This document shows positions 1 through 64,000 of a stretch of 64,000 nucleotides of DNA, piece by piece. Made by a program: the position numbers and the translations under genes. The notes beneath the pieces are model-generated. The model saw only the letters and a list, made by a program, of their open reading frames with translations. It had not been told where the DNA came from and did no database searches. The DNA is from Sternotherus odoratus (taxonomy: Eukaryota > Chordata > Testudines > Kinosternidae): the NCBI GenBank assembly GCA_032164245.1, contig JAVMKO010000006.1:104425310-104489309 (forward strand), given 5' to 3'. Every line of letters starts with the position of its first letter. Position 1 is the first letter of the stretch.

Positions 1-1060
1 GAGATGAACATGATTTATCAAGGAACAGTCATCCTGTTCTTTGTAAAGGGAAATCATGCTTCACCAATCTACTAGAATTCTTTGAGGGGGTCAAAAAGCA
101 TATGGAGAAGGGTGATCTAGTGGACACAGTGTATTTAGATTTTAAGAGAGCCTTTAACAAGGTCCCTCAGCAAAGGGTCTTAAGAAGAGTAAGCTGTCAT
201 GGGATAAGAGGGAAAGTCCTCTCATGGATGAATAACGGTTAAGAAATAGGAAACAAAGGGTAGGAATAAATGGTCAGAATGGAGAGAGGTGAAATAGTGG
301 TGTCCCCCAGGAGTATGTACTGGGACCAGTATTGTTCAACATACAGTGAAACCTCGATTTAACGGACTAATTGGGGCGAGGGGTGTCCGTTAAATCAGAA
401 AGTCCGTTATTTAAGAAAGTAGGTTTTCCGAATGCATATGTTAAAAAATTGACTTTTGTGTAATTAAAATTAAGTACTGTATGTATGAAAAGTTTAATTT
501 CACAGAAAAGTGTTCTGTATGTATTATTGCTTATGTACTCAGCGTAGTTTTGAGACTGTAATAAACAAGTATGCGATCTAAATCGAAATAAATAAACATT
601 TTTCTGAAAACACACTTTACTGTACTTATATTTAACTAAACAAATAAACAATGTTCTTAAAAACAAAGCAAAATTTAAATTTTATAAAAAGAAAGGGAAA
701 AAACCCCAAACCGAGCTGTGGGAGCAGCAGCCCCACCACCACCACAGAGAGGGGGCCGCAACCCGCAGCCGGCAACCAGCCCGCCCGCGGCTGCAACCCC
801 GGCGGCCACAGAGAGCGGACAGTCAGTCCGCACGGGTCCCGGCTTCCGGGACCCGCCAGCAAGTCCAGCTGCTGCGGGGAGCCGGGCGGCAGCCCCCCAC
901 CCCGCAGCTTCAGCCTCGGGCGGCAGGAGAGCGGACACAGGTCCTGGCTCCCAGCTGCTGCGGAGAGCCACAGCCCACCCCTCCCCCCCCCGCAGCTTCA
1001 GCCTCGGACGGCAGCAAACACAGCTGCTGCGGAGAGGCGGGCAGCGCGCACACACACACA

Positions 1061-1095
<35 letters not shown>

Positions 1096-1647
1096 CCGCA
1101 GCTTCAGCCTCGGACGGCAGCAAGCCTAGCTGCTACCGGTATGGAGAGCCAGGCGGCAGTACGCAGCTTCAGCCTCAGGGTGGCAGCAGGGAGCCCACAG
1201 CCAGCCCTCCACAAACGGATTTCGGATGCATCAGACTCTGAAAAATTTTGTCCGTTGCATCCGAAGTCCGTTAAATGGAGGTCCGTTAAATCGAGGGTTT
1301 ACTGTATTCATAAATGATCTGGAAAAAGGGGTAAACAATGAGGTGGCAAAGTTTGCAAATGATACAAAATTACTCAGGGAGTCCAAAGCTCGCTGCGAAG
1401 AATTACAAAGAGATCTCACAAAACTGTGTGAAAGGCAGATGAAGATAAACTAGCAGATGAAATTCAGTGTTCATAAAAGCAAAGTAATGTGCACTAGAAA
1501 ACATAATCCCAAGTGTACAAACAAAATGATGGGTTCTCAATGACTTGTTATCTCCCAAGAAAGAGATCCAGGAGTCATTGTGGATAGTTCTCTGAAAACA
1601 TCTGTTCAATGTGCAGAGGCAGTCAGAAAATCAAACAGAATATTAGA
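1..1647 (+). mobile_element. CR1 LINE reverse-transcriptase fragment, split by a DNA transposon
   Basis: The conceptual translation of 1-343 and 1305-1647 reads as the reverse-transcriptase part of a CR1 non-LTR retrotransposon. Recognisable blocks are the stretch around YLDFKRAF near 130-160, the GVPQ-like block near 300, and FINDLEKGV near 1309-1335. The reading frame carries stops and small indels, so it is a dead copy. A Tigger-like element (344-1304) interrupts it exactly at a TA dinucleotide, and the LINE sequence resumes seamlessly after it. The copy is truncated by the window edge. Confidence 0.85.
344..1304. mobile_element. Tigger/pogo-like non-autonomous DNA transposon
   Basis: Terminal inverted repeats are visible: CAGTGAAACCTCGATTTAAC at the left and its near-perfect complement ending TTTACTG at the right. 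The element is flanked by TA on both sides (342-343 and 1305-1306), the usual target duplication of Tc1/mariner/pogo elements. The left third is AT-rich; 700-1220 is strongly GC-rich with repeated 'CGCAGCTTCAGCCTCGG' blocks and a (CT)n tract near 1063-1087. No transposase is recognised. The long open frames at 651-1317 follow base composition and are not supported as genes. Confidence 0.85.
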
Positions 1648-1742
1648 ATCATAGAATACCAGGGTTGGAAGGGACCTCAGGAGAACATCGAGTCCAAACC
1701 CCTGCTCAAAGCAGGTCCAATCTCCAATTAAATCATCCAACA
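1648..1742 (-). mobile_element. CR1 3'-end fragment
   Basis: The sequence AATCATAGAATACCAGGGTT followed by GGAAGGGACCTCAGGAG is the complement of the highly conserved CR1 3' terminus. It lies in opposite orientation within the older CR1. Confidence 0.8.
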
Positions 1743-1745
1743 GAT

Positions 1746-1830
1746 TGTTGCCCCATATCCCTAAATGGCCCCCTCAGGGATTGAACTCACAACCCTGGGT
1801 TTAACAGGCCAATGATCAAACCATTGAGCG
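1746..1830 (-). mobile_element. Cry-type tRNA-derived SINE, 5' part
   Basis: On the minus strand this reads as a tRNA-like head with a box-B-like GTTGTGAGTTCAATCC and the downstream 'GAGGGGGCCATTTAGGGAT'. The same head occurs in the better copy at 38692-38847. Cry SINEs are known from cryptodiran turtles, so this supports the host assignment. Confidence 0.75.
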
Positions 1831-2070
1831 AAAAAAGAATGTGATAAGTTCAAGGGGGATACATCTAACAATGGCTATTAGCCAAGACGGTAAGGGATGC
1901 AACTGCGTCCTCTCTGGGTGTCCCTCGGCCTCTGACTGCCACATGCTGGGAGTGGACAACCTGGGTTGGATCACCTGATAACTGCTGTTCTGTTCATTCC
2001 CTCTGAAGCATCCGGCACCAGCCACTGTCAGAAGACAGGATATTGGGCTAGATGGTCCACTCCTGTTCTT
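1831..2070 (+). mobile_element. CR1 3'-end fragment, second subfamily
   Basis: The stretch around TTCATTCCCTCTGAAGCAT and GGATATTGGGCTAGATGGTC is typical of a CR1 subfamily 3' end. The complement of the same subfamily is seen at 9012-9595. Confidence 0.65.
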
Positions 2071-2189
2071 ACAAATTGAATTTGCGTCAACAATGGGGTG
2101 CAGTTGCAAATGGGCATGCTGGGGCATTTTAACCGGAATGCCATGTGTCAGGTACAGGAGGTCATTGTCCCACTCCACCTGGTCCTTGT

Positions 2190-2690
2190 GGGTCCTGTGT
2201 CCAATTCCGGGTGCCGCACTTTAGGAAATATGGGAACAAATTGAAAAGAGTCCAGAGGAGAGCAACAGAAGTGAGAAAAGATTCAGAAAACCTGAGCTGC
2301 GAGGAAAGGAGGCATGTCTAGTCTTGAGGAAAGGAGACTGAGGTGGACCTGATAGCAACCCTGAACTATGTTAGAGGCTCTTATTAAGAGGACAGTGATC
2401 AATTGTTCTCCATGTCCACTGAAGGTAGGACAAGAAGTAATGGGCTTAATCTACAGTAAAGTAGAGTGAGGTTAGATCTTAGGAAAAAAATTCTACCTCT
2501 AAGGGTAGTTAAACTTTGGAATAGCCTTCCCAGGGAGGTTGTGGAAGCCCTGTCATTGCAGGTTTTTAAGAACAGGTTGGACAAACCTGTCAGGGATGGT
2601 CTAGATTTCCTGGACCCTGTTTCAGTGCAGAGGGGGCTGGACTTTAGGACTTCTCAAAGTCCCTTCCAGACCTGTATTTCTATGATCATG
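2190..2690 (+). mobile_element. CR1 LINE 3' segment
   Basis: The block runs from 'GTGTCCAATTCCGGGTGCC' through 'GGAATAGCCTTCCCAGGGAG' to a degraded 3' end near TTTCTATGATC. It has the order of blocks expected for a CR1 3' coding end plus tail, and may be the displaced continuation of the copy at 1-1647. Confidence 0.75.
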
Positions 2691-2848
2691 TGCAGAAGCA
2701 CCAGTCAGTAGCAACAACTGGATGATTTTAAAGCTTTTCACAAGCTTTTTAACAGGATGCCTGAGATTCTCAAGATTCCTCAGGAAATGGTTCAAGAGAA
2801 CACTTGTAAGCATTGATACTGTGTGTTAGGATAGATTGATTTGATACT

Positions 2849-3460
2849 GCGTGTTAGGATACAGATTTTCAGGGCTGTCTGTAAGAATGTAGGTATGTTT
2901 ATCATTTAGCTAGTTAAGGGATATAAAAGACAGAATCCATGTAAGGGCCTTCTCTCCCTGGGACAGTCTGAAGCCCTGTTCTTAATCTAAAGCCTTTGGT
3001 TAAGCAGCAGAGGCAGCCATAAAATGGGAAGCGTATAGTCACAGCCAAAACTAGTCACATTGAAATAAGGGCTATTAGGAATACAATCCTGTCCTGATCA
3101 TGCCTATCACCACCAGATACAGACGGTTAAAGAAAACAGTTTGGTAGCATCCTGTCTGGCAAGAAATCACTTCTCAATAGCTGTGAGCTGCTGGGGTTGT
3201 CTGGAGAAGTTAGGCCTGCCTAGGTGACCATTATGGGTTAGTAGGACTCTAGGTAAAATAAAGGTGGGTGAAGCAATATCTACTACTGGACCAGCTTGCG
3301 TTGGTGAGAGAGATGTTCTTCTGAGGTAAAATAGACATACCTATGCATTATATGTAGTTTTAAAATCCTTTTCCGTGAAGCTTTCATGCCTACTAAATAA
3401 ACAAACAATATTTTTGTTTTAAGAAGACTCTCTGGTCACGATAAACCACTCGTCACGGGC
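2849..3460 (+). mobile_element. LTR-like sequence
   Basis: The segment contains GATATAAAAGA near 2920 (TATA-like), AATAAA near 3396 and a short downstream tail, the layout of a retroviral LTR. Clean TG...CA ends and a target duplication were not established, so the borders are approximate. Nothing coding is seen in 2700-3660. Confidence 0.4.
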
Positions 3461-3684
3461 TCTTGAAGGGAAGGCCAGCTGGGCGATAATGGTGGAGACA
3501 GAGGGTGCTGTAGCCCAGGACCGGCCTAAGTGTGGAAGGATCACACGACTCCATCCCAAGAGAGGTAAAGGCACGAGCCCTAAGAAGGATGCACTGGGCA
3601 GCCAGAAAGGGGACAGAGGTGTAGCTAGTTATCAGGAGCCATTTTCCTCTACCCGAGTGCCTTTCTTGGATAAACTAAGTCAAT

Positions 3685-3885
3685 ATATAAAAACACCGAG
3701 GAGTCCAGTAGCACCTTAAAGACTAACAGATTTATTTGGGCATAAGCTTTCGTGGGTAAAAACCCCTCTTCTTCTGATGCATGTGAGTTTTTACCCATGA
3801 AAACTTATGCCCAAATAAATCTGTCTTTAAGGTGCCACCAGACTCCTTGTTGTTTTTGTGGATACTGCCTAACACGGCTACCCCA
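3685..3885. mobile_element. Inverted pair of Penelope-like element ends
   Basis: Two copies of the same roughly 80-bp sequence face each other. The left copy carries GGCATAAGCTTTCGTGGGTA on the plus strand; the right copy carries its degraded complement ending ACTTATGCCCAAATAAATCT. Both extend into 'AAGGTGCCACCAGACTCC'-type sequence, which also occurs with the Penelope-like element at 22035-22950. The stem and GAAA block resemble a relict hammerhead ribozyme. Confidence 0.6.
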
Positions 3886-4139
3886 TTTTCAAATGTGCCT
3901 CTGTTTGGGGACTAGAGTGGTGTGATCTCAGTGGGCATTTCCAAACCTGCTCCTCTGAGCTGCGGCTGGCCTGGGTGAGGGAGAGCACATTCCCATGGGC
4001 TGTATGAAGGGGCTGTGTGCACATGTCCTGCCTGGCTGTGTGCACATGGCTGGCCCCAGCAACCACAAGCAGGCCCTGGGAGAGGGCTTCCTGCACAATC
4101 CCCTCCCCTCTGCCAGGATCTCTGACCGGCTGAGCCCAC

Positions 4140-4281
4140 CTGGTCTCACAGTCGTCTCCCAGATCTTCTGCTGCTCATTCTTCTCCACCAGGCTGAGCTC
4201 CAGTTTGCTCCCCAAGTCTTTGGTGTAGATTTCTATGTCTGGATCCAGGGGATGAGCGGCCATATTGGAGAACTCCAACTC
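4140..4281 (-). CDS. FIIND copy 1, exon D2 (end of UPA subdomain)
   Basis: This 142-bp exon has an acceptor (CTTTGCTGCAG) and a donor (ACCAG|GTGGGC) on the minus strand. It encodes about 47 residues including KLELSLVEKNEQQKIWET, matching the last beta strands of the NLRP1/CARD8 UPA fold, where the mammalian protein has a comparable 'V.D.KDETLVWEALVKPG' stretch. It joins exon D1 in phase 0 and ends in phase 1. Copy 2 has an exon of identical length at 41024-41165. No linker or CARD exon follows in 1-4139, so copy 1 may be CARD-less here or its 3' exons lie outside the window. Family membership is strong; expression is unknown. Confidence 0.8.
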
Positions 4282-5837
4282 CTGCAGCAAAGAGAAGCCG
4301 TCCCCTGGGGTGAGCCCACCTGAGCCGGCAGAGCAGGAGTGGGCGACACGTGGATCCTCAGCAGTCCTCCCCAAATCCACGGGAAGCCTTAATGATCCTC
4401 CCTGAGTTGTCAGAGCAGGAGGGGCCTCCCAGCAGCAGGAACACAGTAGCCGTCAGTATAACTTTCATCCCTTTCTCAGTCTCGTCCTGCTCCTGGGCTC
4501 GCTCTGCCCTCAGACGGACTGAGCCCCTTTTGGTTCACTCCAAAAGCCCCATTGGAAGCAGAAGAGGGGCAGATTCAGCCCCCACCTCTGTGCTGATGAT
4601 TCCCAGGTCAGGCTCTCTACCCACTCTGCAAGCGCCCTGCCTCCTCTGGTATCTCCTGCAGCCGGTCCGTACTGAGCGCAGTTCCTCACCTCCCCTGCCA
4701 ACCCCTTCCCTGTCTCTGCCTTCTCCATCCCTGTCAATAGCTCCACTGGCCTCCTGTCACCCAGATTTCCCTGTGGCACAGCGCCCCCTTGCCCTGTATC
4801 AGGGCAGCGAGGTCAACATTGACTGTGAGGAGAGAACCCCCTACTGAGCCATCTTCTACATCCTGGGCCATAATCTCTGATTAAAGACAGAGGACAGAAG
4901 GAAAAACACTTGAAGTCTTTGAACTGTAAAGACAAACACATAGAAAAGGGGAGAGAAAAGAATAGGCAAGAAAGAAAATGCTTTAGTCTCTGGCGCGGAC
5001 TCTCCCTGGCTACTTCACTGCTGGAGAAACACAGGCCCAGCACCTTGTCCGATCAGCCTGTCCAAGACCCGGCAAACTCGTACAAGAGTCCGGCTGTTTT
5101 AGGGCATAGCTATAAGCTGCATCTTTCTGGTCACAGGCTTACAGCCGTGTTTCAAAATCTCCAGCCTCGGTTGGACAGACAGAGAGAGGAGAGAGCTAGG
5201 AGAGAAAGGAAATAAAGTAGGGAAGGAAAAGCACACACAGGGGAGGGGAAAAGAGAGACAGTCGCACGTCCCAGATAGTACTCAGGATTCAGCTGAAGCC
5301 GGCGGAGGTGGCAATGTCACCTGGCTCCTTCTTCCTGGTCTGGCCTGGACATCTTTCAGGATGGAGATGCAGAGGGTCTGGGTCCCAGGAGGTGGGAAGA
5401 GTGGCAGCCATCAAGGTGGAGCTCACTCCTGTAGCCAAATTTCTCTCCCCAAATCTCTTTCTTGAAGGACCCCAAAAAGGAGCGAGAGGAAGAGCCCATC
5501 CTCTTAGAATTTTGTCCTCCAATTAGGCCTAATCTGATACAGCAAGTCTGGTTCATTGATTTCTAGTCCCACATTTTCTTGTTTACCAGGCCTGATCTTA
5601 ACACAGTCTCTGTGTTAGATTCAGGGGGGCTTTTGGTTTGGACTAATTCAGTCTGTCTCCCCTCTGTACCTTTCCCCATCAGCACTGATTGTTAGGGGTT
5701 ATTTGGATGCTTCATGAACTTACACTTACTTTTTACAGTCGAGCTTGCAGTGATGGTAAATTTTCAGACCCACTTATCACAACAGACCCTGATGTTGTTA
5801 ATCCTCCAGGGAAGCCGAGGGTTTACATTTTACCTAC
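4282..5837. other. Intron of FIIND copy 1, no feature recognised
   Basis: Mostly unique-looking DNA. Open frames of up to 165 codons are present on both strands but resemble no family and lack supporting splice context. Confidence 0.5.
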
Positions 5838-5963
5838 CTTGGGGGTCACCTCTATGTCTGAGGGACTGTGTACAAAAGAATGGGAGCCGTAGTACAGGGG
5901 CTTGCTCTTAGAAGGCTTGCGCACCCGTATTGACTGGTACTTCTTTTCATTGTCCTCGATCGC
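5838..5963 (-). CDS. FIIND copy 1, exon D1 (UPA middle)
   Basis: This exon is 126 bp (42 codons, both ends phase 0), with acceptor CCCTCCACAG and donor CCCAAG|GTAGGT. It encodes a segment starting AIEDNEKKYQSIRVRKPS and continuing through KPLYYG to IEVTPK. It corresponds to the part of the mammalian NLRP1 UPA that begins AIDDEEKKFQFVRIHKP. Copy 3 (28146-28271) has the same 126-bp length and copy 2 (42053-42181) is one codon longer. The conserved boundaries and phase argue that it is a real exon. Confidence 0.82.
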
Positions 5964-6307
5964 CTGTGGAGGGCAAGCACAGTTATTCCTTGGAGATCCA
6001 AAGAGAGATGGACGGGCCCAGAGGAGAAAGGGTCCAGAGTGGCTACGACGCTGCCATCGGGGAGAACCGTCTTTGTGATCTCAGGGGTGGTGGCATTACA
6101 AGAGCTGCAAGTCAGGAGTAGCCTGGGGGAGCCTGCATTTTTGGTGTGATTTTTCTCCCAATAAGGAAAGTCAAATCTGCTCCCATCTGTCCAATTACCC
6201 CATCTTCATTTCATGGCTGGATCCATATTAAGGGATTAAGAATGGACAGTCACCAGCTTTGTACCTTCCATGGGGCCTCCAACAAAGGCGGGTGAGACCA
6301 AACTACA

Positions 6308-6450
6308 CATAGAATCATAGATTTGGGTTGGAAGAGACCTCAGGAGATACCTAGACCAACCACCTGCCTGAAGCAGCACCAACCCCGACTAAATCATCCC
6401 AGCCAGGGCTTGGTCAAGATGGGCCTTAAAAACCTCTAAGGATGGAGGAT
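6308..6450 (-). mobile_element. CR1 3'-end fragment
   Basis: Begins CATAGAATCATAGATTTGGG with GGAAGAGACCTCAGGAG following, the complement of a CR1 terminus. It lies in the D1-C intron of copy 1. Confidence 0.8.
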
Positions 6451-7047
6451 ATCCCGGATGACTGTCCATAAACGACAGGGATGTGGGATAGGGACAGCAG
6501 CGGGACTTATTTCACATAATGAGCATCTCAGGCCTTCTTTATTTAAAAGCAAAGGCCCGGACAGTCCTGAACCTTCAAAGGGGTGGGTGAGAAAGCCTTT
6601 ATGTGCACATAGAGAAACACACACGAGGCAACCCTGGGGGAGGGGAGGGCTGCATGTGCTGCACTCGCTCCTCTCTGTAGCTGCTTAGCTGTCTAGCCAA
6701 GCCCAGCTGCCTGCCTTCCCATACATAAATGCAGCTCAGAACTCCAGAGCTCTCTGTCTAAGCTGTCGTCTCTATCTGCGTGGCCCAGGTAGGCAGCGTG
6801 CCCCTTCCAGGCGCATGGGACCAGGCATAACTCACTCAGATTCAATGGAAATCCTTTCTAACATTTCCCAGGTAGAATCACACTCTGGGGAGTGAGTTTG
6901 GAGTCACCCAGCCCTCAGACGCACACATCACTGCACTCGTTTGTGGAGTTATTTCACTACAGTGCATGCTCACTCCTCAGCACAAGTGTAGCTGGCGGGT
7001 CTGTACAAGGTACACCTACAGTAGATTATTACTGGAGTCTCCCTTAC

Positions 7048-7307
7048 CTCTGCTAGTGAGAGGTCACTGGGGATCAAGTAGAGGTGGAGGGTGATGTCCG
7101 CAGCCCTGCTGGACCGATAGAGCAGCACCAGAGTGTGGACCGGAGGAAACAGCGTGGAATAGACATGTCTCCAAAGCAGTCCAATCGGAGAGAAGCTGGG
7201 GTTCTCCAGCACGGCGTGGAACGGCCTCACCCGTCTTGGTCTTTCCAGGGTCATCCCACCGTCAACAAAATGGGCAACGTGAAGCTGAGAAACATCAACC
7301 TCTGCCG
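7048..7307 (-). CDS. FIIND copy 1, exon C (autoproteolysis site, UPA start)
   Basis: The exon is 260 bp with acceptor TTCGACAG and donor GCAGAG|GTAAGG. It encodes the core of the FIIND: VAHFVDGGMTLERP, then FHAVLENPSFSPIGLLW, then DITLHLYLIPSD. In mammalian NLRP1 the FIIND cleaves itself between Phe and Ser of a SFS motif with help from a His 27 residues upstream; here the His of 'AHF' is exactly 27 residues before the Ser of PSF|S. The site therefore looks intact. It joins exon B in phase 1 and exon D1 in phase 0. A second, very similar exon is at 45009-45262. Confidence 0.88.
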
Positions 7308-7559
7308 CTGTCGAAGGACAACAAAGAACACGAGATTTTACCTGTCTTGATCCTCTTGCTGGCTACAGGCTGGATCGGGGCCTGAGGGTCAGGACCCTGT
7401 TCCCTGCTCGGGAGGAAATGTCCACTGTAGACAGCTCAGTGCTCATTTACTCTTCCTAACGTGAGATCAGCACTTTGCAAGCAGTGCTTCTGGCTTCCTG
7501 TCCCAAAAGATCAAATGACCTCTGCCCAATTTCCTACTGAATCTATGGCTCTGGAATAA

Positions 7560-7877
7560 TCTTTGTCACGGCTCTGCTCCGACATTCTTTCTATACATTG
7601 GTGACCAAAACTGGACACAGTTCTCCAGACGAGGCCTCACCTGTGCTGAGTACAGTGGTGCTCTCACCTCCCGTGACTTGCATGCCACACTTCTGTTAAC
7701 AGAACCTAAAATTGCATTTGCTTTTTTTGCAACAACATCGCATTGCTGACTCATGTTGAGATTGGGATCAGCCACAGATCCCAGATCCATCTCAGCAGTG
7801 CTGCTGCTAAACCAGTTATCCTCCATTTTGTATTTGGGCATTTGGTTTTTCTTCCCCATGTGTAGCACCTCACATTT
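7560..7877 (-). mobile_element. CR1 LINE fragment
   Basis: Complement of a CR1 internal segment, including TGACCAAAACTGGACACAG and the antisense of the LGRNNQ-like region. It abuts an oppositely oriented CR1 at 7878. Confidence 0.75.
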
Positions 7878-8325
7878 CGAAGGGTGTGGATAAATTGGAG
7901 AGAGTTCAGAGAAGAGCCATGAGTATGATCAAACAATTAGAAAACCTGCCTTATAGCAAGATTCAAGGACCTCGATCTATTTCACTTAACAAAAGCAGTG
8001 ACTTGATCATACTTTATCAGAATCTCCATAGGGAACAAATATATAGTAATGGGCTCTTCAGTCGAGCAGAGAAAGGTCTAACAATCCAAAGCTGGAAGTT
8101 GAAGCTAGACAGATGTAGACTGGAAATAAGGCATACATTTGTAACAGGGACAGTAATTCACCATTGGAACAACTTCCCAAGGTTTGGGGTGCACTCTCCA
8201 TTACTGGGAATTTTTAAATCAAGATCAGATGTTTTTCTAAAAGATAGGCAAGACGTTTGGGGAACTTTTCTGTCTTGTGCTAGAGGTGATCACAATGGTC
8301 CCTTCTGACCTTGGAATCTATTCAT
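7878..8325 (+). mobile_element. CR1 LINE 3' segment
   Basis: The sequence runs from GTGGATAAATTGGAGAGAGT to TTCTGACCTTGGAATCTAT in CR1 order. The translation is open for about 140 codons (7886-8308), but this is retrotransposon coding sequence, not a host gene. Confidence 0.75.
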
Positions 8326-8417
8326 CTAAATACCTTTAAAAAGCTAGCTCACGGGAATCTCCTGTGTGGCAGAAAGGAATTACAGAATGCCGTTTGTAGA
8401 GTATTTTGCCACAGTAC

Positions 8418-8641
8418 CTGCCAGGCACAGGAAGTGCGGGAGGTGAACGGCTGCCACGGCCCCGGCTGGTTCCACCTGGATGTTGAACAAAGGTCCGGCC
8501 ACCATCCATTGCTGCTTCTCAGATGCGCTCAGATGCCGATCCCAGGAGTCGTATTCGTACTGGAGGGTCACGGCTCCCCTCACCTCGAACCCCAGTTCGG
8601 TTTCAGAGCAACGGAAGGAGCCTGCCCTCCGGAGGTGAACC
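8418..8641 (-). CDS. FIIND copy 1, exon B (ZU5 subdomain)
   Basis: This 224-bp exon has acceptor CACGCTATGCAG and donor CCTGGCAG|GTACTG. It encodes the ZU5 half of the FIIND: VHLRRAGSFRCSETELGF, VTLQYEYDSW, QQWMVAGPLFNIQVEPAG and VAAVHLPHFLCL. These align block by block with mammalian NLRP1. The exon enters in phase 2 from exon A (completing an Arg codon) and leaves in phase 1. Copy 2 exon B (47853-48076) is also exactly 224 bp. Confidence 0.88.
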
Positions 8642-9011
8642 CTGCATAGCGTGGGGAGAAAAGGGTTAAACAGCACAGGCAGGAACCATCTCACGTCCTT
8701 TTCCAACTGACCCCAGATGCCCTCACATGTATCCCCTTAACTCTGCCTCCAGCTCGGCCCTGTGCTTCAATATCAGGGTTACTCTGTAACCAACAACAGA
8801 AGCTGGGTGACAATGGGAACTCTTGGCCCTTCTCAGACCCCGTCCGTGGGAGCAGCGAAGGAGAGCCAGGCTAAGCGAGTGGATTGAGCTCCTTGTCACA
8901 GAGGGCTGAAAGACAGTCACTGGCCCAGCACTCTAATTACTTCCCCCAGGAAAGGCCTGATGGAGGAGTGGAGCAATTCATTAGCCACTCAGACTGGAGG
9001 ATGATGAGCTA

Positions 9012-9595
9012 AGACTGGTCATACTGGGTCAGACCGATGGTCCGTCTAGCCCACAGTGTCCTGTCTTCGGACAGTCGACACTGCCATATGCGTCAGAACA
9101 GGGCAATTATCGAGTGGTCCATCCCCTGTTGTCCAGCCCCAGCTTCTGGTCATCAGAGGCGAGGGACATCCAGAGCATACGGTTGCATCCCTGGCCAATT
9201 TGGCTAATAACCAGTGATGAACCTATCCTCCATGAACTTATCTAGTGCTCTTTTGAACCCAGTTATGTTTTGGCTTTCACAACATCCTCTGGCAATGAGT
9301 TCCACAGGTTGACTGTGTTTTGGGTGAAGAAATACTTCCTTCTCTTTGTTTTAAAGCTACTGCCTCTTAATTTCATTTGGTGACCCCCTAATTCTTGTGT
9401 TATGTGAAGGAGTAAATGACACTTCCTTACTCACTTTCTTCACACCAGTCACAATTTTATAGACTATTATCATATCCCCCATTAGTCATCTCTTTGCCAG
9501 CTGAAAAGTCCCAGTCCTTTTAATCTCTCCTCATATGAAATCTGTTCAACCCCCCTAGTCATTTTTGTTACCCTTCTCTGCATCTTTTCCAATTA
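9012..9595 (-). mobile_element. CR1 LINE 3' segment
   Basis: Antisense CR1, from CATACTGGGTCAGACCGATG to the 'CTGCATCTTTTCCAAT' block. It is about 580 bp long and occupies the A-B intron of copy 1. Confidence 0.85.
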
Positions 9596-10109
9596 TAATA
9601 TTGCTAATTATAATAGACCATTATAGCTAATTATCCCATGAGTTGGGAGAGCAGTTAAGCACTGAAAGGAAGTGCAGAGAGGGGAGGCTGGCAGAGTTAG
9701 GAGGAAGTTAGAGCTCAGGGGGGCAAGATCTCTTGCTCTTGCTCTAGATGGAGTAAAAGGCTGAGGACTGGAGAAAACTGTAGACCGCGTTGCTGTGCAG
9801 GATTGGGATGGTGGTTTGGTGGAGGTTATATAAATAACACTTATGGAGGTGCTGACAAACAGGAGTCCTGGGCTGTTTGTGTGGCATCGCAGGAGGGGGT
9901 GCAGCCTGCCCTATTGTACTCCTGACACACCCCCCCCAGCCTCCTTGTGAAAGATGGTCACAATTTTCTCCCCATTTTAGAGATGGGAAAACTGAGGAAC
10001 AGGGATGGGAGGGGACTTGCACAAGGTCACTCAGTAGCAGTGTAGCGGGGTGATACCCGCTCCCTGCCGGCCAGGACTGGGATAGCCCTGGAAAAAGGGT
10101 TTGTAACAG
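9596..10109. other. Intronic stretch, no feature recognised
   Basis: AT-rich at the start, then mixed sequence. Nothing coding is supported. Confidence 0.5.
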
Positions 10110-10561
10110 TGTGACGAAGTGGGAGTACTGTGTCAGTTTCCCCTATGCATTTCTTAAGTGTCTATGTGAAGGGATAGGGGCTGACGCTGGAAGCAAGGAG
10201 GCAACGCCCTCCCCTCTCAAGGTGTGCATCCCTGAAGCTGTAACCTGACCCGGTGTTCCTGACATCTCAAATAAACCGTCTATTCTGCTGGCTGGCTGAG
10301 AGTCACGTTTGACTGTGGATTTGGGGTGCAGAACCCATGGGCTCCCCCAGGACCCCGCCCAGGCGGGCTTGCTGGGGGAAGCACACGGAGGGGCAGAAGG
10401 TGCTGAATGCTCCGAGGTCAGACCCAGGAAGTTGGAAGTGGGGAACCCTGAAGCTCGTGGCCTGGAAAACAGGCTGTGTACGGAGAAGGGGCCCTCCACC
10501 CGGAGTCCGGTCTGGCTTCCTAGGGAGTGGTTCCAGACCATCGCCCGGGCGCTCCATGACA
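10110..10561 (+). mobile_element. Endogenous retroviral LTR
   Basis: The segment begins TGTGACGAAG and ends CTCCATGACA, with an AATAAA near 10271. It shares about 250 bp of its 3' half with the LTR at 43147-43735. A primer-site-like TGGTGGCAGTGGTGGGAT follows at 10564-10581. Instead of an internal region, an inverted copy of the LTR's own first 120 bp follows. Confidence 0.7.
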
Positions 10562-10578
10562 ACTGGTGGCAGTGGTGG

Positions 10579-10709
10579 GATGCACACCTTGAGAGGGGAG
10601 GGTGTTGCCTCCTTGCTTCCAGCGTCACCCCCTATCCCTTCACATAGACACTTAAGAAATGCATAGGGGAAACTGAGGCACACACACACAGTACTCCCAC
10701 TTCGTCACA
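10579..10709 (-). repeat. Inverted copy of the LTR 5' end
   Basis: GGATGCACACCTTGAGAGGG through CCCACTTCGTCACA is the near-perfect complement of 10110-10232. Together the two arms form a large palindrome with a spacer of about 350 bp. Confidence 0.85.
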
Positions 10710-11356
10710 CATCTCCCCTCTTTGCCAGGGTTGAGCATCTGCTCCTGCACCCTTGGGACCGCTCACTGCAAACCCCAGGGGTACCCTGAAAACTGCAAGG
10801 AGCAGTCAGGGGCAGAGAAGCATGTGGCTTGGCCCTAGGAGGAAGAAGGATTTTTGCAGTATCAGGGTACCTCTGGGGTTTGCAGTGAGCAGTCCCAAGG
10901 GCACAGGAGCAGATGCAGGGGTGCAGCACCCTCAGCAAGGGGCTCCGGGAGGGGCACGGGGCCAGAGTGGAGAAGCGGACGTCGGCCAGCAGAGGGCGCT
11001 CCAGGGTGTAAAAGAGCTGATTCCCAAGACGACCAGATGGGGGCACCGCCGGGTGAGGGACGACATCCTTACAAGCAGCAAGTGGTAAAGTTGAGAGTTG
11101 AGCCTAGATATCTTGACTCCTCTAACCCACTACACCCCACACCCCTCCCAGAGCTTTGGACAGAAGCCAGGAGTCGTGAGTCTCAGTCCTGACTGCTATA
11201 ACCCATCACCTCCCCCACCCCCTCCCAGGGCTCCCAAGGCTCTTGGTTTCCAGTCATCCCACTCCCTGCTCTGCTCTACCCACACAGGACCCTGCACACT
11301 CAGTGTGATAGGAGCGGACCTGCGCTCCCAGACACTGCTGCAGAGAGGGCTCTCAC

Positions 11357-11418
11357 CTGTATGTCTTCTTCCCATCTGGGCCCCGGTCAGTCTCAGGGTG
11401 TATTTCTTCCGGAGGATC
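11357..11418 (-). CDS. FIIND copy 1, exon A (pre-ZU5)
   Basis: This 62-bp exon has acceptor TTTAG and donor ACATACAG|GTGAGA. It encodes DPPEEIHPETDRGPDGKKTY plus two bases of an Arg codon completed by exon B. Copy 2 has the homologous 56-bp exon at 48850-48905 (DPPEEI...QETY), differing by exactly two codons. The assignment rests on phase and on conservation between copies; the segment itself has no named domain. Confidence 0.72.
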
Positions 11419-11771
11419 CTAAAGCACAGGAACAGGCATTAACTCGGCCCCACCCACTGCAGGGCTCTTTGCAGAGGGAACCCGGGTAGCTGTGGGAAGG
11501 GCTCAGCTGGCGGCTGTTTCTGTGGCCTGGGACCCTGGCAGGGCCGCCCAGCATGGCCGGCAGGGGGGACTCTATGATCAGCTGGATTCCAGGGCCACAG
11601 TCAGTCATTCCCCGGGGGTGTTTGTTTCCCAGGTAACCGAGATGGCCCAGGTCTGGGCAGTGGCGAAATTGTCAGAGGTTCGGCTGAGCGAGAGGGGATG
11701 AGAGAGAAGGGAAGGGGTGATAGATGGACAGACAGACAGACCAGGATCTGAGGGATCCCACAATCCTCTAC

Positions 11772-11848
11772 CTTTTCTCGGGGACACAAGTCGCATTTGT
11801 CCTGTCCCCAGGGGTCCCTCCTGGGATCCTCACTCGGGCTGGTCTCTC
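11772..11848 (-). CDS. FIIND copy 1, linker exon Z (CxxC)
   Basis: This 77-bp exon has acceptor CTCTGCCGCAG and donor GAAAAG|GTAGAG. It encodes ETSPSEDPRRDPWGQ followed by KCDLCPREK. The CxxC pair is kept in the copy 2 counterpart (50633-50706, KCNRC). It enters in phase 1 and leaves in phase 0, matching exons Y and A. The function is unknown; a structural zinc or disulfide role is possible but not shown. Confidence 0.6.
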
Positions 11849-12317
11849 CTGCGGCAGAGAGAGGGAAAAGGCCCATTCACATCTCACATTCTCACAGCGG
11901 TGACTGAGGAGCCCCCGTCCCCTGTGCAGAGCGATGGGACCTGGGCAACCCCATCGAGAAACTATCCCCGCGGATGTGTCTGTTCTACACGGTAACCCAG
12001 CTCTGTCCCTGCTGCTGTGCGGGGACTGCTGGGCTCACGGCTCTGTGTTGAGGGAGAAGGTGGGGCAGGGTGTGACCGAGGGGTTCACAGAGAGGGGGTC
12101 AGGGCATAAAGGGAAGGAGTGGGGGCAGCAGGGGGAGGGGAGAGCCCTGCGCGATCCTGCAAGCACCAAGGATTAAACTTGATGCAGGTGCTGGGGGCAG
12201 CGGGGTCAGGGTCTGATCAGGGGATGGTCAGAACGACAGGCCAAGGGGGTACTTTGTTTCTTTCTGTTCAGCGAGGCCCATCAGACCACCCCTCTGGTCA
12301 ATATGAACCTCACTCAC

Positions 12318-12368
12318 CGGCAGCCCCAGCCGCAGTGGAGGGCAGGAGAGTCTGTTGGCAGATGATCT
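12318..12368 (-). CDS. FIIND copy 1, linker exon Y
   Basis: This 51-bp exon has acceptor CCTCCCCAG and donor GCTGCCG|GTGAGT. It encodes IICQQTLLPSTAAGAA. Phase 1 on both sides lets it join the PYD exon (17033-17270) upstream and exon Z downstream. Copy 2 has a 57-bp counterpart at 51201-51257 with an altered donor. Confidence 0.55.
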
Positions 12369-13261
12369 CTGGGGAGGGATGAATTATTATCATATTGTCC
12401 TCTTTCACCAGCCCTTTCCATGTCAATTGCTTCCAAGGAATATACAGGCAGCCACCTCTGGGGTGGGACGCAGCAGCTGGCTAACAGCTATACAAATAGG
12501 AGCTTGGGATAAGAAGTGAAATCACAGCATGAAGCAACAGGACTTTGAGGCTACCTGCTTGTATAGCATTGTGATTGTCAAGAAGAAAGAGCAAATAGGG
12601 GCCCAACTGGTCCTGTGAGGACAGGAGCACCTTTGGCTGCAATGGGCCAGTGTGTATGTTAGATGAAGAGGAGCAGAGATATATTGTGTTCTACCCACTT
12701 CCTGCTGCCTTTATACCTTCTGCAGAACTAGAGTCGGATTCAGTCTCTTCACTGGCGAAGCCTGAGAAGAAAAATGGAAACTGACAAAATTCAGAAAATA
12801 CATTCTGCTCAAGAAGTTTTGCCTTTCGCCCACCAGAGGTCGCTGTGGTGCCAGAACAGCTGGCTGACCTGACCTCACAGCTAGCAGCTGGCTGCATTCC
12901 TTACAGCAGCCTGCCAGTGCAGCTAGGTTGGGTAGCAGAGTGGCATCATGGTAGATGTAGTCTGGCCAGCAGGCCCAAACCATAGTATGAATGGGGGGCC
13001 GAGCTACCACTGTGGTAATGTGCTAAAACCAGGAAATGCAGCTTCATATTGAACTGACTCAAAACATTTTGGGTCAGTTCTACAAACCAAAATATATTGA
13101 TCCAGGTGAAACCAAACCAAAATATTTTGTTTAGATTTTCCCAATGGAAAAATCAAAACATATCAGCAAATTCAAAATATTCCCCATGGAAACTTTTTAA
13201 CAGAAAATGAAGTGTCTGCAAAATCATAAATAATCCTGATGGAAAATTTCTAATCGGGTCC
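12369..13261. other. Intron, no feature recognised
   Basis: The first part (12369-12460) is similar to 51258-51340 beside copy 2, so it belongs to the duplicated segment. The rest is AT-rich without coding signal. Confidence 0.5.
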
Positions 13262-15913
<2,652 letters not shown>

Positions 15914-16396
15914 CAGGGCCAGCCTTAGGGGTGGGCAACTGCCCGAGGGTGCTGCGCCATCGTAGGGGGCCACCGTGCTTGGGGGAGCACCCATATTTTT
16001 CCCTGCTTCTTCCCAGCAGAGGAACCTAGAGGGAACGAGTGGTGACACTGATACTGCTCGACCCCCTCTTCCCTGCAACATGCCTCTGCACCCCCCTACA
16101 GGCCCTAGGAACGGAGGAGCAGTGTTGGGGGGCGGGGGAGTGAACAGCAATGCCAGCTGCTCCATGCATTCAGGTCACTTTCCCCACATGAGTGCAGGAG
16201 GAGGCAAGGGGGGCAGGCAGAGGTGCAGGGGTTAGGGGCACAATCGTTGGCAGGGGCAAAGGGGACACAGTGCAGGGGTTAGGAATGAAGGGGACCAGGA
16301 GGCCCACAGGGGCCAGGGACAATGGGGTCGGGGCGTGCCCAGGGGCACCAAAATACAAGTTTGCCCAGAGCACCATTTCCCCGAAGGCCGTCCCTG
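15914..16396. mobile_element. hAT-type non-autonomous DNA transposon
   Basis: Inverted ends CAGGGCCAGCCTTAGG and CGAAGGCCGTCCCTG are flanked by TTTCTGCT and CTTCTGCT, an 8-bp duplication with one mismatch. The interior is GC-rich and has no transposase. Confidence 0.75.
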
Positions 16397-17032
16397 CTTC
16401 TGCTCGGCCACGGGGCTGAATCCAGGCTCTGGATAGCTGAGCAGGGAGCGGTGGAAGAAGGGGGCTGGGTCCCTGACTGGGGTTAGAGAGTCAGTCAGTG
16501 CTGGGGTCCTTGTCCCGCTGCACCATGCCCTGGATCGGTCCCTGCTGGTGGACTTTTACCCCCCCAAAATCAGTCAGTCCGAGCAAATCGCCGGGGGGTG
16601 CGGGGAACAGAGAAAACAGGCTGCGGGCCAGCTGGGAGATCCGGCAGAAACGAAAGTGAAAGCTGGAGCAATGATGGGAAAACGTGGCTGAATACCTCTG
16701 GGCCTGCTCCCCACTGATCTCGATGGGAGATTTCCTCCTCAGTCCTTGCTCAGGCAACAGCAGGGGGTGTGGTGTGGTGTGTGTGTGTCAGGATTTAGCC
16801 CAATGAGAACAGAAACTGCCCAGCTCATGACATTTGTTATCACAGTGAGTTGCTTTCTATAGCCTGGCTCCATCCTGCAAACTCCCTGCACGTCCCATGA
16901 GAGGAGAAAAGGCCTGACTCTAGCTAGGATCAGCTACCAGTCCTGGGGGGGGGGGGGGGGGGGTGTGTGCAGGGCAGGGCACCCAACCAGGCCCCCTTTG
17001 GGGTTGATCCCTCCCTGGGTTTTGTCCCTTAC

Positions 17033-17270
17033 CAGCGCCTGGTCTCCTGATGTCTCTCAGCAGCCTCTCGGTCACCTTCTTCCCATAGCGCTTCCCATAG
17101 TATCTGATCACCAGGTCCCCGAGATCAATGGAGTCCGCAGGGACCAGCTTGCCCCGGGGGATGTGTTCATAGCCCCTCTTCAGAGGAGTTTCTTTCAATC
17201 GATTTTTGAATCTTGTCAACTCCCACTCCTCCAGGCTGTCCAGACACAAAACTTGCCCTCCCCTCCCCAT
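17033..17270 (-). CDS. FIIND copy 1, first coding exon: pyrin domain
   Basis: The exon starts at an ATG in a strong context (GCGGCATGG) and ends at donor GCGCTG|GTAAGG, giving 79 codons and a phase-1 end. The protein starts MGRGGQVLCLDSLEEWELTR and continues with GYEHIPRGKL and VTERLLRDIRR, the six-helix pyrin (DAPIN) fold; ASC also begins MGR. Pyrin domains make homotypic contacts with ASC-type adaptors in the cytosol to seed inflammasomes. The phase-1 end fits exon Y of copy 1, and equally fits the zinc-finger exon lying between them. The upstream promoter was not identified. Confidence 0.82.
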
Positions 17271-17743
17271 GCCGCTTCCTCTGACCACAGCTGGCCAAGC
17301 CAAACTGGACTGGAGCAGCGGAGAGAGAAAACTGGCTGAGTGCACAGCAGGAAATGATTTCTCTAGAGAGCCAGAGGGGAGGACACTTACCACACCCTGC
17401 CCCTGGCACTGTCCCATTACAACTGGGCGTGATCGTGCAGCATGTTTGTTTAAGCTTCTCCTGTTTGCATGAGCTGGCCCCTTCAGGTCAGGTGCAATGA
17501 CTTTGTAGGCAGGATTTCTCCACCTTTTTCTCTCTCTACCCTCCTCCACCCTCCAACATGCTATAAAAACTCCACCGCCACTGTGATGATTTCCCCACAT
17601 ATTTAAGTCAGGGCCACATTAGGGAGGAGCAAGCAGGGCAATTGCCTGGGGCCCCTACACTACAGGGGCCCAGTGAAACTAAATTACTCAAGCTTTGGCT
17701 CTGGATGATGGGGCTTCAGCTTTCTGCCCTAGGCCTCAGTGAG

Positions 17744-18537
17744 GGCTTGGCTACGCTGGCACCTTATACCACAATAAAGCCTCCCAGAGCGCTGTACCTT
17801 ACTCCCCGTCCACACTGGCGAGGCACGTAGAGCGCTCTGACTCCCTGGCTGGAGCGCTCCTGGTACTCCCCCTCCCCGAGAGGATTAACAGCTGTTGCAT
17901 ATTGGGTGAAATGCTGCAACTCCAATGTACATGGGAAGTAATGTTACTGCACTTTGAGTGACCTCCGGAAACTGCCCCGTAATCCCTTTAACTGAAGTGG
18001 CCTCTCTTGTCTTTGTTGTGAACGCGGGACACAGAAGTGCCCTTTCAAAGCTCCGTTTGGGAGTGCGGGCTGCTTATCTGGTCTGAGGAAAAAACAAACA
18101 CTAATGTTTGCGGTGAGCGAGAGAGAGGAAGGAGGCTCCCTTTTGGAGTGCGGGCTGCTTATCTGGTCTGAGAAAAAAACCAAACAGCTAATGAGTGAGT
18201 GAGAGAGAGGCAGGGGATGGAGGGAGGGTCTGTACTTACAAGACAGTGTGCTGACAGACTCTCGGCACTCCAAAAAAAACCCTCTCTTTCCCCCCACACT
18301 TCCTGTCACACTCCACCCCAACCCCCATTTGAAAGGCATGTTGCAGCCACTTGAATGCTGGGATAGCTGCCCATAACGCACTGCTTCCAATGCAGCTGCA
18401 AGTGCTGCAAATGTGGCCACGCCAATGCGCTTGTAGCTCTCAGTGTGGACAGACTGGAGCGCTTTCCCTAGTGCATTCTCCGAAGGCTGGTTTAACTCAA
18501 AGCGCTCTACAGCTGCAAGTGTAGTCAAGCCCTGAGT
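17744..18537. mobile_element. hAT-like non-autonomous element
   Basis: The ends AGGGCTTGGCTACGCTGGC and GCAAGTGTAGTCAAGCCCT are inverted relatives of each other. The interior carries 'GAGCGCT' motifs near both ends and a roughly 105-bp tandem duplication (about 18020-18215). No target duplication was confirmed. Confidence 0.6.
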
Positions 18538-19054
18538 TTGTCAGCCCTGCTTGGCAGACCCCCCTGAAACCTGCTCAGGGCCCACCAGGGGGCCTCAGAC
18601 CACTGGCTGAGAACTGATGCACTAAGGCAGGGGTTCCCGACCATCACAGCCCAAAGATGGGCCACGACACAGTCTGGGGTGGTCTGCCAGTGCAACTACA
18701 TTCTCCAGTCAAGCTCGTAGTAAAGCTCTTACTCCACGTGACTTGTGTCATCTAAGTAAAATTTATGTGAATGTGATGTTTTGAGCTATATACGTTGGAC
18801 ACAGTATAGAAAAAACTTTTATTTATATTTGTTTATATAAACTAAGCTGCAATATGTCATATTTAATTTTCACGAGTACAATGGTGCTTTGGTGCATTTT
18901 ACTGCAACGTATGCATGGAGTCCACCATTTATAACTGTAGAAAACAGCAAGCAGTATTTCAATCTGACATGGAAGATTTCTTTTTCAAAAACGAGAAGGA
19001 TACGCTGATGGAGAAGATAATGAAAGTCCTGGACCATGTACAGCTACATCAAAT
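18538..19054. other. Repeat-derived stretch, no gene
   Basis: Near 18625-18700 the text resembles an end of a hAT family element. The rest is AT-rich and unassigned. Confidence 0.4.
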
Positions 19055-20830
19055 GAATCATAGAAGATTAGAATTGGAAAAGACCTCAGGAGGTCATCTA
19101 ACCCTCCATCATCCAACCCCCTGCTCAAAAGAGGACCAACCCCAACTAAACCATCCAATCAGGGCTTTCTCAAGCTGGGTCTTAAAAACCCCTAAGGATG
19201 GAGATTCCACCACCTCCCTAGGGAACCCATTCCAGTGCTTCACCACCCTCCTAGGGAAATAATGTTTCCTAATATCCAACCTAGACCTTCCCAACTGCAA
19301 CGTGAGACCATTGCTCCTTGGTCTGTCATCTGCTACCACTGAGAACAGCCGAGCTCCATTCTCTCTGGAACCCCCCGTCAGGTAGTTGAAGGCTGCTATC
19401 AAATCCCCCCTCACTCTTCTCTTCTGCAGATTAAATAAGCCCAGTTTCCTCAGCCTCTACTCATAAGTCATCTGCCACAGCCCCCGATCATTTTTGTTTC
19501 CTCTGCTGAACTCTCTCCAATTTTTCCACATCCTTTCTGTAGTGGGGGGCCAAAACTGGATACAATACTCCTGAAGTGGCCTCATTAGTGCCGAATAGAG
19601 GGGAGTAATTGTGACGGTGCTGTTCCTGGTGGGATCCAACTGTGAGTGTCAGATCAGGACTGATTGCTTCCAAAGGAGCAACTACAGCCCAAAGCTGGGG
19701 GTTTTCCACACTAAGGCAAACCAAACCAGCTAAACAGAAAAGACTTTGGTCTCACCCCACTGGCTAACCACAAGTCACACAAGCAATCCCCTTAAGACAC
19801 TCCAGATTCCCAGTATCACCACCAGCAGCCACCTGTCCTGGGGATCAATGGTTATGAAAACCAATCCCCCAAATAAAGAAAACAGTTCTCCCCAATTCCA
19901 AAGAATCAGGCCCCAGACCCAGGTCAATATACAAATCAGATCTTCCCACAAATCACGCTGTTGCCAATCCTTTAGAATCTAAAATCTAAAGGTTTATTAT
20001 ACAAGGAAAAAGGTATAGGTGAGGGTTAAGAATGGTTAAAAGAAATCAATTACATGCAGTAATGGCACATCTCTTGGTTTAGGCTTGCAGCAAAGGTAGA
20101 ATAAACTGCAGGTTTCAATCAAAGTCTTTGGAAAGCATCTCCAGCAGATGCTCTGGACACCTTTGTCCAGAGTTCCCTGAGAAGCAAAGTTCCATCCAAA
20201 GCTGGAAACAAGGCAGGCTGAAGACTGGAGGTAAAAGACCAAAATGGAGTGGCTGTAGCAGCTTCATTTATAGTTTTTTTCCCAGGTGCAAACACCTCTT
20301 TCTTCCTGCTGAGAAAAGTCCAGCCCCATGGAGTCCTGGAGTCACATGGGCAGATCACATGTCCATGCATGACTCATCATTTGCAGGCAGAAGCCATTAT
20401 GCCCAGGCTTTCTCTCGTAGACTTTTTGTCTGGATTGGAGCATTTCAAGCTCCCAGAGTCCATTGTGTTGCTGATAGTCCCTTAATGGGCCATCAGGCAG
20501 CCCAAGCCAAGCTGACGCCCAGTATTCAGGAATCTTCTTCCCCAGCAGAGCACAATATTTGTAAAGACAGACAGTCTAGAGCCAATATTATAGCTCTAAC
20601 TACAAAATTGATACACACATATCACTGGCATATTCATAATCAGCCATTCATAACCTGGTTGTAGGCACCCATCATGACCCCCTGTACATAAGATTTGGTG
20701 CCACTATAGGACCCTGGTTGCAGCAATGATTTATAGGGTCCCAAATTATTTCAGACACGTGACAGTAATCGCTTCCCTCGATCTGCTGGCAGTGCTCCAA
20801 CTAATGCAGCCAAATATACCAGTGAGCCAA
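19055..20830 (-). mobile_element. CR1 LINE fragment, split by an LTR
   Basis: 19055-19609 is antisense CR1 from its 3' end inward. The same element resumes at 20770 with 'CCTCGATCTGCTGGCAGTGC'. The gap is the LTR at 19610-20764. The antisense frame is open in part (about 100 codons) but is retrotransposon sequence. Confidence 0.85.
19610..20764 (-). mobile_element. Solo LTR inserted in CR1
   Basis: The insert starts TGTGACGGTGCTG, ends CACGTGACA and is flanked by a perfect 5-bp duplication GTAAT (19605-19609 and 20765-20769). At 1155 bp it fits a large ERV LTR. The orientation is inferred from TATAATAAAC-like text on the minus strand near 19990 and is uncertain. Confidence 0.75.
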
Positions 20831-20839
20831 CCAAATATA

Positions 20840-21230
20840 TATATGATACATTCTTGAAGTTTCGATTCTCCTTTCCTGGACAGAATGAGCTCCTGTTGCC
20901 TCAGTTCTTTTATATTTTTACAAGTGTAAAAACCCATATACACGGGCCAAAGTGCTTTCTCCGGGCCGTCTCTACAGCTCGCGGCGGTCACCTCCCCTCC
21001 AAATCCTCCCTTGAGCATGCTGCCACTGCTCCACTTCTCCTGCCTCCCAGGCTTGTGGCGCCCAGCATGCTGTTTATCCGGGCCGTGTCTACAGCCCGTG
21101 GCGGCGCACCTGCGGCGGCCATTTTGTGCCGCCGAACTACAACACCCAGCATGCTGTTTGTCCGGGCCGTCTCTAATGTGCATGACGGCTTCGGACAAAC
21201 ATCCTCTGGCCTTTTATTATATAGGATTTA
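20840..21230. repeat. GC-rich degenerate tandem repeat
   Basis: Three copies of a roughly 95-110-bp unit contain 'CCGGGCCGTCTCTACAGC' and 'CAGCATGCTGTTT' blocks. AT-rich arms (ATATATATGATAC and TTATTATATAGG) bracket it. The parent element was not identified. Confidence 0.55.
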
Positions 21231-22034
21231 CAATATTTGATTCTTTTCTAATTAGTCGAGTGTCAGACTGGGTCTTTACTTCCACAAGACAGAAATTCAG
21301 ATTTTACACCCCCCAAAAATTGAAAATACAATATAGTGTTCAAAGTTGGATAACTATTTTGGTTTAAAATCAACAAATAGTAACACAGTGTGTGTGTGTG
21401 TGTGTGTTTAATAATCTTGTTAACTGGATTGTGTTGCTTATTGTTCAGTTTTACCCAGAATTGTGTGTTCCTTGTTTGAAGGTCACATTTTGCTGTCAAC
21501 ATGTTTTCACAGTGTAGTTTTGCTAAAACGGTGTGGTTTCAAAGATCCGGAAGCATTTCTTTGAGTGCATGTTGCTAGGGATTTCTGTCATTACGATTGT
21601 TTACGTTAAAAGGAAATAGAAACATGTACATTGTCTATCGACAGTGTCAGAGTTTCTATGTGTTTAATAATTAAAATGAATAATTTTCCTCAAGAAATGT
21701 TAATAGTGGGCTGCAGTGCCTGTTTTAGCTGCACAGGCGGGCCTCAGGGAACTCCTGCTCTGCGCTGCATTTAGAAACTGCCTTCCAGCCCAGGGGGACA
21801 GACTCAAGGTAGCTTTGCTCAAGCTAGTGCACTGGAAATAACCGTGTGGATATTGCATCATGGGCAATGGCACAAGCTAGCCAATCAAATATAGACCCAG
21901 GGGCTTTTGGGGGCGGGGGTGTTGGTGTGATGTTGCATTCCATATGCTTTATGGAAATAGGCTTATGAATATGACATAACTGGAATACGTTTTACACTAA
22001 TACCCCTTCTATGGTGTCCTTTGAAAGCTTGTCA
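21231..22034. other. AT-rich stretch, no feature recognised
   Basis: Contains a short (TG)n near 21388-21407. No coding or repeat family is recognised. Confidence 0.5.
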
Positions 22035-22950
22035 AGAATCAGAGAGGTAGCCGTGTTGGTCTGGAATAGCAGAGGTAACAAAGTCCTGTGGCACCTTGAA
22101 GACTTAGTTTTGAAGCATAAGCTTTCGTGGGCTAATACCCACTTCGTCGGATGCAAGCAGTGGAAGTGGCCAGAGGCAGGTATAGAAAAGTAGGCAAGAA
22201 CCAGGTGGGAGGTAACAAGGTTAGTCCAATTAGGCTGAACCAGCTTGTTATCTCCAATCGGGGAGGGTGGGTTATTCTTCTAGCAGTTGAATGGGGGGGT
22301 GAACATGGAGAGAGGAGAAGCTATGTTTGTAATTAGCAAGCCATTGTAGGTCTTTGTTCAATCCTAAATTGTTTGTGTTAAATTTGCAAATGAATTGTAG
22401 CTCTGCAGTTTCACTTTGCAGTCTGGACTTGAAGTTTTTTTGCTGCAGTATGGTGAATTTTAAATCTGTAATTGTGTGTCCAGGCAGGTTGAAGTGTTCT
22501 CCTACAGGTTTTTGTATATTGCCATTCCTGATATCTGATTTGTGTGCATTTATCCTTTTTCGTAGGGACTGTCCAGTTTGGCCGATGTACATAGCAGAGG
22601 GACACTGGTGGCATATAATGGCATATATGACATTGGTTGATGTGCAGGTGAATGAACCAGTGATGGTATGCTTGATCTGGTTAGGTCCTGTGTTGCTGGT
22701 GTAGATATGTGGGCAGAGTTGGCATCGAGGTTTGTTGCATGGATTGGTTCCTGAGTTGGAGTTATTGTGGTGCAGTGTGCTGTTGCTGGTGAGAATCTGT
22801 TTAAGGTTGGCAGGTTGTCTGTGTGCCAGGACTGCCCTTCCTCCCAAGGCCTGTGAAAGTGAGGGATTATTGTCCAGGATGGGTTGTAGGTCACTGATGA
22901 TGCGTTGCAGAGGTTTTAACTGAGGACTGTAGGTGATGGCTTTGAAAGCT
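22035..22950 (-). mobile_element. Penelope-like element, GIY-YIG endonuclease end
   Basis: The minus-strand frame 22272-22847 encodes the C-terminal endonuclease of a Penelope-like retroelement. NVIYAIICHQCPSAMYIGQT carries the GIY-YIG core (IYA...YIG), followed by RKRINAHKSDI and VGEHFNLPGHT. Upstream residues include a Cys-rich CNKPRCQLCPHI. Below the ORF (22035-22170) the element tail contains a hammerhead-like segment with a CCCAC/GTGGG stem and a GAAA block. There is no RT domain, so the copy is 5'-truncated. It is flanked by MITE-like DNA. Confidence 0.85.
22110..22160 (-). ncRNA. Relict hammerhead-ribozyme motif in the Penelope-like tail
   Basis: On the minus strand: CCGACGA, a GTGGG/CCCAC stem II with loop TATTAG, GAAA, and a two-pair stem III GC-TTAT-GC. 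Hammerhead ribozymes with tiny stem III are established in Penelope-like elements. The core reads CCGACGA instead of CUGANGA, so this copy is probably inactive. Confidence 0.5.
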
Positions 22951-22954
22951 TGTA

Positions 22955-23640
22955 ATCTACCAAGGGTTTGTTTTCACTACTCACCGAATTGGAGGGTGAT
23001 GATCGATCTATCAGGAATCGATTTATTGCATCTACTGTAGACACGATAAATCGATCCCCGAGCACACTCCCCATTGACTCCGGAACTCCACCTCCTCGAG
23101 AGGTGAAAGTGGAGTCGACGGGAGAGTGGCAGCAGTCGATTCGCTGCCATGTGGACAGCCAGGTTAGTCCCCCTAAGATACACTGACTTCAGAGACGCTA
23201 TTCGTGTAGCTGAAGTTGCATATCTTAGGTCGACCCCCCTCTCCCCACAAGTGTGGCCCAGGCCTCTAAGTGTGTTCACTCTATTTGTTTGCATGTATTA
23301 CTTCTATGTCTGGAGTTAGGAGAATAAGCTATAAACTTGTATTAGTTATGTAAACATATTAAGGGTTGGTCTATACTGGTCGGGGGTGGACCTAAGAATA
23401 GTGTAGCTGAAGTCAAAGTATCTTAGGTTGACTTATCTGGGCATCCTCATGGCGGAAAGTCGACCACTGCTGCTTCCCCATCAACTCCGCTTCCTCCTCT
23501 TGTGGAGATGGAGTTCCGGATCAATGGGGAACACGTTCGGGGATCGATTTATCACATCTAGATGAGACATGAAAAACTGATCCCTGATACATCGAACACT
23601 ACCCGCCGATGCGGCAGGTAGTATAGATGTACCCTAACTG
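22955..23640. mobile_element. Pair of related MITE-like sequences
   Basis: 22975-23270 and 23356-23640 share blocks such as 'GATCGATTTAT', 'GTAGCTGAAGT' and 'ATCTTAGGT' in mixed orientation, with TACACT/AGTGTAG-type ends. They resemble non-autonomous hAT derivatives, but the borders are not resolved. Confidence 0.45.
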
Positions 23641-24323
23641 GAAACCATTAAGGGTGCTTCAGAATCAATGAACTGTGAATTAGTTTATTTACCTGCAAGC
23701 CTTTCTGTGTACATGTGGGTTACCCCGCTGATAAATCTGCAACTTTGTTTTGTGTCTAACACAACTCTATACTCTCTCTCTCATACCAGATGAACTGCTA
23801 TAAAAATATATAAGAACTGGAGGAGATGACGCACCTCGGATCATAGTGGCCTGCCCAGGAATGTCTCTTTGGAACACCAGATGGAGCTCTCAGGATACCA
23901 GAGACAAAACACCAATGACATCACAAAGTGGATTATAAATGGAAGTTTCACATATTGGCAATTTGGAATCTTTCAATAACCCCCAGCCCTGTTTGGCTAT
24001 GGTGTGGTATTCATGGACTCCCTGCACTTGTGACCGGACTGAACCCCGACTGACTAGCTGAACTTCTGAAAGAAGTGGACTCTGGTATAGTATGTTTGGG
24101 GTGTGAAGTGAATGAGGTTCATTTTATAAGTAATAAAGAATAGTCAGAGTATTACATACCAACACCGTGTCCAGTATCAGCCTGCTCCCCTTTCTCCTAG
24201 AGAGGCCCTGGCTGAGGGCCTAACAACAAATATCTGTGTATGGGGTATCTCGTGTCTGTGTGTAGTGTGTTTGTCAGTGTGTGTGCATGGGTGTCTGCAG
24301 AGTAAGTGCATGTGTGTGAGTCC
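23641..24323. other. No feature recognised
   Basis: Includes a TG-rich stretch at 24233-24320. No coding signal. Confidence 0.5.
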
Positions 24324-25078
24324 TGTCAGGCTTCCTTCCCCCTCTGAACTCTGGAAACTCCTGGAAACATGAAAACCCCCTAAGCTTATTTTTACCAGCT
24401 TAGGGTAAAACTTCCCCAAGGCACAAATCCCTTTTGTCCTTGGACAGTACTGCTGCCATTACCAAGTGATTTAAACAAACCTTCAGGGAGGGCCACTTGG
24501 AGCCCTATCTTCCCCAAAATATCCCTCCAAAACCTACACCCATTTCCTGGGAAGGCTTGAGAATAATATCCTCACCAACTGGTACAGGTGAGCACAGATC
24601 CAAACCCCTGGATTTAAAGAAGAATTTTATTTAAAGAAAAGGTAAAAGAATCACCTCTGTAAAATCAGGATGGAAGATAACTTTACAGAGTAACAAAAGA
24701 TTCATAAACACAGAGGAACCCCTTCTAGGCTTAGTTTAAAAGTTACAAAAAACAGGACTAAACCTCCCTCTAGCAAACGGAAAATTCACAAGTTAAAACA
24801 AAAGATAAGCTAACACGCTTTGCCTGGCTTTTACTTACTATTTTTGTAAAGTGAGAGACTTGTTCAGGATGCTTTGGAGGAAATGGATTTCTGTCTGGTC
24901 TCTCTCAGTCCCAAGAGCGAACACACACACACAAACAAAGACTCTCCCCCACAGATTTGAAAGTATCTTCTTTCCCCATTGGTTCTTTTGGTCAGGTGCC
25001 AACCAGTTTATTTAAGCTTCTTAACCCCTTACAGGTAAGGGGGAATTCTAGGCTACCCTTAGCTGTATGGTTATGACA
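24324..25078 (-). mobile_element. Solo LTR, same family as 13262-14130
   Basis: Reads antisense to the LTR at 13262-14130: TGTCAGGCTTCC at the left end and GGTTATGACA at the right. It is flanked by GTCC on both sides (24320-24323 and 25079-25082), a possible 4-bp duplication. Confidence 0.75.
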
Positions 25079-25553
25079 GTCCCTGTATTATTCTGTGTGT
25101 GCAGCTGTCTCTGTGTCTGTGTGTCTCTGAGTCCATGTGTGTGGTGTGTCCTTGTGTAACTATCTCTGTGTGATGTGCGTAACTATGTCTGTGTGTGTGC
25201 TTCACTCTTACCACTTCTCCTGGCAGCCTCCTCTCCCTTTGCTGCCCCATCTGCTCTCACCTTCCCAGCCAGGGCACAGCTGCCCTTTGCCCTCCCAATC
25301 TCCGTGCCCACGAGTGTTTGAATAATCCAGGGCAACAGGAGTGAATCTGAGCCCCCATAGCAGCAAAACTCCACAAAAGGGCCACAAAAATCGGGAGCCA
25401 GAGCTGGAGGAAAACCATTAACCTTCTAATTGAACATAGCCCAGTATACCAGGAAGGAAGAGGGTGGGGCTCAGCTGTATAAGAGGTGGTGGTGACTAAC
25501 TTTGTTTTCACTTTCCCCTTTGACAAGCTTTCCTTCCTCCTCCATTGTCTCAG

Positions 25554-25704
25554 AGCAGAGAGGCCACAAACAGACACGGAGAAATCACTCCGTGGCTGAC
25601 TGAGGACTATGCGGAGAATGAGGCGGTGCGAGGGGCCATGGAAGTCCTGAGGGTCAAGGACAAGATGGACCTGGCAGACCAGCTATTCCAGATGTCAGGG
25701 ACAG
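25554..25704 (+). CDS. FIIND copy 3, PYD-like partial exon
   Basis: Acceptor ATTGTCTCAG and donor GGGACAG|GTAAGC bound a 151-bp open exon ending in phase 1, as the PYD exon of copy 1 does. The product includes TEDYAENEAVRGAMEVLRV and KMDLADQLF, which fits helices 5 and 6 of a pyrin domain (compare VSYYGED.A...VLR.INM.DLAE.L in typical members). The first half of the domain is not recognisable and there is no start codon. It may be a truncated or highly diverged PYD. Confidence 0.5.
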
Positions 25705-26786
25705 GTAAGCGGGGAGCTCTCATGAGGCAATTGTCCGCTCGCTACGGGGGATCTTGTCTGTGGGTCTCCTTGTACAGGAACTGCCTGCTTATTGGCCTGC
25801 CGAACAGAGAGCAGCGATGCTGCGGGTTTCCTGGTACAATGGGAAGGGCAAAATTATGCAGTTCCTTCTCAAGCAAGACTGTCTCTGGGTGTCGAGTATC
25901 CACAGGGGTTTAGACTCCTCGCTCCTCAGCTGAGCTCCTCAAAGGGAGTTAGGGTCTTCCATTGGACCACCAAGGACCAGTACTTGACCGTTTGCGTCTC
26001 TCAGCCCAACCCCCATCTCTTACTTCTCCTTTCTCTTACTTCTCCTTTCCCAAATGGGAACTTATCCCCTTCACACCCAGTGGAGAACCACTTCATCCTG
26101 AGAGGGGAAACAGAGTCACGCTTTGGTTTTAAAAAAATATTACAGCAATTTCCCACATGCGCTACACAGGGAAATTCTGTATCAGGGAGAGGCAGGCGCC
26201 AGAGAGAGACCTAATATTGCAGGGGACGGGGAGGAGGAGAGAGACACAGGACAGATTTATTCATACTGAGAAAGAGGGAAAGGGAGAAGGGGTGTTGAAA
26301 GGGGAGGACAAAGGAGAGAAGAAGGCCTGTGTATGAGGCAAGACTGATGTGGTGCTACTCACACTCTGACATCCAAGGAACGTGATTTCTTGCTCCACCA
26401 ATCCAACAAGGAAGCAAACGTTCTCCTTCTTACGGGAGAGGGGTTGTTTCAGTCTCCGCCCCCCCCCCTCCCCCTCACCAATTCCTCATTGCAACATCCA
26501 CTGCCTCAGCTATGGGTCACCCCAAACCTTCTCCTGATGGCTCCCAAAGCCAGGCGCCCCTTCGAGTGTGTTACACGGTTGATGGAGAGTCCACAACCCT
26601 GTGTTAGCTGCGCCGAGAAGCTGGCCAAAGAGTTTCTCCTGGTGCCTAGGGGGATCCTGATGATCACCTTTGCTTGGGGCTTGCAGCATTTTCAGTGTTC
26701 GGTACCGCTGGGTTCAGTGGTAGCAGCCTCCTTTGAAATGCACTTGGCAACCTCACCTGTAACGGAACATTTTTGTCCATTTGCAG

Positions 26787-27031
26787 GAGAAAAGGCTGGT
26801 GCCTCCCAGATGCAAACTGTCCCCATTGTTGATGGGGGATTGACCCCGGAGAAGCCAATGCGGGTGAGGTCGATCCAAGCTGTGCTGGAGAACCCCAGAT
26901 TCTCCCCGACTCGACTTATTTTGATCTCTTCTGTGTTTATATTTATTCCAATCTATTCCCGGGTGCCGCAGTATTGGATATTCAGACCCCACGTCTTCTC
27001 CCGGAAACCCAAGAACCGTTCAGTAGAAAAG
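26787..27031 (+). CDS. FIIND copy 3, exon C-like (half-conserved)
   Basis: Acceptor CCATTTGCAG and donor GAAAAG|GTAAAT define a 245-bp open exon with the same phases as exon C of copies 1 and 2 (in at 1, out at 0). The first half is clearly FIIND: VDGGLTPEKPMRV and AVLENPRFSP. The Phe-Ser pair of the cleavage site remains, but the catalytic His position reads Pro and the preceding Ser is Arg. After this point the sequence (LILISSVFIFIPIYSRV) does not align with UPA. Autoproteolysis is unlikely. No convincing ZU5 exon precedes it. Confidence 0.6.
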
Positions 27032-28027
27032 GTAAATAAGAGTCGACAGCAATTCGCGGTACAGGGAGTCAGCAGCCACAGCAGGGCAAGGCATAAGGGC
27101 GATCTCAGGGCAGGGTGGGCAGCTGGGGTGTGAGAACAGCCCCTTCGTGCAGTGATAGATGAGGGCAATCAACCCCTTCAGAGTGTGTGAAGATGAACCT
27201 TATGCCCTGGGGGGCCCAAAGAAAATATCTAAGCTGCACCAACATTCCCCTCCTGCCCCAAACCCAGCGGGTTAGAGCCCTTCTCAGTACCTAGGGTAGA
27301 GAGCATGGCAGAAAGGAGTTGATGAGAGTTTTCTCCAGTTACACGTACAAACACAGTAGGAATGGGAAACAGGTGGCTCACGGAGGATAAGAAGACCCTT
27401 TCATGACAATTAATAGTTCTTTTTCAAATGCTCAGCCACCTCACACTGCTGGCGTATTCCATAGATCCTTGTGTCTGGCTAGACCCAGTCAAACAATTTT
27501 CTGTTGCCATGAATTGGAAATCATTGATAGATCTGCAGCCCTTTGTCACAGCAGCTATGTCATGGGACCTGGGGCTACAGCTGGGTGAAAACCAGATGTT
27601 TTATTTCATTGGCAGTTAAGAAAAGATTTTTAAACAATCATTTCGAGTCAGACTGAAACTGAAAACTTTCATACTGTCCAATCACTCAAAATCCCCCAAT
27701 AACCGTGTGTTGGATCAAAACAAAATGCTTCTTTTCAGCTGAGCATTTGAAACCATTTTTTCAAGGTTTAACCTTAAAATAAAGGGAAATTTCAGAAGCA
27801 AAGGTTTTATTTTGAAAATATCAAAACAAAACCTTTCAGGTTCTTTGGAATTGTTTTTCTATTTTTGCAACAAAACATTCTGCAGAATTTACATGCATTC
27901 ATTAAACATTTCAGTGTCACTGAATCTGCATTTTTCACCAAAAAATATTTCAGTCGAAATTCACCCCGTTCTAACTGGAATTCGCTGCCTTCCCTAAATC
28001 TGTTGAATGGAAACAAGGAGGGAAGAA

Positions 28028-28029
<2 letters not shown>

Positions 28030-28078
<49 letters not shown>

Positions 28079-28098
28079 GTGCGTGTGTGTGTGTTTAA
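28030..28098. repeat. (GT)n microsatellite
   Basis: About 33 GT units with a few GC interruptions. Confidence 0.95.
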
Positions 28099-28145
28099 GT
28101 GTTTAACTGGATCTCCCATAAGTGACTGTGCTAGACCTTTCACAG

Positions 28146-28271
28146 GCAACTGAAGAACATGAGACGTTCCAGTCAATTTCTTTGGAGAAGCTTCACCAAA
28201 ACCCTAGATCCCTGCCTTTTGGACCTCATCAGGGTGTGCCCAGTGTAGCGGATGCCACGACAAATCCAGCC
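28146..28271 (+). CDS. FIIND copy 3, exon D1 (UPA middle)
   Basis: Acceptor CCTTTCACAG and donor CCAGCC|GTAAGT bound 126 bp, the same length and phase (0/0) as D1 of copy 1. The product starts ATEEHETFQSISLEK, matching AIEDNEKKYQSIRVRK position by position at the start, then drifts. The exact length and splice frame argue that copy 3 was or is a spliced gene. Confidence 0.65.
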
Positions 28272-29129
28272 GTAAGTGAGATTATTTACAGAGCCCAGAT
28301 GTAGTGTGGTCCCTGAGAGAAGCCCCGTTAAGTTTAAGTCTATGGGCTGCCGGGTTCTGCACTAGCTGTCAATTGCAAATGGCCTTCAAGGGTAGCCGCA
28401 AGTTGAGCACTGCCAGGAGGCCAGTCTGGGGGTGACTTGGGGGTGAGATCCTGAATTTTGGAGGCAAAGTTGGCAAAAAACAAATAAAAAAATGCTGCTA
28501 GAGCAGTGCTGTGAAGCTTTTAGGCAGCTGCTGTACCCTTCATCACCCCAACGGTCCATGGCAGGGGTGTTGGGCTCCTCCCATCCCCCACCACTCCGGC
28601 CCACAAGCTGTGGCTATTTTGGATTCCTCCCTCTCCCTCGCCTCGCACACTGGGCCTAGTTATAACTCTCTCCGCTACTTCCTCCTCAACCCTAAGCAGT
28701 TTTACCTCTAATGGGTCATCTCGCCTGTGTATTAGGATCTAAACTTGACCCACAGATGGGCTGAGAATGGGCAGCCCTACACCAGGGACGTGGAAGAGGG
28801 AATGCCGCACAACTTAACAAAGCAGAAACACTTCACAAGTAAAAGAGAAATTGAACCTCGCCAGGCTGCCGTTCGGAGAGCAGGTAAACTCCATGGGATG
28901 CTGCTTCGTTCCGTGGTTTAAACTTTAAGCATTCAGACTCCTCCGGGCTCCTGGTTAATAGCCATGCTGTGTGACGTACGCACTCAACCCGCGGCCACAG
29001 GCTTGCTGTGGACAATAATGTAACACAGCTGAGTGCTGTGGGTGGCTTGCTGTAAATGTATTTCCCGGTTTTCAGAGGTTTGGGTTGAGCCAGATTCTGG
29101 ATGGGCAGGAGACAGCACTGGACAACCAT
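28272..29129. other. Intron of copy 3, no feature recognised
   Basis: No D2-type exon could be found here although one is expected. Confidence 0.45.
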
Positions 29130-29600
29130 AGAATCAGAGACTATCCGGGTTGGAAGGGACCTCAGGAGGTATCTAGTCCAACCCCCTGTTCAAAGCAGGA
29201 CCAATCCCAACTAAATCATCCCAGCCAGGGCTTTGTCAAGCCTGATCTTAAAAACCTCTAAGGAAGGAGATTCCACCACCTCCCTAGGTAACCCGTTCCA
29301 ATGCTTCACCACCCTCCTAGTGAAAAAGTTTTTCCTAATATCCAACCTAAACTGTCTCCACTGCAACTTGAGACCACTACTCCCTGTTCTGTCATCTGCT
29401 ACCACTGAGAACAGTCTAGATCCATCCTCTTTGGAACCCCCTTTCAGGTAGTTGAAAGCAGCTATCAAATCTCCCCTCAGTCTTCTCTTCTGTAGACTAA
29501 ACAATCCCAGTTCCCTCAGCCTCTCCTCATAAGTCATGTGCTCCAGGCCTCCAATCAGTTTTGTTGCCCTTCTCTGGACTCTTTCCAATTTTTCCACACC
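29130..29600 (-). mobile_element. CR1 LINE 3' segment
   Basis: Begins CATAGAATCAGAGACTATCC; the antisense frame 29211-29597 is open for 128 codons with [15 protein letters not shown], a standard CR1 block. A relatively well preserved copy. Confidence 0.88.
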
Positions 29601-30150
29601 TTAATCCTGACTTAACACTTGTGCTAAAATGAAGTGAGTGTAAAAAAAAATGTACAAATGTCAGTGTCTTGTTGTTCTGGAGGGGGCAGGGTAGCCACCT
29701 CTCTGTTCTAAAGAGCGTTTAAGGCATTTCTTGCTCCGTCACTCTGATCTTGGCTCTGAATCATTTGACCAGCCCCAGTAGAGACAGACCCACGTGGTGT
29801 GGGAATGGGAGACTGAGGCTTTTCCCGCAGTCCACCATAATAACCGTCAGAGATGACCTGGTTGAGCCAGGCTTTGCTTTAGCAACACTTCCAGGGAGCT
29901 AGAGTCAGGGGGTGGCTGTTTTGGTCTTAGTAGAGCAAAGTGAACGCTGGGGAGAATAATCCACATGTCTGTCTGCATTTGAAATGTGTTACTGATCCAA
30001 ACAGTCCAACAGGCCCTTTCCTGTTAGCTTTCCAGAGACTACCGAGCAGAGAGCTTTACGGACAGGAATATTCATGACAAGTGAATGTTTAGATGACGCT
30101 CAGTTGTAGGTTTGAGTGAAATGTTTGCAAGTCATGCTATGTGTTGGATA

Positions 30151-31260
30151 CAGTAGACTCTCAATTATCCAGGATGATCGGGGAAAAATTAATCCCGGTT
30201 AATAAAATCCCAGATAATCAAGAGCCATAGGAAATATGGGGGGGTGGGAGGGGTGCGCCGACCGCCCGGGGGTGGGGGGGTTCCCACCGCCTGCCCCAGT
30301 CAGTTCCCGCTGCTAGCCTGGGTGTAGGGAACCCAGGCTAGCAGCGGGAGCTGAGTGGGACAGGTGACTGGACCCTGGCTGGCAAGGGGCCAGCGGGGAA
30401 GCCCCAAAGCAGCGGTGGGCTGAGCGCTTAGCCTGCCACTGATTTGGGGTTCCCCCCCCCGGCTCCTGCCAGCTGGGGTCCCAGCCCGCTACCAGCCCGG
30501 GTGTAGGAAACTCAGGCTGGCAGCGAGCTGAGACCCCGGCTAAGCATTCAGCCTGCTGACGCTTTGGGGCTTCCCCTGCAGGCTCCTGCCAGCTGGGGTC
30601 CTACCACCTGCCCCAGTCAGCTCCCACTGCTAGCCCCAGGAACCCGGTGGCGGCAGCCCCAGGAGCCCAGTTACCATCCGTCCATATTTACCTGGCAGCA
30701 TGGTGGTAAGGGTAGTCCTGGGGGGCAGTCAGAGAGCAGGGAGTCAGGAGTTCTGGGCGGGGGGCTGTGGAGAGGGATCAGAGCAGTCAAGGCACAGGGA
30801 ATGGGGGGGGGGGAGTTGGATGGGTCAGGAGTTCTGGGAGTCCTTTCTGGGGGTGGGAAGCGGTTGGATAGGGGTGGGAGTCCCGGGAGTCTATCTGGGG
30901 GCAGGGGTGTGGATAAAGTCTGGGCAGGCAGGGGACAGGTAGGGGGTGGGCCCTAGGGGGCAGTCAGGAGGGCTTAAATAGGGGGTGGGATCCTGGGGGG
31001 CAATTAGGGGCAGGGGTGCCAGGAGCAGGCAGTCAGGGGACATGGAGCGGGGGGGGGGGGGCGTTGGGAGTGTTGAGGGGGGTGGGAAGTGGAGGGGAGT
31101 GTATGGGGTGGGGGCAGGGCCAGGGCCAGGGCCAGGGCCAGGGAGCGTCTTCCTCCCGTGGGGGTGCGTGCTCAAAAAAACATTTAGTGATGGGGGTCCG
31201 CGATTTAAAAAGTTTGCAGACCACTTCATTAGGATGAGGAAAACCTCTAGTCTCTGAGAG
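30151..31260. mobile_element. Tigger-like end followed by GC-rich repeats
   Basis: CAGTAGACTCTCAATTATCC, preceded by TA, is a pogo/Tigger terminal repeat. It leads into GC- and G-rich sequence with a hairpin (30301-30353) and (CCAGGG)n at 31117-31142. The right terminal repeat was not found, so the right border is a guess. Confidence 0.5.
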
Positions 31261-31418
31261 GCCGATATTGCAGCTCTGACGATAATTAATTAGAACATCA
31301 TGTGCCTGGTTCCGATCTGACTGGCTAAAGAGTCCCCACCTGTGGTGTGAGAGGAGCAGCATAAGCAGACAATTATTCAGCTAGAGGTTTGATTCACTTC
31401 TTCTTTTTCCTCTTCCAG

Positions 31419-31460
31419 GAGACTTGGATCCTCCTGCATCAGTGTCTGGTCCTCGCACCG
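31419..31460 (+). CDS. FIIND copy 3, linker exon E
   Basis: Acceptor TCCTCTTCCAG and donor GCACCG|GTGAGT bound 42 bp in phase 1/1. The product is DLDPPASVSGPRT. Copy 2 has a linker exon of the same length and phases at 38854-38895 (EDLTPSVSPPKMQT). In both genes it is followed by an exon that begins ACACA. Confidence 0.68.
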
Positions 31461-31845
31461 GTGAGTCCATCCTTCCGGGTGTGGGGCGTTGTCCTGTTTG
31501 CAGCACAAAAAGTAGAAGGAAAAGACTCATTCCCGAGACAGTGGCAGAGCTAGAAAGGGAACCTACAAGTCTGCATCGTCTCTGGGACTAATCCCTAGAA
31601 CTGCCCCTTTCCCCCCTCAGCTCCCACCTGCTCAGACGTAGACATGAAATCCAAACTCCCCATACTCCCCAGCCCTAGACAGCAGAACCTCCCCAACCAC
31701 GGGTGGATTCTAATCCAACACAGACATGAGGGGAGCACAGAGGCACTGAAGTTTGATCTACAGAAGGGTCGGGGTGGAGAAGGGAGGGTACCCAGGCCTG
31801 GGAGGGGGTATGGCTGGACTGTATCATTTGTTTCTCTTGTTATAG

Positions 31846-32243
31846 ACACAATCACAGGAAAAACAAGAAGAGATCTCCTGGTAAACACCTTGGATGACTT
31901 GGGAGAGAGCGAGTTGAAGCACTTCAAGAGCAAACTGACAGACATTGATCTGAAGGAGGGGTACGACCACATACCTAAAGGGAAACTGGAGACTTCAAAG
32001 TCTATAGAGGTCACTGACCTCTTGATTGGACACTACACAATGGATTATGCATTGGAAGTGACCACAATAGTGCTGGAAGCCATCAACCGGAAAGACCTGG
32101 CAAGGAGATTAAGAAGCGTAACAAGGACTGCTGAGGACTGGGACTGGCTGTGTCTACCTGCACCTGAAGATGTTACCCACAAATACCCATATTCACCATT
32201 GTTATATAATTATGCTAAGTTTTGTACAATTCATGCCTCGTGA
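31846..32243 (+). CDS. FIIND copy 3, C-terminal pyrin domain
   Basis: After acceptor TTGTTATAG the frame is open to a TGA at 32241. Residues from LLVNTLDDLGESELKHFKSK through GYDHIPKGKLETSKSI to NRKDLARRLRS form a complete pyrin domain (about 85 residues, six helices). A possible donor at 32117 (AAGAAGC|GTAACA) would end the exon after the domain; otherwise about 40 further residues run into an LTR-like sequence. The exon enters in phase 1 from the linker exon, as the CARD exon does in copy 2. Pyrin domains bind ASC-type adaptors. Confidence 0.82.
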
Positions 32244-32945
32244 GATATTTTAAAAGTCTTGATCTCTCGAACATTAATATTCTGTTGGATTGTATATGTT
32301 CTCATGGTTTGGGAAGTTAGTGAAGTTTTGCTATGTGTCTATTACTGAAATATATTGTGAGGTTGGGAACACCCACAACCAGCCTTTCAGGTACAACGAT
32401 GGTGAAGCCAGACAGTGGTTCATGATTCATCAACACCCATCAAGGAAAGAATCCACTATTCCAGAAACTGTAAACAATGGAGACTTCTAGAAGGGACCAT
32501 GCATACAGTGGAGGCTGCTTGACCAATGAGGACTGTCTCTTTCCAATGCCATAGCAAAAGATCTTTCCAGCAAGCTGGAAGAAACTATAAAAGAGGGGAA
32601 GTGAGATGATCACTTGGCCTTTCTCCCGCTTCCCCCCCAACTCAACATCTGGAGGAACATCTGGAGGACAAAGACATTGAACTGGAGAAGGGTGGTCTCA
32701 GCCTGTGTATTGAGGATCTGTGACCTTTTTTTAGCATCTGTGAGACACGGCTTGATTCAAATCCTTAGTTTCTAGAACTTAGAGTGCACATTTATTTTTA
32801 TTTCTTACGTAACCCACTTTGATCTCTACACTTGCTAGTTACAATAATCTTTTTGTAGTCAATAAAACGTGTTTTATATTTTACCTAAACCGGTGTTTTG
32901 GTTGAAGTGCTTGGGAAAGCCTAGCTCCGTCTACAAAGGTAGCTG
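32170..32945 (+). mobile_element. LTR-like sequence
   Basis: A TATA-like CTATAAAAGAGGGG near 32585 and AATAAAACGTG near 32862, with promoter-to-polyA spacing typical of an LTR. The start is placed where the PYD reading frame loses its family similarity. Target duplication not established. Confidence 0.4.
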
Positions 32946-34196
32946 TGTGTCCTCTCCACATTGAGGGACGGGTGGACTGGGTAATGAAGTTACACTGGCC
33001 AGCCTTCTGACCAGTGCAAGATGGTACAGTTCTGGGGTGCATAACTGGGGAGCTGGGGGGGGAATGGCTGGAGCCTCCCTACTGATAGGCTAGGCCATCC
33101 TTCATTTAACGCCGCTGGGTAGTGTCCCTGCCTGTGGATGGCTATGTAAGTGCAGGGCCTGCTAGTGGTCTGTGGCTTGACACAGCTTCACAGAGTGAGA
33201 GGGACACTCCGGAAGGGTGGGAGAGGGCTCAGCAGTCCCACAGTCCCGGTTGTACCCCAAGCCCCATTACAAAGGAGCGCGGCCTTGTTTCGACACAGGG
33301 AGCCACCATATGGTCTTCTTAGCAGAGCAGACCCAGAGGCCCATGGGACTCAGCAGCAGTGCTCATTACCCACAGAAATGTCTTGAACTCTGCTAGGTTC
33401 TGGGCCTTGTGTACCTTGTGGCAGGGAGTCATCAGGACTTAAAATCCATATTATTATTTTACACAAAGCCCAGTCAGCTTTGATCCATCTTTTAATTTGC
33501 TGCCTTTCCGTTCAAGTGTCTCCCTGCTCTTGTATTATGCAAAAGTGCGACTAGAAGTACCCGGCCTACCTTAGGTTTATCAGGAATATTTTCAGTTCCT
33601 TATGCAACCTCGCCTTTTGTTGTTGTATTTTTTAGTATTATACCTCCTTATACTTGGCAAGATCGGGTATCAAGGTCAGTGTTTCACATATATTTACATG
33701 GCCATTAGTCATTTTATTCTATTAAAAATAGTCCATGTTAATACAATAGTAAAAATGCACCGTTGATGCCTGGAACGTCCCGGCATGGCAGTGATAAGGA
33801 GGATCGGGGAATTCTGCCCCTTAGTGTCTTTGCTCTACAATACAGGGGGCCTTTCAAGCAGCCCTTCTGACTGACCTGCTCGCCATCCCAAACTGCTGTT
33901 ACATCTCCCTGCTCCCAGGGAGAAGGTCTCTATTTCAGATCCATCCCCCAGTGCTAAACCACTGATCCTGCCCCCCTGCCAGTGACTGTTCATTTATCCA
34001 TAACCCAGGCAAGAACTTCAAGCAAAGAGGTAACCGGGTGTCTGTGTTGAGCCGGCAATGACCCGGGAGGGTCAGCATTACAGCTAGCTGTCCTGGGCCC
34101 TGCAGCATTAGCCCTTGCACTGCCGGCCAGTACAGCTTCTCTTTCGTAGCCTCAGACACCCAGCCGGCCTGGCCATCGACTGTAGCCCCTCTCTCA
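32946..34196. other. No feature recognised
   Basis: Mixed-composition DNA with no supported gene or repeat family. Confidence 0.5.
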
Positions 34197-34745
34197 GGGC
34201 TTGTCTACACTTGGAACGGTAGAGCACTGTGGCTGCAACACCACTGTACCCCGTCAGTATAGACCCTACCTACACCGATGGGAGCATCCCTCCCGTCGAC
34301 GTAGGTAACCCACCTCGCTGAGAGGCGGGAGCGTGGTGAACAGAAGAATTCTTCCATAGACAGCGCGAGGCTGTTGGGTGTGTCTACATGTACAGCACAC
34401 CAGCAGCTCAGCTGTACCGACGCAGCTCTAGGCTGAAGGGAGAGAGCTCTCCCATCGGCATAATAAAACTACCTGGGTGAGTGACAGATGGTAGGTCATG
34501 GGAGAAGCTCTCTCGCTGACATAGCACTGTGCACTCAAGCATTTATGCTGGCGTAACTTATGTCGCTCGAGGGGGATGGGGGTTATTAACACCCCTGAAT
34601 GACATAAGTTTTGCAGACACAAGATGTAGTGTAGGCATGGCCTATATCGGGGTTTAGGTCACCTTAACGACATCACTTGGGGATGAGGGGGTGGGTTTTT
34701 CACATCCCCGAGTGAGGTAGTTACACCGACCTAATTTTCTCCCAT
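34197..34745. mobile_element. hAT-like MITE(s)
   Basis: The ends GGGCTTGTCTACACTT and TGTAGTGTAGGCATGGCC are inverted relatives, and the interior carries mirrored 'GAGAGCTCTC'/'GAAGCTCTCTC' blocks. A related fragment follows to about 34745. Confidence 0.6.
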
Positions 34746-35279
34746 AGACCAGGGTTCAATTCAAGCTGGCCTTTTGACACCAAAAGCCCTTACTTCGTCT
34801 CTTTGAACACATCTGTGCAAACCACCCCAGCTCTGGGTCTTCTGTGGAGCTGTTTGTAATATCCCAGGGATTTCAGGAAAGACCCCTCACCCACAGCATT
34901 TGTTCCTGGTGGAGCTGCGGTGACCCTCCCCATGCAGACACAGGCCCTAGCCCAGGACGGTACTTAGATCATCCATCATTTCACACAAGATGGTCCCAAA
35001 AGATAGGGTTGCGATATCGGTCACTCACGGGCGATAACAACCACTGAGTCTCCTGAGGAGGGGACTCTGCCTCCCACTCAGCTGAATCTCTAATCAGCTG
35101 TGCCGCTCCCCAGTCTGGATTGTTTACTTCTTCTCTTTGACTCTTTAGGGGTCCTGGCTGCATGGCCCCGTCATTGGGGTCAGATGGGGAACTGGGGCAG
35201 CCGGGACTGAGAGTGGCTCCTGTCCCAATGAGGGACCCACTCTGCCCCTGAGCTGGTTTTGCTCTGCTAACTTGCCTTT
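34746..35279. other. No feature recognised
   Basis: No coding signal or known repeat. Confidence 0.5.
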
Positions 35280-36200
35280 ATTATATTCAGCAGCAACACA
35301 AGGACCCTACAGGCCTGTATCCTGTCAGACATGAGCTTCAGCAAATTCACATAAAGCTTGAGGCCTATGAACTTCGAACAGCTAAACTTTGTGCAGATAA
35401 ACGGCCCAATGGAAACCCCCCAAGTATTGGGGAAACGAAGAGAGTGTTTAAGGGGAATTTCTGACCACAGGAACATGAGTCCAACCACAACAGTGTCATG
35501 GCAACGGATTGACGTACATAACGGGTACGTGGAGTGTGTCCGCAGTTACCTAACCACGGAAAGGCCATGGCAACAAACTGACGTATAGGATGATAAGTTG
35601 AGATCGTTTATATACTAACCTACAGGAGAAGAACATTCCAAAATTAGTAAAGTGAGGGGAAAAAATAAGGAAAAGGGGGGGGGAACCCGCTCCCCATAAT
35701 AAAACCACCTCTGTGAGGGGCAGAAATTATGTCAGTGAGAGATGCATCTGCAGCTACCTAACCACCAAAGGACCCAACATTAGTAGGGTGAGGACCCACA
35801 AGTAAGGAAAAAGGGAGAAACCCCGACTGGATTTGTATCAAACGTGGTGGTGTCAGTGTATCCGATTAGGTTGGAGTGTCCTTCTCCTCTAGGATCAATG
35901 ATCAATGATCTCAACTTATTATCGTATACACCAGTATTCATGGCCACGGCCCTTTTGTGGTCAGGTAGCTGTGGACCTGTTATGTGCGTCAATTGGTTGC
36001 CATGACACTCTTGTGGTTGGACTCAAGTTCCTGTGGTCAGAACTTCCTCGTAAACTCTCTAGTTTCAGCTCCCCAGTACTTGGGGTTTTCCCTGGGGCTG
36101 TTTATCTGTTCAGTGTTCGTAGGCCTCAGGCCTTATTCTAACTGGCTGAAGCTCATGTCGTACAGGCTTGCAGGTTCCTTGTGTTACTGCTGAATATAAT
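35280..36200. repeat. Foldback element with arms of about 320 bp
   Basis: ATTATATTCAGCAG at 35280 is mirrored by CTGCTGAATATAAT ending at 36200, and the two arms (35280-35610 and 35890-36200) remain alignable throughout by eye, with several small indels. The spacer is about 280 bp with an oligo-G run. This could be two copies of one repeat inserted head to head, or a true foldback transposon. Confidence 0.75.
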
Positions 36201-37630
36201 GATCACAAGTTACCCCTATGGGCTGTAGCGCCCAGCTCCCATCCCCAGCTCCTGCCCTCCCCATGCAGCTGATTCGGGGCACTGCAGCCTCCCACTGCCC
36301 GAGCCCACAGCATCCACCTGGGGAAGCCTCCCCCTGCCACCGCCTGGTGCCCTGCCAGCTCTGGGGCTGGACACAGAGATCGCGCGCAAGCCTGCCACCG
36401 GGGATCCTGGACGCAGCCCTGCCCAGGGGTCTGGATCCACTGAGTCCCGGGGAGCCCTTTATAGCCCCCACCCCAAGCACAGCCCTCGACTGGCCGCTCC
36501 ACCATCCTGTATGCAAATGATTCCCACCCCATCTCCTGAGGCTAACGAGGGCCCGGGAGAGGGGGAGGGGAGCTTGGCATGTCCCTGTGGTGACAGTTAA
36601 ACTGACACAATGAAGGCACCCTGGGGAGCTGCGGGGGGGTGGGGAGAGGAGAGGGATTTGAGAGGGGCTGGGAAATTCAGGGGTGGAGGCAGTTAGGGGA
36701 GCAGTTGCGGGGAGGGGGGGAGTTAGGGGTAGTTCGGGCCGGGAGGCTCAAACAGGCTTCATTAGTGAGCAGGGACAGTCTTGTCTCCCCTGGGGCTGCC
36801 GCGAGGGACATTTTCCGTCTCCACTGAGATGGGGACCGGGCCTTTCCCTGGCTGGGCCGGGCTCCTTGCAGCTCCAGCAGGGCCCAGCTCAAGGACAGCT
36901 CAGGCCTTTCCCCAGCCCCCAGCCCTGGCAGCTGTGGTCCCCACAGTGCGGTCATCGGCCTTTGCCACATTGTGCCGGCAAACGGAGCATGGAACAAGAC
37001 AGGGCGAGGCAGAGGTGAGCCTTGGAGGCGATGAAGAACCAAACTGCTCTGCGGCAGTGTTGTAAACAAGGATCCATCCCAGGCATTTTCTGCAGCCCCT
37101 GGACCATAGAGAATACTGGGAACACCACCAACATCTTCCCACTCGAGGACAACATCCCAACAGGTCCTTCCTTCCACAGAGCCAAGCTGTGGGAACCGGG
37201 AACCCAGCTCTTCTGAGCCATCCAGTGCCCAACTGAGCACCTGAAGGACCCCAAGTAAGAGGCCGAGGTGAGGTTTGCACTGCCCTGTGATGTTACGCAC
37301 CCCAGCCACCGTTCTGTTCTACCTGCACTCAGAGCGTTTGGACAGACTTTCGCTTTAATTAAAGGTTTCTTTCAAGTTGTCAGTTCAATTAAAGTTTATT
37401 TTGTTTTACACCATTGATTGTTGTTTCATAACAAAAGTGGTTAAAAATCCAAGTCCTGACACCTCAGTGCATTAACACCGAAAAGCTGGAGACCTGAAAT
37501 AATTCACAGGGTTTCACCAAGGGTTCAGGCCGAGACGTAAGGATCGGCCCAATGTCCCTCTGCCACCCCTAATACACAAAACGGCACAGCTCACAGTTCA
37601 TTCCCCCAACCCCCTCGCCACAGGCTGGTC
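36201..37630. other. GC-rich stretch, no gene supported
   Basis: A minus-strand frame of 210 codons (36677-37309) and several overlapping frames reflect GC richness; none resembles a known family or has matched splice sites. Confidence 0.4.
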
Positions 37631-37846
37631 TCACCACTGGTGGTCACACTCGGTCTTCAGCACAATCCTTTCCCACTGGGTTGGGCTGGTTTCCTGCGCC
37701 CAGAAATGGCGCTGTATGCTGTGAAGCTGCTCCAGCAACCTGTCTTCTACCATCACCTGCGCAGTAGTGCAGAAGGCAATGTCCAAAGCCAAATTCATTC
37801 CGTTGACCCATAGCCCAAGCAGCGGCTGTGAATTCCTGGTTCCCAT
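37631..37846 (-). pseudogene. PIF/Harbinger transposase N-terminal fragment
   Basis: The frame includes AQVMVEDRLLEQLHSIQRHF followed by a W...ERIV block that resembles the N-terminus of turtle HARBI1-like transposases. The catalytic nuclease domain is absent. Recognition is from short similarity only. Confidence 0.45.
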
Positions 37847-38138
37847 GGCACAGAGCTCAGAACCCGGCCGGCTTCAGCGAGGTATCCCACAATGCCCAGC
37901 GAGAACAATCACAGAATGCACAGTGCCCAGTGCCAAGGCAAAGGCGTGTGGGATACCCTCTGAGAACGCTGCATAGCAAGCCTCGGCTGTGTACACACGA
38001 TGCAAATTGAACCCCGGAAGAGGTGTCCCATGTGCGCACTAATCTTGCGGTTTGCATACCGTGAGTTACCTGATTTGCATCACAAACCTGTAGATTATCT
38101 CCTCACAATGCAAACAATCTCGGAGAAGCTGCCTCCCT

Positions 38139-38395
38139 CTATTTCCCCTCAAACTCGTCAACCAGGTGTCTGTGTTTGTCCTTCAGCGCCTGGTAGAGCT
38201 GTTCTTTGCAGTCTGTGTTCCAGCTCGGGACCAGCTCGTACAGCTTCCGCATCTTCTCCGGGTTGGTTCTCTCGGCTCTGACGCTCTGGTATTGTTCAGT
38301 ATCCAGAACGGGACCATGCAGTAAATCCAAGATGCAGTCCACTCCGGTCACCCGCTGGATCAGCTGTTCTCGGTGCTGGTCGACAAAATGTGTGT
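38139..38395 (-). CDS. FIIND copy 2, terminal exon: CARD
   Basis: Acceptor TTCCACTCAG, then 257 bp to a TAG at 38139-38141. The product has [26 protein letters not shown] and [11 protein letters not shown], then [19 protein letters not shown]: a complete CARD closest in pattern to those of NLRP1, CARD8 and ASC. In NLRP1 and CARD8 the CARD freed with the UPA fragment nucleates caspase-1 activation; a similar role is inferred here. It joins linker exon E in phase 1. The short tail after helix 6 (EGK then stop) fits a C-terminal CARD. Confidence 0.9.
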
Positions 38396-38691
38396 CTGAG
38401 TGGAAGAGACAGGATGACTCAGGGGGTGTTCGCATGTTTGCTAATATAGATCTTTACAATTTCCCTAGTGAGTTTCATCCCAGTACTTGGCAGTATGGAT
38501 ACAGAGGGACTGATCCCTCCGTGCCAGAATGCAGCCACCTCTGGGGCAGCAATGCTGAACATGTGGGCAAAACAAGACCTTAAATAGGGATTTCTCCGCC
38601 TGATTTCTTTGCTTTAGAAAGGAGAAATCAGCCTGTTTGAGAGAAGAATTGGATTTAGAAACTGGCATTTGAAGCTCTGTGAATTCCCACA

Positions 38692-38847
38692 GGGATAGCT
38701 CAGTGGTTTGAGCTAAACCCAGGGTGGTGAGTTCAATCCTTGAGGGGGCCATTTAGGGATCTGGGGCAAAAAATGTGTCAGGGGACAGTACTTGGTCCTG
38801 CTAGCTTTCAAGGTCTTTCCAGTTCTGTGAGATATGGAGATATATAG
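38692..38847 (+). mobile_element. Cry-type tRNA-derived SINE
   Basis: GGGATAGCTCAGTGG (box A) and GGTGAGTTCAATCC (box B) in a tRNA-like head, followed by GAGGGGGCCATTTAGGGATC and a tail with 'CTTTCAAGGTCTTTCCAGTT'. This is the family described from cryptodiran turtles. It ends about 5 bp before the splice donor of linker exon E of copy 2, inside the intron and opposite to the gene. Confidence 0.88.
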
Positions 38848-38853
38848 ACCCAC

Positions 38854-38895
38854 CTGTTTGCATCTTAGGGGGTGAAACAGAAGGCGTCAGGTCCT
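38854..38895 (-). CDS. FIIND copy 2, linker exon E
   Basis: This 42-bp exon has acceptor TCTCTTCCAG and donor CAAACAG|GTGGGT. It encodes EDLTPSVSPPKMQT between the UPA and the CARD. Phase 1 on both sides. The same-sized exon occurs in copy 3. Confidence 0.72.
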
Positions 38896-39236
38896 CTGGA
38901 AGAGAAAGGCACAGGGAGTCAGCAGGGGTTTACTTTTCACTAATATGTCACGTGGTGCCATTTTACCCTTGATTGGCTTGAGAGGCGCTGAGGGCTCAGT
39001 TTTACACCAGAGGTAAATCTGAGATCAGAATCCGGCCCTGACTCCACGTGATGTGAGTGGAGTTTCTGGGCTCAGAATCTGGGCTGAGCGTGATCCCTGA
39101 GCATCTCTCGCGTACAGGGTCCCCGGTTTTCAGAGACACAGGAAGTGCTGAAGCAGCCGAGACTGAACTTGGAAGATTTCACTCGACATTGAGGTGGTCA
39201 AAGATATTAATGCTGCTGGTTCCTATCCTGTAGTGC

Positions 39237-39614
39237 AGAGGTCCCCAAACTGTGGGGTGCACCCCCCCTAGAGGGACAGGGAGGAACATTGGGGGGGGGC
39301 ACGCAGAGGGGACGGAGTGCCAGCCACCCCAAGAGGTGTGGAGGGAGTGCCAGCGGGTCTTCCAGCCCTGTGCCGCCCCCAGCCTCAGTCCTGCTCTGGG
39401 TCCAGGCCCCACTTGGCTCTCACGCCGTCTCCACCCGCTGACTCGCTCCACTTCTAGCCCCAGCTCCTTCCCCATCCCCAGTTCCACCCCCAGCTCTGCC
39501 TACTCCAAGCTCTGCGGCTGAGGAAGCCTTGGCTATGCAGGAATGGAAGGAGGTCATGGACGGATTCAGTTACTGATAAGTGGGGGTGCGACTGGAAAAG
39601 TTTGAGCACCGCTA
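39237..39614. mobile_element. hAT-type non-autonomous element
   Basis: The ends CAGAGGTCCCCAAACTGTGG and AAAAGTTTGAGCACCGCTA are typical inverted-type ends of a vertebrate hAT family. GC-rich interior without transposase. Confidence 0.6.
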
Positions 39615-39616
39615 CT

Positions 39617-39748
39617 GTAGGGTGACCAGATGTCTCCGTTTTATAGGGATAGTCCTGATATTCAGGGTTTTGTCTTATATAGGCACCTATTAACACACAC
39701 CCCCCACCGCTGTTCCAATTTTTCACACTCGCTATCTGGTCAGCCTGC
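39617..39748. mobile_element. Short MITE
   Basis: TAGGGTGACCAGATGTC at the left and GCTATCTGGTCAGCCT at the right are inverted ends of a ~125-bp MITE common in turtle DNA. Confidence 0.65.
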
Positions 39749-40194
39749 TGCTACTGAGAAAATCCATGACCAAGAGAGCAAACTTATTAGAAAGCACTGG
39801 CAAGTCTGTTTTGTGCTCTCATGTCCTCTGCCGGAAGGAATCCGATCTGCTCAGGTGTGTATCATCATGAGCCTTGATAGCCAGGTGACCATTACTGACC
39901 TCCTGTTTCCCTGTCTGCCCTTGAGTTATACTGTACTACACCCAGCATGCAGGCCGTTCCGTTAAGCAAATGGATTGTGTTCTTCCCAGGGTTCTGTTCA
40001 CCCATGCTACACTCCCACAATACCTTGCAACAAGTCTTTGACAAAAGCGAATAGAGAACCTAGCAAAGACGATCCATTCGTTCTATAGCCTAGTGCAAGT
40101 TTAGGAGGTGCTTTCATGAACAACGGGTTTGGCATGCTGTGTTCAAACTAAGCTATGGGAATGTTACAAGGAAATATAAAAACAAAGCTGGCAC

Positions 40195-40461
40195 AAACTC
40201 AACAGAACAAGAAGCAATGGTCTCAAGTTGCAGTGTGGGGAGGTCTAGGTTGGTTATTAGGAAACACTATGTCACTAGGAGGGTGGTGAAGCACTGGAAT
40301 GGGTTACCTAGGGAGATGGTGGAATCTCCATCATTAGAGATTTTTAAGGCCCAACTTGACAAAGCCCTGGCTGGGATGATTTAGTTGGTGTTGGTCCTGC
40401 TTTGAGCAGGGGATTGGACTAGATACCTCCTGAGGTCCCTTCCAACCCTGATGTTCTATGA
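40195..40461 (+). mobile_element. CR1 3' end
   Basis: The frame from KQEAMVSSCS-like text to GLPREMVESPSLEIFKAQLD, then the terminal GATGTTCTATGAT, is a CR1 3' end. Lies in the E-D2 intron of copy 2. Confidence 0.88.
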
Positions 40462-41023
40462 TAAAGCTTTAGGTGGCATATGCACTGCTTTCCACTTGTA
40501 AACAACCATATTCCAAATATGTATGGGTGTATCTTTGAAGCAAACCCACTGTGTAAGGTCAACTCTGTGAGATCACTTCCTGAAAGGCCATGTATGACCA
40601 CAATAAATATTTGGCTAAACTGGGTTATTTGGTTTCTTGAATATTTTTCAAGACGAACCACAAGTGTAGCCCAACAATTGGTTATACATTTAGCAACAGC
40701 CCCTAGACACCTTACAGCCGGTGGGGATGCATCTTCATTCCTGGGGCTGCCCACAGCAGAAGGTTTATCCTTGCGGTCACCACACAATTCCAAGTGTTCA
40801 CTGTTTGCAGCCGCAGGGCATCAATGAGGCTCTTACTGACCAGAGATTTAGGGCGATAATCTTGAGTTTTGTGCCCTTCTGCCTCTCCCACCTATTTGCC
40901 AGTCCCCCCACACACTGCCAAATCCTGCTTCGCTGTGCACAGAAGGCGTGTGCCAGGCATCATGAGAGGTGCTGGCTGGGGGCTGTGTACACAGATATCT
41001 CCCCACTGCCAGGCTGAGCCTAC

Positions 41024-41165
41024 CTCGTCTGACAACAGCCTCCCAGATAGGCTTCTCGTCATTTTTCTCCGCCAGGCTGAGCTGCAGCTCCTCCTTTACC
41101 TCCTTGGTGTGGATCTCCGTGAATGGCTGAAGAGCTTCTGCCGGTTTATCTAAAAATGGCAGCTC
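41024..41165 (-). CDS. FIIND copy 2, exon D2 (end of UPA)
   Basis: 142 bp, acceptor TCCCTACAG, donor GACGAG|GTAGGC. The product includes ELPFLDKPAEALQPF and EELQLSLAEKNDEKPIWEAV, matching D2 of copy 1 in length, phase and sequence. It ends in phase 1 and joins exon E. Confidence 0.85.
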
Positions 41166-41394
41166 CTGTAGGGAAACTAAGCGTGAAATTAGGGGCGACC
41201 CGCCAATCTCCAACCCAGGCAAGCAGGGCTGGGAAAGGGGGTGAGGTGTGTTTGTCAGAGCTGGTCATAGAAGACCGGATTCCTCAAAACTTTCTCCAGC
41301 CAGACCCCATTTGCGTGCATACGTTGGGGAATATTCAGCCGCTGGGATACGGAACCAACTGGTAGCCTGGGCGTTATTCACTGAGTATCCCACA

Positions 41395-41765
41395 TCAGTG
41401 TTCAGTTCTCGGGCTTCGTGATTGGTTACATCAGCAGTATAGTTTTAACACATCTAGATTACAGCCAGAATCAATGCCCCAAGACCAAAGCACCAGCGGT
41501 CGATTTAGCGGGTCTAGGGAAGACCCACCAAATCGACCGCCGATCGCTCTCCAGTCAACCCCGCTACTCTACCCCGATGAGAAGAGTAAGCTAAGTCGAT
41601 GGGAGAGATTCTCTCATTCACCCCCCCCCCCCAGTGTGGACCCCCCCAGTAACACTACCTCAGGTAGGTACGTCGACTCCAGCTACACTCCAGCTATGTT
41701 ACTCACGTAGCCGGAGTTGTGTGCCTTAGACTGACTTACTGTTGTAGTGTAGACCTAACCTAATA
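41395..41765. mobile_element. MITE-like fragment
   Basis: Shares 'GTCGACTCCAGCTACACT' and 'GTAGTGTAGACCTAACCT' with the MITE-like sequences near 22955-23640 and 34197. Degenerate; borders approximate. A run of 14 C lies at 41619-41632. Confidence 0.5.
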
Positions 41766-42052
41766 CGATACACTCCCTTTTCCTTCCATGGATCCCAAAG
41801 CTTGTTAAGCCGGGCCAGTATCATTATCCCCTGGGGAAACTGAGGCACACAGCCAGATGGAGGGCATTGGAATCATCAGGCAAGAGCATCTCCCCCATAC
41901 TGAGCTGCCCACATTCCTCCCTGCAGCAAAGGCCCCCTTGCACCACACTAGCAAGTTGGGGCCAGCACTGATTCAGAGAGGAGAGTGCTTTGCCCGGATC
42001 CCTGCAGCCCCATGCTCTTGAGTTCCATGTTCACTTCCATGATTTTACTTAC

Positions 42053-42181
42053 GCTGGGTGTTACTGTTATCGCCGATGGGCTGGACACAATGCAGCAACA
42101 ACCGAAGCACAAGGGTTTAGAGGTGAAATGAGATTTAGACACAAACCACGACCGGCACTTCTTTTCATAGACCTCAACTGC
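42053..42181 (-). CDS. FIIND copy 2, exon D1 (UPA middle)
   Basis: 129 bp (43 codons, phase 0/0), acceptor ATGATTCACAG, donor CCCAGC|GTAAGT. The product AVEVYEKKCRSWFVSKSHF then KPLCFGCCCIV and ITVTPS corresponds to D1 of copy 1, one codon longer. It is rich in Cys compared with copy 1. Confidence 0.78.
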
Positions 42182-43146
42182 CTGTGAATCATAAGGACAG
42201 TCGTGTCTGAGAGACACACAAAGAAAACACTACAGTAGTCCCTCAGCCAGAGCGGTCAGGGTGTGAATTGTCTTCCCACACAGCAGCCTTGCAGAGAAGG
42301 GTCTTTGTTAAAAATGAAAGAAGAAAATCTGTCTGGGTTTAAGACCAGGACCGTGATATGGGGAGAATGTTCATTGTTGTCATGTTGATAATAAGGTATC
42401 GTAATTTGAAGCAATCAATTTAATATGACAGATTTTGCCCTCTTTTACAAATTGGCTGCAAACAGACTGATTTACTCAGATTTGTTATTCGAAATTATTT
42501 TCGATGACTCATCTAAGTTACTGAACCTGTTTATTTCTAGCTTGTCGTGATGCTTACGTCTGTAGATGTCACAGAGAACAAAAACATGCTCTCCTAGGCC
42601 AGTTCTCTTTCAGTAACCCCATGCCCTAGTGTGAGAAGTTCCTTACTATACGAGGGCAAGTGAACACGAATCACACCAATTGTACACTGTGGTTGATTCT
42701 CAGTTATTGTAAAAAGGTCCCTCTGAACCCAGACCTGAACCCTACCCCTGCCTCAGTTTCCCCTGGCGTGCCCCCAGTTTCCCCCTCTCCAGCAGTTTAC
42801 AGCCGGCATCCAGCGCTTTATATCACTAAGGTGACTCAACCCTCCAGATGGTCCCAGGTTATAAACCAAAGTACTGAAACAACACACACATGTCTCACCC
42901 CAGGAAGAGCCCTGCCTCCAGGGGCCTGTTGTCTCCCAATAGTCATCCAGCTCATCTGGGCTCAGCTTCTAGCCCTCCTGGGCTCTCTTCAGTCTTTTCA
43001 TTTTCCTCTTGTTCATACGGGTAGCTGGTCCCCTGCACAGGGGAAAGCCGCACCCTCCCTTTCCTGTGACTTCCCAGCTCTCCGACCCCTACACAACCAG
43101 GTGTCTACCCCATAATCTAGACTCCCTGGCTTCTTCCTACACACTC
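42182..43146. other. Intron, no feature recognised
   Basis: AT-rich to 42660, then mixed composition; a plus-strand frame of 151 codons is not supported as a gene. Confidence 0.45.
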
Positions 43147-43735
43147 TGTGACGGAGTAGGAATGCTTTTAAGCTTCCTCTGGCTATTGTGTGAAGGTGTC
43201 CATACCTGAAGCTGTAACTTGACTGGGGGGGGGGGGTCACCTGACCTGGCTGGGCCAGGGGCTGGAGAGAGTGAGTTTCAGTTTGGAGTCTGCAGCTGGC
43301 TGGAGGGGGGGGGGGGGGGGGTTGAGTCTGAAGCTGGGTGGGCAGAAGGGAGGCAGGGTCTGGCCTCCCTGGCCCCCCAAAATGGATCCAGCTGAGGGGT
43401 TCGGGTACCTACAAGCTCGGTGTTAGACCATGTACCTGTCGATGAATAAACCTGTTTTACTGGCTGGCTGAGAGTCACGTCTCACTGTGGAGTGGGGTGC
43501 AGAACCCATGGGCTCCCCCAGGACCCCGCCCGGGCGGGCTCGCTGGGGGAAGCGCACGGAGGGGCAGAAGGTGCTGAATGCTCCGAGGTGAGACCCAGGA
43601 AGGTTGAAGTGGGTACCCATAAAGCTCTTAGCCTTGGAAACAGGCTGTGTACGGAGAGGGGACACTCCCCCCCCGGAATCCTATCTGGCTTCCTAGGGAG
43701 CAAGTTCCAGACCCTCGCCCGAGCACTCCGTGACA
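43147..43735 (+). mobile_element. Endogenous retroviral LTR
   Basis: Starts TGTGACGGAG, ends CTCCGTGACA, with AATAAACC near 43446. The 3' half is very similar to the LTR at 10110-10561; the 5' halves differ. Flanks CACTC and CACTT give a possible 5-bp duplication with one mismatch. Two long oligo-G runs (43226-43236 and 43305-43321). Confidence 0.7.
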
Positions 43736-45008
43736 CACTTCCATCCCCCAAGCTCTGGATGAACCAACGAGTCCCAGGTCTACTCTTCTTACCATCTCCA
43801 TGATCTGCTTCCCCTTTGCCCAAAGCCTGTGGTCATCCCCCTTAACGGGCCTGATCTGGTCACATGACTCTGTCTACTGACTCTCCCCTTAATTCCATTC
43901 ACCTCGGGAGGGGGGCCCCAGCCCTGGTTAATCGCCAGCTCACCCCACGAGAGTCGTGACAAGCTGGGGGCTGCTTATGAATTCTGCCTATTATGGAGCT
44001 ATTCTGAAACGTTACCGTGGAAAACATTGGCAGCATGAATTCACACCGCATCCCTGTGTGTGGACTCACGGCGGGCTAGCAGGGCTGAGTCTGATCCTCC
44101 CAGAACAGATACAATGGGAAGATACTGTGGTAAACCCAGAACAGGCAGCTACCAGATGGGGTGGTGGTAAGAGAAGTAACCACAGGCTAACTGGGTTCAG
44201 CTGAGTAGAGGTTGCCAGAGACCCAGGCAAGATCAACTACTGCCAAGTAAGGGCTGTCAGAGACCTTTTTAAACGTTAGGAAGGAAAGAAAGAGAGAGAG
44301 AGTGAGGCTGCCAGTTGGCTGGGGGCAGCAGGGCAGGAAACCCCTCCAAGAAGGGAAGCTGCATTCCCTGGTCAGAGAGGAGGAAAAAAACCCAGCCAAA
44401 GAACTGCCTGAGGGGAGGAAGATCTTGCCCTTGGGCATGCTAGGCAGTCTGGCTGGCCAACGCTTGTCTCTCCAGAGCATTAAGGACTTGAGCCTGGTGA
44501 GTCAGAGAAGGCTCTTTGTCACAGTACTTAGGGATAATGATAGTGCTCTGACTGCACAACTGTTATGTGAAAGAGCAACCTCCTCCCAAGAGAAAAGAGG
44601 GGGGCAGTTTTTGGAGCAGTGGAAAGTTACCAAGAAAAGCAGGTGTCGGGAGGGGGCAGATAAGCTAGTGAGACCCACGGGAACCTCTGGGAAGGAAGGA
44701 GGACGGTCACCTGAGCTGATGAAGAAGCCTTGATGAGGGAGAGGCCACCCAGAATGGAGGGGCTGCAATACCTGTCCTGAGCCCAGATGCCCTCCCAAGG
44801 GAAGGGTGAGCTAGTGAGGGGCATTGCCGCTAAGATGTTGACTGCTCTCTATATGATCTGTGCGCCCTTGTGTTTTGTTTGATTAAGGGAAAGAGCAATA
44901 ATGAGTCTTGTGTGTGTTCCGTGCTTCACACCAGCCCCATTGGCCCTGAGAGAGTTCCACCGGAACTGGGTACGTGTGTGTTCCCATAAGGCTCACACTA
45001 TGGATTAC
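43736..45008. other. Intron of copy 2, no feature recognised
   Basis: Long frames on both strands at 44187-44824 are not supported by family similarity or splice sites. Confidence 0.45.
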
Positions 45009-45262
45009 CTTGACCCGTGAGCCGTCCTCAGGTATCAGGTAGAGGTGGAGGGTTAAATTAACTCTCTTCTGTGCCTGGTAGAGCAGGACAATGGAATGGA
45101 TCTGAGTTTGCTGACCAGAATGCTCCCTCCTCCAAAACACTCCAATCGGAGAGAAGCTGGGGTTCTCCAGCACGGCGTGGAACGGCGTCACCCGCGTTGG
45201 CTTCTCCAAGGTCATCCCCTCCTCGATGAAATGGGCGATCCGCATCTGGGACTTGTCAGCAT
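45009..45262 (-). CDS. FIIND copy 2, exon C (autoproteolysis site, UPA start)
   Basis: 254 bp, acceptor CCCACTGACAG, donor GTCAAG|GTAATC. The product has RIAHFIEEGMTLEKP, FHAVLENPSFSPIG, then NLTLHLYLIPED. The His of AHF is 27 residues before the Ser of PSF|S, the geometry of the mammalian NLRP1 catalytic pair, so self-cleavage is predicted. Phases match exon C of copy 1; copy 2 is two codons shorter. Confidence 0.9.
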
Positions 45263-46063
45263 CTGTCAGTGGGTCACAAAGCAAAAGAGGCTCCGTTAGC
45301 CTGTCCTCATTCTCCTACTATCCGAGAGGCGGCTTGTCCACCGGAGTTCTGGAAACGCCCATCCCTGTCGCTCCATGGGTTGCTGGGACTTCACAAGGTG
45401 CCTCCGCTGCTTGCCCTGACCCCCAGCTCCCAAGGACATCTCAGCCCACTGCTCGCCTGCCTGTGTATAAACCCCCGGATATCCAGGCAGTCTGTCCTGC
45501 TTCTGGAAATGGGAGCAGAGTCCAATAAAATCTACACTCCTCGGGCTTAGCCAAAGCTCACAGTCCAGTCATTCTTAGTAAATGACGTGGAGAGGTGAAA
45601 GCGCTGGGTGAAAGGGCCTGCGTTAGCAGCACACAGAAGTATAGGCGGTGCTATGCCAGGGTTGTCTTATAATGGGGAAGGTAGGATCCTCTTTACAATT
45701 GTTTATCATTTTGACAAACTTTAACCATTTGGACTGAAGTTTCCCGAGCAAGATCCCTGCCTCAGATGGATGGGGTTTTTTGTTTTGTTTTCTTAATTTC
45801 AGCACAAATGGTTCCGCCATTTCTAAGAATAAGATTAAGGAAAAATACATTGTTTTGCCAGTGTTAAAAATATTCTTATTGTTTGTGAAGCTCAAACACA
45901 TTCATGATTAGTAGCAGGGGTGTGACATTTGGCAGGGGGCTGTCTAGGTGCCAGGGTTGTGCTTCATGCTGTTCCTGTGAAAATCCATGCAAGTGTGACC
46001 GAGTTTGCATCTCACCTTGTACATGTTCGCTAGAAACTTGTTAGAGTGTCAGCTAAACTCCGA
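45263..46063. other. Intron, no feature recognised
   Basis: Nothing recognisable in either orientation. Confidence 0.5.
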
Positions 46064-47035
46064 CGAGTCATAGGACTGGAAGGGACTTTGAGAGGGTGTC
46101 TAGTCCAGTCCCCTGCTCTCATAACATGACTAAGTATTATACAGACCACCCCGACAGGTGTTTGTCTAATCTGATTTTAAAAATCTCCAATGATGGAGAT
46201 TCCACAACCTCCCTGGGCAATTATATTCCAGTGTTAACCACCCTGACAGTTGGGAAGTTTTTCCTTAACGTCCAACCTAAACCTCCCTTGCTGCAATTTA
46301 AGCCCATTGCTGCTTCTCCTATCCTCAGAGGTTAAGAACAACAATTCTTCTCCCTCCTCCTTGCAAGAGCCTTTTATGTACTTGAAAACTGTTATCACGT
46401 CTCCTCTCAGTTGTATCTCTTCCAGACTAAACAAACCCAATTCTTTCAAGCTTCCCTCATAGGTCAGGTTTTCTAGAACTTGAATCATTTTTGTTGCTCT
46501 TCTCTGGACCTTCTCCAATTTGTCCACATCTTTCCTGAAATGTGACGCCCAGAACTGGACACAATCCTCCAGTTGAGGCCTAATCAGTGCTGCATGGAGC
46601 AGAATTACTACTTGTGTTTTGCTTACTTCTGTTAATACATCCCAGAAGGATGTTTGCTTTTTTTGCAAGAGGGTCAAACTTTTGACTCATATTTAGCTTG
46701 TGAAGCACTATGACCTCGGATCCATTTCCACAGTGCTCCTTCCTAGGCAGTCATTTCCCATTTTGTACGTGTGCATCTGATTGTTCCTTCCTAAGAAGAG
46801 TACTTTGCATTTGTCCTTATTGAATTTCATCCTATTGACCTCAGACCATTTCTCATGTTTGTCCAGATCATTTTGAATTCTAATCCTGTCCTCCAAAGCA
46901 CTTGCAACCCCTCCCAGCTTGGTATCGTCCACAAACATCATAGGTGCACTCTCTATGCCCTCAACTAAATCATTGAAGAAGATATTGAACAGAACCAGAC
47001 TCAGAACTGATCCCTGGAAGATCCCACTCATAATG
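46064..47035 (-). mobile_element. CR1 LINE, long antisense segment
   Basis: From GAGTCATAGGACTGGAAGGG to the antisense of IFFNDLVEGIE. The translation on the minus strand is CR1 reverse transcriptase C-terminal half in two main frames (46708-47031 and 46234-46677). Frameshifted. Confidence 0.88.
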
Positions 47036-47852
47036 CCCTTCTACACTGGGCATGTGCCAACCTTTACTCTCCAGGCAACTGATCCTCTCAACAGCAGAAC
47101 TGAGAGCAGGGAGCCGGTCTCTCCTGTGCTATCAATGCCTCCTTGTGGGCCTCCAGGCACTGCAGAGGAGGAGGCCTTCTGACTGGAAATCAAAGGGGCA
47201 AAAGCCAGATGTGGGGGAGAGGCAGAGAGAGCAGGATGGGATGAAGAGTCCGAGGGTGGGCCACAGGGACTGGGGACAGGTAGTGGAGGAGAGGGGGATC
47301 AGATCTGGGAGGTATTTGGAAAAGACTAGGTCTGGCTAGGCAAGGAAACTGAAACTGGGATAAGTAGTTGGACGGGGGTGGAACAGGGACAGGATGGGAG
47401 GGACGGGGGGCAGAAAGTTCTGTGACCAGAAGCCAACACTCCCCTCCAGAGCCTGGAATCTAATCCTATTTTCTCAACATTCCTCGGCTGCCAGTAAATC
47501 ATTGTGATACCCATGGGATAAGTGATACCCCCCTCTAGTGTCTGATCCACATAGAAGATGACAACTTATTATTGCTAACAGTCGCAGAGGGGGCTGAATG
47601 AAGATTGCATAGGCAGCCTTAATTGCAGCATTTCCTAATTTTTGAATGCTTGACTTTGCAACCTTAACTTTCTCTTAACATGTTGTTATATTAATAGCTG
47701 GGATTATGATGTTCTTTAAGGGTGTGATTATGACTCCTGGCCACTATTTTCTGGGCCACTCTGCTTTAAGGTTACAATCAAGATCACCCTTATTGTTAAT
47801 ACCGTTACCATGGTGATTAAAGTCACACTGTTGCGTCTGATTCCGACCATAC
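47036..47852. other. Intron, no feature recognised
   Basis: No coding signal; 47560-47850 is AT-rich. Confidence 0.5.
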
Positions 47853-48076
47853 CTCTGAGACACAGGAAGTGCGGGAGGTGAACGGCTGCCACGGTCCCGG
47901 CCGGTTCCACTCTGATGTCAAACAAAGGGCCAGCCGCCATCCATTGCTCCTCCTGCGATTCAGTCAGATGCAGCCTCCAGGAGTCATATCCGTATTGGAG
48001 GGTCACAGCTGCCCTCACCTCGAACCCCAGCTCAGTTTCAGGGCAACGGAACCAGCCTGCCCTCGGGAAATGAACC
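47853..48076 (-). CDS. FIIND copy 2, exon B (ZU5 subdomain)
   Basis: 224 bp, acceptor CTGGATACGCAG, donor CTCAGAG|GTATGG. The product has VHFPRAGWFRCPETELGF, VTLQYGYDSW, EQWMAAGPLFDIRVEPAG and VAAVHLPHFLCL. Identical length and phases to exon B of copy 1. Confidence 0.9.
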
Positions 48077-48849
48077 CTGCGTATCCAGGGGTGACAAGAG
48101 GACGGGAGAGCAGGGTTAGACAATGCTAGATACAACCAGCCCAGCTTTTGGTCTAACGTGTAACAGGTGGTATTGAGGAAAATGGGGGAAGTTAGTAAAA
48201 CCTCTTTTCCCTTCTCTAGCATCTAGGGTCCAAGGACTCCCAAGTGCGTTACGATTGTTAATAAATTAATCATTGTAAATCCCACTAGGACACAGGTATG
48301 TAAGATCTGACAGAGGGGGAAGATGAGGAACCTGGTGGGGAGGGTGTGACTTGCCACCAAGGCCACACAGACAATCAGTGGCAGAAGCAGGGATAGAACC
48401 CAGGAGTTCCATCATTTAGGCTAGAACCCAGGAATTCTGAGTCCCACTCCCCCTGCTCCGACCTACTAGACTCCCCTTCTCAGAGTCATTAATAGGTTTG
48501 GTCCCTCGTATAATATATGAAGGTTCTCATCCCCACCCTGGTGGTGTCTGGGGGGGCGCGCGGGGGGGGAGGGGGGGGGCACGGCCCTGTGCTAGGAGTT
48601 GACGAAAAGTCCTAAAGTGTTTTCTCCAATAAAATAGACGGGTTCTCCCCAGTGAAGGAGCCAGTCTGATCTACACCACACTAAATAGTGCTTTACTCTG
48701 TTTATTGTACTGACTGTATGGACTGTCTCTGTTTATATTGAGCCTGTCCCCATGGGATGCTGTGCCCCATCTGATAGGGTCTGACCTGCGCTCCCAGATA
48801 CAGCCAGCTGCAGAGGGGATGAAACCAAACTCCCAGCCCCAGCTCTCAC
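48077..48849. other. Intron with G-rich tract
   Basis: 48548-48582 is almost pure G with C interruptions. No other feature. Confidence 0.5.
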
Positions 48850-48905
48850 CTGTACGTTTCCTGGTTCCCATCTATAATCTCTGGTTTTATTTCTTCTGGA
48901 GGATC
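48850..48905 (-). CDS. FIIND copy 2, exon A (pre-ZU5)
   Basis: 56 bp, acceptor TGTGTTTTAG, donor ACGTACAG|GTGAGA. Product DPPEEIKPEIIDGNQETY plus two bases completed by exon B. Same phase as copy 1 exon A, two codons shorter. Confidence 0.72.
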
Positions 48906-50632
48906 CTAAAACACAGGAACAGGCGTTAACTCAGCCCCGCTGGGGACTTCCCACAGGGTTCTAGTGGACTGCCAGGACTGCTCTGGGTAAGGTTTACGCG
49001 GCTTTCTGTTGAAGCTTGACTCTTCTAGATCCACTAAAATCTATATGGTTATTCAGATTGCCTTGAAATTTGGTGTGCCTTGTGGGAGTGATGGCTGAAG
49101 ATGTTTAGTGATCCAGTTGACCATGGGTTGCTAAGATTCAGCCCCCTAACAATGGTTTGCCTAAACCTCATGAATTCTCTCGATGTTTCCCCCCCCCACA
49201 CACACACACACACACCTCCCCCGATAAGGCTCATACTAAGGCCAGGATCGTTACACAAGGATCTTAGTCACTTGAGAGTTACCCACAGAGAGACGGTCGC
49301 CCAGTAGCCCACATGGGCGTGGGACAGAGCACTGGAAGCTCACAGGTGAACAGGGCTCTGATCACTCTGATACCTATTAGTTCCCCTGGACAAGGCAGAT
49401 TGGGGTAATGGAAACTAATTATCTAATCCGTTGTGATTACGAAAGAGCCAATCGACCCATCAATTCACGACTGATCAGAAAGGCACAGAAGGGAGACGAG
49501 ACCTCTAGCTGCCCAGTTTCACAAAGACCTGAGCGAAGGGAGACCTCTGTTCCTCTTAGGTGGAGGCAAAGGGCAGAAAGCCCAGGGGACACTGCAAACA
49601 GCATTGCTGCTTGGGACTGTAAAGCTGTTGGTGGAGGGAACATAAATCAGTGGGATGGTGTGAACACCCAACCAGTGAAGCTGGGGTGGTTTTTGTGGTG
49701 CTAGAATGCTCATGAGCCAAATGGCTTACTCTGAGCATGGGCAGGGAGAGAGGCCGAGAGTGAACCACAATTCCTGGCTCAAGGGGGATGGTATCTCTGG
49801 TGCCCCGAGGTGCTGCGTTCAACTACAAACATAAGCAGGATCTGGCATAAGGTAGGAGAGGAGGCTGTGGAGCTGCAGTGAGGGGAAAGGAGATTATGAG
49901 AAGGGGGTAAAAGTGGAGGGGTTGGCATGCTCAGGTCAGTCTGCAACTTTGGGGCACAGCTAATTGGATCTCAGGGGCAAAGCCTCATGTTGGAGCTGAG
50001 TTTCACGGGTCCTAGGTAAGCCAAGATCAGTAGACTGTCAGGTGGAGGGTTGGAGGGTGGCTGCTCCCCTGGGTCTGAGACCTGGGGGTCATGACAAGAT
50101 CATACCAAAGACAAATCCTACCTTGAGAAAGAGAGGCCGTTTACCTCAGTGCGACATCTGTGATGTGCACTATCAGTAAAGGCAGCATGCAGGTATGAGC
50201 ACATTGGGACCGTGTCCGAAAAGGGCAGAGTTAAGGCTGTGGGGGCATGTATCTTAAGGCTGTATTTTCTGGGTTTTAGAAGTTTGAGTTTTGCTGAATT
50301 TGGCGTGCTGAAAGCACACAAAATGCCTCTGGGAAACCTTCATTCTGTGTTCATGTAGGGGTCAGTGAATAGCTCTGGGGAGGAAGGAACCTGGGCAGAT
50401 GTGCACAACTGCTCATCTGGGGCCTCTTTCTGGGACCTGGGCCCCTGGCAGCGTGGCTGGCAGAGGGAACCAGTGATCAGCTGGGGTGTTTCCTGGGTTA
50501 CCCCAGGTCTGAACAGGCAGGGAGAAGATTCTCAGTGGTATAGTTGAGAGAGAGACAAATTTCAAGGGAGCTCAACAGACCAACAGACAAACAGAGTGGG
50601 GGATGGAGAGAGAGAGAGACTGCAAGCCCCAC
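48906..50632. other. Intron of copy 2, no gene recognised
   Basis: Includes an antisense (GT)n/(CA)n tract at 49195-49215. 50400-50632 parallels 11500-11770 of copy 1 and belongs to the duplicated segment. Confidence 0.5.
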
Positions 50633-50706
50633 CTCCTCCGCCGTGGCACACCGGTTACATTTGGGCTGTCCCCTCAGGCAAGCAGTGGGCATCCGACTGG
50701 TCTCAC
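50633..50706 (-). CDS. FIIND copy 2, linker exon Z (CxxC)
   Basis: 74 bp, acceptor CCGCCACAG, donor GAGGAG|GTGGGG. Product ETSRMPTACLRGQPKCNRC, then ATAEE. One codon shorter than copy 1 exon Z, same phases, CxxC kept. Confidence 0.55.
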
Positions 50707-51200
50707 CTGTGGCGGGGGGGGAGGGGGAGAAATGTCCTTTCATATGTCACATTCATGTAGCACCAAATAACAAACTCCCTCCCCACCTCAATCCCTGAAT
50801 CAGAGTGAGGGGACCTGGGTGTTTCCAGACAAACTGCCCTGCAGACAGGTCCTGTGTGTCTGCCCAACTCCAAAGCCTCTGCGGGGTAGGGAGTGCTGGG
50901 CCCATGAGGCCGGTGGGAAGGCCTGTGCCTTGTGGGAGAGGCTGGGATGGGGCCGATGGGGTCAGAGAGGAGGATCAGGGTGTAGAGAAAAGAGGGAAGG
51001 ATGTGGGTTGGGGGAGTGAGGGGAGAGGGGAGCCCAAAGAGGCCCTGCAGGGATTGGAGATTAAACCTGGTGCAGGTAACGGGGCAGTGACAAGTTCTGG
51101 TCAGAGCTCCAGGCCAAGGGGACCATGTCGTTTTTATCTGCTTCACCAAGAGTGGGGCCCACCCCCTCCCCACCTCCCAGTCCATTTCAACCACACTCAT

Positions 51201-51257
51201 CTGCAGCTCCTGCCACAGAACCACTGGAGGGCAGGAGGGTCTGACCACACGTGATCC
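51201..51257 (-). CDS. FIIND copy 2, linker exon Y with altered donor
   Basis: Acceptor CCTCCCCAG is intact and the exon reads ITCGQTLLPSSGSVAGAA, two codons longer than copy 1. The donor, GCCG|GTGAGT in copy 1, reads GCAG|ATGAGT here, so the GT is lost. The exon may be skipped or spliced elsewhere. Confidence 0.45.
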
Positions 51258-51436
51258 CTGGGGAGGGATGAATTATTATCATACTGTCATCTTGCACCAG
51301 CCCTTTCCATGTCAATTGCTTTCAAGGAATACACAGGCAGCCACACAAAAGAGGTGTGTTATTATTAGGCTGACCATATTTCCTTGAGACAAAAATGGGA
51401 CATTGGGATGGCAAAAACGGGACGGGGTTGGGGGGG

Positions 51437-51690
51437 GGGTCTCACCAGATGAAATCGGTGCAGTGGCTGCAGAACCTGGGCTGAGGGGCACTGGGGGGGT
51501 GGTTGGGGGTTCTGGGGGGGCTCTAGGGGGCTCTGGGCAGTCTGGGGGGGCTCTAGGTCCCAGGGGGGTCTCACCAGATGAAGTCGGTGCAATGGCTGAA
51601 GAACGTGGGCTGAGGGGCGCTGGGGGGGCTCTAGGGGGTCTCACCAGATGAAGTCGGTGCAGTGGCTGCATAACGTGGGCTGCTTGAACA
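51437..51690 (-). repeat. Tandem copies of a PKC exon end with splice donor
   Basis: Three copies of a ~45-bp block starting near 51439, 51568 and 51637 each contain the complement of 'CTGCACCGACTTCATCTG' plus GTGAGACC. They are separated by G-rich spacers. The copy at 51637 is the one joined to the open exon 51645-51811. Confidence 0.8.
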
Positions 51691-51811
51691 AGCGTGCGGT
51701 GACTTTGTGGCTCTTGACCACGTGGATCACCTTCTGGTGCAGCGCCCCCTTGCAGCAGAACAGTGGCTTGGCCAGGCACTCCAGCTCGGTGGGCGAAGTG
51801 ACCAGCGCCAT
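51645..51811 (-). CDS. PRKCG: Protein kinase C gamma-like first coding exon (partial C1A domain)
   Basis: From an ATG at 51811 the frame gives 56 residues ending at donor ATCTG|GTGAGA, phase 2. Residues 16-35 ([20 protein letters not shown]) and 36-56 ([17 protein letters not shown] then TDFIW) match the start of the C1A diacylglycerol-binding domain of conventional PKCs, and the QKV.H.VKSHK pattern fits the gamma isoform best. The first zinc ligands (H, then C-x2-C after 12 residues) are kept. Several normally conserved positions are changed (Val for Glu, Val and Leu for Phe). The next exon is not seen, so it may be a detached duplicate or the start of a gene with its other exons elsewhere. 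Phase 2 does not fit FIIND exon Y. Confidence 0.6.
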
Positions 51812-51859
51812 GGCCCCACCTGGGCCCCCCAGCGCCGGGCGGGGGGGAGGCAGAGGGGA

Positions 51860-52375
51860 GGCTGGGGGGGATGGATGGAAGAATAAACAACAGAGATGGG
51901 GGATGAAGAGGATGGAGGGAGGGAGAGAGAGAAGGGGGGATGAGGAATGAAGAGGATGGAGGGGACGGAGGGAGAGAAGGCACGAAGGTGAGAAGGGAGA
52001 GGATGGATGGATGAGAGAAGAGATGGGGGTAGGGAGCAGGGGGGATGGAGGAGGCAAGGGACAGCGAGAAGGAGGGATGGAGAGAAGGGAGATGGAAGAG
52101 GAGGCAGTGGACGGACGGAGAGAGAGAGAAGGGAGGAAGGGAGGGATGGAGAAGGGAGATAGAGAGAAGGAAGAGAGGGATGGAGGGATAGAGAGAAGGG
52201 AGGAAGGATGGGATGGAGGGATGGAGAAGGGGATAGAGAGAAGGGATGGAGGGAGCGAGAGGAGGCAGCAGACGGAGAGAGAGGAGGGGAAGAAAGGAGG
52301 GATGGAGAGAAGGGAGGGATGGAGAAGGGGGATGGAGAGAAGGGAGGGAAGAAGGAGGAATAGTGAGAAGAGGAG
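51860..52375. repeat. Purine-rich (GGA/GGAT/GAGA) tract
   Basis: About 500 bp almost entirely G and A on the plus strand, with GGATGGAG, GAGAGAAGG and similar units. Long frames over it are composition artefacts. Confidence 0.9.
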
Positions 52376-52475
52376 GCAGCGGGCGGCGGGCTGAAGCCGA
52401 CGGCGGAGTGGAGCTGTCCGGAGCCGCAGCCGGGGGCCGAGCGCGCCGGCGGGGGGGCTGCCGGCCGGGTTTTAT
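52376..52475. promoter_or_regulatory. CpG-dense segment
   Basis: GC-rich with frequent CG dinucleotides (for example GCGGGCGGCGGGC and GAGCGCGCCGGCG). It lies about 560 bp upstream of the PKC-like ATG on the minus strand and could be the remains of its promoter. Inference only. Confidence 0.4.
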
Positions 52476-52863
52476 GAGACATAATCACATAATGCATCAG
52501 AGGTGAAGTTCAGCCAAAGTCCCTTCCAGGCCTCAAGACCTGGCTAAAGAGGCAGGAGCTCACTGCCATGGGGGCAATGGTGGCCCCCAGTAAGCTGGGC
52601 CGATGGAGGGATGGAGGGAGGAGGGGATGGGACATTGCAATCTCTCCTGGGGGGTCCAGCCCACCAGCTCGCCTGTGCTTTGCCTGCCCTCGCCCGGGAG
52701 CACGGTGTGAACCTTGGAGGCATGATACCTGGGGCCCTGGTTCTCCATGGAGCCCAGCGAGCACAAGTCAGAGAGAGCAAGTCACCTGCAGCCCAGAGCC
52801 CCGAAATGGGCTGAATCCCCTCACAGCCCAGTCAGAGTGACAGCTGCCGAGCTCCGCCCGGGA
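52476..52863. other. Stretch upstream of the provirus, no feature
   Basis: No coding or repeat signal beyond open GC-rich frames. Confidence 0.5.
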
Positions 52864-52869
52864 CAGTGG

Positions 52870-53223
52870 TGTTGGGAACATAGGCGTCGGCAAGCCATGA
52901 CCGTGTTCGCTGCATGACCCCAGATTGCTGGAAAGCTTCATATCACAATGGAAAAGTACAAGCATGTATAACCATCTTCCCCAGCACGTGAGGGAAAAGT
53001 GCTGACACACAGGAAAAAGCAATGGCACACAGCCATTTTCCCCAGCACGTGGAAGGAGCGTGAAGGGAAGTTCCTACCACCAATAGAATAGAAGTAAACA
53101 AGTATATCCATCACTGTCATATACGCTTCCTGACACTATTATATCTAATCAAAGTCAGACTCTGGGATTTCCCAGGGTCGCCTCTTTGCCGTAGTCCTCG
53201 CCTCCGTCTGGCTTCTTCCCGCA
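52870..53223 (+). repeat. 5' LTR of the provirus
   Basis: 354 bp, TGTTGGGAAC...TTCCCGCA. It differs from the 3' LTR at six sites, all transitions by eye. Confidence 0.93.
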
Positions 53224-53225
53224 TC

Positions 53226-53243
53226 TGGTGACCCCGACGTGAT
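53226..53243 (+). other. Primer binding site, tRNA-Trp
   Basis: TGGTGACCCCGACGTGAT, two bases after the LTR, is the complement of the 3' end of vertebrate tRNA-Trp including CCA. Confidence 0.88.
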
Positions 53244-53309
53244 CCGGCTCCCTGACTCATCGGCTGGAAAAGCCCCGGTGCACCTCAGTGTTCGCGCTCT
53301 CTCGTGAGT

Positions 53310-55493
53310 ATGGGGGGGGATTTGTCCGTGCAGCAAAAGGCTCATGCGAAAGAGCTCTTAAAACTCATAAAGCAAGCCGGATGTGTAGCTGCCTCACAGA
53401 AACACCTGGAGGATTTATTGCGAGTTGTTGAATATAGGTGCCCGTGGTACCCTGACAAGGGCTCCCTGGACATTTCCGATTGGCACAAAATCGGGGAGCG
53501 GCTGCTTCAGGAACCACGGGCCCCTATTCAGCACATCCTCCTTTGGCAGCATTGTGCAGATGCAGTAGGGCGATTGCGGGCGTAGGCGCCCCCTGTTGCA
53601 TCTCCCTTACTCGCGGTGCAGGCACCCCCTGCCTATCCCCGCGTGGTGCCCCCGTCCCCACAACCCCCGCCTCTTGCGGCTCCCAGTGCCCCCCCTGCCT
53701 CCCCTCCCCCCAGCGGCTCGGTCCAAGCCGCCCTTCAACAGGCCTGAAGTGCAGGACAGGACCCCTTACTGGATGATTGGGAGGGGGAGCTCCCGGCTCT
53801 GTTCCCCTTGACGTATACGCCCATCCCCGATGATCCAGAAGGGCGACAGCGAGTGGATCACAACCACTTAAGTTATGCGGTCATGAGAGAACTCAATAAA
53901 GGGGTTAGAGAGTCGGGGTTGCACTCCACCTATGTTGCAGGACTTATCGAGGGAATGGGCAATGCCTATGTAATGGTGCCGGAGGATTGGAAACAGCTAT
54001 TCTGCATGGTCCTGTCCCCCGCCCAATATGCCGTATGGGACAGTGAATTCAGGCTCGCCGCTGCGGCGATTGCCACTCCTGCCAATATACCTGATCAAAT
54101 TTATGGGTCTGGTCAATTCTCCACTATCGAGCAGCAGGCCCTTTTGCCAGAGGAATCCTTTCGCCGCACTGCACTTCGCATGCAACGTGCATTTCGGCAA
54201 GTCCCAGCCTCCGGCAAACCCCTCCTGTCTTTCACCAATATTAAGCAGCACGCGTCAGAACCATATCACCAATTTGTGGATCGACTGAAAGAGGCTATCC
54301 ACAGGCAAATTGATAACCCCGACGCCCAAGTTGAACTCCTTCTGAGATTAGCACACGAGCAAGCGAATGCCGATTGTAAAAAAGTACTCCAGTCGGTCAT
54401 TCATCGTGCGTCTTACACCATCACCGACATGATTCAGGCCTGTGCAGAGGTGAGCACGCAGACACATGCTATGGCCTTGCTGGCCAGGGCCCTCCAGGCT
54501 GGCAGCAAGCTGACGGGCAATTGTTTCAATTGCAAAAAGCCGGGACATTTCCGTAGTGAGTGCCAAGCCCCCGGGGGTGGAGCCTACAGAGGCGGAGGGC
54601 AGCCCCCCGGGAGGAGAGAAGGGGGCCGTCCCTCTAAAAAATGCCCCCGGTGCAATAAGGGGTTCCACTGGGCGAACCAGTGTCGATCTAACCCGTCGGG
54701 AAACTTCCCGGCGGGGCCCCCCCCCGGCCCCGGTATAAATGCGGGGGCTACTCGCGCCGAGCCACAGCTCCCTCCGCCGGCTACTAAAGGCAGTGCTGGA
54801 ATCGATCTGATTAATATGCAAAATATGACCTCTTCCCTCCCCGGAGAGGTCCTGCTTATGCCAACGCAGCTCACGGGTCCCCTCCCCAGGAAGACGGTCA
54901 GCCTCATTCTCCCCCGATCCTCCGCCCACCGACGCTCAATCATGGTTGTCCCAGGAGTCATTGACTCTGACTACACCGGTACTATATTTGTTCAATTCTG
55001 GGGCCACCTTCCCCTAGCACTCAGCAGGGGAGAGTCGTGGGCTCAACTTCTCATTTTACCCTATTGTACACCGGGAGGAACCGTGAACACCGAGCGACTC
55101 GGCGGCTTTGGGTCCACCAGGACGGGACCCGATCAGGAACCCTCTTTCCACCCGCAGGTCGCTGCGCTTGTCCAGCAAATCCAAACTCGTAAGCCAACCC
55201 GTAAGTATGTGATCAACGGTAAGGAGTTGGATGGGCTGCTGGACACCGGTGCAGATGTATCTGTAATTGCCCAGCAAAATTGGGACCCAGCTTGGCCCTC
55301 TGAGGTGGCTCGCTCTGTGTGGGGGGTCGGGGAAAGCCGATCGTCCCGCCGCAGCGCCAGCTGGCTCTCGGTATGGGACCCTGAGGAAGCTAAAGAAATA
55401 GCTCAAATTCGCCCTTGTATACTGCCAATTAACATTAATCTGTGGGGCCGAGACCTGTTGTCACAAATAGGGGCCTCCCTTACAGCACCATGA
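53310..55493 (+). pseudogene. gag-pro: gag-dUTPase-protease, one frame with two stops
   Basis: The ATG at 53310 gives MGGDLS, a myristoylation-type matrix start. The frame meets TAG at 53583 and TGA at 53745, then is open from about 53748 to TGA at 55491. In order: matrix; a Pro-rich spacer; capsid (53830-54500) with the major-homology-like region near 54240-54300; two zinc knuckles (CFNCKKPGHFRSEC near 54520 and CPRCNKGFHWANQC near 54640); a dUTPase domain (GSAGIDL near 54790, later RGESWAQLLILPY); and an aspartic protease with LLDTGADVSVI near 55235. Protease in the gag frame is the alpharetroviral arrangement. Confidence 0.88.
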
Positions 55494-58156
55494 TTCGCCC
55501 AACTGCTCTAGCGCTAACGTGGAAACCACACACCCCTGTGTGGGTGGAGCAGTGGCCCCTGCCTTCCGAAAAATTAGAGGCGCTAACGCACCTGGTCCAC
55601 GACCAGGTCGTCGCACACCATCTCGAACCCTCCACAAGTCCCTATAACACTCCCGTGTTTGTAGTCCGCAAAAAATCAGGCAAGTGGCAGCTGCTCCATG
55701 ACCTCCGTGAGATAAATAAAATCATAGAACCAATGGGCCCCTTGCAGTGCGGTACCCCAAATCCAAACTTAATTCCACGCGATTATCAACTCGCAGTTAT
55801 TGACCTCAAAGATTGTTTCTTCACCATACCCCTTCAGGAGCAAGATAAAAAATATTTTGCCTTTACCGTGCCGGTCCTTAATAACTCCCGGCCCACCAAA
55901 CGATACCAACAGACAGTCTTGCCCCAGGGCATGTTAAACAGCCCTACCTTATGCCAACACTATGTCGACCGGGCTCTCCAACCCTTCCGCACAAAATTTC
56001 CTAAGCTTTTAGTATATCATTACATGGATAATATTCTAGTAGCGGGGCCCACTTTACCTCCATCTTAGCTACGTGACCTCCAGGCCGCCTTAAGTTCGTT
56101 CGGCCTGCAAGTAGCCCCAGAAAAGATACAGACCAAAGACCCCTTTCTGTATCTAGGTCACAAGCTGTTTGCCGCGTACTCAATTCCAACCATCCCCAAA
56201 ATTCAAATCCCGAACCCCGTAACTTACATAGTCCCGCAACAAATTCTTAGGGCTGTTAATTGGCTTCGCCCCTACTATCGTATTACCACTGAGACCCTCC
56301 GACCTTTGTTCTTAGCCCTCACACAAGGCAAACACCCCTCCGATCTCATTTCATTACAACCGCAACAGCTAGCAGTTGTAGACCAAGTTAACTCTATCAT
56401 GGCTCGCCAGTGGGTAGACCGCGCAGTCGAAAATGTCCCTTCCAAACTCATCTGTCTCTGTGACACGCTACAGCCATGTGCTGTTCTCGCCCAAGAGCCC
56501 CCCTCCTCTCCTCTTCGCATACTCGAGTGGTTATACCTCCCTCATGCTCCTCCTAATACCCTCTCCCCTCTGGAGACAATGATTGCTCAGTTAGTCACCA
56601 AGGGTCGATTACATTCCCTTGCCTTACTTGCCGTCGATCCCGTCGAGATCGTCCTCCCAATACTGCTTAAACAAACTGCCGCGGTTTGCCTTTTCAGATG
56701 CCCTGCAGCTCGCCTTAGCTAGTTTTGTTGGCCGTCTTTCTTATCACACGGCCAAAGACCCTCGCCTCCACATCGTGCGGCATGTCCCCATGAAGTTTGA
56801 ATGCTTGTTCACGCACCTCCCTATCACTGGCGCCCTGACGGTTTTCACCGATAGCAGCCCCTCCTAGTGCGCCGCCGGCGTGTGGTCTTCTCGCTTTACC
56901 CCACCGCAAACCACACGCCAGCGTGCCGAACTGGCTGCCCTGTGTTTAGCCTTTTCGCACTTTCCTAACGAGCCCCTCAATGTTATCACCGATAGTTTAT
57001 ATGTAGCCAATATCGGTTCGTGTATTTCTGGTAGTTATGTTTCCCCCGTAGTTGATTCAGCACTTCTAAGTCTCTTTCTCATGCTGCAATCTCTTCTTTG
57101 CTCGCGCTGCCACCAATTTTTTATAGCTCATATCCGCAGTCATCAGCCCCTTCCCGGTTTTTTGTCTGAAGGAAATGCCCATGCAGATAGTCAGCTCCGC
57201 GCCCTTTGGCCTTGTTCCTCCATAGAAAGTCATGAACTCCACCACCAAAATGCTAAAGCCCTTGCTCGTCAATTCTCCCTCCCCCTCTCTGACGCCTGTG
57301 CCATTATCCAACAATGCCCACAGTGTGCCCTTCAACACGCTTACCCCCCCCCATCGGCATCAACCCTCGTGGCCTCGGTGCCAATCAGCTTTAGCAAATG
57401 GATGTTACCCACTTTCCCCCCTTCTCCCCATGGTCGTATCTGCATGTTTCTGTCGATACCTATTCTAGCTATTTGTGAGTTACCCCGCAAAAAGGCGAAA
57501 AAGCTAAGCATGTTATTAACCACCTTGTTCGCTGTTTTGCGGTAATGGGCACTCCCCAGCGCCTCAAGACAGATAATGGCCCCGCGTACTGCTCCTCTGC
57601 CCTCGCTGATTTCTGTGTGTGCTGGGGCATCACCCACACTTTTAGCATCCCCTACAATTCCAGGCGGCAAGCCATAGTTGAGCGTGCCAACCGCACCCTC
57701 AAAACTGCCCTTGAGCGCCAAAAGCAAAAAGGGGGAATTCCCCTTAGTCTCCCAGAGAAAGAGGAATGGCTTGCGAGTGTGTTATTTATGCTTAATCATT
57801 TGAACCTGCTTTCATATGATTCTCGCTTACTTTCTCGGACACAGAAACACTTTCAACAGACAGAGGTTCTACCAGCCCCCCGGGTCGTTTACCGTCAGCT
57901 ACCCGGCGACACGTGGAGTGAGCCCGTCCCCCTTATCACCTGGGGCAGAGGGTACGCAGCAGTCGCAACAAAGACCGGGCCGGTGTGGGTTCCCGCCAGA
58001 TACGTAAGACCGTGGGTGACCGATGGCGTGGCACCAAGGCCTAGCAAATCCCATCCCCGACTTCAAACTGAGTCTGACTCCCGACCCGACCGTTCTTGTG
58101 GCTCACCAACGCGTTCGCGGGCCGCGCAACCCACCGATGACCTGGGGGCAGGTTAA
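55442..58156 (+). pseudogene. pol: pol: reverse transcriptase, RNase H and integrase, broken
   Basis: Pol lies in the -1 frame relative to gag-pro and overlaps its end by about 50 bp, so a -1 frameshift is implied; a classical slippery heptamer was not recognised. RT is seen from 55500 to 56300, with the catalytic box reading YMDN instead of YMDD; a TAG interrupts it at 56066. A frameshift near 56690 leads to RNase H (FTDSS, RAELAAL, ITDSLYV, GNAHAD), with a TAG at 56865. The integrase zinc-binding HHCC region is near 57230-57345; the catalytic core is split between frames around 57390-57545, and the last part (KTDNGPAY ... VERANRTLK) and C-terminal domain run to 58156. At least two stops and two frameshifts. 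Confidence 0.88.
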
Positions 58157-59473
58157 AAACCTCGCCGGGCAAGTAGACGCTACCATGAAAGACTGTGGAC
58201 TAGAAAAAACCACAGAGAATTGTGTTGTGACAATTATTGCTTGCCTGCATTCTAACTCGTGTATAATAATGTGTATGTTGATTTTCCTCTTATGCCCCCC
58301 AACCCATGCCACCCCCTCCTCGGGCTATCTAATAACCTCCCGGCATATGCTGCCAAACGTGTGGGAGGCACTTGCCACCACTTTAAACCAGTCCAGCTTT
58401 TGTCTGACACCAATGGTAGCTGTCGGACAGATATTGGGTACCTGCCTTATCCCTGTTTGCCACAAGGCATCTGACATTGATTTTATAACAGCTTAGAATC
58501 CAATAGCACCATCCGTAATCTAGGGTATTCAGCTTATCACAATTGGGGAGCTCAAACCCCGCGAACCCCAACTAATGCTATCGTCCTTAATACACCGTAC
58601 GTGGCTAGTCATAATGTCTCCTGTGCCCGAATAGTAAATTGTACAGCATCCACCTGTTATTCCCCTAAGCCTCAATCCCTTAACTGCTCCACATATGTTA
58701 ACATTTCATATCTATATAAACACGTCCTTTTGCCCCCGGGTTGGTTCTGGACGTGCTCAGGCCTAACATTTAATTATATCCCGGCCAACCTTACCCACGG
58801 GACCGCCTGCTACTTAAGCAGGCTCTCCTTCATCTTACCGCAACGTCACCACCTAACCCACGCGGACACCCGACGCAGACGTGCAACAGTCCCACTAGAC
58901 TCGTCTTGTGATGATCATGCCTCTTTACTCACTAAAACTGAATCGGTTGCCTTAGCCGTCTCCCTAGTTGGTGTCCCCGCCCTTGCCACAAGCAATAGCC
59001 GCAACATTAATGCTTTAGCCTGCGCGGCTGTTCGTGCTCTAAATGCCACATCCACAGCCATTGCCCTCCTTAATTCTGAGCAAGCAGAAATCCGCCATGG
59101 TCTTTTACAAAATAGAGCTGCCATTGACTATCTTTTGTTGCTGCACCTCTACGGATGTGAAAAAGTAGATGATATGTGCTGTTTCAATATTTCTGATCAC
59201 TCACATGCTGTAGAGAATCAACTATTAATGATCAGAAATATTACCTCTCAGATCCAAATTCATATAGACCCATTCTCTCGGTGGTGGGACTAGCTCTCCT
59301 CGCTCCTCCCTGGCTAGGGTTGGCTCCGCCAACTCATTACGTATGGTGGTCTAGCCCTCCTCCTTCTCATCTTCACCTGTTGCAGTATTCAGTGTATTCC
59401 ATCCCTAATCACTATGTGCCTCCAGGGTTGCCCCTGGTCCCCACGCACGCACATTAAAAACTTTCCCTTTTAG
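58023..59473 (+). pseudogene. env: env: surface and transmembrane subunits, broken
   Basis: An ATG at 58023 overlaps the pol end; the frame has a hydrophobic signal-like segment near 58245-58300 and stops at 58494. The continuation is in another frame, and this surface subunit looks short. In that frame, a furin-type RRRR lies near 58880. The transmembrane subunit follows, with a Cys at position 9 and another near 47 bracketing an internal fusion-peptide-like segment, then LQNRAAIDYLLL and a C-x6-CC motif. Stops at 59291 and 59315 precede the membrane anchor (near 59345-59390). The internal fusion segment flanked by Cys is an alpharetroviral trait. Confidence 0.85.
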
Positions 59474-59482
59474 GCTCCAAAG

Positions 59483-59496
59483 CAAAAAGGGGGAGA
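59483..59496 (+). other. Polypurine tract
   Basis: CAAAAAGGGGGAGA-type run directly before the 3' LTR, the primer site for plus-strand synthesis. Confidence 0.85.
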
Positions 59497-59850
59497 TGTT
59501 GGGAACATAGGCGTCGGCAAGCCACGACCGTGTTTGCTGCATGACCCCAGATTGCTGGAAAGCCTCATATCACAATGGAAAAGTACAAGCATGTATAACC
59601 ATCTTCCCCAGCACGTGAGGGAAAAGTGCTGACACACAGGAAAAAGCAATGGCACACAGCCATTTTCCCCAGCACATGGAAGGAGCGTGAAGGGAAGTTC
59701 CTACCACCAATAGAATAGAAGTAAACAAGTATATCCATCACTGTCATATACGCTTCCTGACACTATTGTATCTAATCAAAGTCAGACTCTGGGATTTCCC
59801 AGGGTCGCCTCTTTGCCATAGTCCTCGCCTCCGTCTGGCTTCTTCCCGCA
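59497..59850 (+). repeat. 3' LTR of the provirus
   Basis: 354 bp, same ends and length as the 5' LTR; six transitions separate them (about 1.7 percent). Confidence 0.93.
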
Positions 59851-60244
59851 CAGTGGGGAAAAGGGATCCTGCCCCTTTGTCGTGGATTCACCCACAGACA
59901 GAGTTAATAGATACACGGCCCTGGGGAGCTGGGCCCAGAACTGGATCAGATCAATGGGCCCATCTAGCCTGGGATCCCACCTCCTGCCTGCACCCCCAGC
60001 TCAGACTCATGGGCCCATCTAGCCCCGTATCTCTTGTCCCACGCCGCTCACCCACCCACCCACTTGCTTTTGACCTAGTGCTCAAATGCAGCCACTTCTG
60101 GGATGGGACAGTGCAGCTGACGAACAGCCACACAGCGACCCTGCACAAAAAGGAAGTGAAAGCCAAGCGTGAATCGACTGCCGTGGAACTGCAGTTGCAA
60201 ATACAGTGGCCCATTGGTACGGTGAGGGAAGAAGGACCTTTGGT

Positions 60245-60670
60245 CAGGGCCGGCGACAGGGGGGTACAATGGGTACAGCTGTACCGGGCCCCAGAGTTAA
60301 GGGGGGGGCACTTAAATCCAGGGCGGGCCCGGTACGCAGCTGTACCCCCTTGTCGCCAGACCTTTGAGCAAGGCGCGGCTCTGGGCAGCGTTCATCAGCC
60401 CCCTCCCCCGGCACCCAGCATCTTCCCCCCGCCCCTCTTTGCTTCTCCCGGCCAGGCCACGCGGCCAGAGCGCATGCGGGGGTTGGGCCCCATGGGTGGC
60501 GGGAGACCGGCTGGAGGGGGGGAGATCGGCCGGGGGGGCCCCACGGGCGGCGGGAGACCAGCCGGGAGAGGGGGAGACTGGCCGGGGGGGCCCCCGTGGG
60601 CGGCGGGAGACTGGGGGGGGGGCCCGCACGATCTGCGCACGGGGCCCCAAAATTCCTGTCGCCGGCCCTG
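60245..60670. mobile_element. hAT-type MITE with perfect 8-bp duplication
   Basis: Perfect inverted ends CAGGGCCGGCGACAGG and CCTGTCGCCGGCCCTG, flanked by CCTTTGGT on both sides (60237-60244 and 60671-60678). GC-rich interior with reiterated 'GGCGGGAGAC' blocks. Frames over it are artefacts. Confidence 0.92.
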
Positions 60671-60678
60671 CCTTTGGT

Positions 60679-61493
60679 GCAATGGGAGAATCCATTGCAC
60701 ATATTAAAGGGCTTGTCCAGATGGCCAGTTAGTGCATAGCAAAGCGGTGGAGACTCACACAGCACACTAGCCTGTAACTCTAACACAGAGCTTCCCAGAC
60801 TTTTTATGATGAACCCCCTTCTGGAGCTTCAAGTCACATGCACGCCCCCCTTTTTCTAGGGGGACGGGGTGCTCTGTATCCACAAGGGGTGTCTGGTACC
60901 TGCCAGGGGCAGGTATTCACCATGTGGGAGTTGAGGAAGCCTTCTGCTCCCTGCAGCGCTGGGTGGTGGAGAATGCCTGGACCTCGTTCCCTGCCTGTCC
61001 CCCCAACCCACCGCTGTGCGCGTGGGAAACAAACAGGGCGGAGGTGAAAGGCCAGGGTCAGGAGGGGAGCAGACAGCTGCACCCGCTGAGGACTAGCCCC
61101 CTGCTGAACAGAGTTCCCTGCTGTCCCCGGCCCTGGAGCGCAGCCCCGTTCGCTTGCCCTACGCAGGCTCTTTCCAGCAGAGGACAGGGCTCCGTGCCCT
61201 GGATCCGGGGTGAAGGGCCGGGGTCGGCACAGGGCTCTGGTGGCAGGACAGTCACTAGACCTGTGGTGCTGCTTTCCACTTGCGGAGTCCCTGGTGGGCT
61301 CCCCAGTAGAGAAGGGTAACCAATGCCTGCCCCTCCCCCGTTGGGTTCTCAGGCTGGGTGGAGGCTGCCGGGAGCAGCAATTGGCGCGGTCCTGGCGGAT
61401 GTTGACATTAAGCCACAGACTGGGTGGCCTGCTGAGGTGAGTCAGCGTGGGGCTGGCATTAGCCCCCTGGAGTTGTCACTTCCTCCCTGTAGC
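60679..61493. other. No feature recognised
   Basis: GC-rich; several open frames on both strands without family similarity. Confidence 0.45.
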
Positions 61494-61609
61494 GAGGTGG
61501 TGTGGTGCCCCACCGCCCCACAGGGGGACGAGCCTCCCCAGATACAACAGGGGGCGGAGCTAATGAGACCTGCGCCCGCCCCCCAGAGGTCAAGGCACAG
61601 GACCGGAAG

Positions 61610-61617
61610 TATAAAAG
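61610..61617 (+). promoter_or_regulatory. TATA box
   Basis: TATAAAAG within GGAAGTATAAAAGCCC, in a GC-rich context with the repeat ORF starting within 110 bp downstream. Confidence 0.5.
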
Positions 61618-61639
61618 CCCAGGGACAGAGCTCACTCAG

Positions 61640-62069
61640 GAGGCAGCCACCGGAGGAGCCAGAGGCTACCGGTGGAGCTCCTGACCGGGAAGACACCGTA
61701 ACCCAGCCTGAGCCCGCGGACTGGCCGAGTCTACCCTGCGCCCGCTACCCAGAGGAGGACTGGCCGAGTCTACCCTGCGCCCGCTATCCGGAGAAGGACT
61801 GGCCGAGCTTGCCAAGCGGCCGCTACCCCAAGGAGCCGCCCAGCCTACCCCGAGCCAGGTACCCAGAGGCCGAGCCGTGCTTACCGCCGGACAGGTACCT
61901 TGAAGAGCTGCCTGACCTGCCCCCCGACAGCGACTCCAAGGAGCCCATGGTCTTGGAGCACCCCGAGGATACGGTGCTAAACCAGGTACCACTTGAGGGG
62001 GAGTCTGGAAGCAGCCCGGGGGGAGACTCAGCACCCATGTCAGTGTGTTGCGGGCAGGATCCCCACTGA
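61640..62069 (+). CDS. Hypothetical protein with 13-residue tandem repeats
   Basis: The plus frame is open from before the TATA box to TGA at 62067. It contains about six units of a 39-bp repeat starting near 61718: DWPSLPCARYPEE, DWPSLPCARYPEK, DWPSLPSGRYPKE, then shorter, more diverged units with SLPRARYPEA and CLPPDRYLEE. The tail is acidic and Pro/Ser-rich. No ATG lies just downstream of the TATA box in this frame, so the true start is uncertain; the ORF might be spliced, part of a mobile element, or not translated. Function unknown. Confidence 0.35.
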
Positions 62070-62588
62070 CTGCAGCGGGTCCTTCACCGCGGCTAGGGCC
62101 CCGGGCCAGGACGCAGTGGAGTGGATGGGCCTGCGTCCCCCCTGCCACCCTGACTCAGGGGGATTGGCCGTCTCCCCCTCTACCAGACACCTGGGCTACC
62201 TGCCTGGCTTTGCTCAGCCCCTGCCTACGGGTCTCTTACTCTTGGGTTTGTTTGCTGCCCCGCCTCAGGGCCTGGGCTTAGTGAACGACTGTTGCTCAAC
62301 CCCCTGCCAGGGGGTCTGAGCCCCGACTGTCTGTTTGAGAGTCAAGGCCTGGGCTTATTGAACTGCAGACTCAGTCGACTCGGAGCCTTTGAGCTACCTG
62401 CCGGATATTCCCCAACCCGGCAGGGGGTAAGAGCGAGGCGGTGAGGTGCCCCACAACCCGCAGGGGGATGAGCCCCAGCGCCGGCCCCGTACACTCCCCC
62501 GCCCCCGAATGTTCCTCCATCTCCTCCCAAGAGGGGCAGGGGTCTCGCTCCAGTTTGAAAACGGAGGAAAGAGATTCTAGTTCTCTAC

Positions 62589-62837
62589 CGTCAAGCTCCT
62601 GAACCAGGTCTCTGTTTGTCATGCGTAGCACGCGATAGAGCCGGTCCTTCTGCTCCCAATCCCAGCTCGGCACCAGCTCGTACAGCTTCTGCATTTTCTC
62701 CACATCGGATCCCCTGGAGCTGATGCTCTCGTATTGCTCAGCGTTTAGCGTTTGCCGCCGAAGTGCCCTCAGGACTTTGTCCACATCTGTGACTCGCTGG
62801 ATCAGCTGCTCTCGGTGCCGGTCGACAAAGTGTCCCC
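62589..62837 (-). CDS. CARD exon of a further FIIND-type gene
   Basis: Acceptor CTCTCTCCAG at 62838; product [18 protein letters not shown], then [23 protein letters not shown] and RDLVQELDG: a complete CARD, entered in phase 1 like the CARD of copy 2. A possible donor (GCTTGACG|GTAGAG) ends the exon at 62589; without it the frame runs on to 62371 with low-complexity residues. Upstream exons must lie beyond 64000 if this follows the copy 1 and 2 layout. Confidence 0.82.
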
Positions 62838-63618
62838 CTGGAGAGAGACATTTTATTACAATAAATGGCAATTGCTGATTTGAGGGCTCCGCAGGGTAGT
62901 GGGGGGCAGGCAAGGCCGTGACTCCACCTCCTCCCTGCCCCTGAAGACCTCTCCCAGGGTGAATTGTCCCCCAGGGTCACACAGAGAATGATTCAGTGAT
63001 TCCCCACCCCTAGGCGGGCCCTGCCTCTCTCTCTCTGGGACCAAGACGTCCTTCTCTCCCCACCCCTCTCCCCTCACCAGGAGGAATCCAGGCCCTTAAG
63101 GAGACATGAGCCGAGATGGGGGGAAATGTCTCTTATCCCAGAAAGCAGGTAGGAGGTCCCAGGTAGAGAGGAGGGGGAAGGGAAATACAACCTGACCACT
63201 GACTCTAGATACCACCCACCACTGCCTGATTTATTTCACACCCCTGCCCTCTTTGGTTAAAGCGATTGGATCTGAGGTTTGAGCCTGGGCCAAACTCCGC
63301 CCCCTCCCATATTCCGGAGGGGTTAGAATCTGACTGAATGTTACAAATACCCCAACCTACATAACAAGCCAAAGTCCTGATCCGCCCAGGACAAGTGCGT
63401 GTGAAGGTCCCATGGCCGGGAAGGGGAGCTACCGGCAGAACGGAGCCCCAGCCCAGCTCTGCACTGTGCAACCAGAGACAACTCGGTCTGGAATTGGACC
63501 CAACAGCACAAAACACTGAAATAATCTCGGCCCGGGGGGGGGGGGCAAAAACTCCAGCCAGAGAGGTGATCTCGTGTCCCCCATGGGGAGCATGGGAAGC
63601 AGATTTCCCTGATGTTGT
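62838..63618. other. Intergenic or intronic stretch between CARD exons
   Basis: No repeat or coding signal. Oligo-G at 63533-63544. Confidence 0.5.
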
Positions 63619-63860
63619 TTATTTACCCTTCAGCTCTTCAACCAGGTCTCTGTTTGTTTCCTTCAGTGCCTGGTAGAGCCGGTCCTTCTGCCATTTGTCC
63701 CAGCTCAGCACCAGCTCATACAGCTTCCGCATCTTCTCCTGGCTGGTTTTCTCAGCGCGGATTGTCTGGTACTGCTCATCGTCCAGTATCTCCGGCAGGG
63801 GAGATGTTCTGTAGAGAAGCTGCGTCTGCTGCCTTTGGTGCCCATCGGAAAAATGTTTCT
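63619..63860 (-). CDS. Second CARD-like exon, helix 1-2 altered
   Basis: Acceptor GCCTCCTCAG at 63861, then [49 protein letters not shown] and NRDLVEELKGK, stop TAA at 63619. Helices 3-6 are typical CARD. The first two helices are about five residues short and the usual EQLI..V pattern is lost. A possible donor (CTGAAG|GTAAAT) sits just before the stop. It enters in phase 1, as the neighbouring CARD does. Confidence 0.72.
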
Positions 63861-64000
63861 CTGAGGAGGCATTACAAATAAATCCTGAACTAATGATTTT
63901 AGAGGACGTGTGTTACATGACATGGGGCAATGGGTGGAGTTTGACCCCCAGCTTATCGTCCCTACCCCGCAACTCTGCCTCCTGTGTGGCTGGGCAGGAA

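Follow-up and report, generated by a model that had tools for sequence, protein, structure and literature searches.

The window, a stretch of 64,000 nucleotides from Sternotherus odoratus, contains on its plus strand a gene descended from the NLRP1/CARD8 inflammation sensors, the FIIND proteins, in which an exon for a pyrin domain (PYD) stands in the place of the CARD exon. The gene has an ordered exon chain, an intact reading frame and predicted orthologs in other turtles. A ZU5 domain was not detectable, a histidine that is crucial in CARD8 was lost, and the UPA core has decayed. With slightly better than even confidence, we regard it as a real turtle gene, the product of which would not be processed and would most likely be a POP-like modulator of ASC.

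Exon chain and reading frame

The gene comprises six ordered exons with compatible phases, which lead from the ATG at 25638 to the stop at 32241 and encode 341 residues. The frame of 1026 nt (342 codons including the stop) contains no internal stop or frame error and all five introns are GT-AG, so neither a disrupted frame nor lost splice sites, the marks of a pseudogene, were found. Each of these phase-compatible exons was the best segment in the window outside two further FIIND genes on the minus strand, copies A and B. Copy A (38139..48076) is a FIIND-CARD gene with exons for ZU5 (48076-47853), UPA1 (45262-45009), UPA2 (42181-42053), UPA3 (41165-41024), linker (38895-38854) and CARD (38395-38139); its joined exons matched the Pfam families FIIND (5.4e-47), UPA-FIIND (7.9e-21) and CARD (1.4e-16). 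Copy B (4140..8641) has exons for ZU5 (8641-8418), UPA1 (7307-7048), UPA2 (5963-5838) and UPA3 (4281-4140), and its terminal exon was not found within the window. Of the rows compared, the one nearest to copy B was the PYD-ended P0021 of Dermochelys (86% identity, 249 columns).

Exon 1 of the plus-strand gene (copy C; 25554..25704, with a candidate 5′ limit) carries the ATG in the context GCCATGG and ends in phase 1. Its donor, CAG/GTAAGC, belongs to the top 0.1% of all GTs according to a table of human splice-site frequencies. With regard to a promoter, the TATA pattern searched for was absent from 25350-25640. The exon 1 peptide bears a weak resemblance to the final helices of a PYD, a likeness that was equalled in 8 of 2000 shuffles in comparison with the PYD of the same gene, in 37 of 2000 with ASC and in 190 of 2000 with the 17-kb PYD, encoded at 17270-17033. 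This likeness hints, if weakly, that exon 1 is possibly a remnant of an ancestral N-terminal PYD.

Exon 2 (UPA1, 26787..27031, phase 1 to 0) encodes the end of ZU5, the cleavage motif ENPRFSP and the start of the UPA; it was detected with a profile E of 1.5e-9 and was 62% identical to the ortholog P0122 over 93 columns in tblastn. Exon 3 (UPA2, 28146..28271, phase 0 to 0) is the exon that the first-pass annotation had named D1, and its extent was confirmed. Its length of 126 bp compares with 126 bp in copy B and 129 bp in copy A. It scored 17.6, versus -1.0 for the best unrelated segment among 856 AG..GT segments of the window, and matched P0122, P0123 and P0127 with E values of 1.1e-5 to 8.8e-5 (tblastn). 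Exon 4 (UPA3, 28736..28883, 148 bp, phase 0 to 1) scored 7.6, versus 0.8 for the next unrelated segment among 853, and matched the same three proteins with 4.3e-7, 1.2e-10 and 1.4e-8, respectively (tblastn). Translations and a three-sequence profile had suggested that the third UPA exon was absent and the frame broken, which was ruled out by the exon-phase scan. The annotation had linked only D1, the linker and the PYD exon; that chain has to be extended, because the frame joins across the gene with UPA3 and would break without it. The spliced UPA is collinear with residues 938-1111 of rat NLRP1 (E 1.6e-5).

Exon 5, the linker (31419..31460, 42 bp), runs from phase 1 to 1, as had been stated and as does the linker of copy A at 38895-38854. 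In a scan with the copy A linker as the sole reference it ranked second of 1550 segments, behind that of copy A itself (18.0; next 14.0). Exon 6 (31846..32243) encodes a complete PYD, to about 32117, and a C-terminal tail up to the stop at 32241-32243. Its pyrimidine-rich acceptor adjoins the PYD, and it opens with AC-ACA in phase 1 like the CARD exon of copy A, in agreement with the annotation. The exon end proposed there, 32117, was not retained: the donor is a weak one (its score is equalled or exceeded by 40.7% of all GTs on the table of human frequencies), the frame runs on, and the tail is common to turtle orthologs. The exon thus probably ends with the stop. From the stop to 33600 a single AATAAA occurs, at 32861..32866, and is a candidate polyadenylation signal.

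Predicted proteins of Trachemys, Chelonoidis and Mauremys matched the UPA exons, the PYD and the tail in order. In tblastn, the alignments of P0122, P0123 and P0127 followed the exon order; that of P0127 began with exon 2, with no match to the exon 1 region at E 0.01. The first residue of P0122 and P0123 aligned at the ATG at 25638. All three predicted proteins start with MEVLRARDKK, continue through the UPA into a PYD and contain two PYDs each. P0122 has a similar linker, GDMEHPASVSDPPTG, joined to the PYD, whereas in P0123 and P0127 UPA3 is joined directly to the PYD. The start of UPA1 of the latter two aligned to the window in another frame, and therefore gene models or frames differ. In exon 6, PYD and tail together, the orthologs were 78–90% identical to the window.

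The terminal pyrin domain and the remains of the FIIND

The exon from 31846 matched Pfam PYRIN with an E value of 1.5e-21, and the nearest PDB relatives of its product are the PYDs of ASC. AlphaFold2, run on a two-row alignment, gave five models with mean pLDDT values of 87.8, 87.5, 74.9, 74.5 and 72.3; six helices were predicted, and the top Foldseek match was the ASC PYD 7e5b (TM 0.90). The claim of a full pyrin domain in the CARD slot was therefore upheld, with an ASC-PYD-like predicted fold. On the plus strand of the window no CARD was detected above chance. Apart from exon 6, the exon at 17270-17033 is the sole PYD exon found in the window.

The description as a FIIND gene applied to the UPA half and failed for the ZU5 half. 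Between 22.0 and 26.8 kb on the plus strand, no ZU5 exon was found, the best phase-compatible segment scoring -9.2 (copy A, 231; copy B, 221), and no ZU5 was detected in P0122, P0123 and P0127. F and S are kept at the cleavage position. In a column check, the histidine that matches CARD8 His270 was a proline; in the part of the CARD8 study consulted, His252 and His270 are described as crucial (PMC3210808). In the UPA core, the gene retains 25 of 42 hydrophobic columns and 21 of 39 invariant ones, compared with 34–35 of 42 in the three orthologs, 39–42 of 42 in six turtle FIIND-PYD proteins that have a ZU5 and 42–43 of 42–45 in leave-one-out controls with five reference sequences. Given these three features (no ZU5 found, the histidine lost, a decayed UPA core), this gene is not expected to release a UPA-PYD fragment. 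The domain swap proposed in the annotation stood, and it occurs in other turtles too.

The charge pattern of the C-terminal PYDs was considered as an arbiter between a nucleator and an inhibitor of ASC. All 19 rows have lysine at ASC position 21, and K or R is found at position 26 in 18 and at position 41 in 16 of them. In the portion of the literature consulted, the positive patch of POP1 (K20, K21, R41) binds E13 and D48 of ASC, and NLRP3 contacts ASC in the same mode (PMC7555848). In the other clade of C-terminal PYDs, all 10 rows have K at position E13, and in the clade of the window PYD, all 7 rows have K or T at D48. As the two contact modes are the same, the pattern cannot separate nucleator from inhibitor, and it did not decide.

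Terminal-exon exchange in turtles

A PYD after the UPA was found in 16 of 133 fetched proteins, with P0097 counted by a 24-residue PYD fragment, and additionally in the window gene. The 15 UPA-then-PYD proteins with a named source were all from turtles, of 8 genera. Six others than the window gene were checked, and ZU5, the histidine, F and S were all kept, so that these proteins could be capable of releasing a UPA-PYD fragment. The functional prediction of the annotation fits this wider class better than the window gene. P0054 and P0097 bear the database name 'CARD8-like', yet no CARD was detected by profile.

The window PYD falls into a clade of 7 rows that includes P0122, P0123 and P0127 (99/98); both this tree of PYDs and the charge table omit 16 PYD matches of at most 40 bits from 14 proteins, among them the C-terminal fragment of P0097. 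The FIIND trees were built from hand-chosen rows, 59 of 136 for a quick tree and 40 of 136 for a second one, which leaves out gappy members, including copy C. On the 40-row tree, a single clade of PYD-tailed proteins was rejected (AU p 1.3e-7, 3 changes), and therefore the tail changed more than once. Judging from the trees, FIIND genes swapped terminal exons between PYD and CARD repeatedly. In Mauremys mutica, P0062 with a PYD tail and P0040 with a CARD tail share 86% identity across 202 residues, after which they diverge. A search for PYD-only proteins found nothing within length limits that shut out longer relatives found later.

The ZU5-bearing turtle proteins, which keep UPA and cleavage residues, would act as sensors: once they had been autoprocessed and had shed the N-terminal part, the UPA would cluster the PYDs, which would nucleate ASC via PYD contacts. 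We hold it to be conceivable, though short of even confidence, that repeated CARD-to-PYD exchange gave rise to such sensors, with released UPA-PYD seeding ASC, and that a derived offshoot without ZU5, the window gene, restrains this pathway. Turtles may thus start inflammation through a different terminal domain.

Alternative explanations and known systems

For the window gene itself, modulation of ASC assembly in the manner of a PYD-only protein would be more likely than sensing and fragment release. The protein would be made, would escape autoprocessing and would act via its PYD on ASC-type PYDs, while its ancestral UPA part would now be mainly a leader or linker. It is unlikely that its UPA-PYD product instead nucleates ASC directly via the PYD and drives an inflammasome. 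The order and frame of UPA and PYD are real, the positive patch is mostly retained, and cleavage would be unneeded in a product without ZU5. Furthermore, in the sections of PMC7794386 consulted, the UPA lowers the threshold of CARD filaments in NLRP1-CT and CARD8-CT. However, the UPA core is decayed, copy C has no Pfam UPA-FIIND match whereas copy A has one, and the model of the Trachemys ortholog is of low confidence in the UPA (29–47 per ten-residue block versus about 88–98 in its two PYDs; mean pLDDT 60.5, without an intact-UPA control). An unrestrained activator would presumably also need another restraint. The annotation had set recruitment of ASC by PYD against recruitment of caspase-1 by CARD. 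According to the same sections, this contrast holds for CARD8-CT, which alone of the two human proteins engages caspase-1 directly, and not for NLRP1-CT, which depends on ASC (PMC7794386).

The decayed UPA would also fit a gene copy that is decaying in this species, with the PYD eroding last, which we judge to be improbable. The UPA is 54–60% identical to those of the orthologs, which are 73–87% identical to one another (common columns), and its end branch is 0.52 versus 0.013–0.099 in a quick tree in which the ortholog rows fill 26–40% of the columns. UPA1 has one deletion and lost core residues, the stop lies about ten residues before that of P0122, and the fast divergence of the UPA might also reflect a gene in which decay has begun throughout. 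Against this stand the 342 intact codons; in neutral simulations from copies A or B, 175–187 codons stayed free of stops in only 0.08–6.3% of the runs at 0.2–0.6 changes per site. The PYD, moreover, is 88–91% identical to those of the orthologs, similar to the 85–96% among them (common columns). Its dN/dS versus the 17-kb PYD is roughly 0.21; synonymous sites are close to saturation, which makes codon comparisons unreliable. It is very improbable that the PYD exon forms a PYD-only gene, with a start of its own, downstream of relic UPA exons. An in-frame ATG does occur at 31644, within the open frame that precedes the PYD exon, but the acceptor adjoins the PYD, the predicted orthologs begin upstream and run from UPA into PYD, and the exon at 17270-17033 opens with an ATG and ends with a phase-1 donor, unlike exon 6. 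The case that the annotation had named as its refutation, the PYD as a first exon, thus found no support.

Where the domain after the FIIND is interchangeable, as in this vertebrate group, nature offers a way to ask whether the UPA can cluster any death-fold domain and whether FIIND release drives ASC by PYD alone; the exchange also bears on how the choice of effector evolves. In the literature searched (titles and abstract openings, with most subscription journals and all of bioRxiv outside), no description of a FIIND-then-PYD architecture and no use of the term 'UPA-PYD' was found. In the parts consulted, papers with both 'FIIND' and 'C-terminal PYD' refer to ASC, human NLRP1 or a fusion construct, none to FIIND-then-PYD, and papers and reviews on NLRP1 and CARD8 describe FIIND followed by CARD.

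The window gene resembles NLRP1 and CARD8 in the terminal death-fold domain and F-S at the cleavage position, with the UPA exon order, phases and linker length and phase of copy A. It differs from them by the PYD in place of the CARD, the ZU5 that was not found, the lost histidine and the decayed UPA, whereas for the six ZU5-bearing turtle proteins the terminal domain is the main difference from FIIND-CARD proteins. With POP1 it shares a PYD without a sensor module, a mostly kept positive patch and an ASC/POP1-like predicted fold, but it has a longer leader of FIIND origin and an unrelated genomic origin, and its three orthologs have two PYDs. Among solved PYDs, those of ASC (PYCARD) are nearest by sequence as well as by fold, but in ASC the PYD is followed by a CARD, whereas here it is terminal. 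Zebrafish CaspA and CaspB, in the part of the source consulted (PMC8122782), likewise have a PYD where their relatives have a CARD, but they are caspases and not FIIND proteins.

Exon chain and terminal domain of copy C

Profile scans revealed a cluster of FIIND-type genes in the window. Copies A and B have their FIIND exons on the minus strand, where three CARD exons were also placed, and the plus strand contains a single diverged copy, copy C, within 25554-32243. An exon scan covered AG..GT segments on either strand that had the right phases, kept the frame open and were similar in length to the known exons. The segments were scored against NLRP1 from human and rat, CARD8, copy A and copy B; linker segments were scored against the linker of copy A alone. 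Outside copies A and B, the top segments all belonged to copy C on the plus strand: UPA1 at 26787-27031 (phase 1-0), UPA2 at 28146-28271 (phase 0-0; 17.6 versus -1.0 for the next unrelated among 856 segments), UPA3 at 28736-28883 (phase 0-1; 7.6 versus 0.8, 853 segments), and the linker at 31419-31460 (phase 1-1; 18.0 versus 14.0 for the next, 1550 segments). They follow each other in gene order with compatible phases, and the PYD exon starts in phase 1. The joined UPA and linker exons are collinear with rat NLRP1 938-1111 (E 1.6e-5), and the coding sequence comprises 1026 nt from the ATG at 25638, i.e. 341 residues plus the stop.

The first-pass annotation had proposed a chain of D1 (UPA2), linker and PYD exon, and all three exons were recovered. 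The starts and lengths of D1 and the linker were identical, as was the start of the PYD exon at 31846; this exon probably extends beyond the proposed end at 32117, as far as the stop. UPA3 had been left out of the chain, and without it the frame fails to reach the PYD. The claim of a full pyrin domain in the terminal exon was borne out (Pfam PYRIN, E 1.5e-21). Its nearest solved relatives are ASC PYDs, and the best of five models predicted six helices (mean pLDDT 87.8) with a TM score of 0.90 to the ASC PYD 7e5b.

For copy B (8641-4140, minus strand), the terminal exon was not found within the window. Its nearest relative among the compared rows, the Dermochelys protein P0021 (86% over 249 columns), combines two CARDs and a FIIND with a PYD at its C-terminus, and thus copy B may likewise end in a PYD past the window edge. 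Short tblastn matches to the segment directly before the ZU5 of turtle FIIND proteins at 11816-11356 and 48905-48780 (minus strand) probably mark exons further upstream in copy B and copy A, respectively. Two more CARD frames lie about 1 kb apart at 62976-62374 and 63912-63622 (minus strand), the latter lacking a match to the first third of the CARD profile. An endogenous retrovirus occupies 53748-59290 (plus strand); a single frame encodes its gag, dUTPase and protease domains, and more frames come after it. A GIY-YIG frame at 22973-22275 (minus strand; Pfam 1.1e-5) presumably belongs to a Penelope-like element.

FIIND-PYD proteins in turtles

A search with copy A uncovered turtle FIIND proteins; it gave 233 matches at E < 0.001, of which the best 120 were taken. 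The UPA-PYD part of one such protein then served as the query of a further search, which yielded 18 matches, 13 of them new. Domains were mapped on the resulting 133 database proteins and copies A, B and C. Among these 136 rows, a CARD followed the UPA in 93, a PYD in 17 and neither in 25, and one row had no FIIND. Besides copy C, the 17 comprise 16 database proteins, a number that includes P0097 by a 24-residue fragment only and both P0125 and P0126, isoforms from a single locus; 16/133 is not a frequency, because the second search was seeded with a FIIND-PYD protein and the first was represented by the best 120 of 233. The genera are Dermochelys, Pelodiscus, Mauremys, Trachemys, Chelonoidis, Lepidochelys, Gopherus and Carettochelys, and a further protein is P0036. 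Its contig comprises 2399 bases, compared with 4.5 kb from ZU5 to UPA3 in its window relative, copy B, which suggests that the contig represents either spliced RNA or a gene copy without introns. A ZU5 was detected in 12 of the 16 proteins. Within these rows, no protein with a PYD after the UPA was assigned to a source outside turtles; the snake protein P0132 has an N-terminal PYD only.

Other domain combinations were also seen. P0124-P0126 and P0128-P0130 (Lepidochelys, Dermochelys, Gopherus, Pelodiscus, Carettochelys) unite PYD, zinc fingers and FIIND in one protein, with an N- and a C-terminal PYD, which is either a real fusion or a recurrent gene-model artefact. In the window, a PYD first exon (17270-17033) and a C2H2 zinc-finger frame (15044-14052, both minus strand) match the N-terminus of Dermochelys P0125 with 76% and 78% identity. 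CARD8-like and NLRP1-like proteins of turtles and birds (P0049-P0051, P0053, P0069 and others) combine a ubiquitin domain (PF00240) with FIIND and CARD, and the 475-residue predicted Dermochelys protein P0022 has six consecutive CARD matches and no FIIND.

In a PYD tree of 38 rows, from which 16 matches scoring no more than 40 bits had been excluded, 17 of the 19 C-terminal PYDs clustered (82/86), and those of P0021 and P0036 were placed amid N-terminal PYDs (87/87); a single clade of all 19 was not rejected (AU 0.42). In the FIIND trees, the PYD-tailed proteins were scattered. A quick tree of 59 author-selected rows of the 136 showed five tail changes, at least three of them forced by starred branches. 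A careful tree of 40 rows, with gappy members including copy C excluded, showed three, at least two of them forced, and there one clade of PYD-tailed proteins was rejected (AU 1.3e-7). P0062 and P0040, from the same species, are 86% identical across 202 residues, after which P0062 has a PYD and P0040 a CARD. A single PYD gain followed by returns to CARD is a possible history; we read the patterns as repeated exchange of terminal exons, via shuffling or gene conversion.

Loss of ZU5, decay of the UPA and possible role

Copy C has three orthologs among the predicted proteins: P0122 from Trachemys, P0123 from Chelonoidis and P0127 from Mauremys reevesii. Together with the nearest relatives of copy A, they suggest that the window comes from a turtle. 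In tblastn the three orthologs match UPA1, UPA2, UPA3, PYD and tail in order on the window, with 84-90% identity in the PYD and tails that align beyond the stop of the window; only P0122 and P0123 match the first exon at 25638. All three have two tandem PYDs, compared with one in copy C. The linker is present in P0122, and UPA3 is joined straight to the PYD in P0123 and P0127. In the latter two, the opening residues of UPA1 fit the window in a different frame, which indicates that the ZU5 remnant is not retained as protein there.

A ZU5 was found neither as an exon in copy C nor in the proteins of the three orthologs. His252 and His270 have been described as crucial for CARD8 processing (PMC3210808). 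At the position of His270, copy C has a proline and the Trachemys ortholog a histidine, and the orthologs from Chelonoidis and Mauremys reevesii are gapped there; in the Trachemys ortholog a valine replaces the cleavage phenylalanine. Copy C retains 25 of 42 UPA core columns, the orthologs 34-35 and six ZU5-bearing FIIND-PYD proteins 39-42, compared with 42-43 out of 42-45 in leave-one-out controls of five reference sequences. The model of the Trachemys ortholog (mean pLDDT 60.5, pTM 0.33) has pLDDT values of about 88-98 for the two PYDs and 29-47 for the UPA part, the latter read without an intact-UPA control. Thus, ZU5 loss coincides with UPA decay in copy C and its three orthologs. A UPA without its ZU5 partner would cluster PYDs unrestrained, and therefore UPA decay might be tolerated or favoured. 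Judged from its sequence, copy C is not expected to be a processing sensor, because no ZU5 was found, the His270 position is a proline and the UPA core has decayed.

That copy C is a pseudogene remains an alternative: over common columns, its UPA is only 54-60% identical to the orthologs, which share 73-87% among themselves. However, the frame is open, and its PYD is 88-91% identical to those of the orthologs, within the 85-96% found among them. All 19 rows of C-terminal PYDs have a lysine at ASC position 21, and K/R occurs at positions 26 (18/19) and 41 (16/19), compared with K/R in 4 and 8 of 17 N-terminal PYDs at positions 21 and 26. A positive patch of POP1 is described to bind E13 and D48 of ASC, in the mode of NLRP3-ASC (PMC7555848). 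The conserved charges and these contacts make it plausible that the PYD of copy C engages ASC, and the charge pattern would fit nucleation and inhibition alike. We favour a putative role of copy C as a modulator, because its clustering and release parts are gone.

Comparison with known systems

Reviews describe a FIIND followed by a CARD for NLRP1 and CARD8 (PMC7483925; PMC12436146), whereas the turtle FIIND-PYD proteins end in a PYD. In literature searches for this architecture, none was described among the matches listed, of which the nearest wordings were checked. Such a replacement is already known from other proteins: zebrafish caspases have a PYD where a CARD would stand (PMC8122782), and copy C shares this exchange with them.
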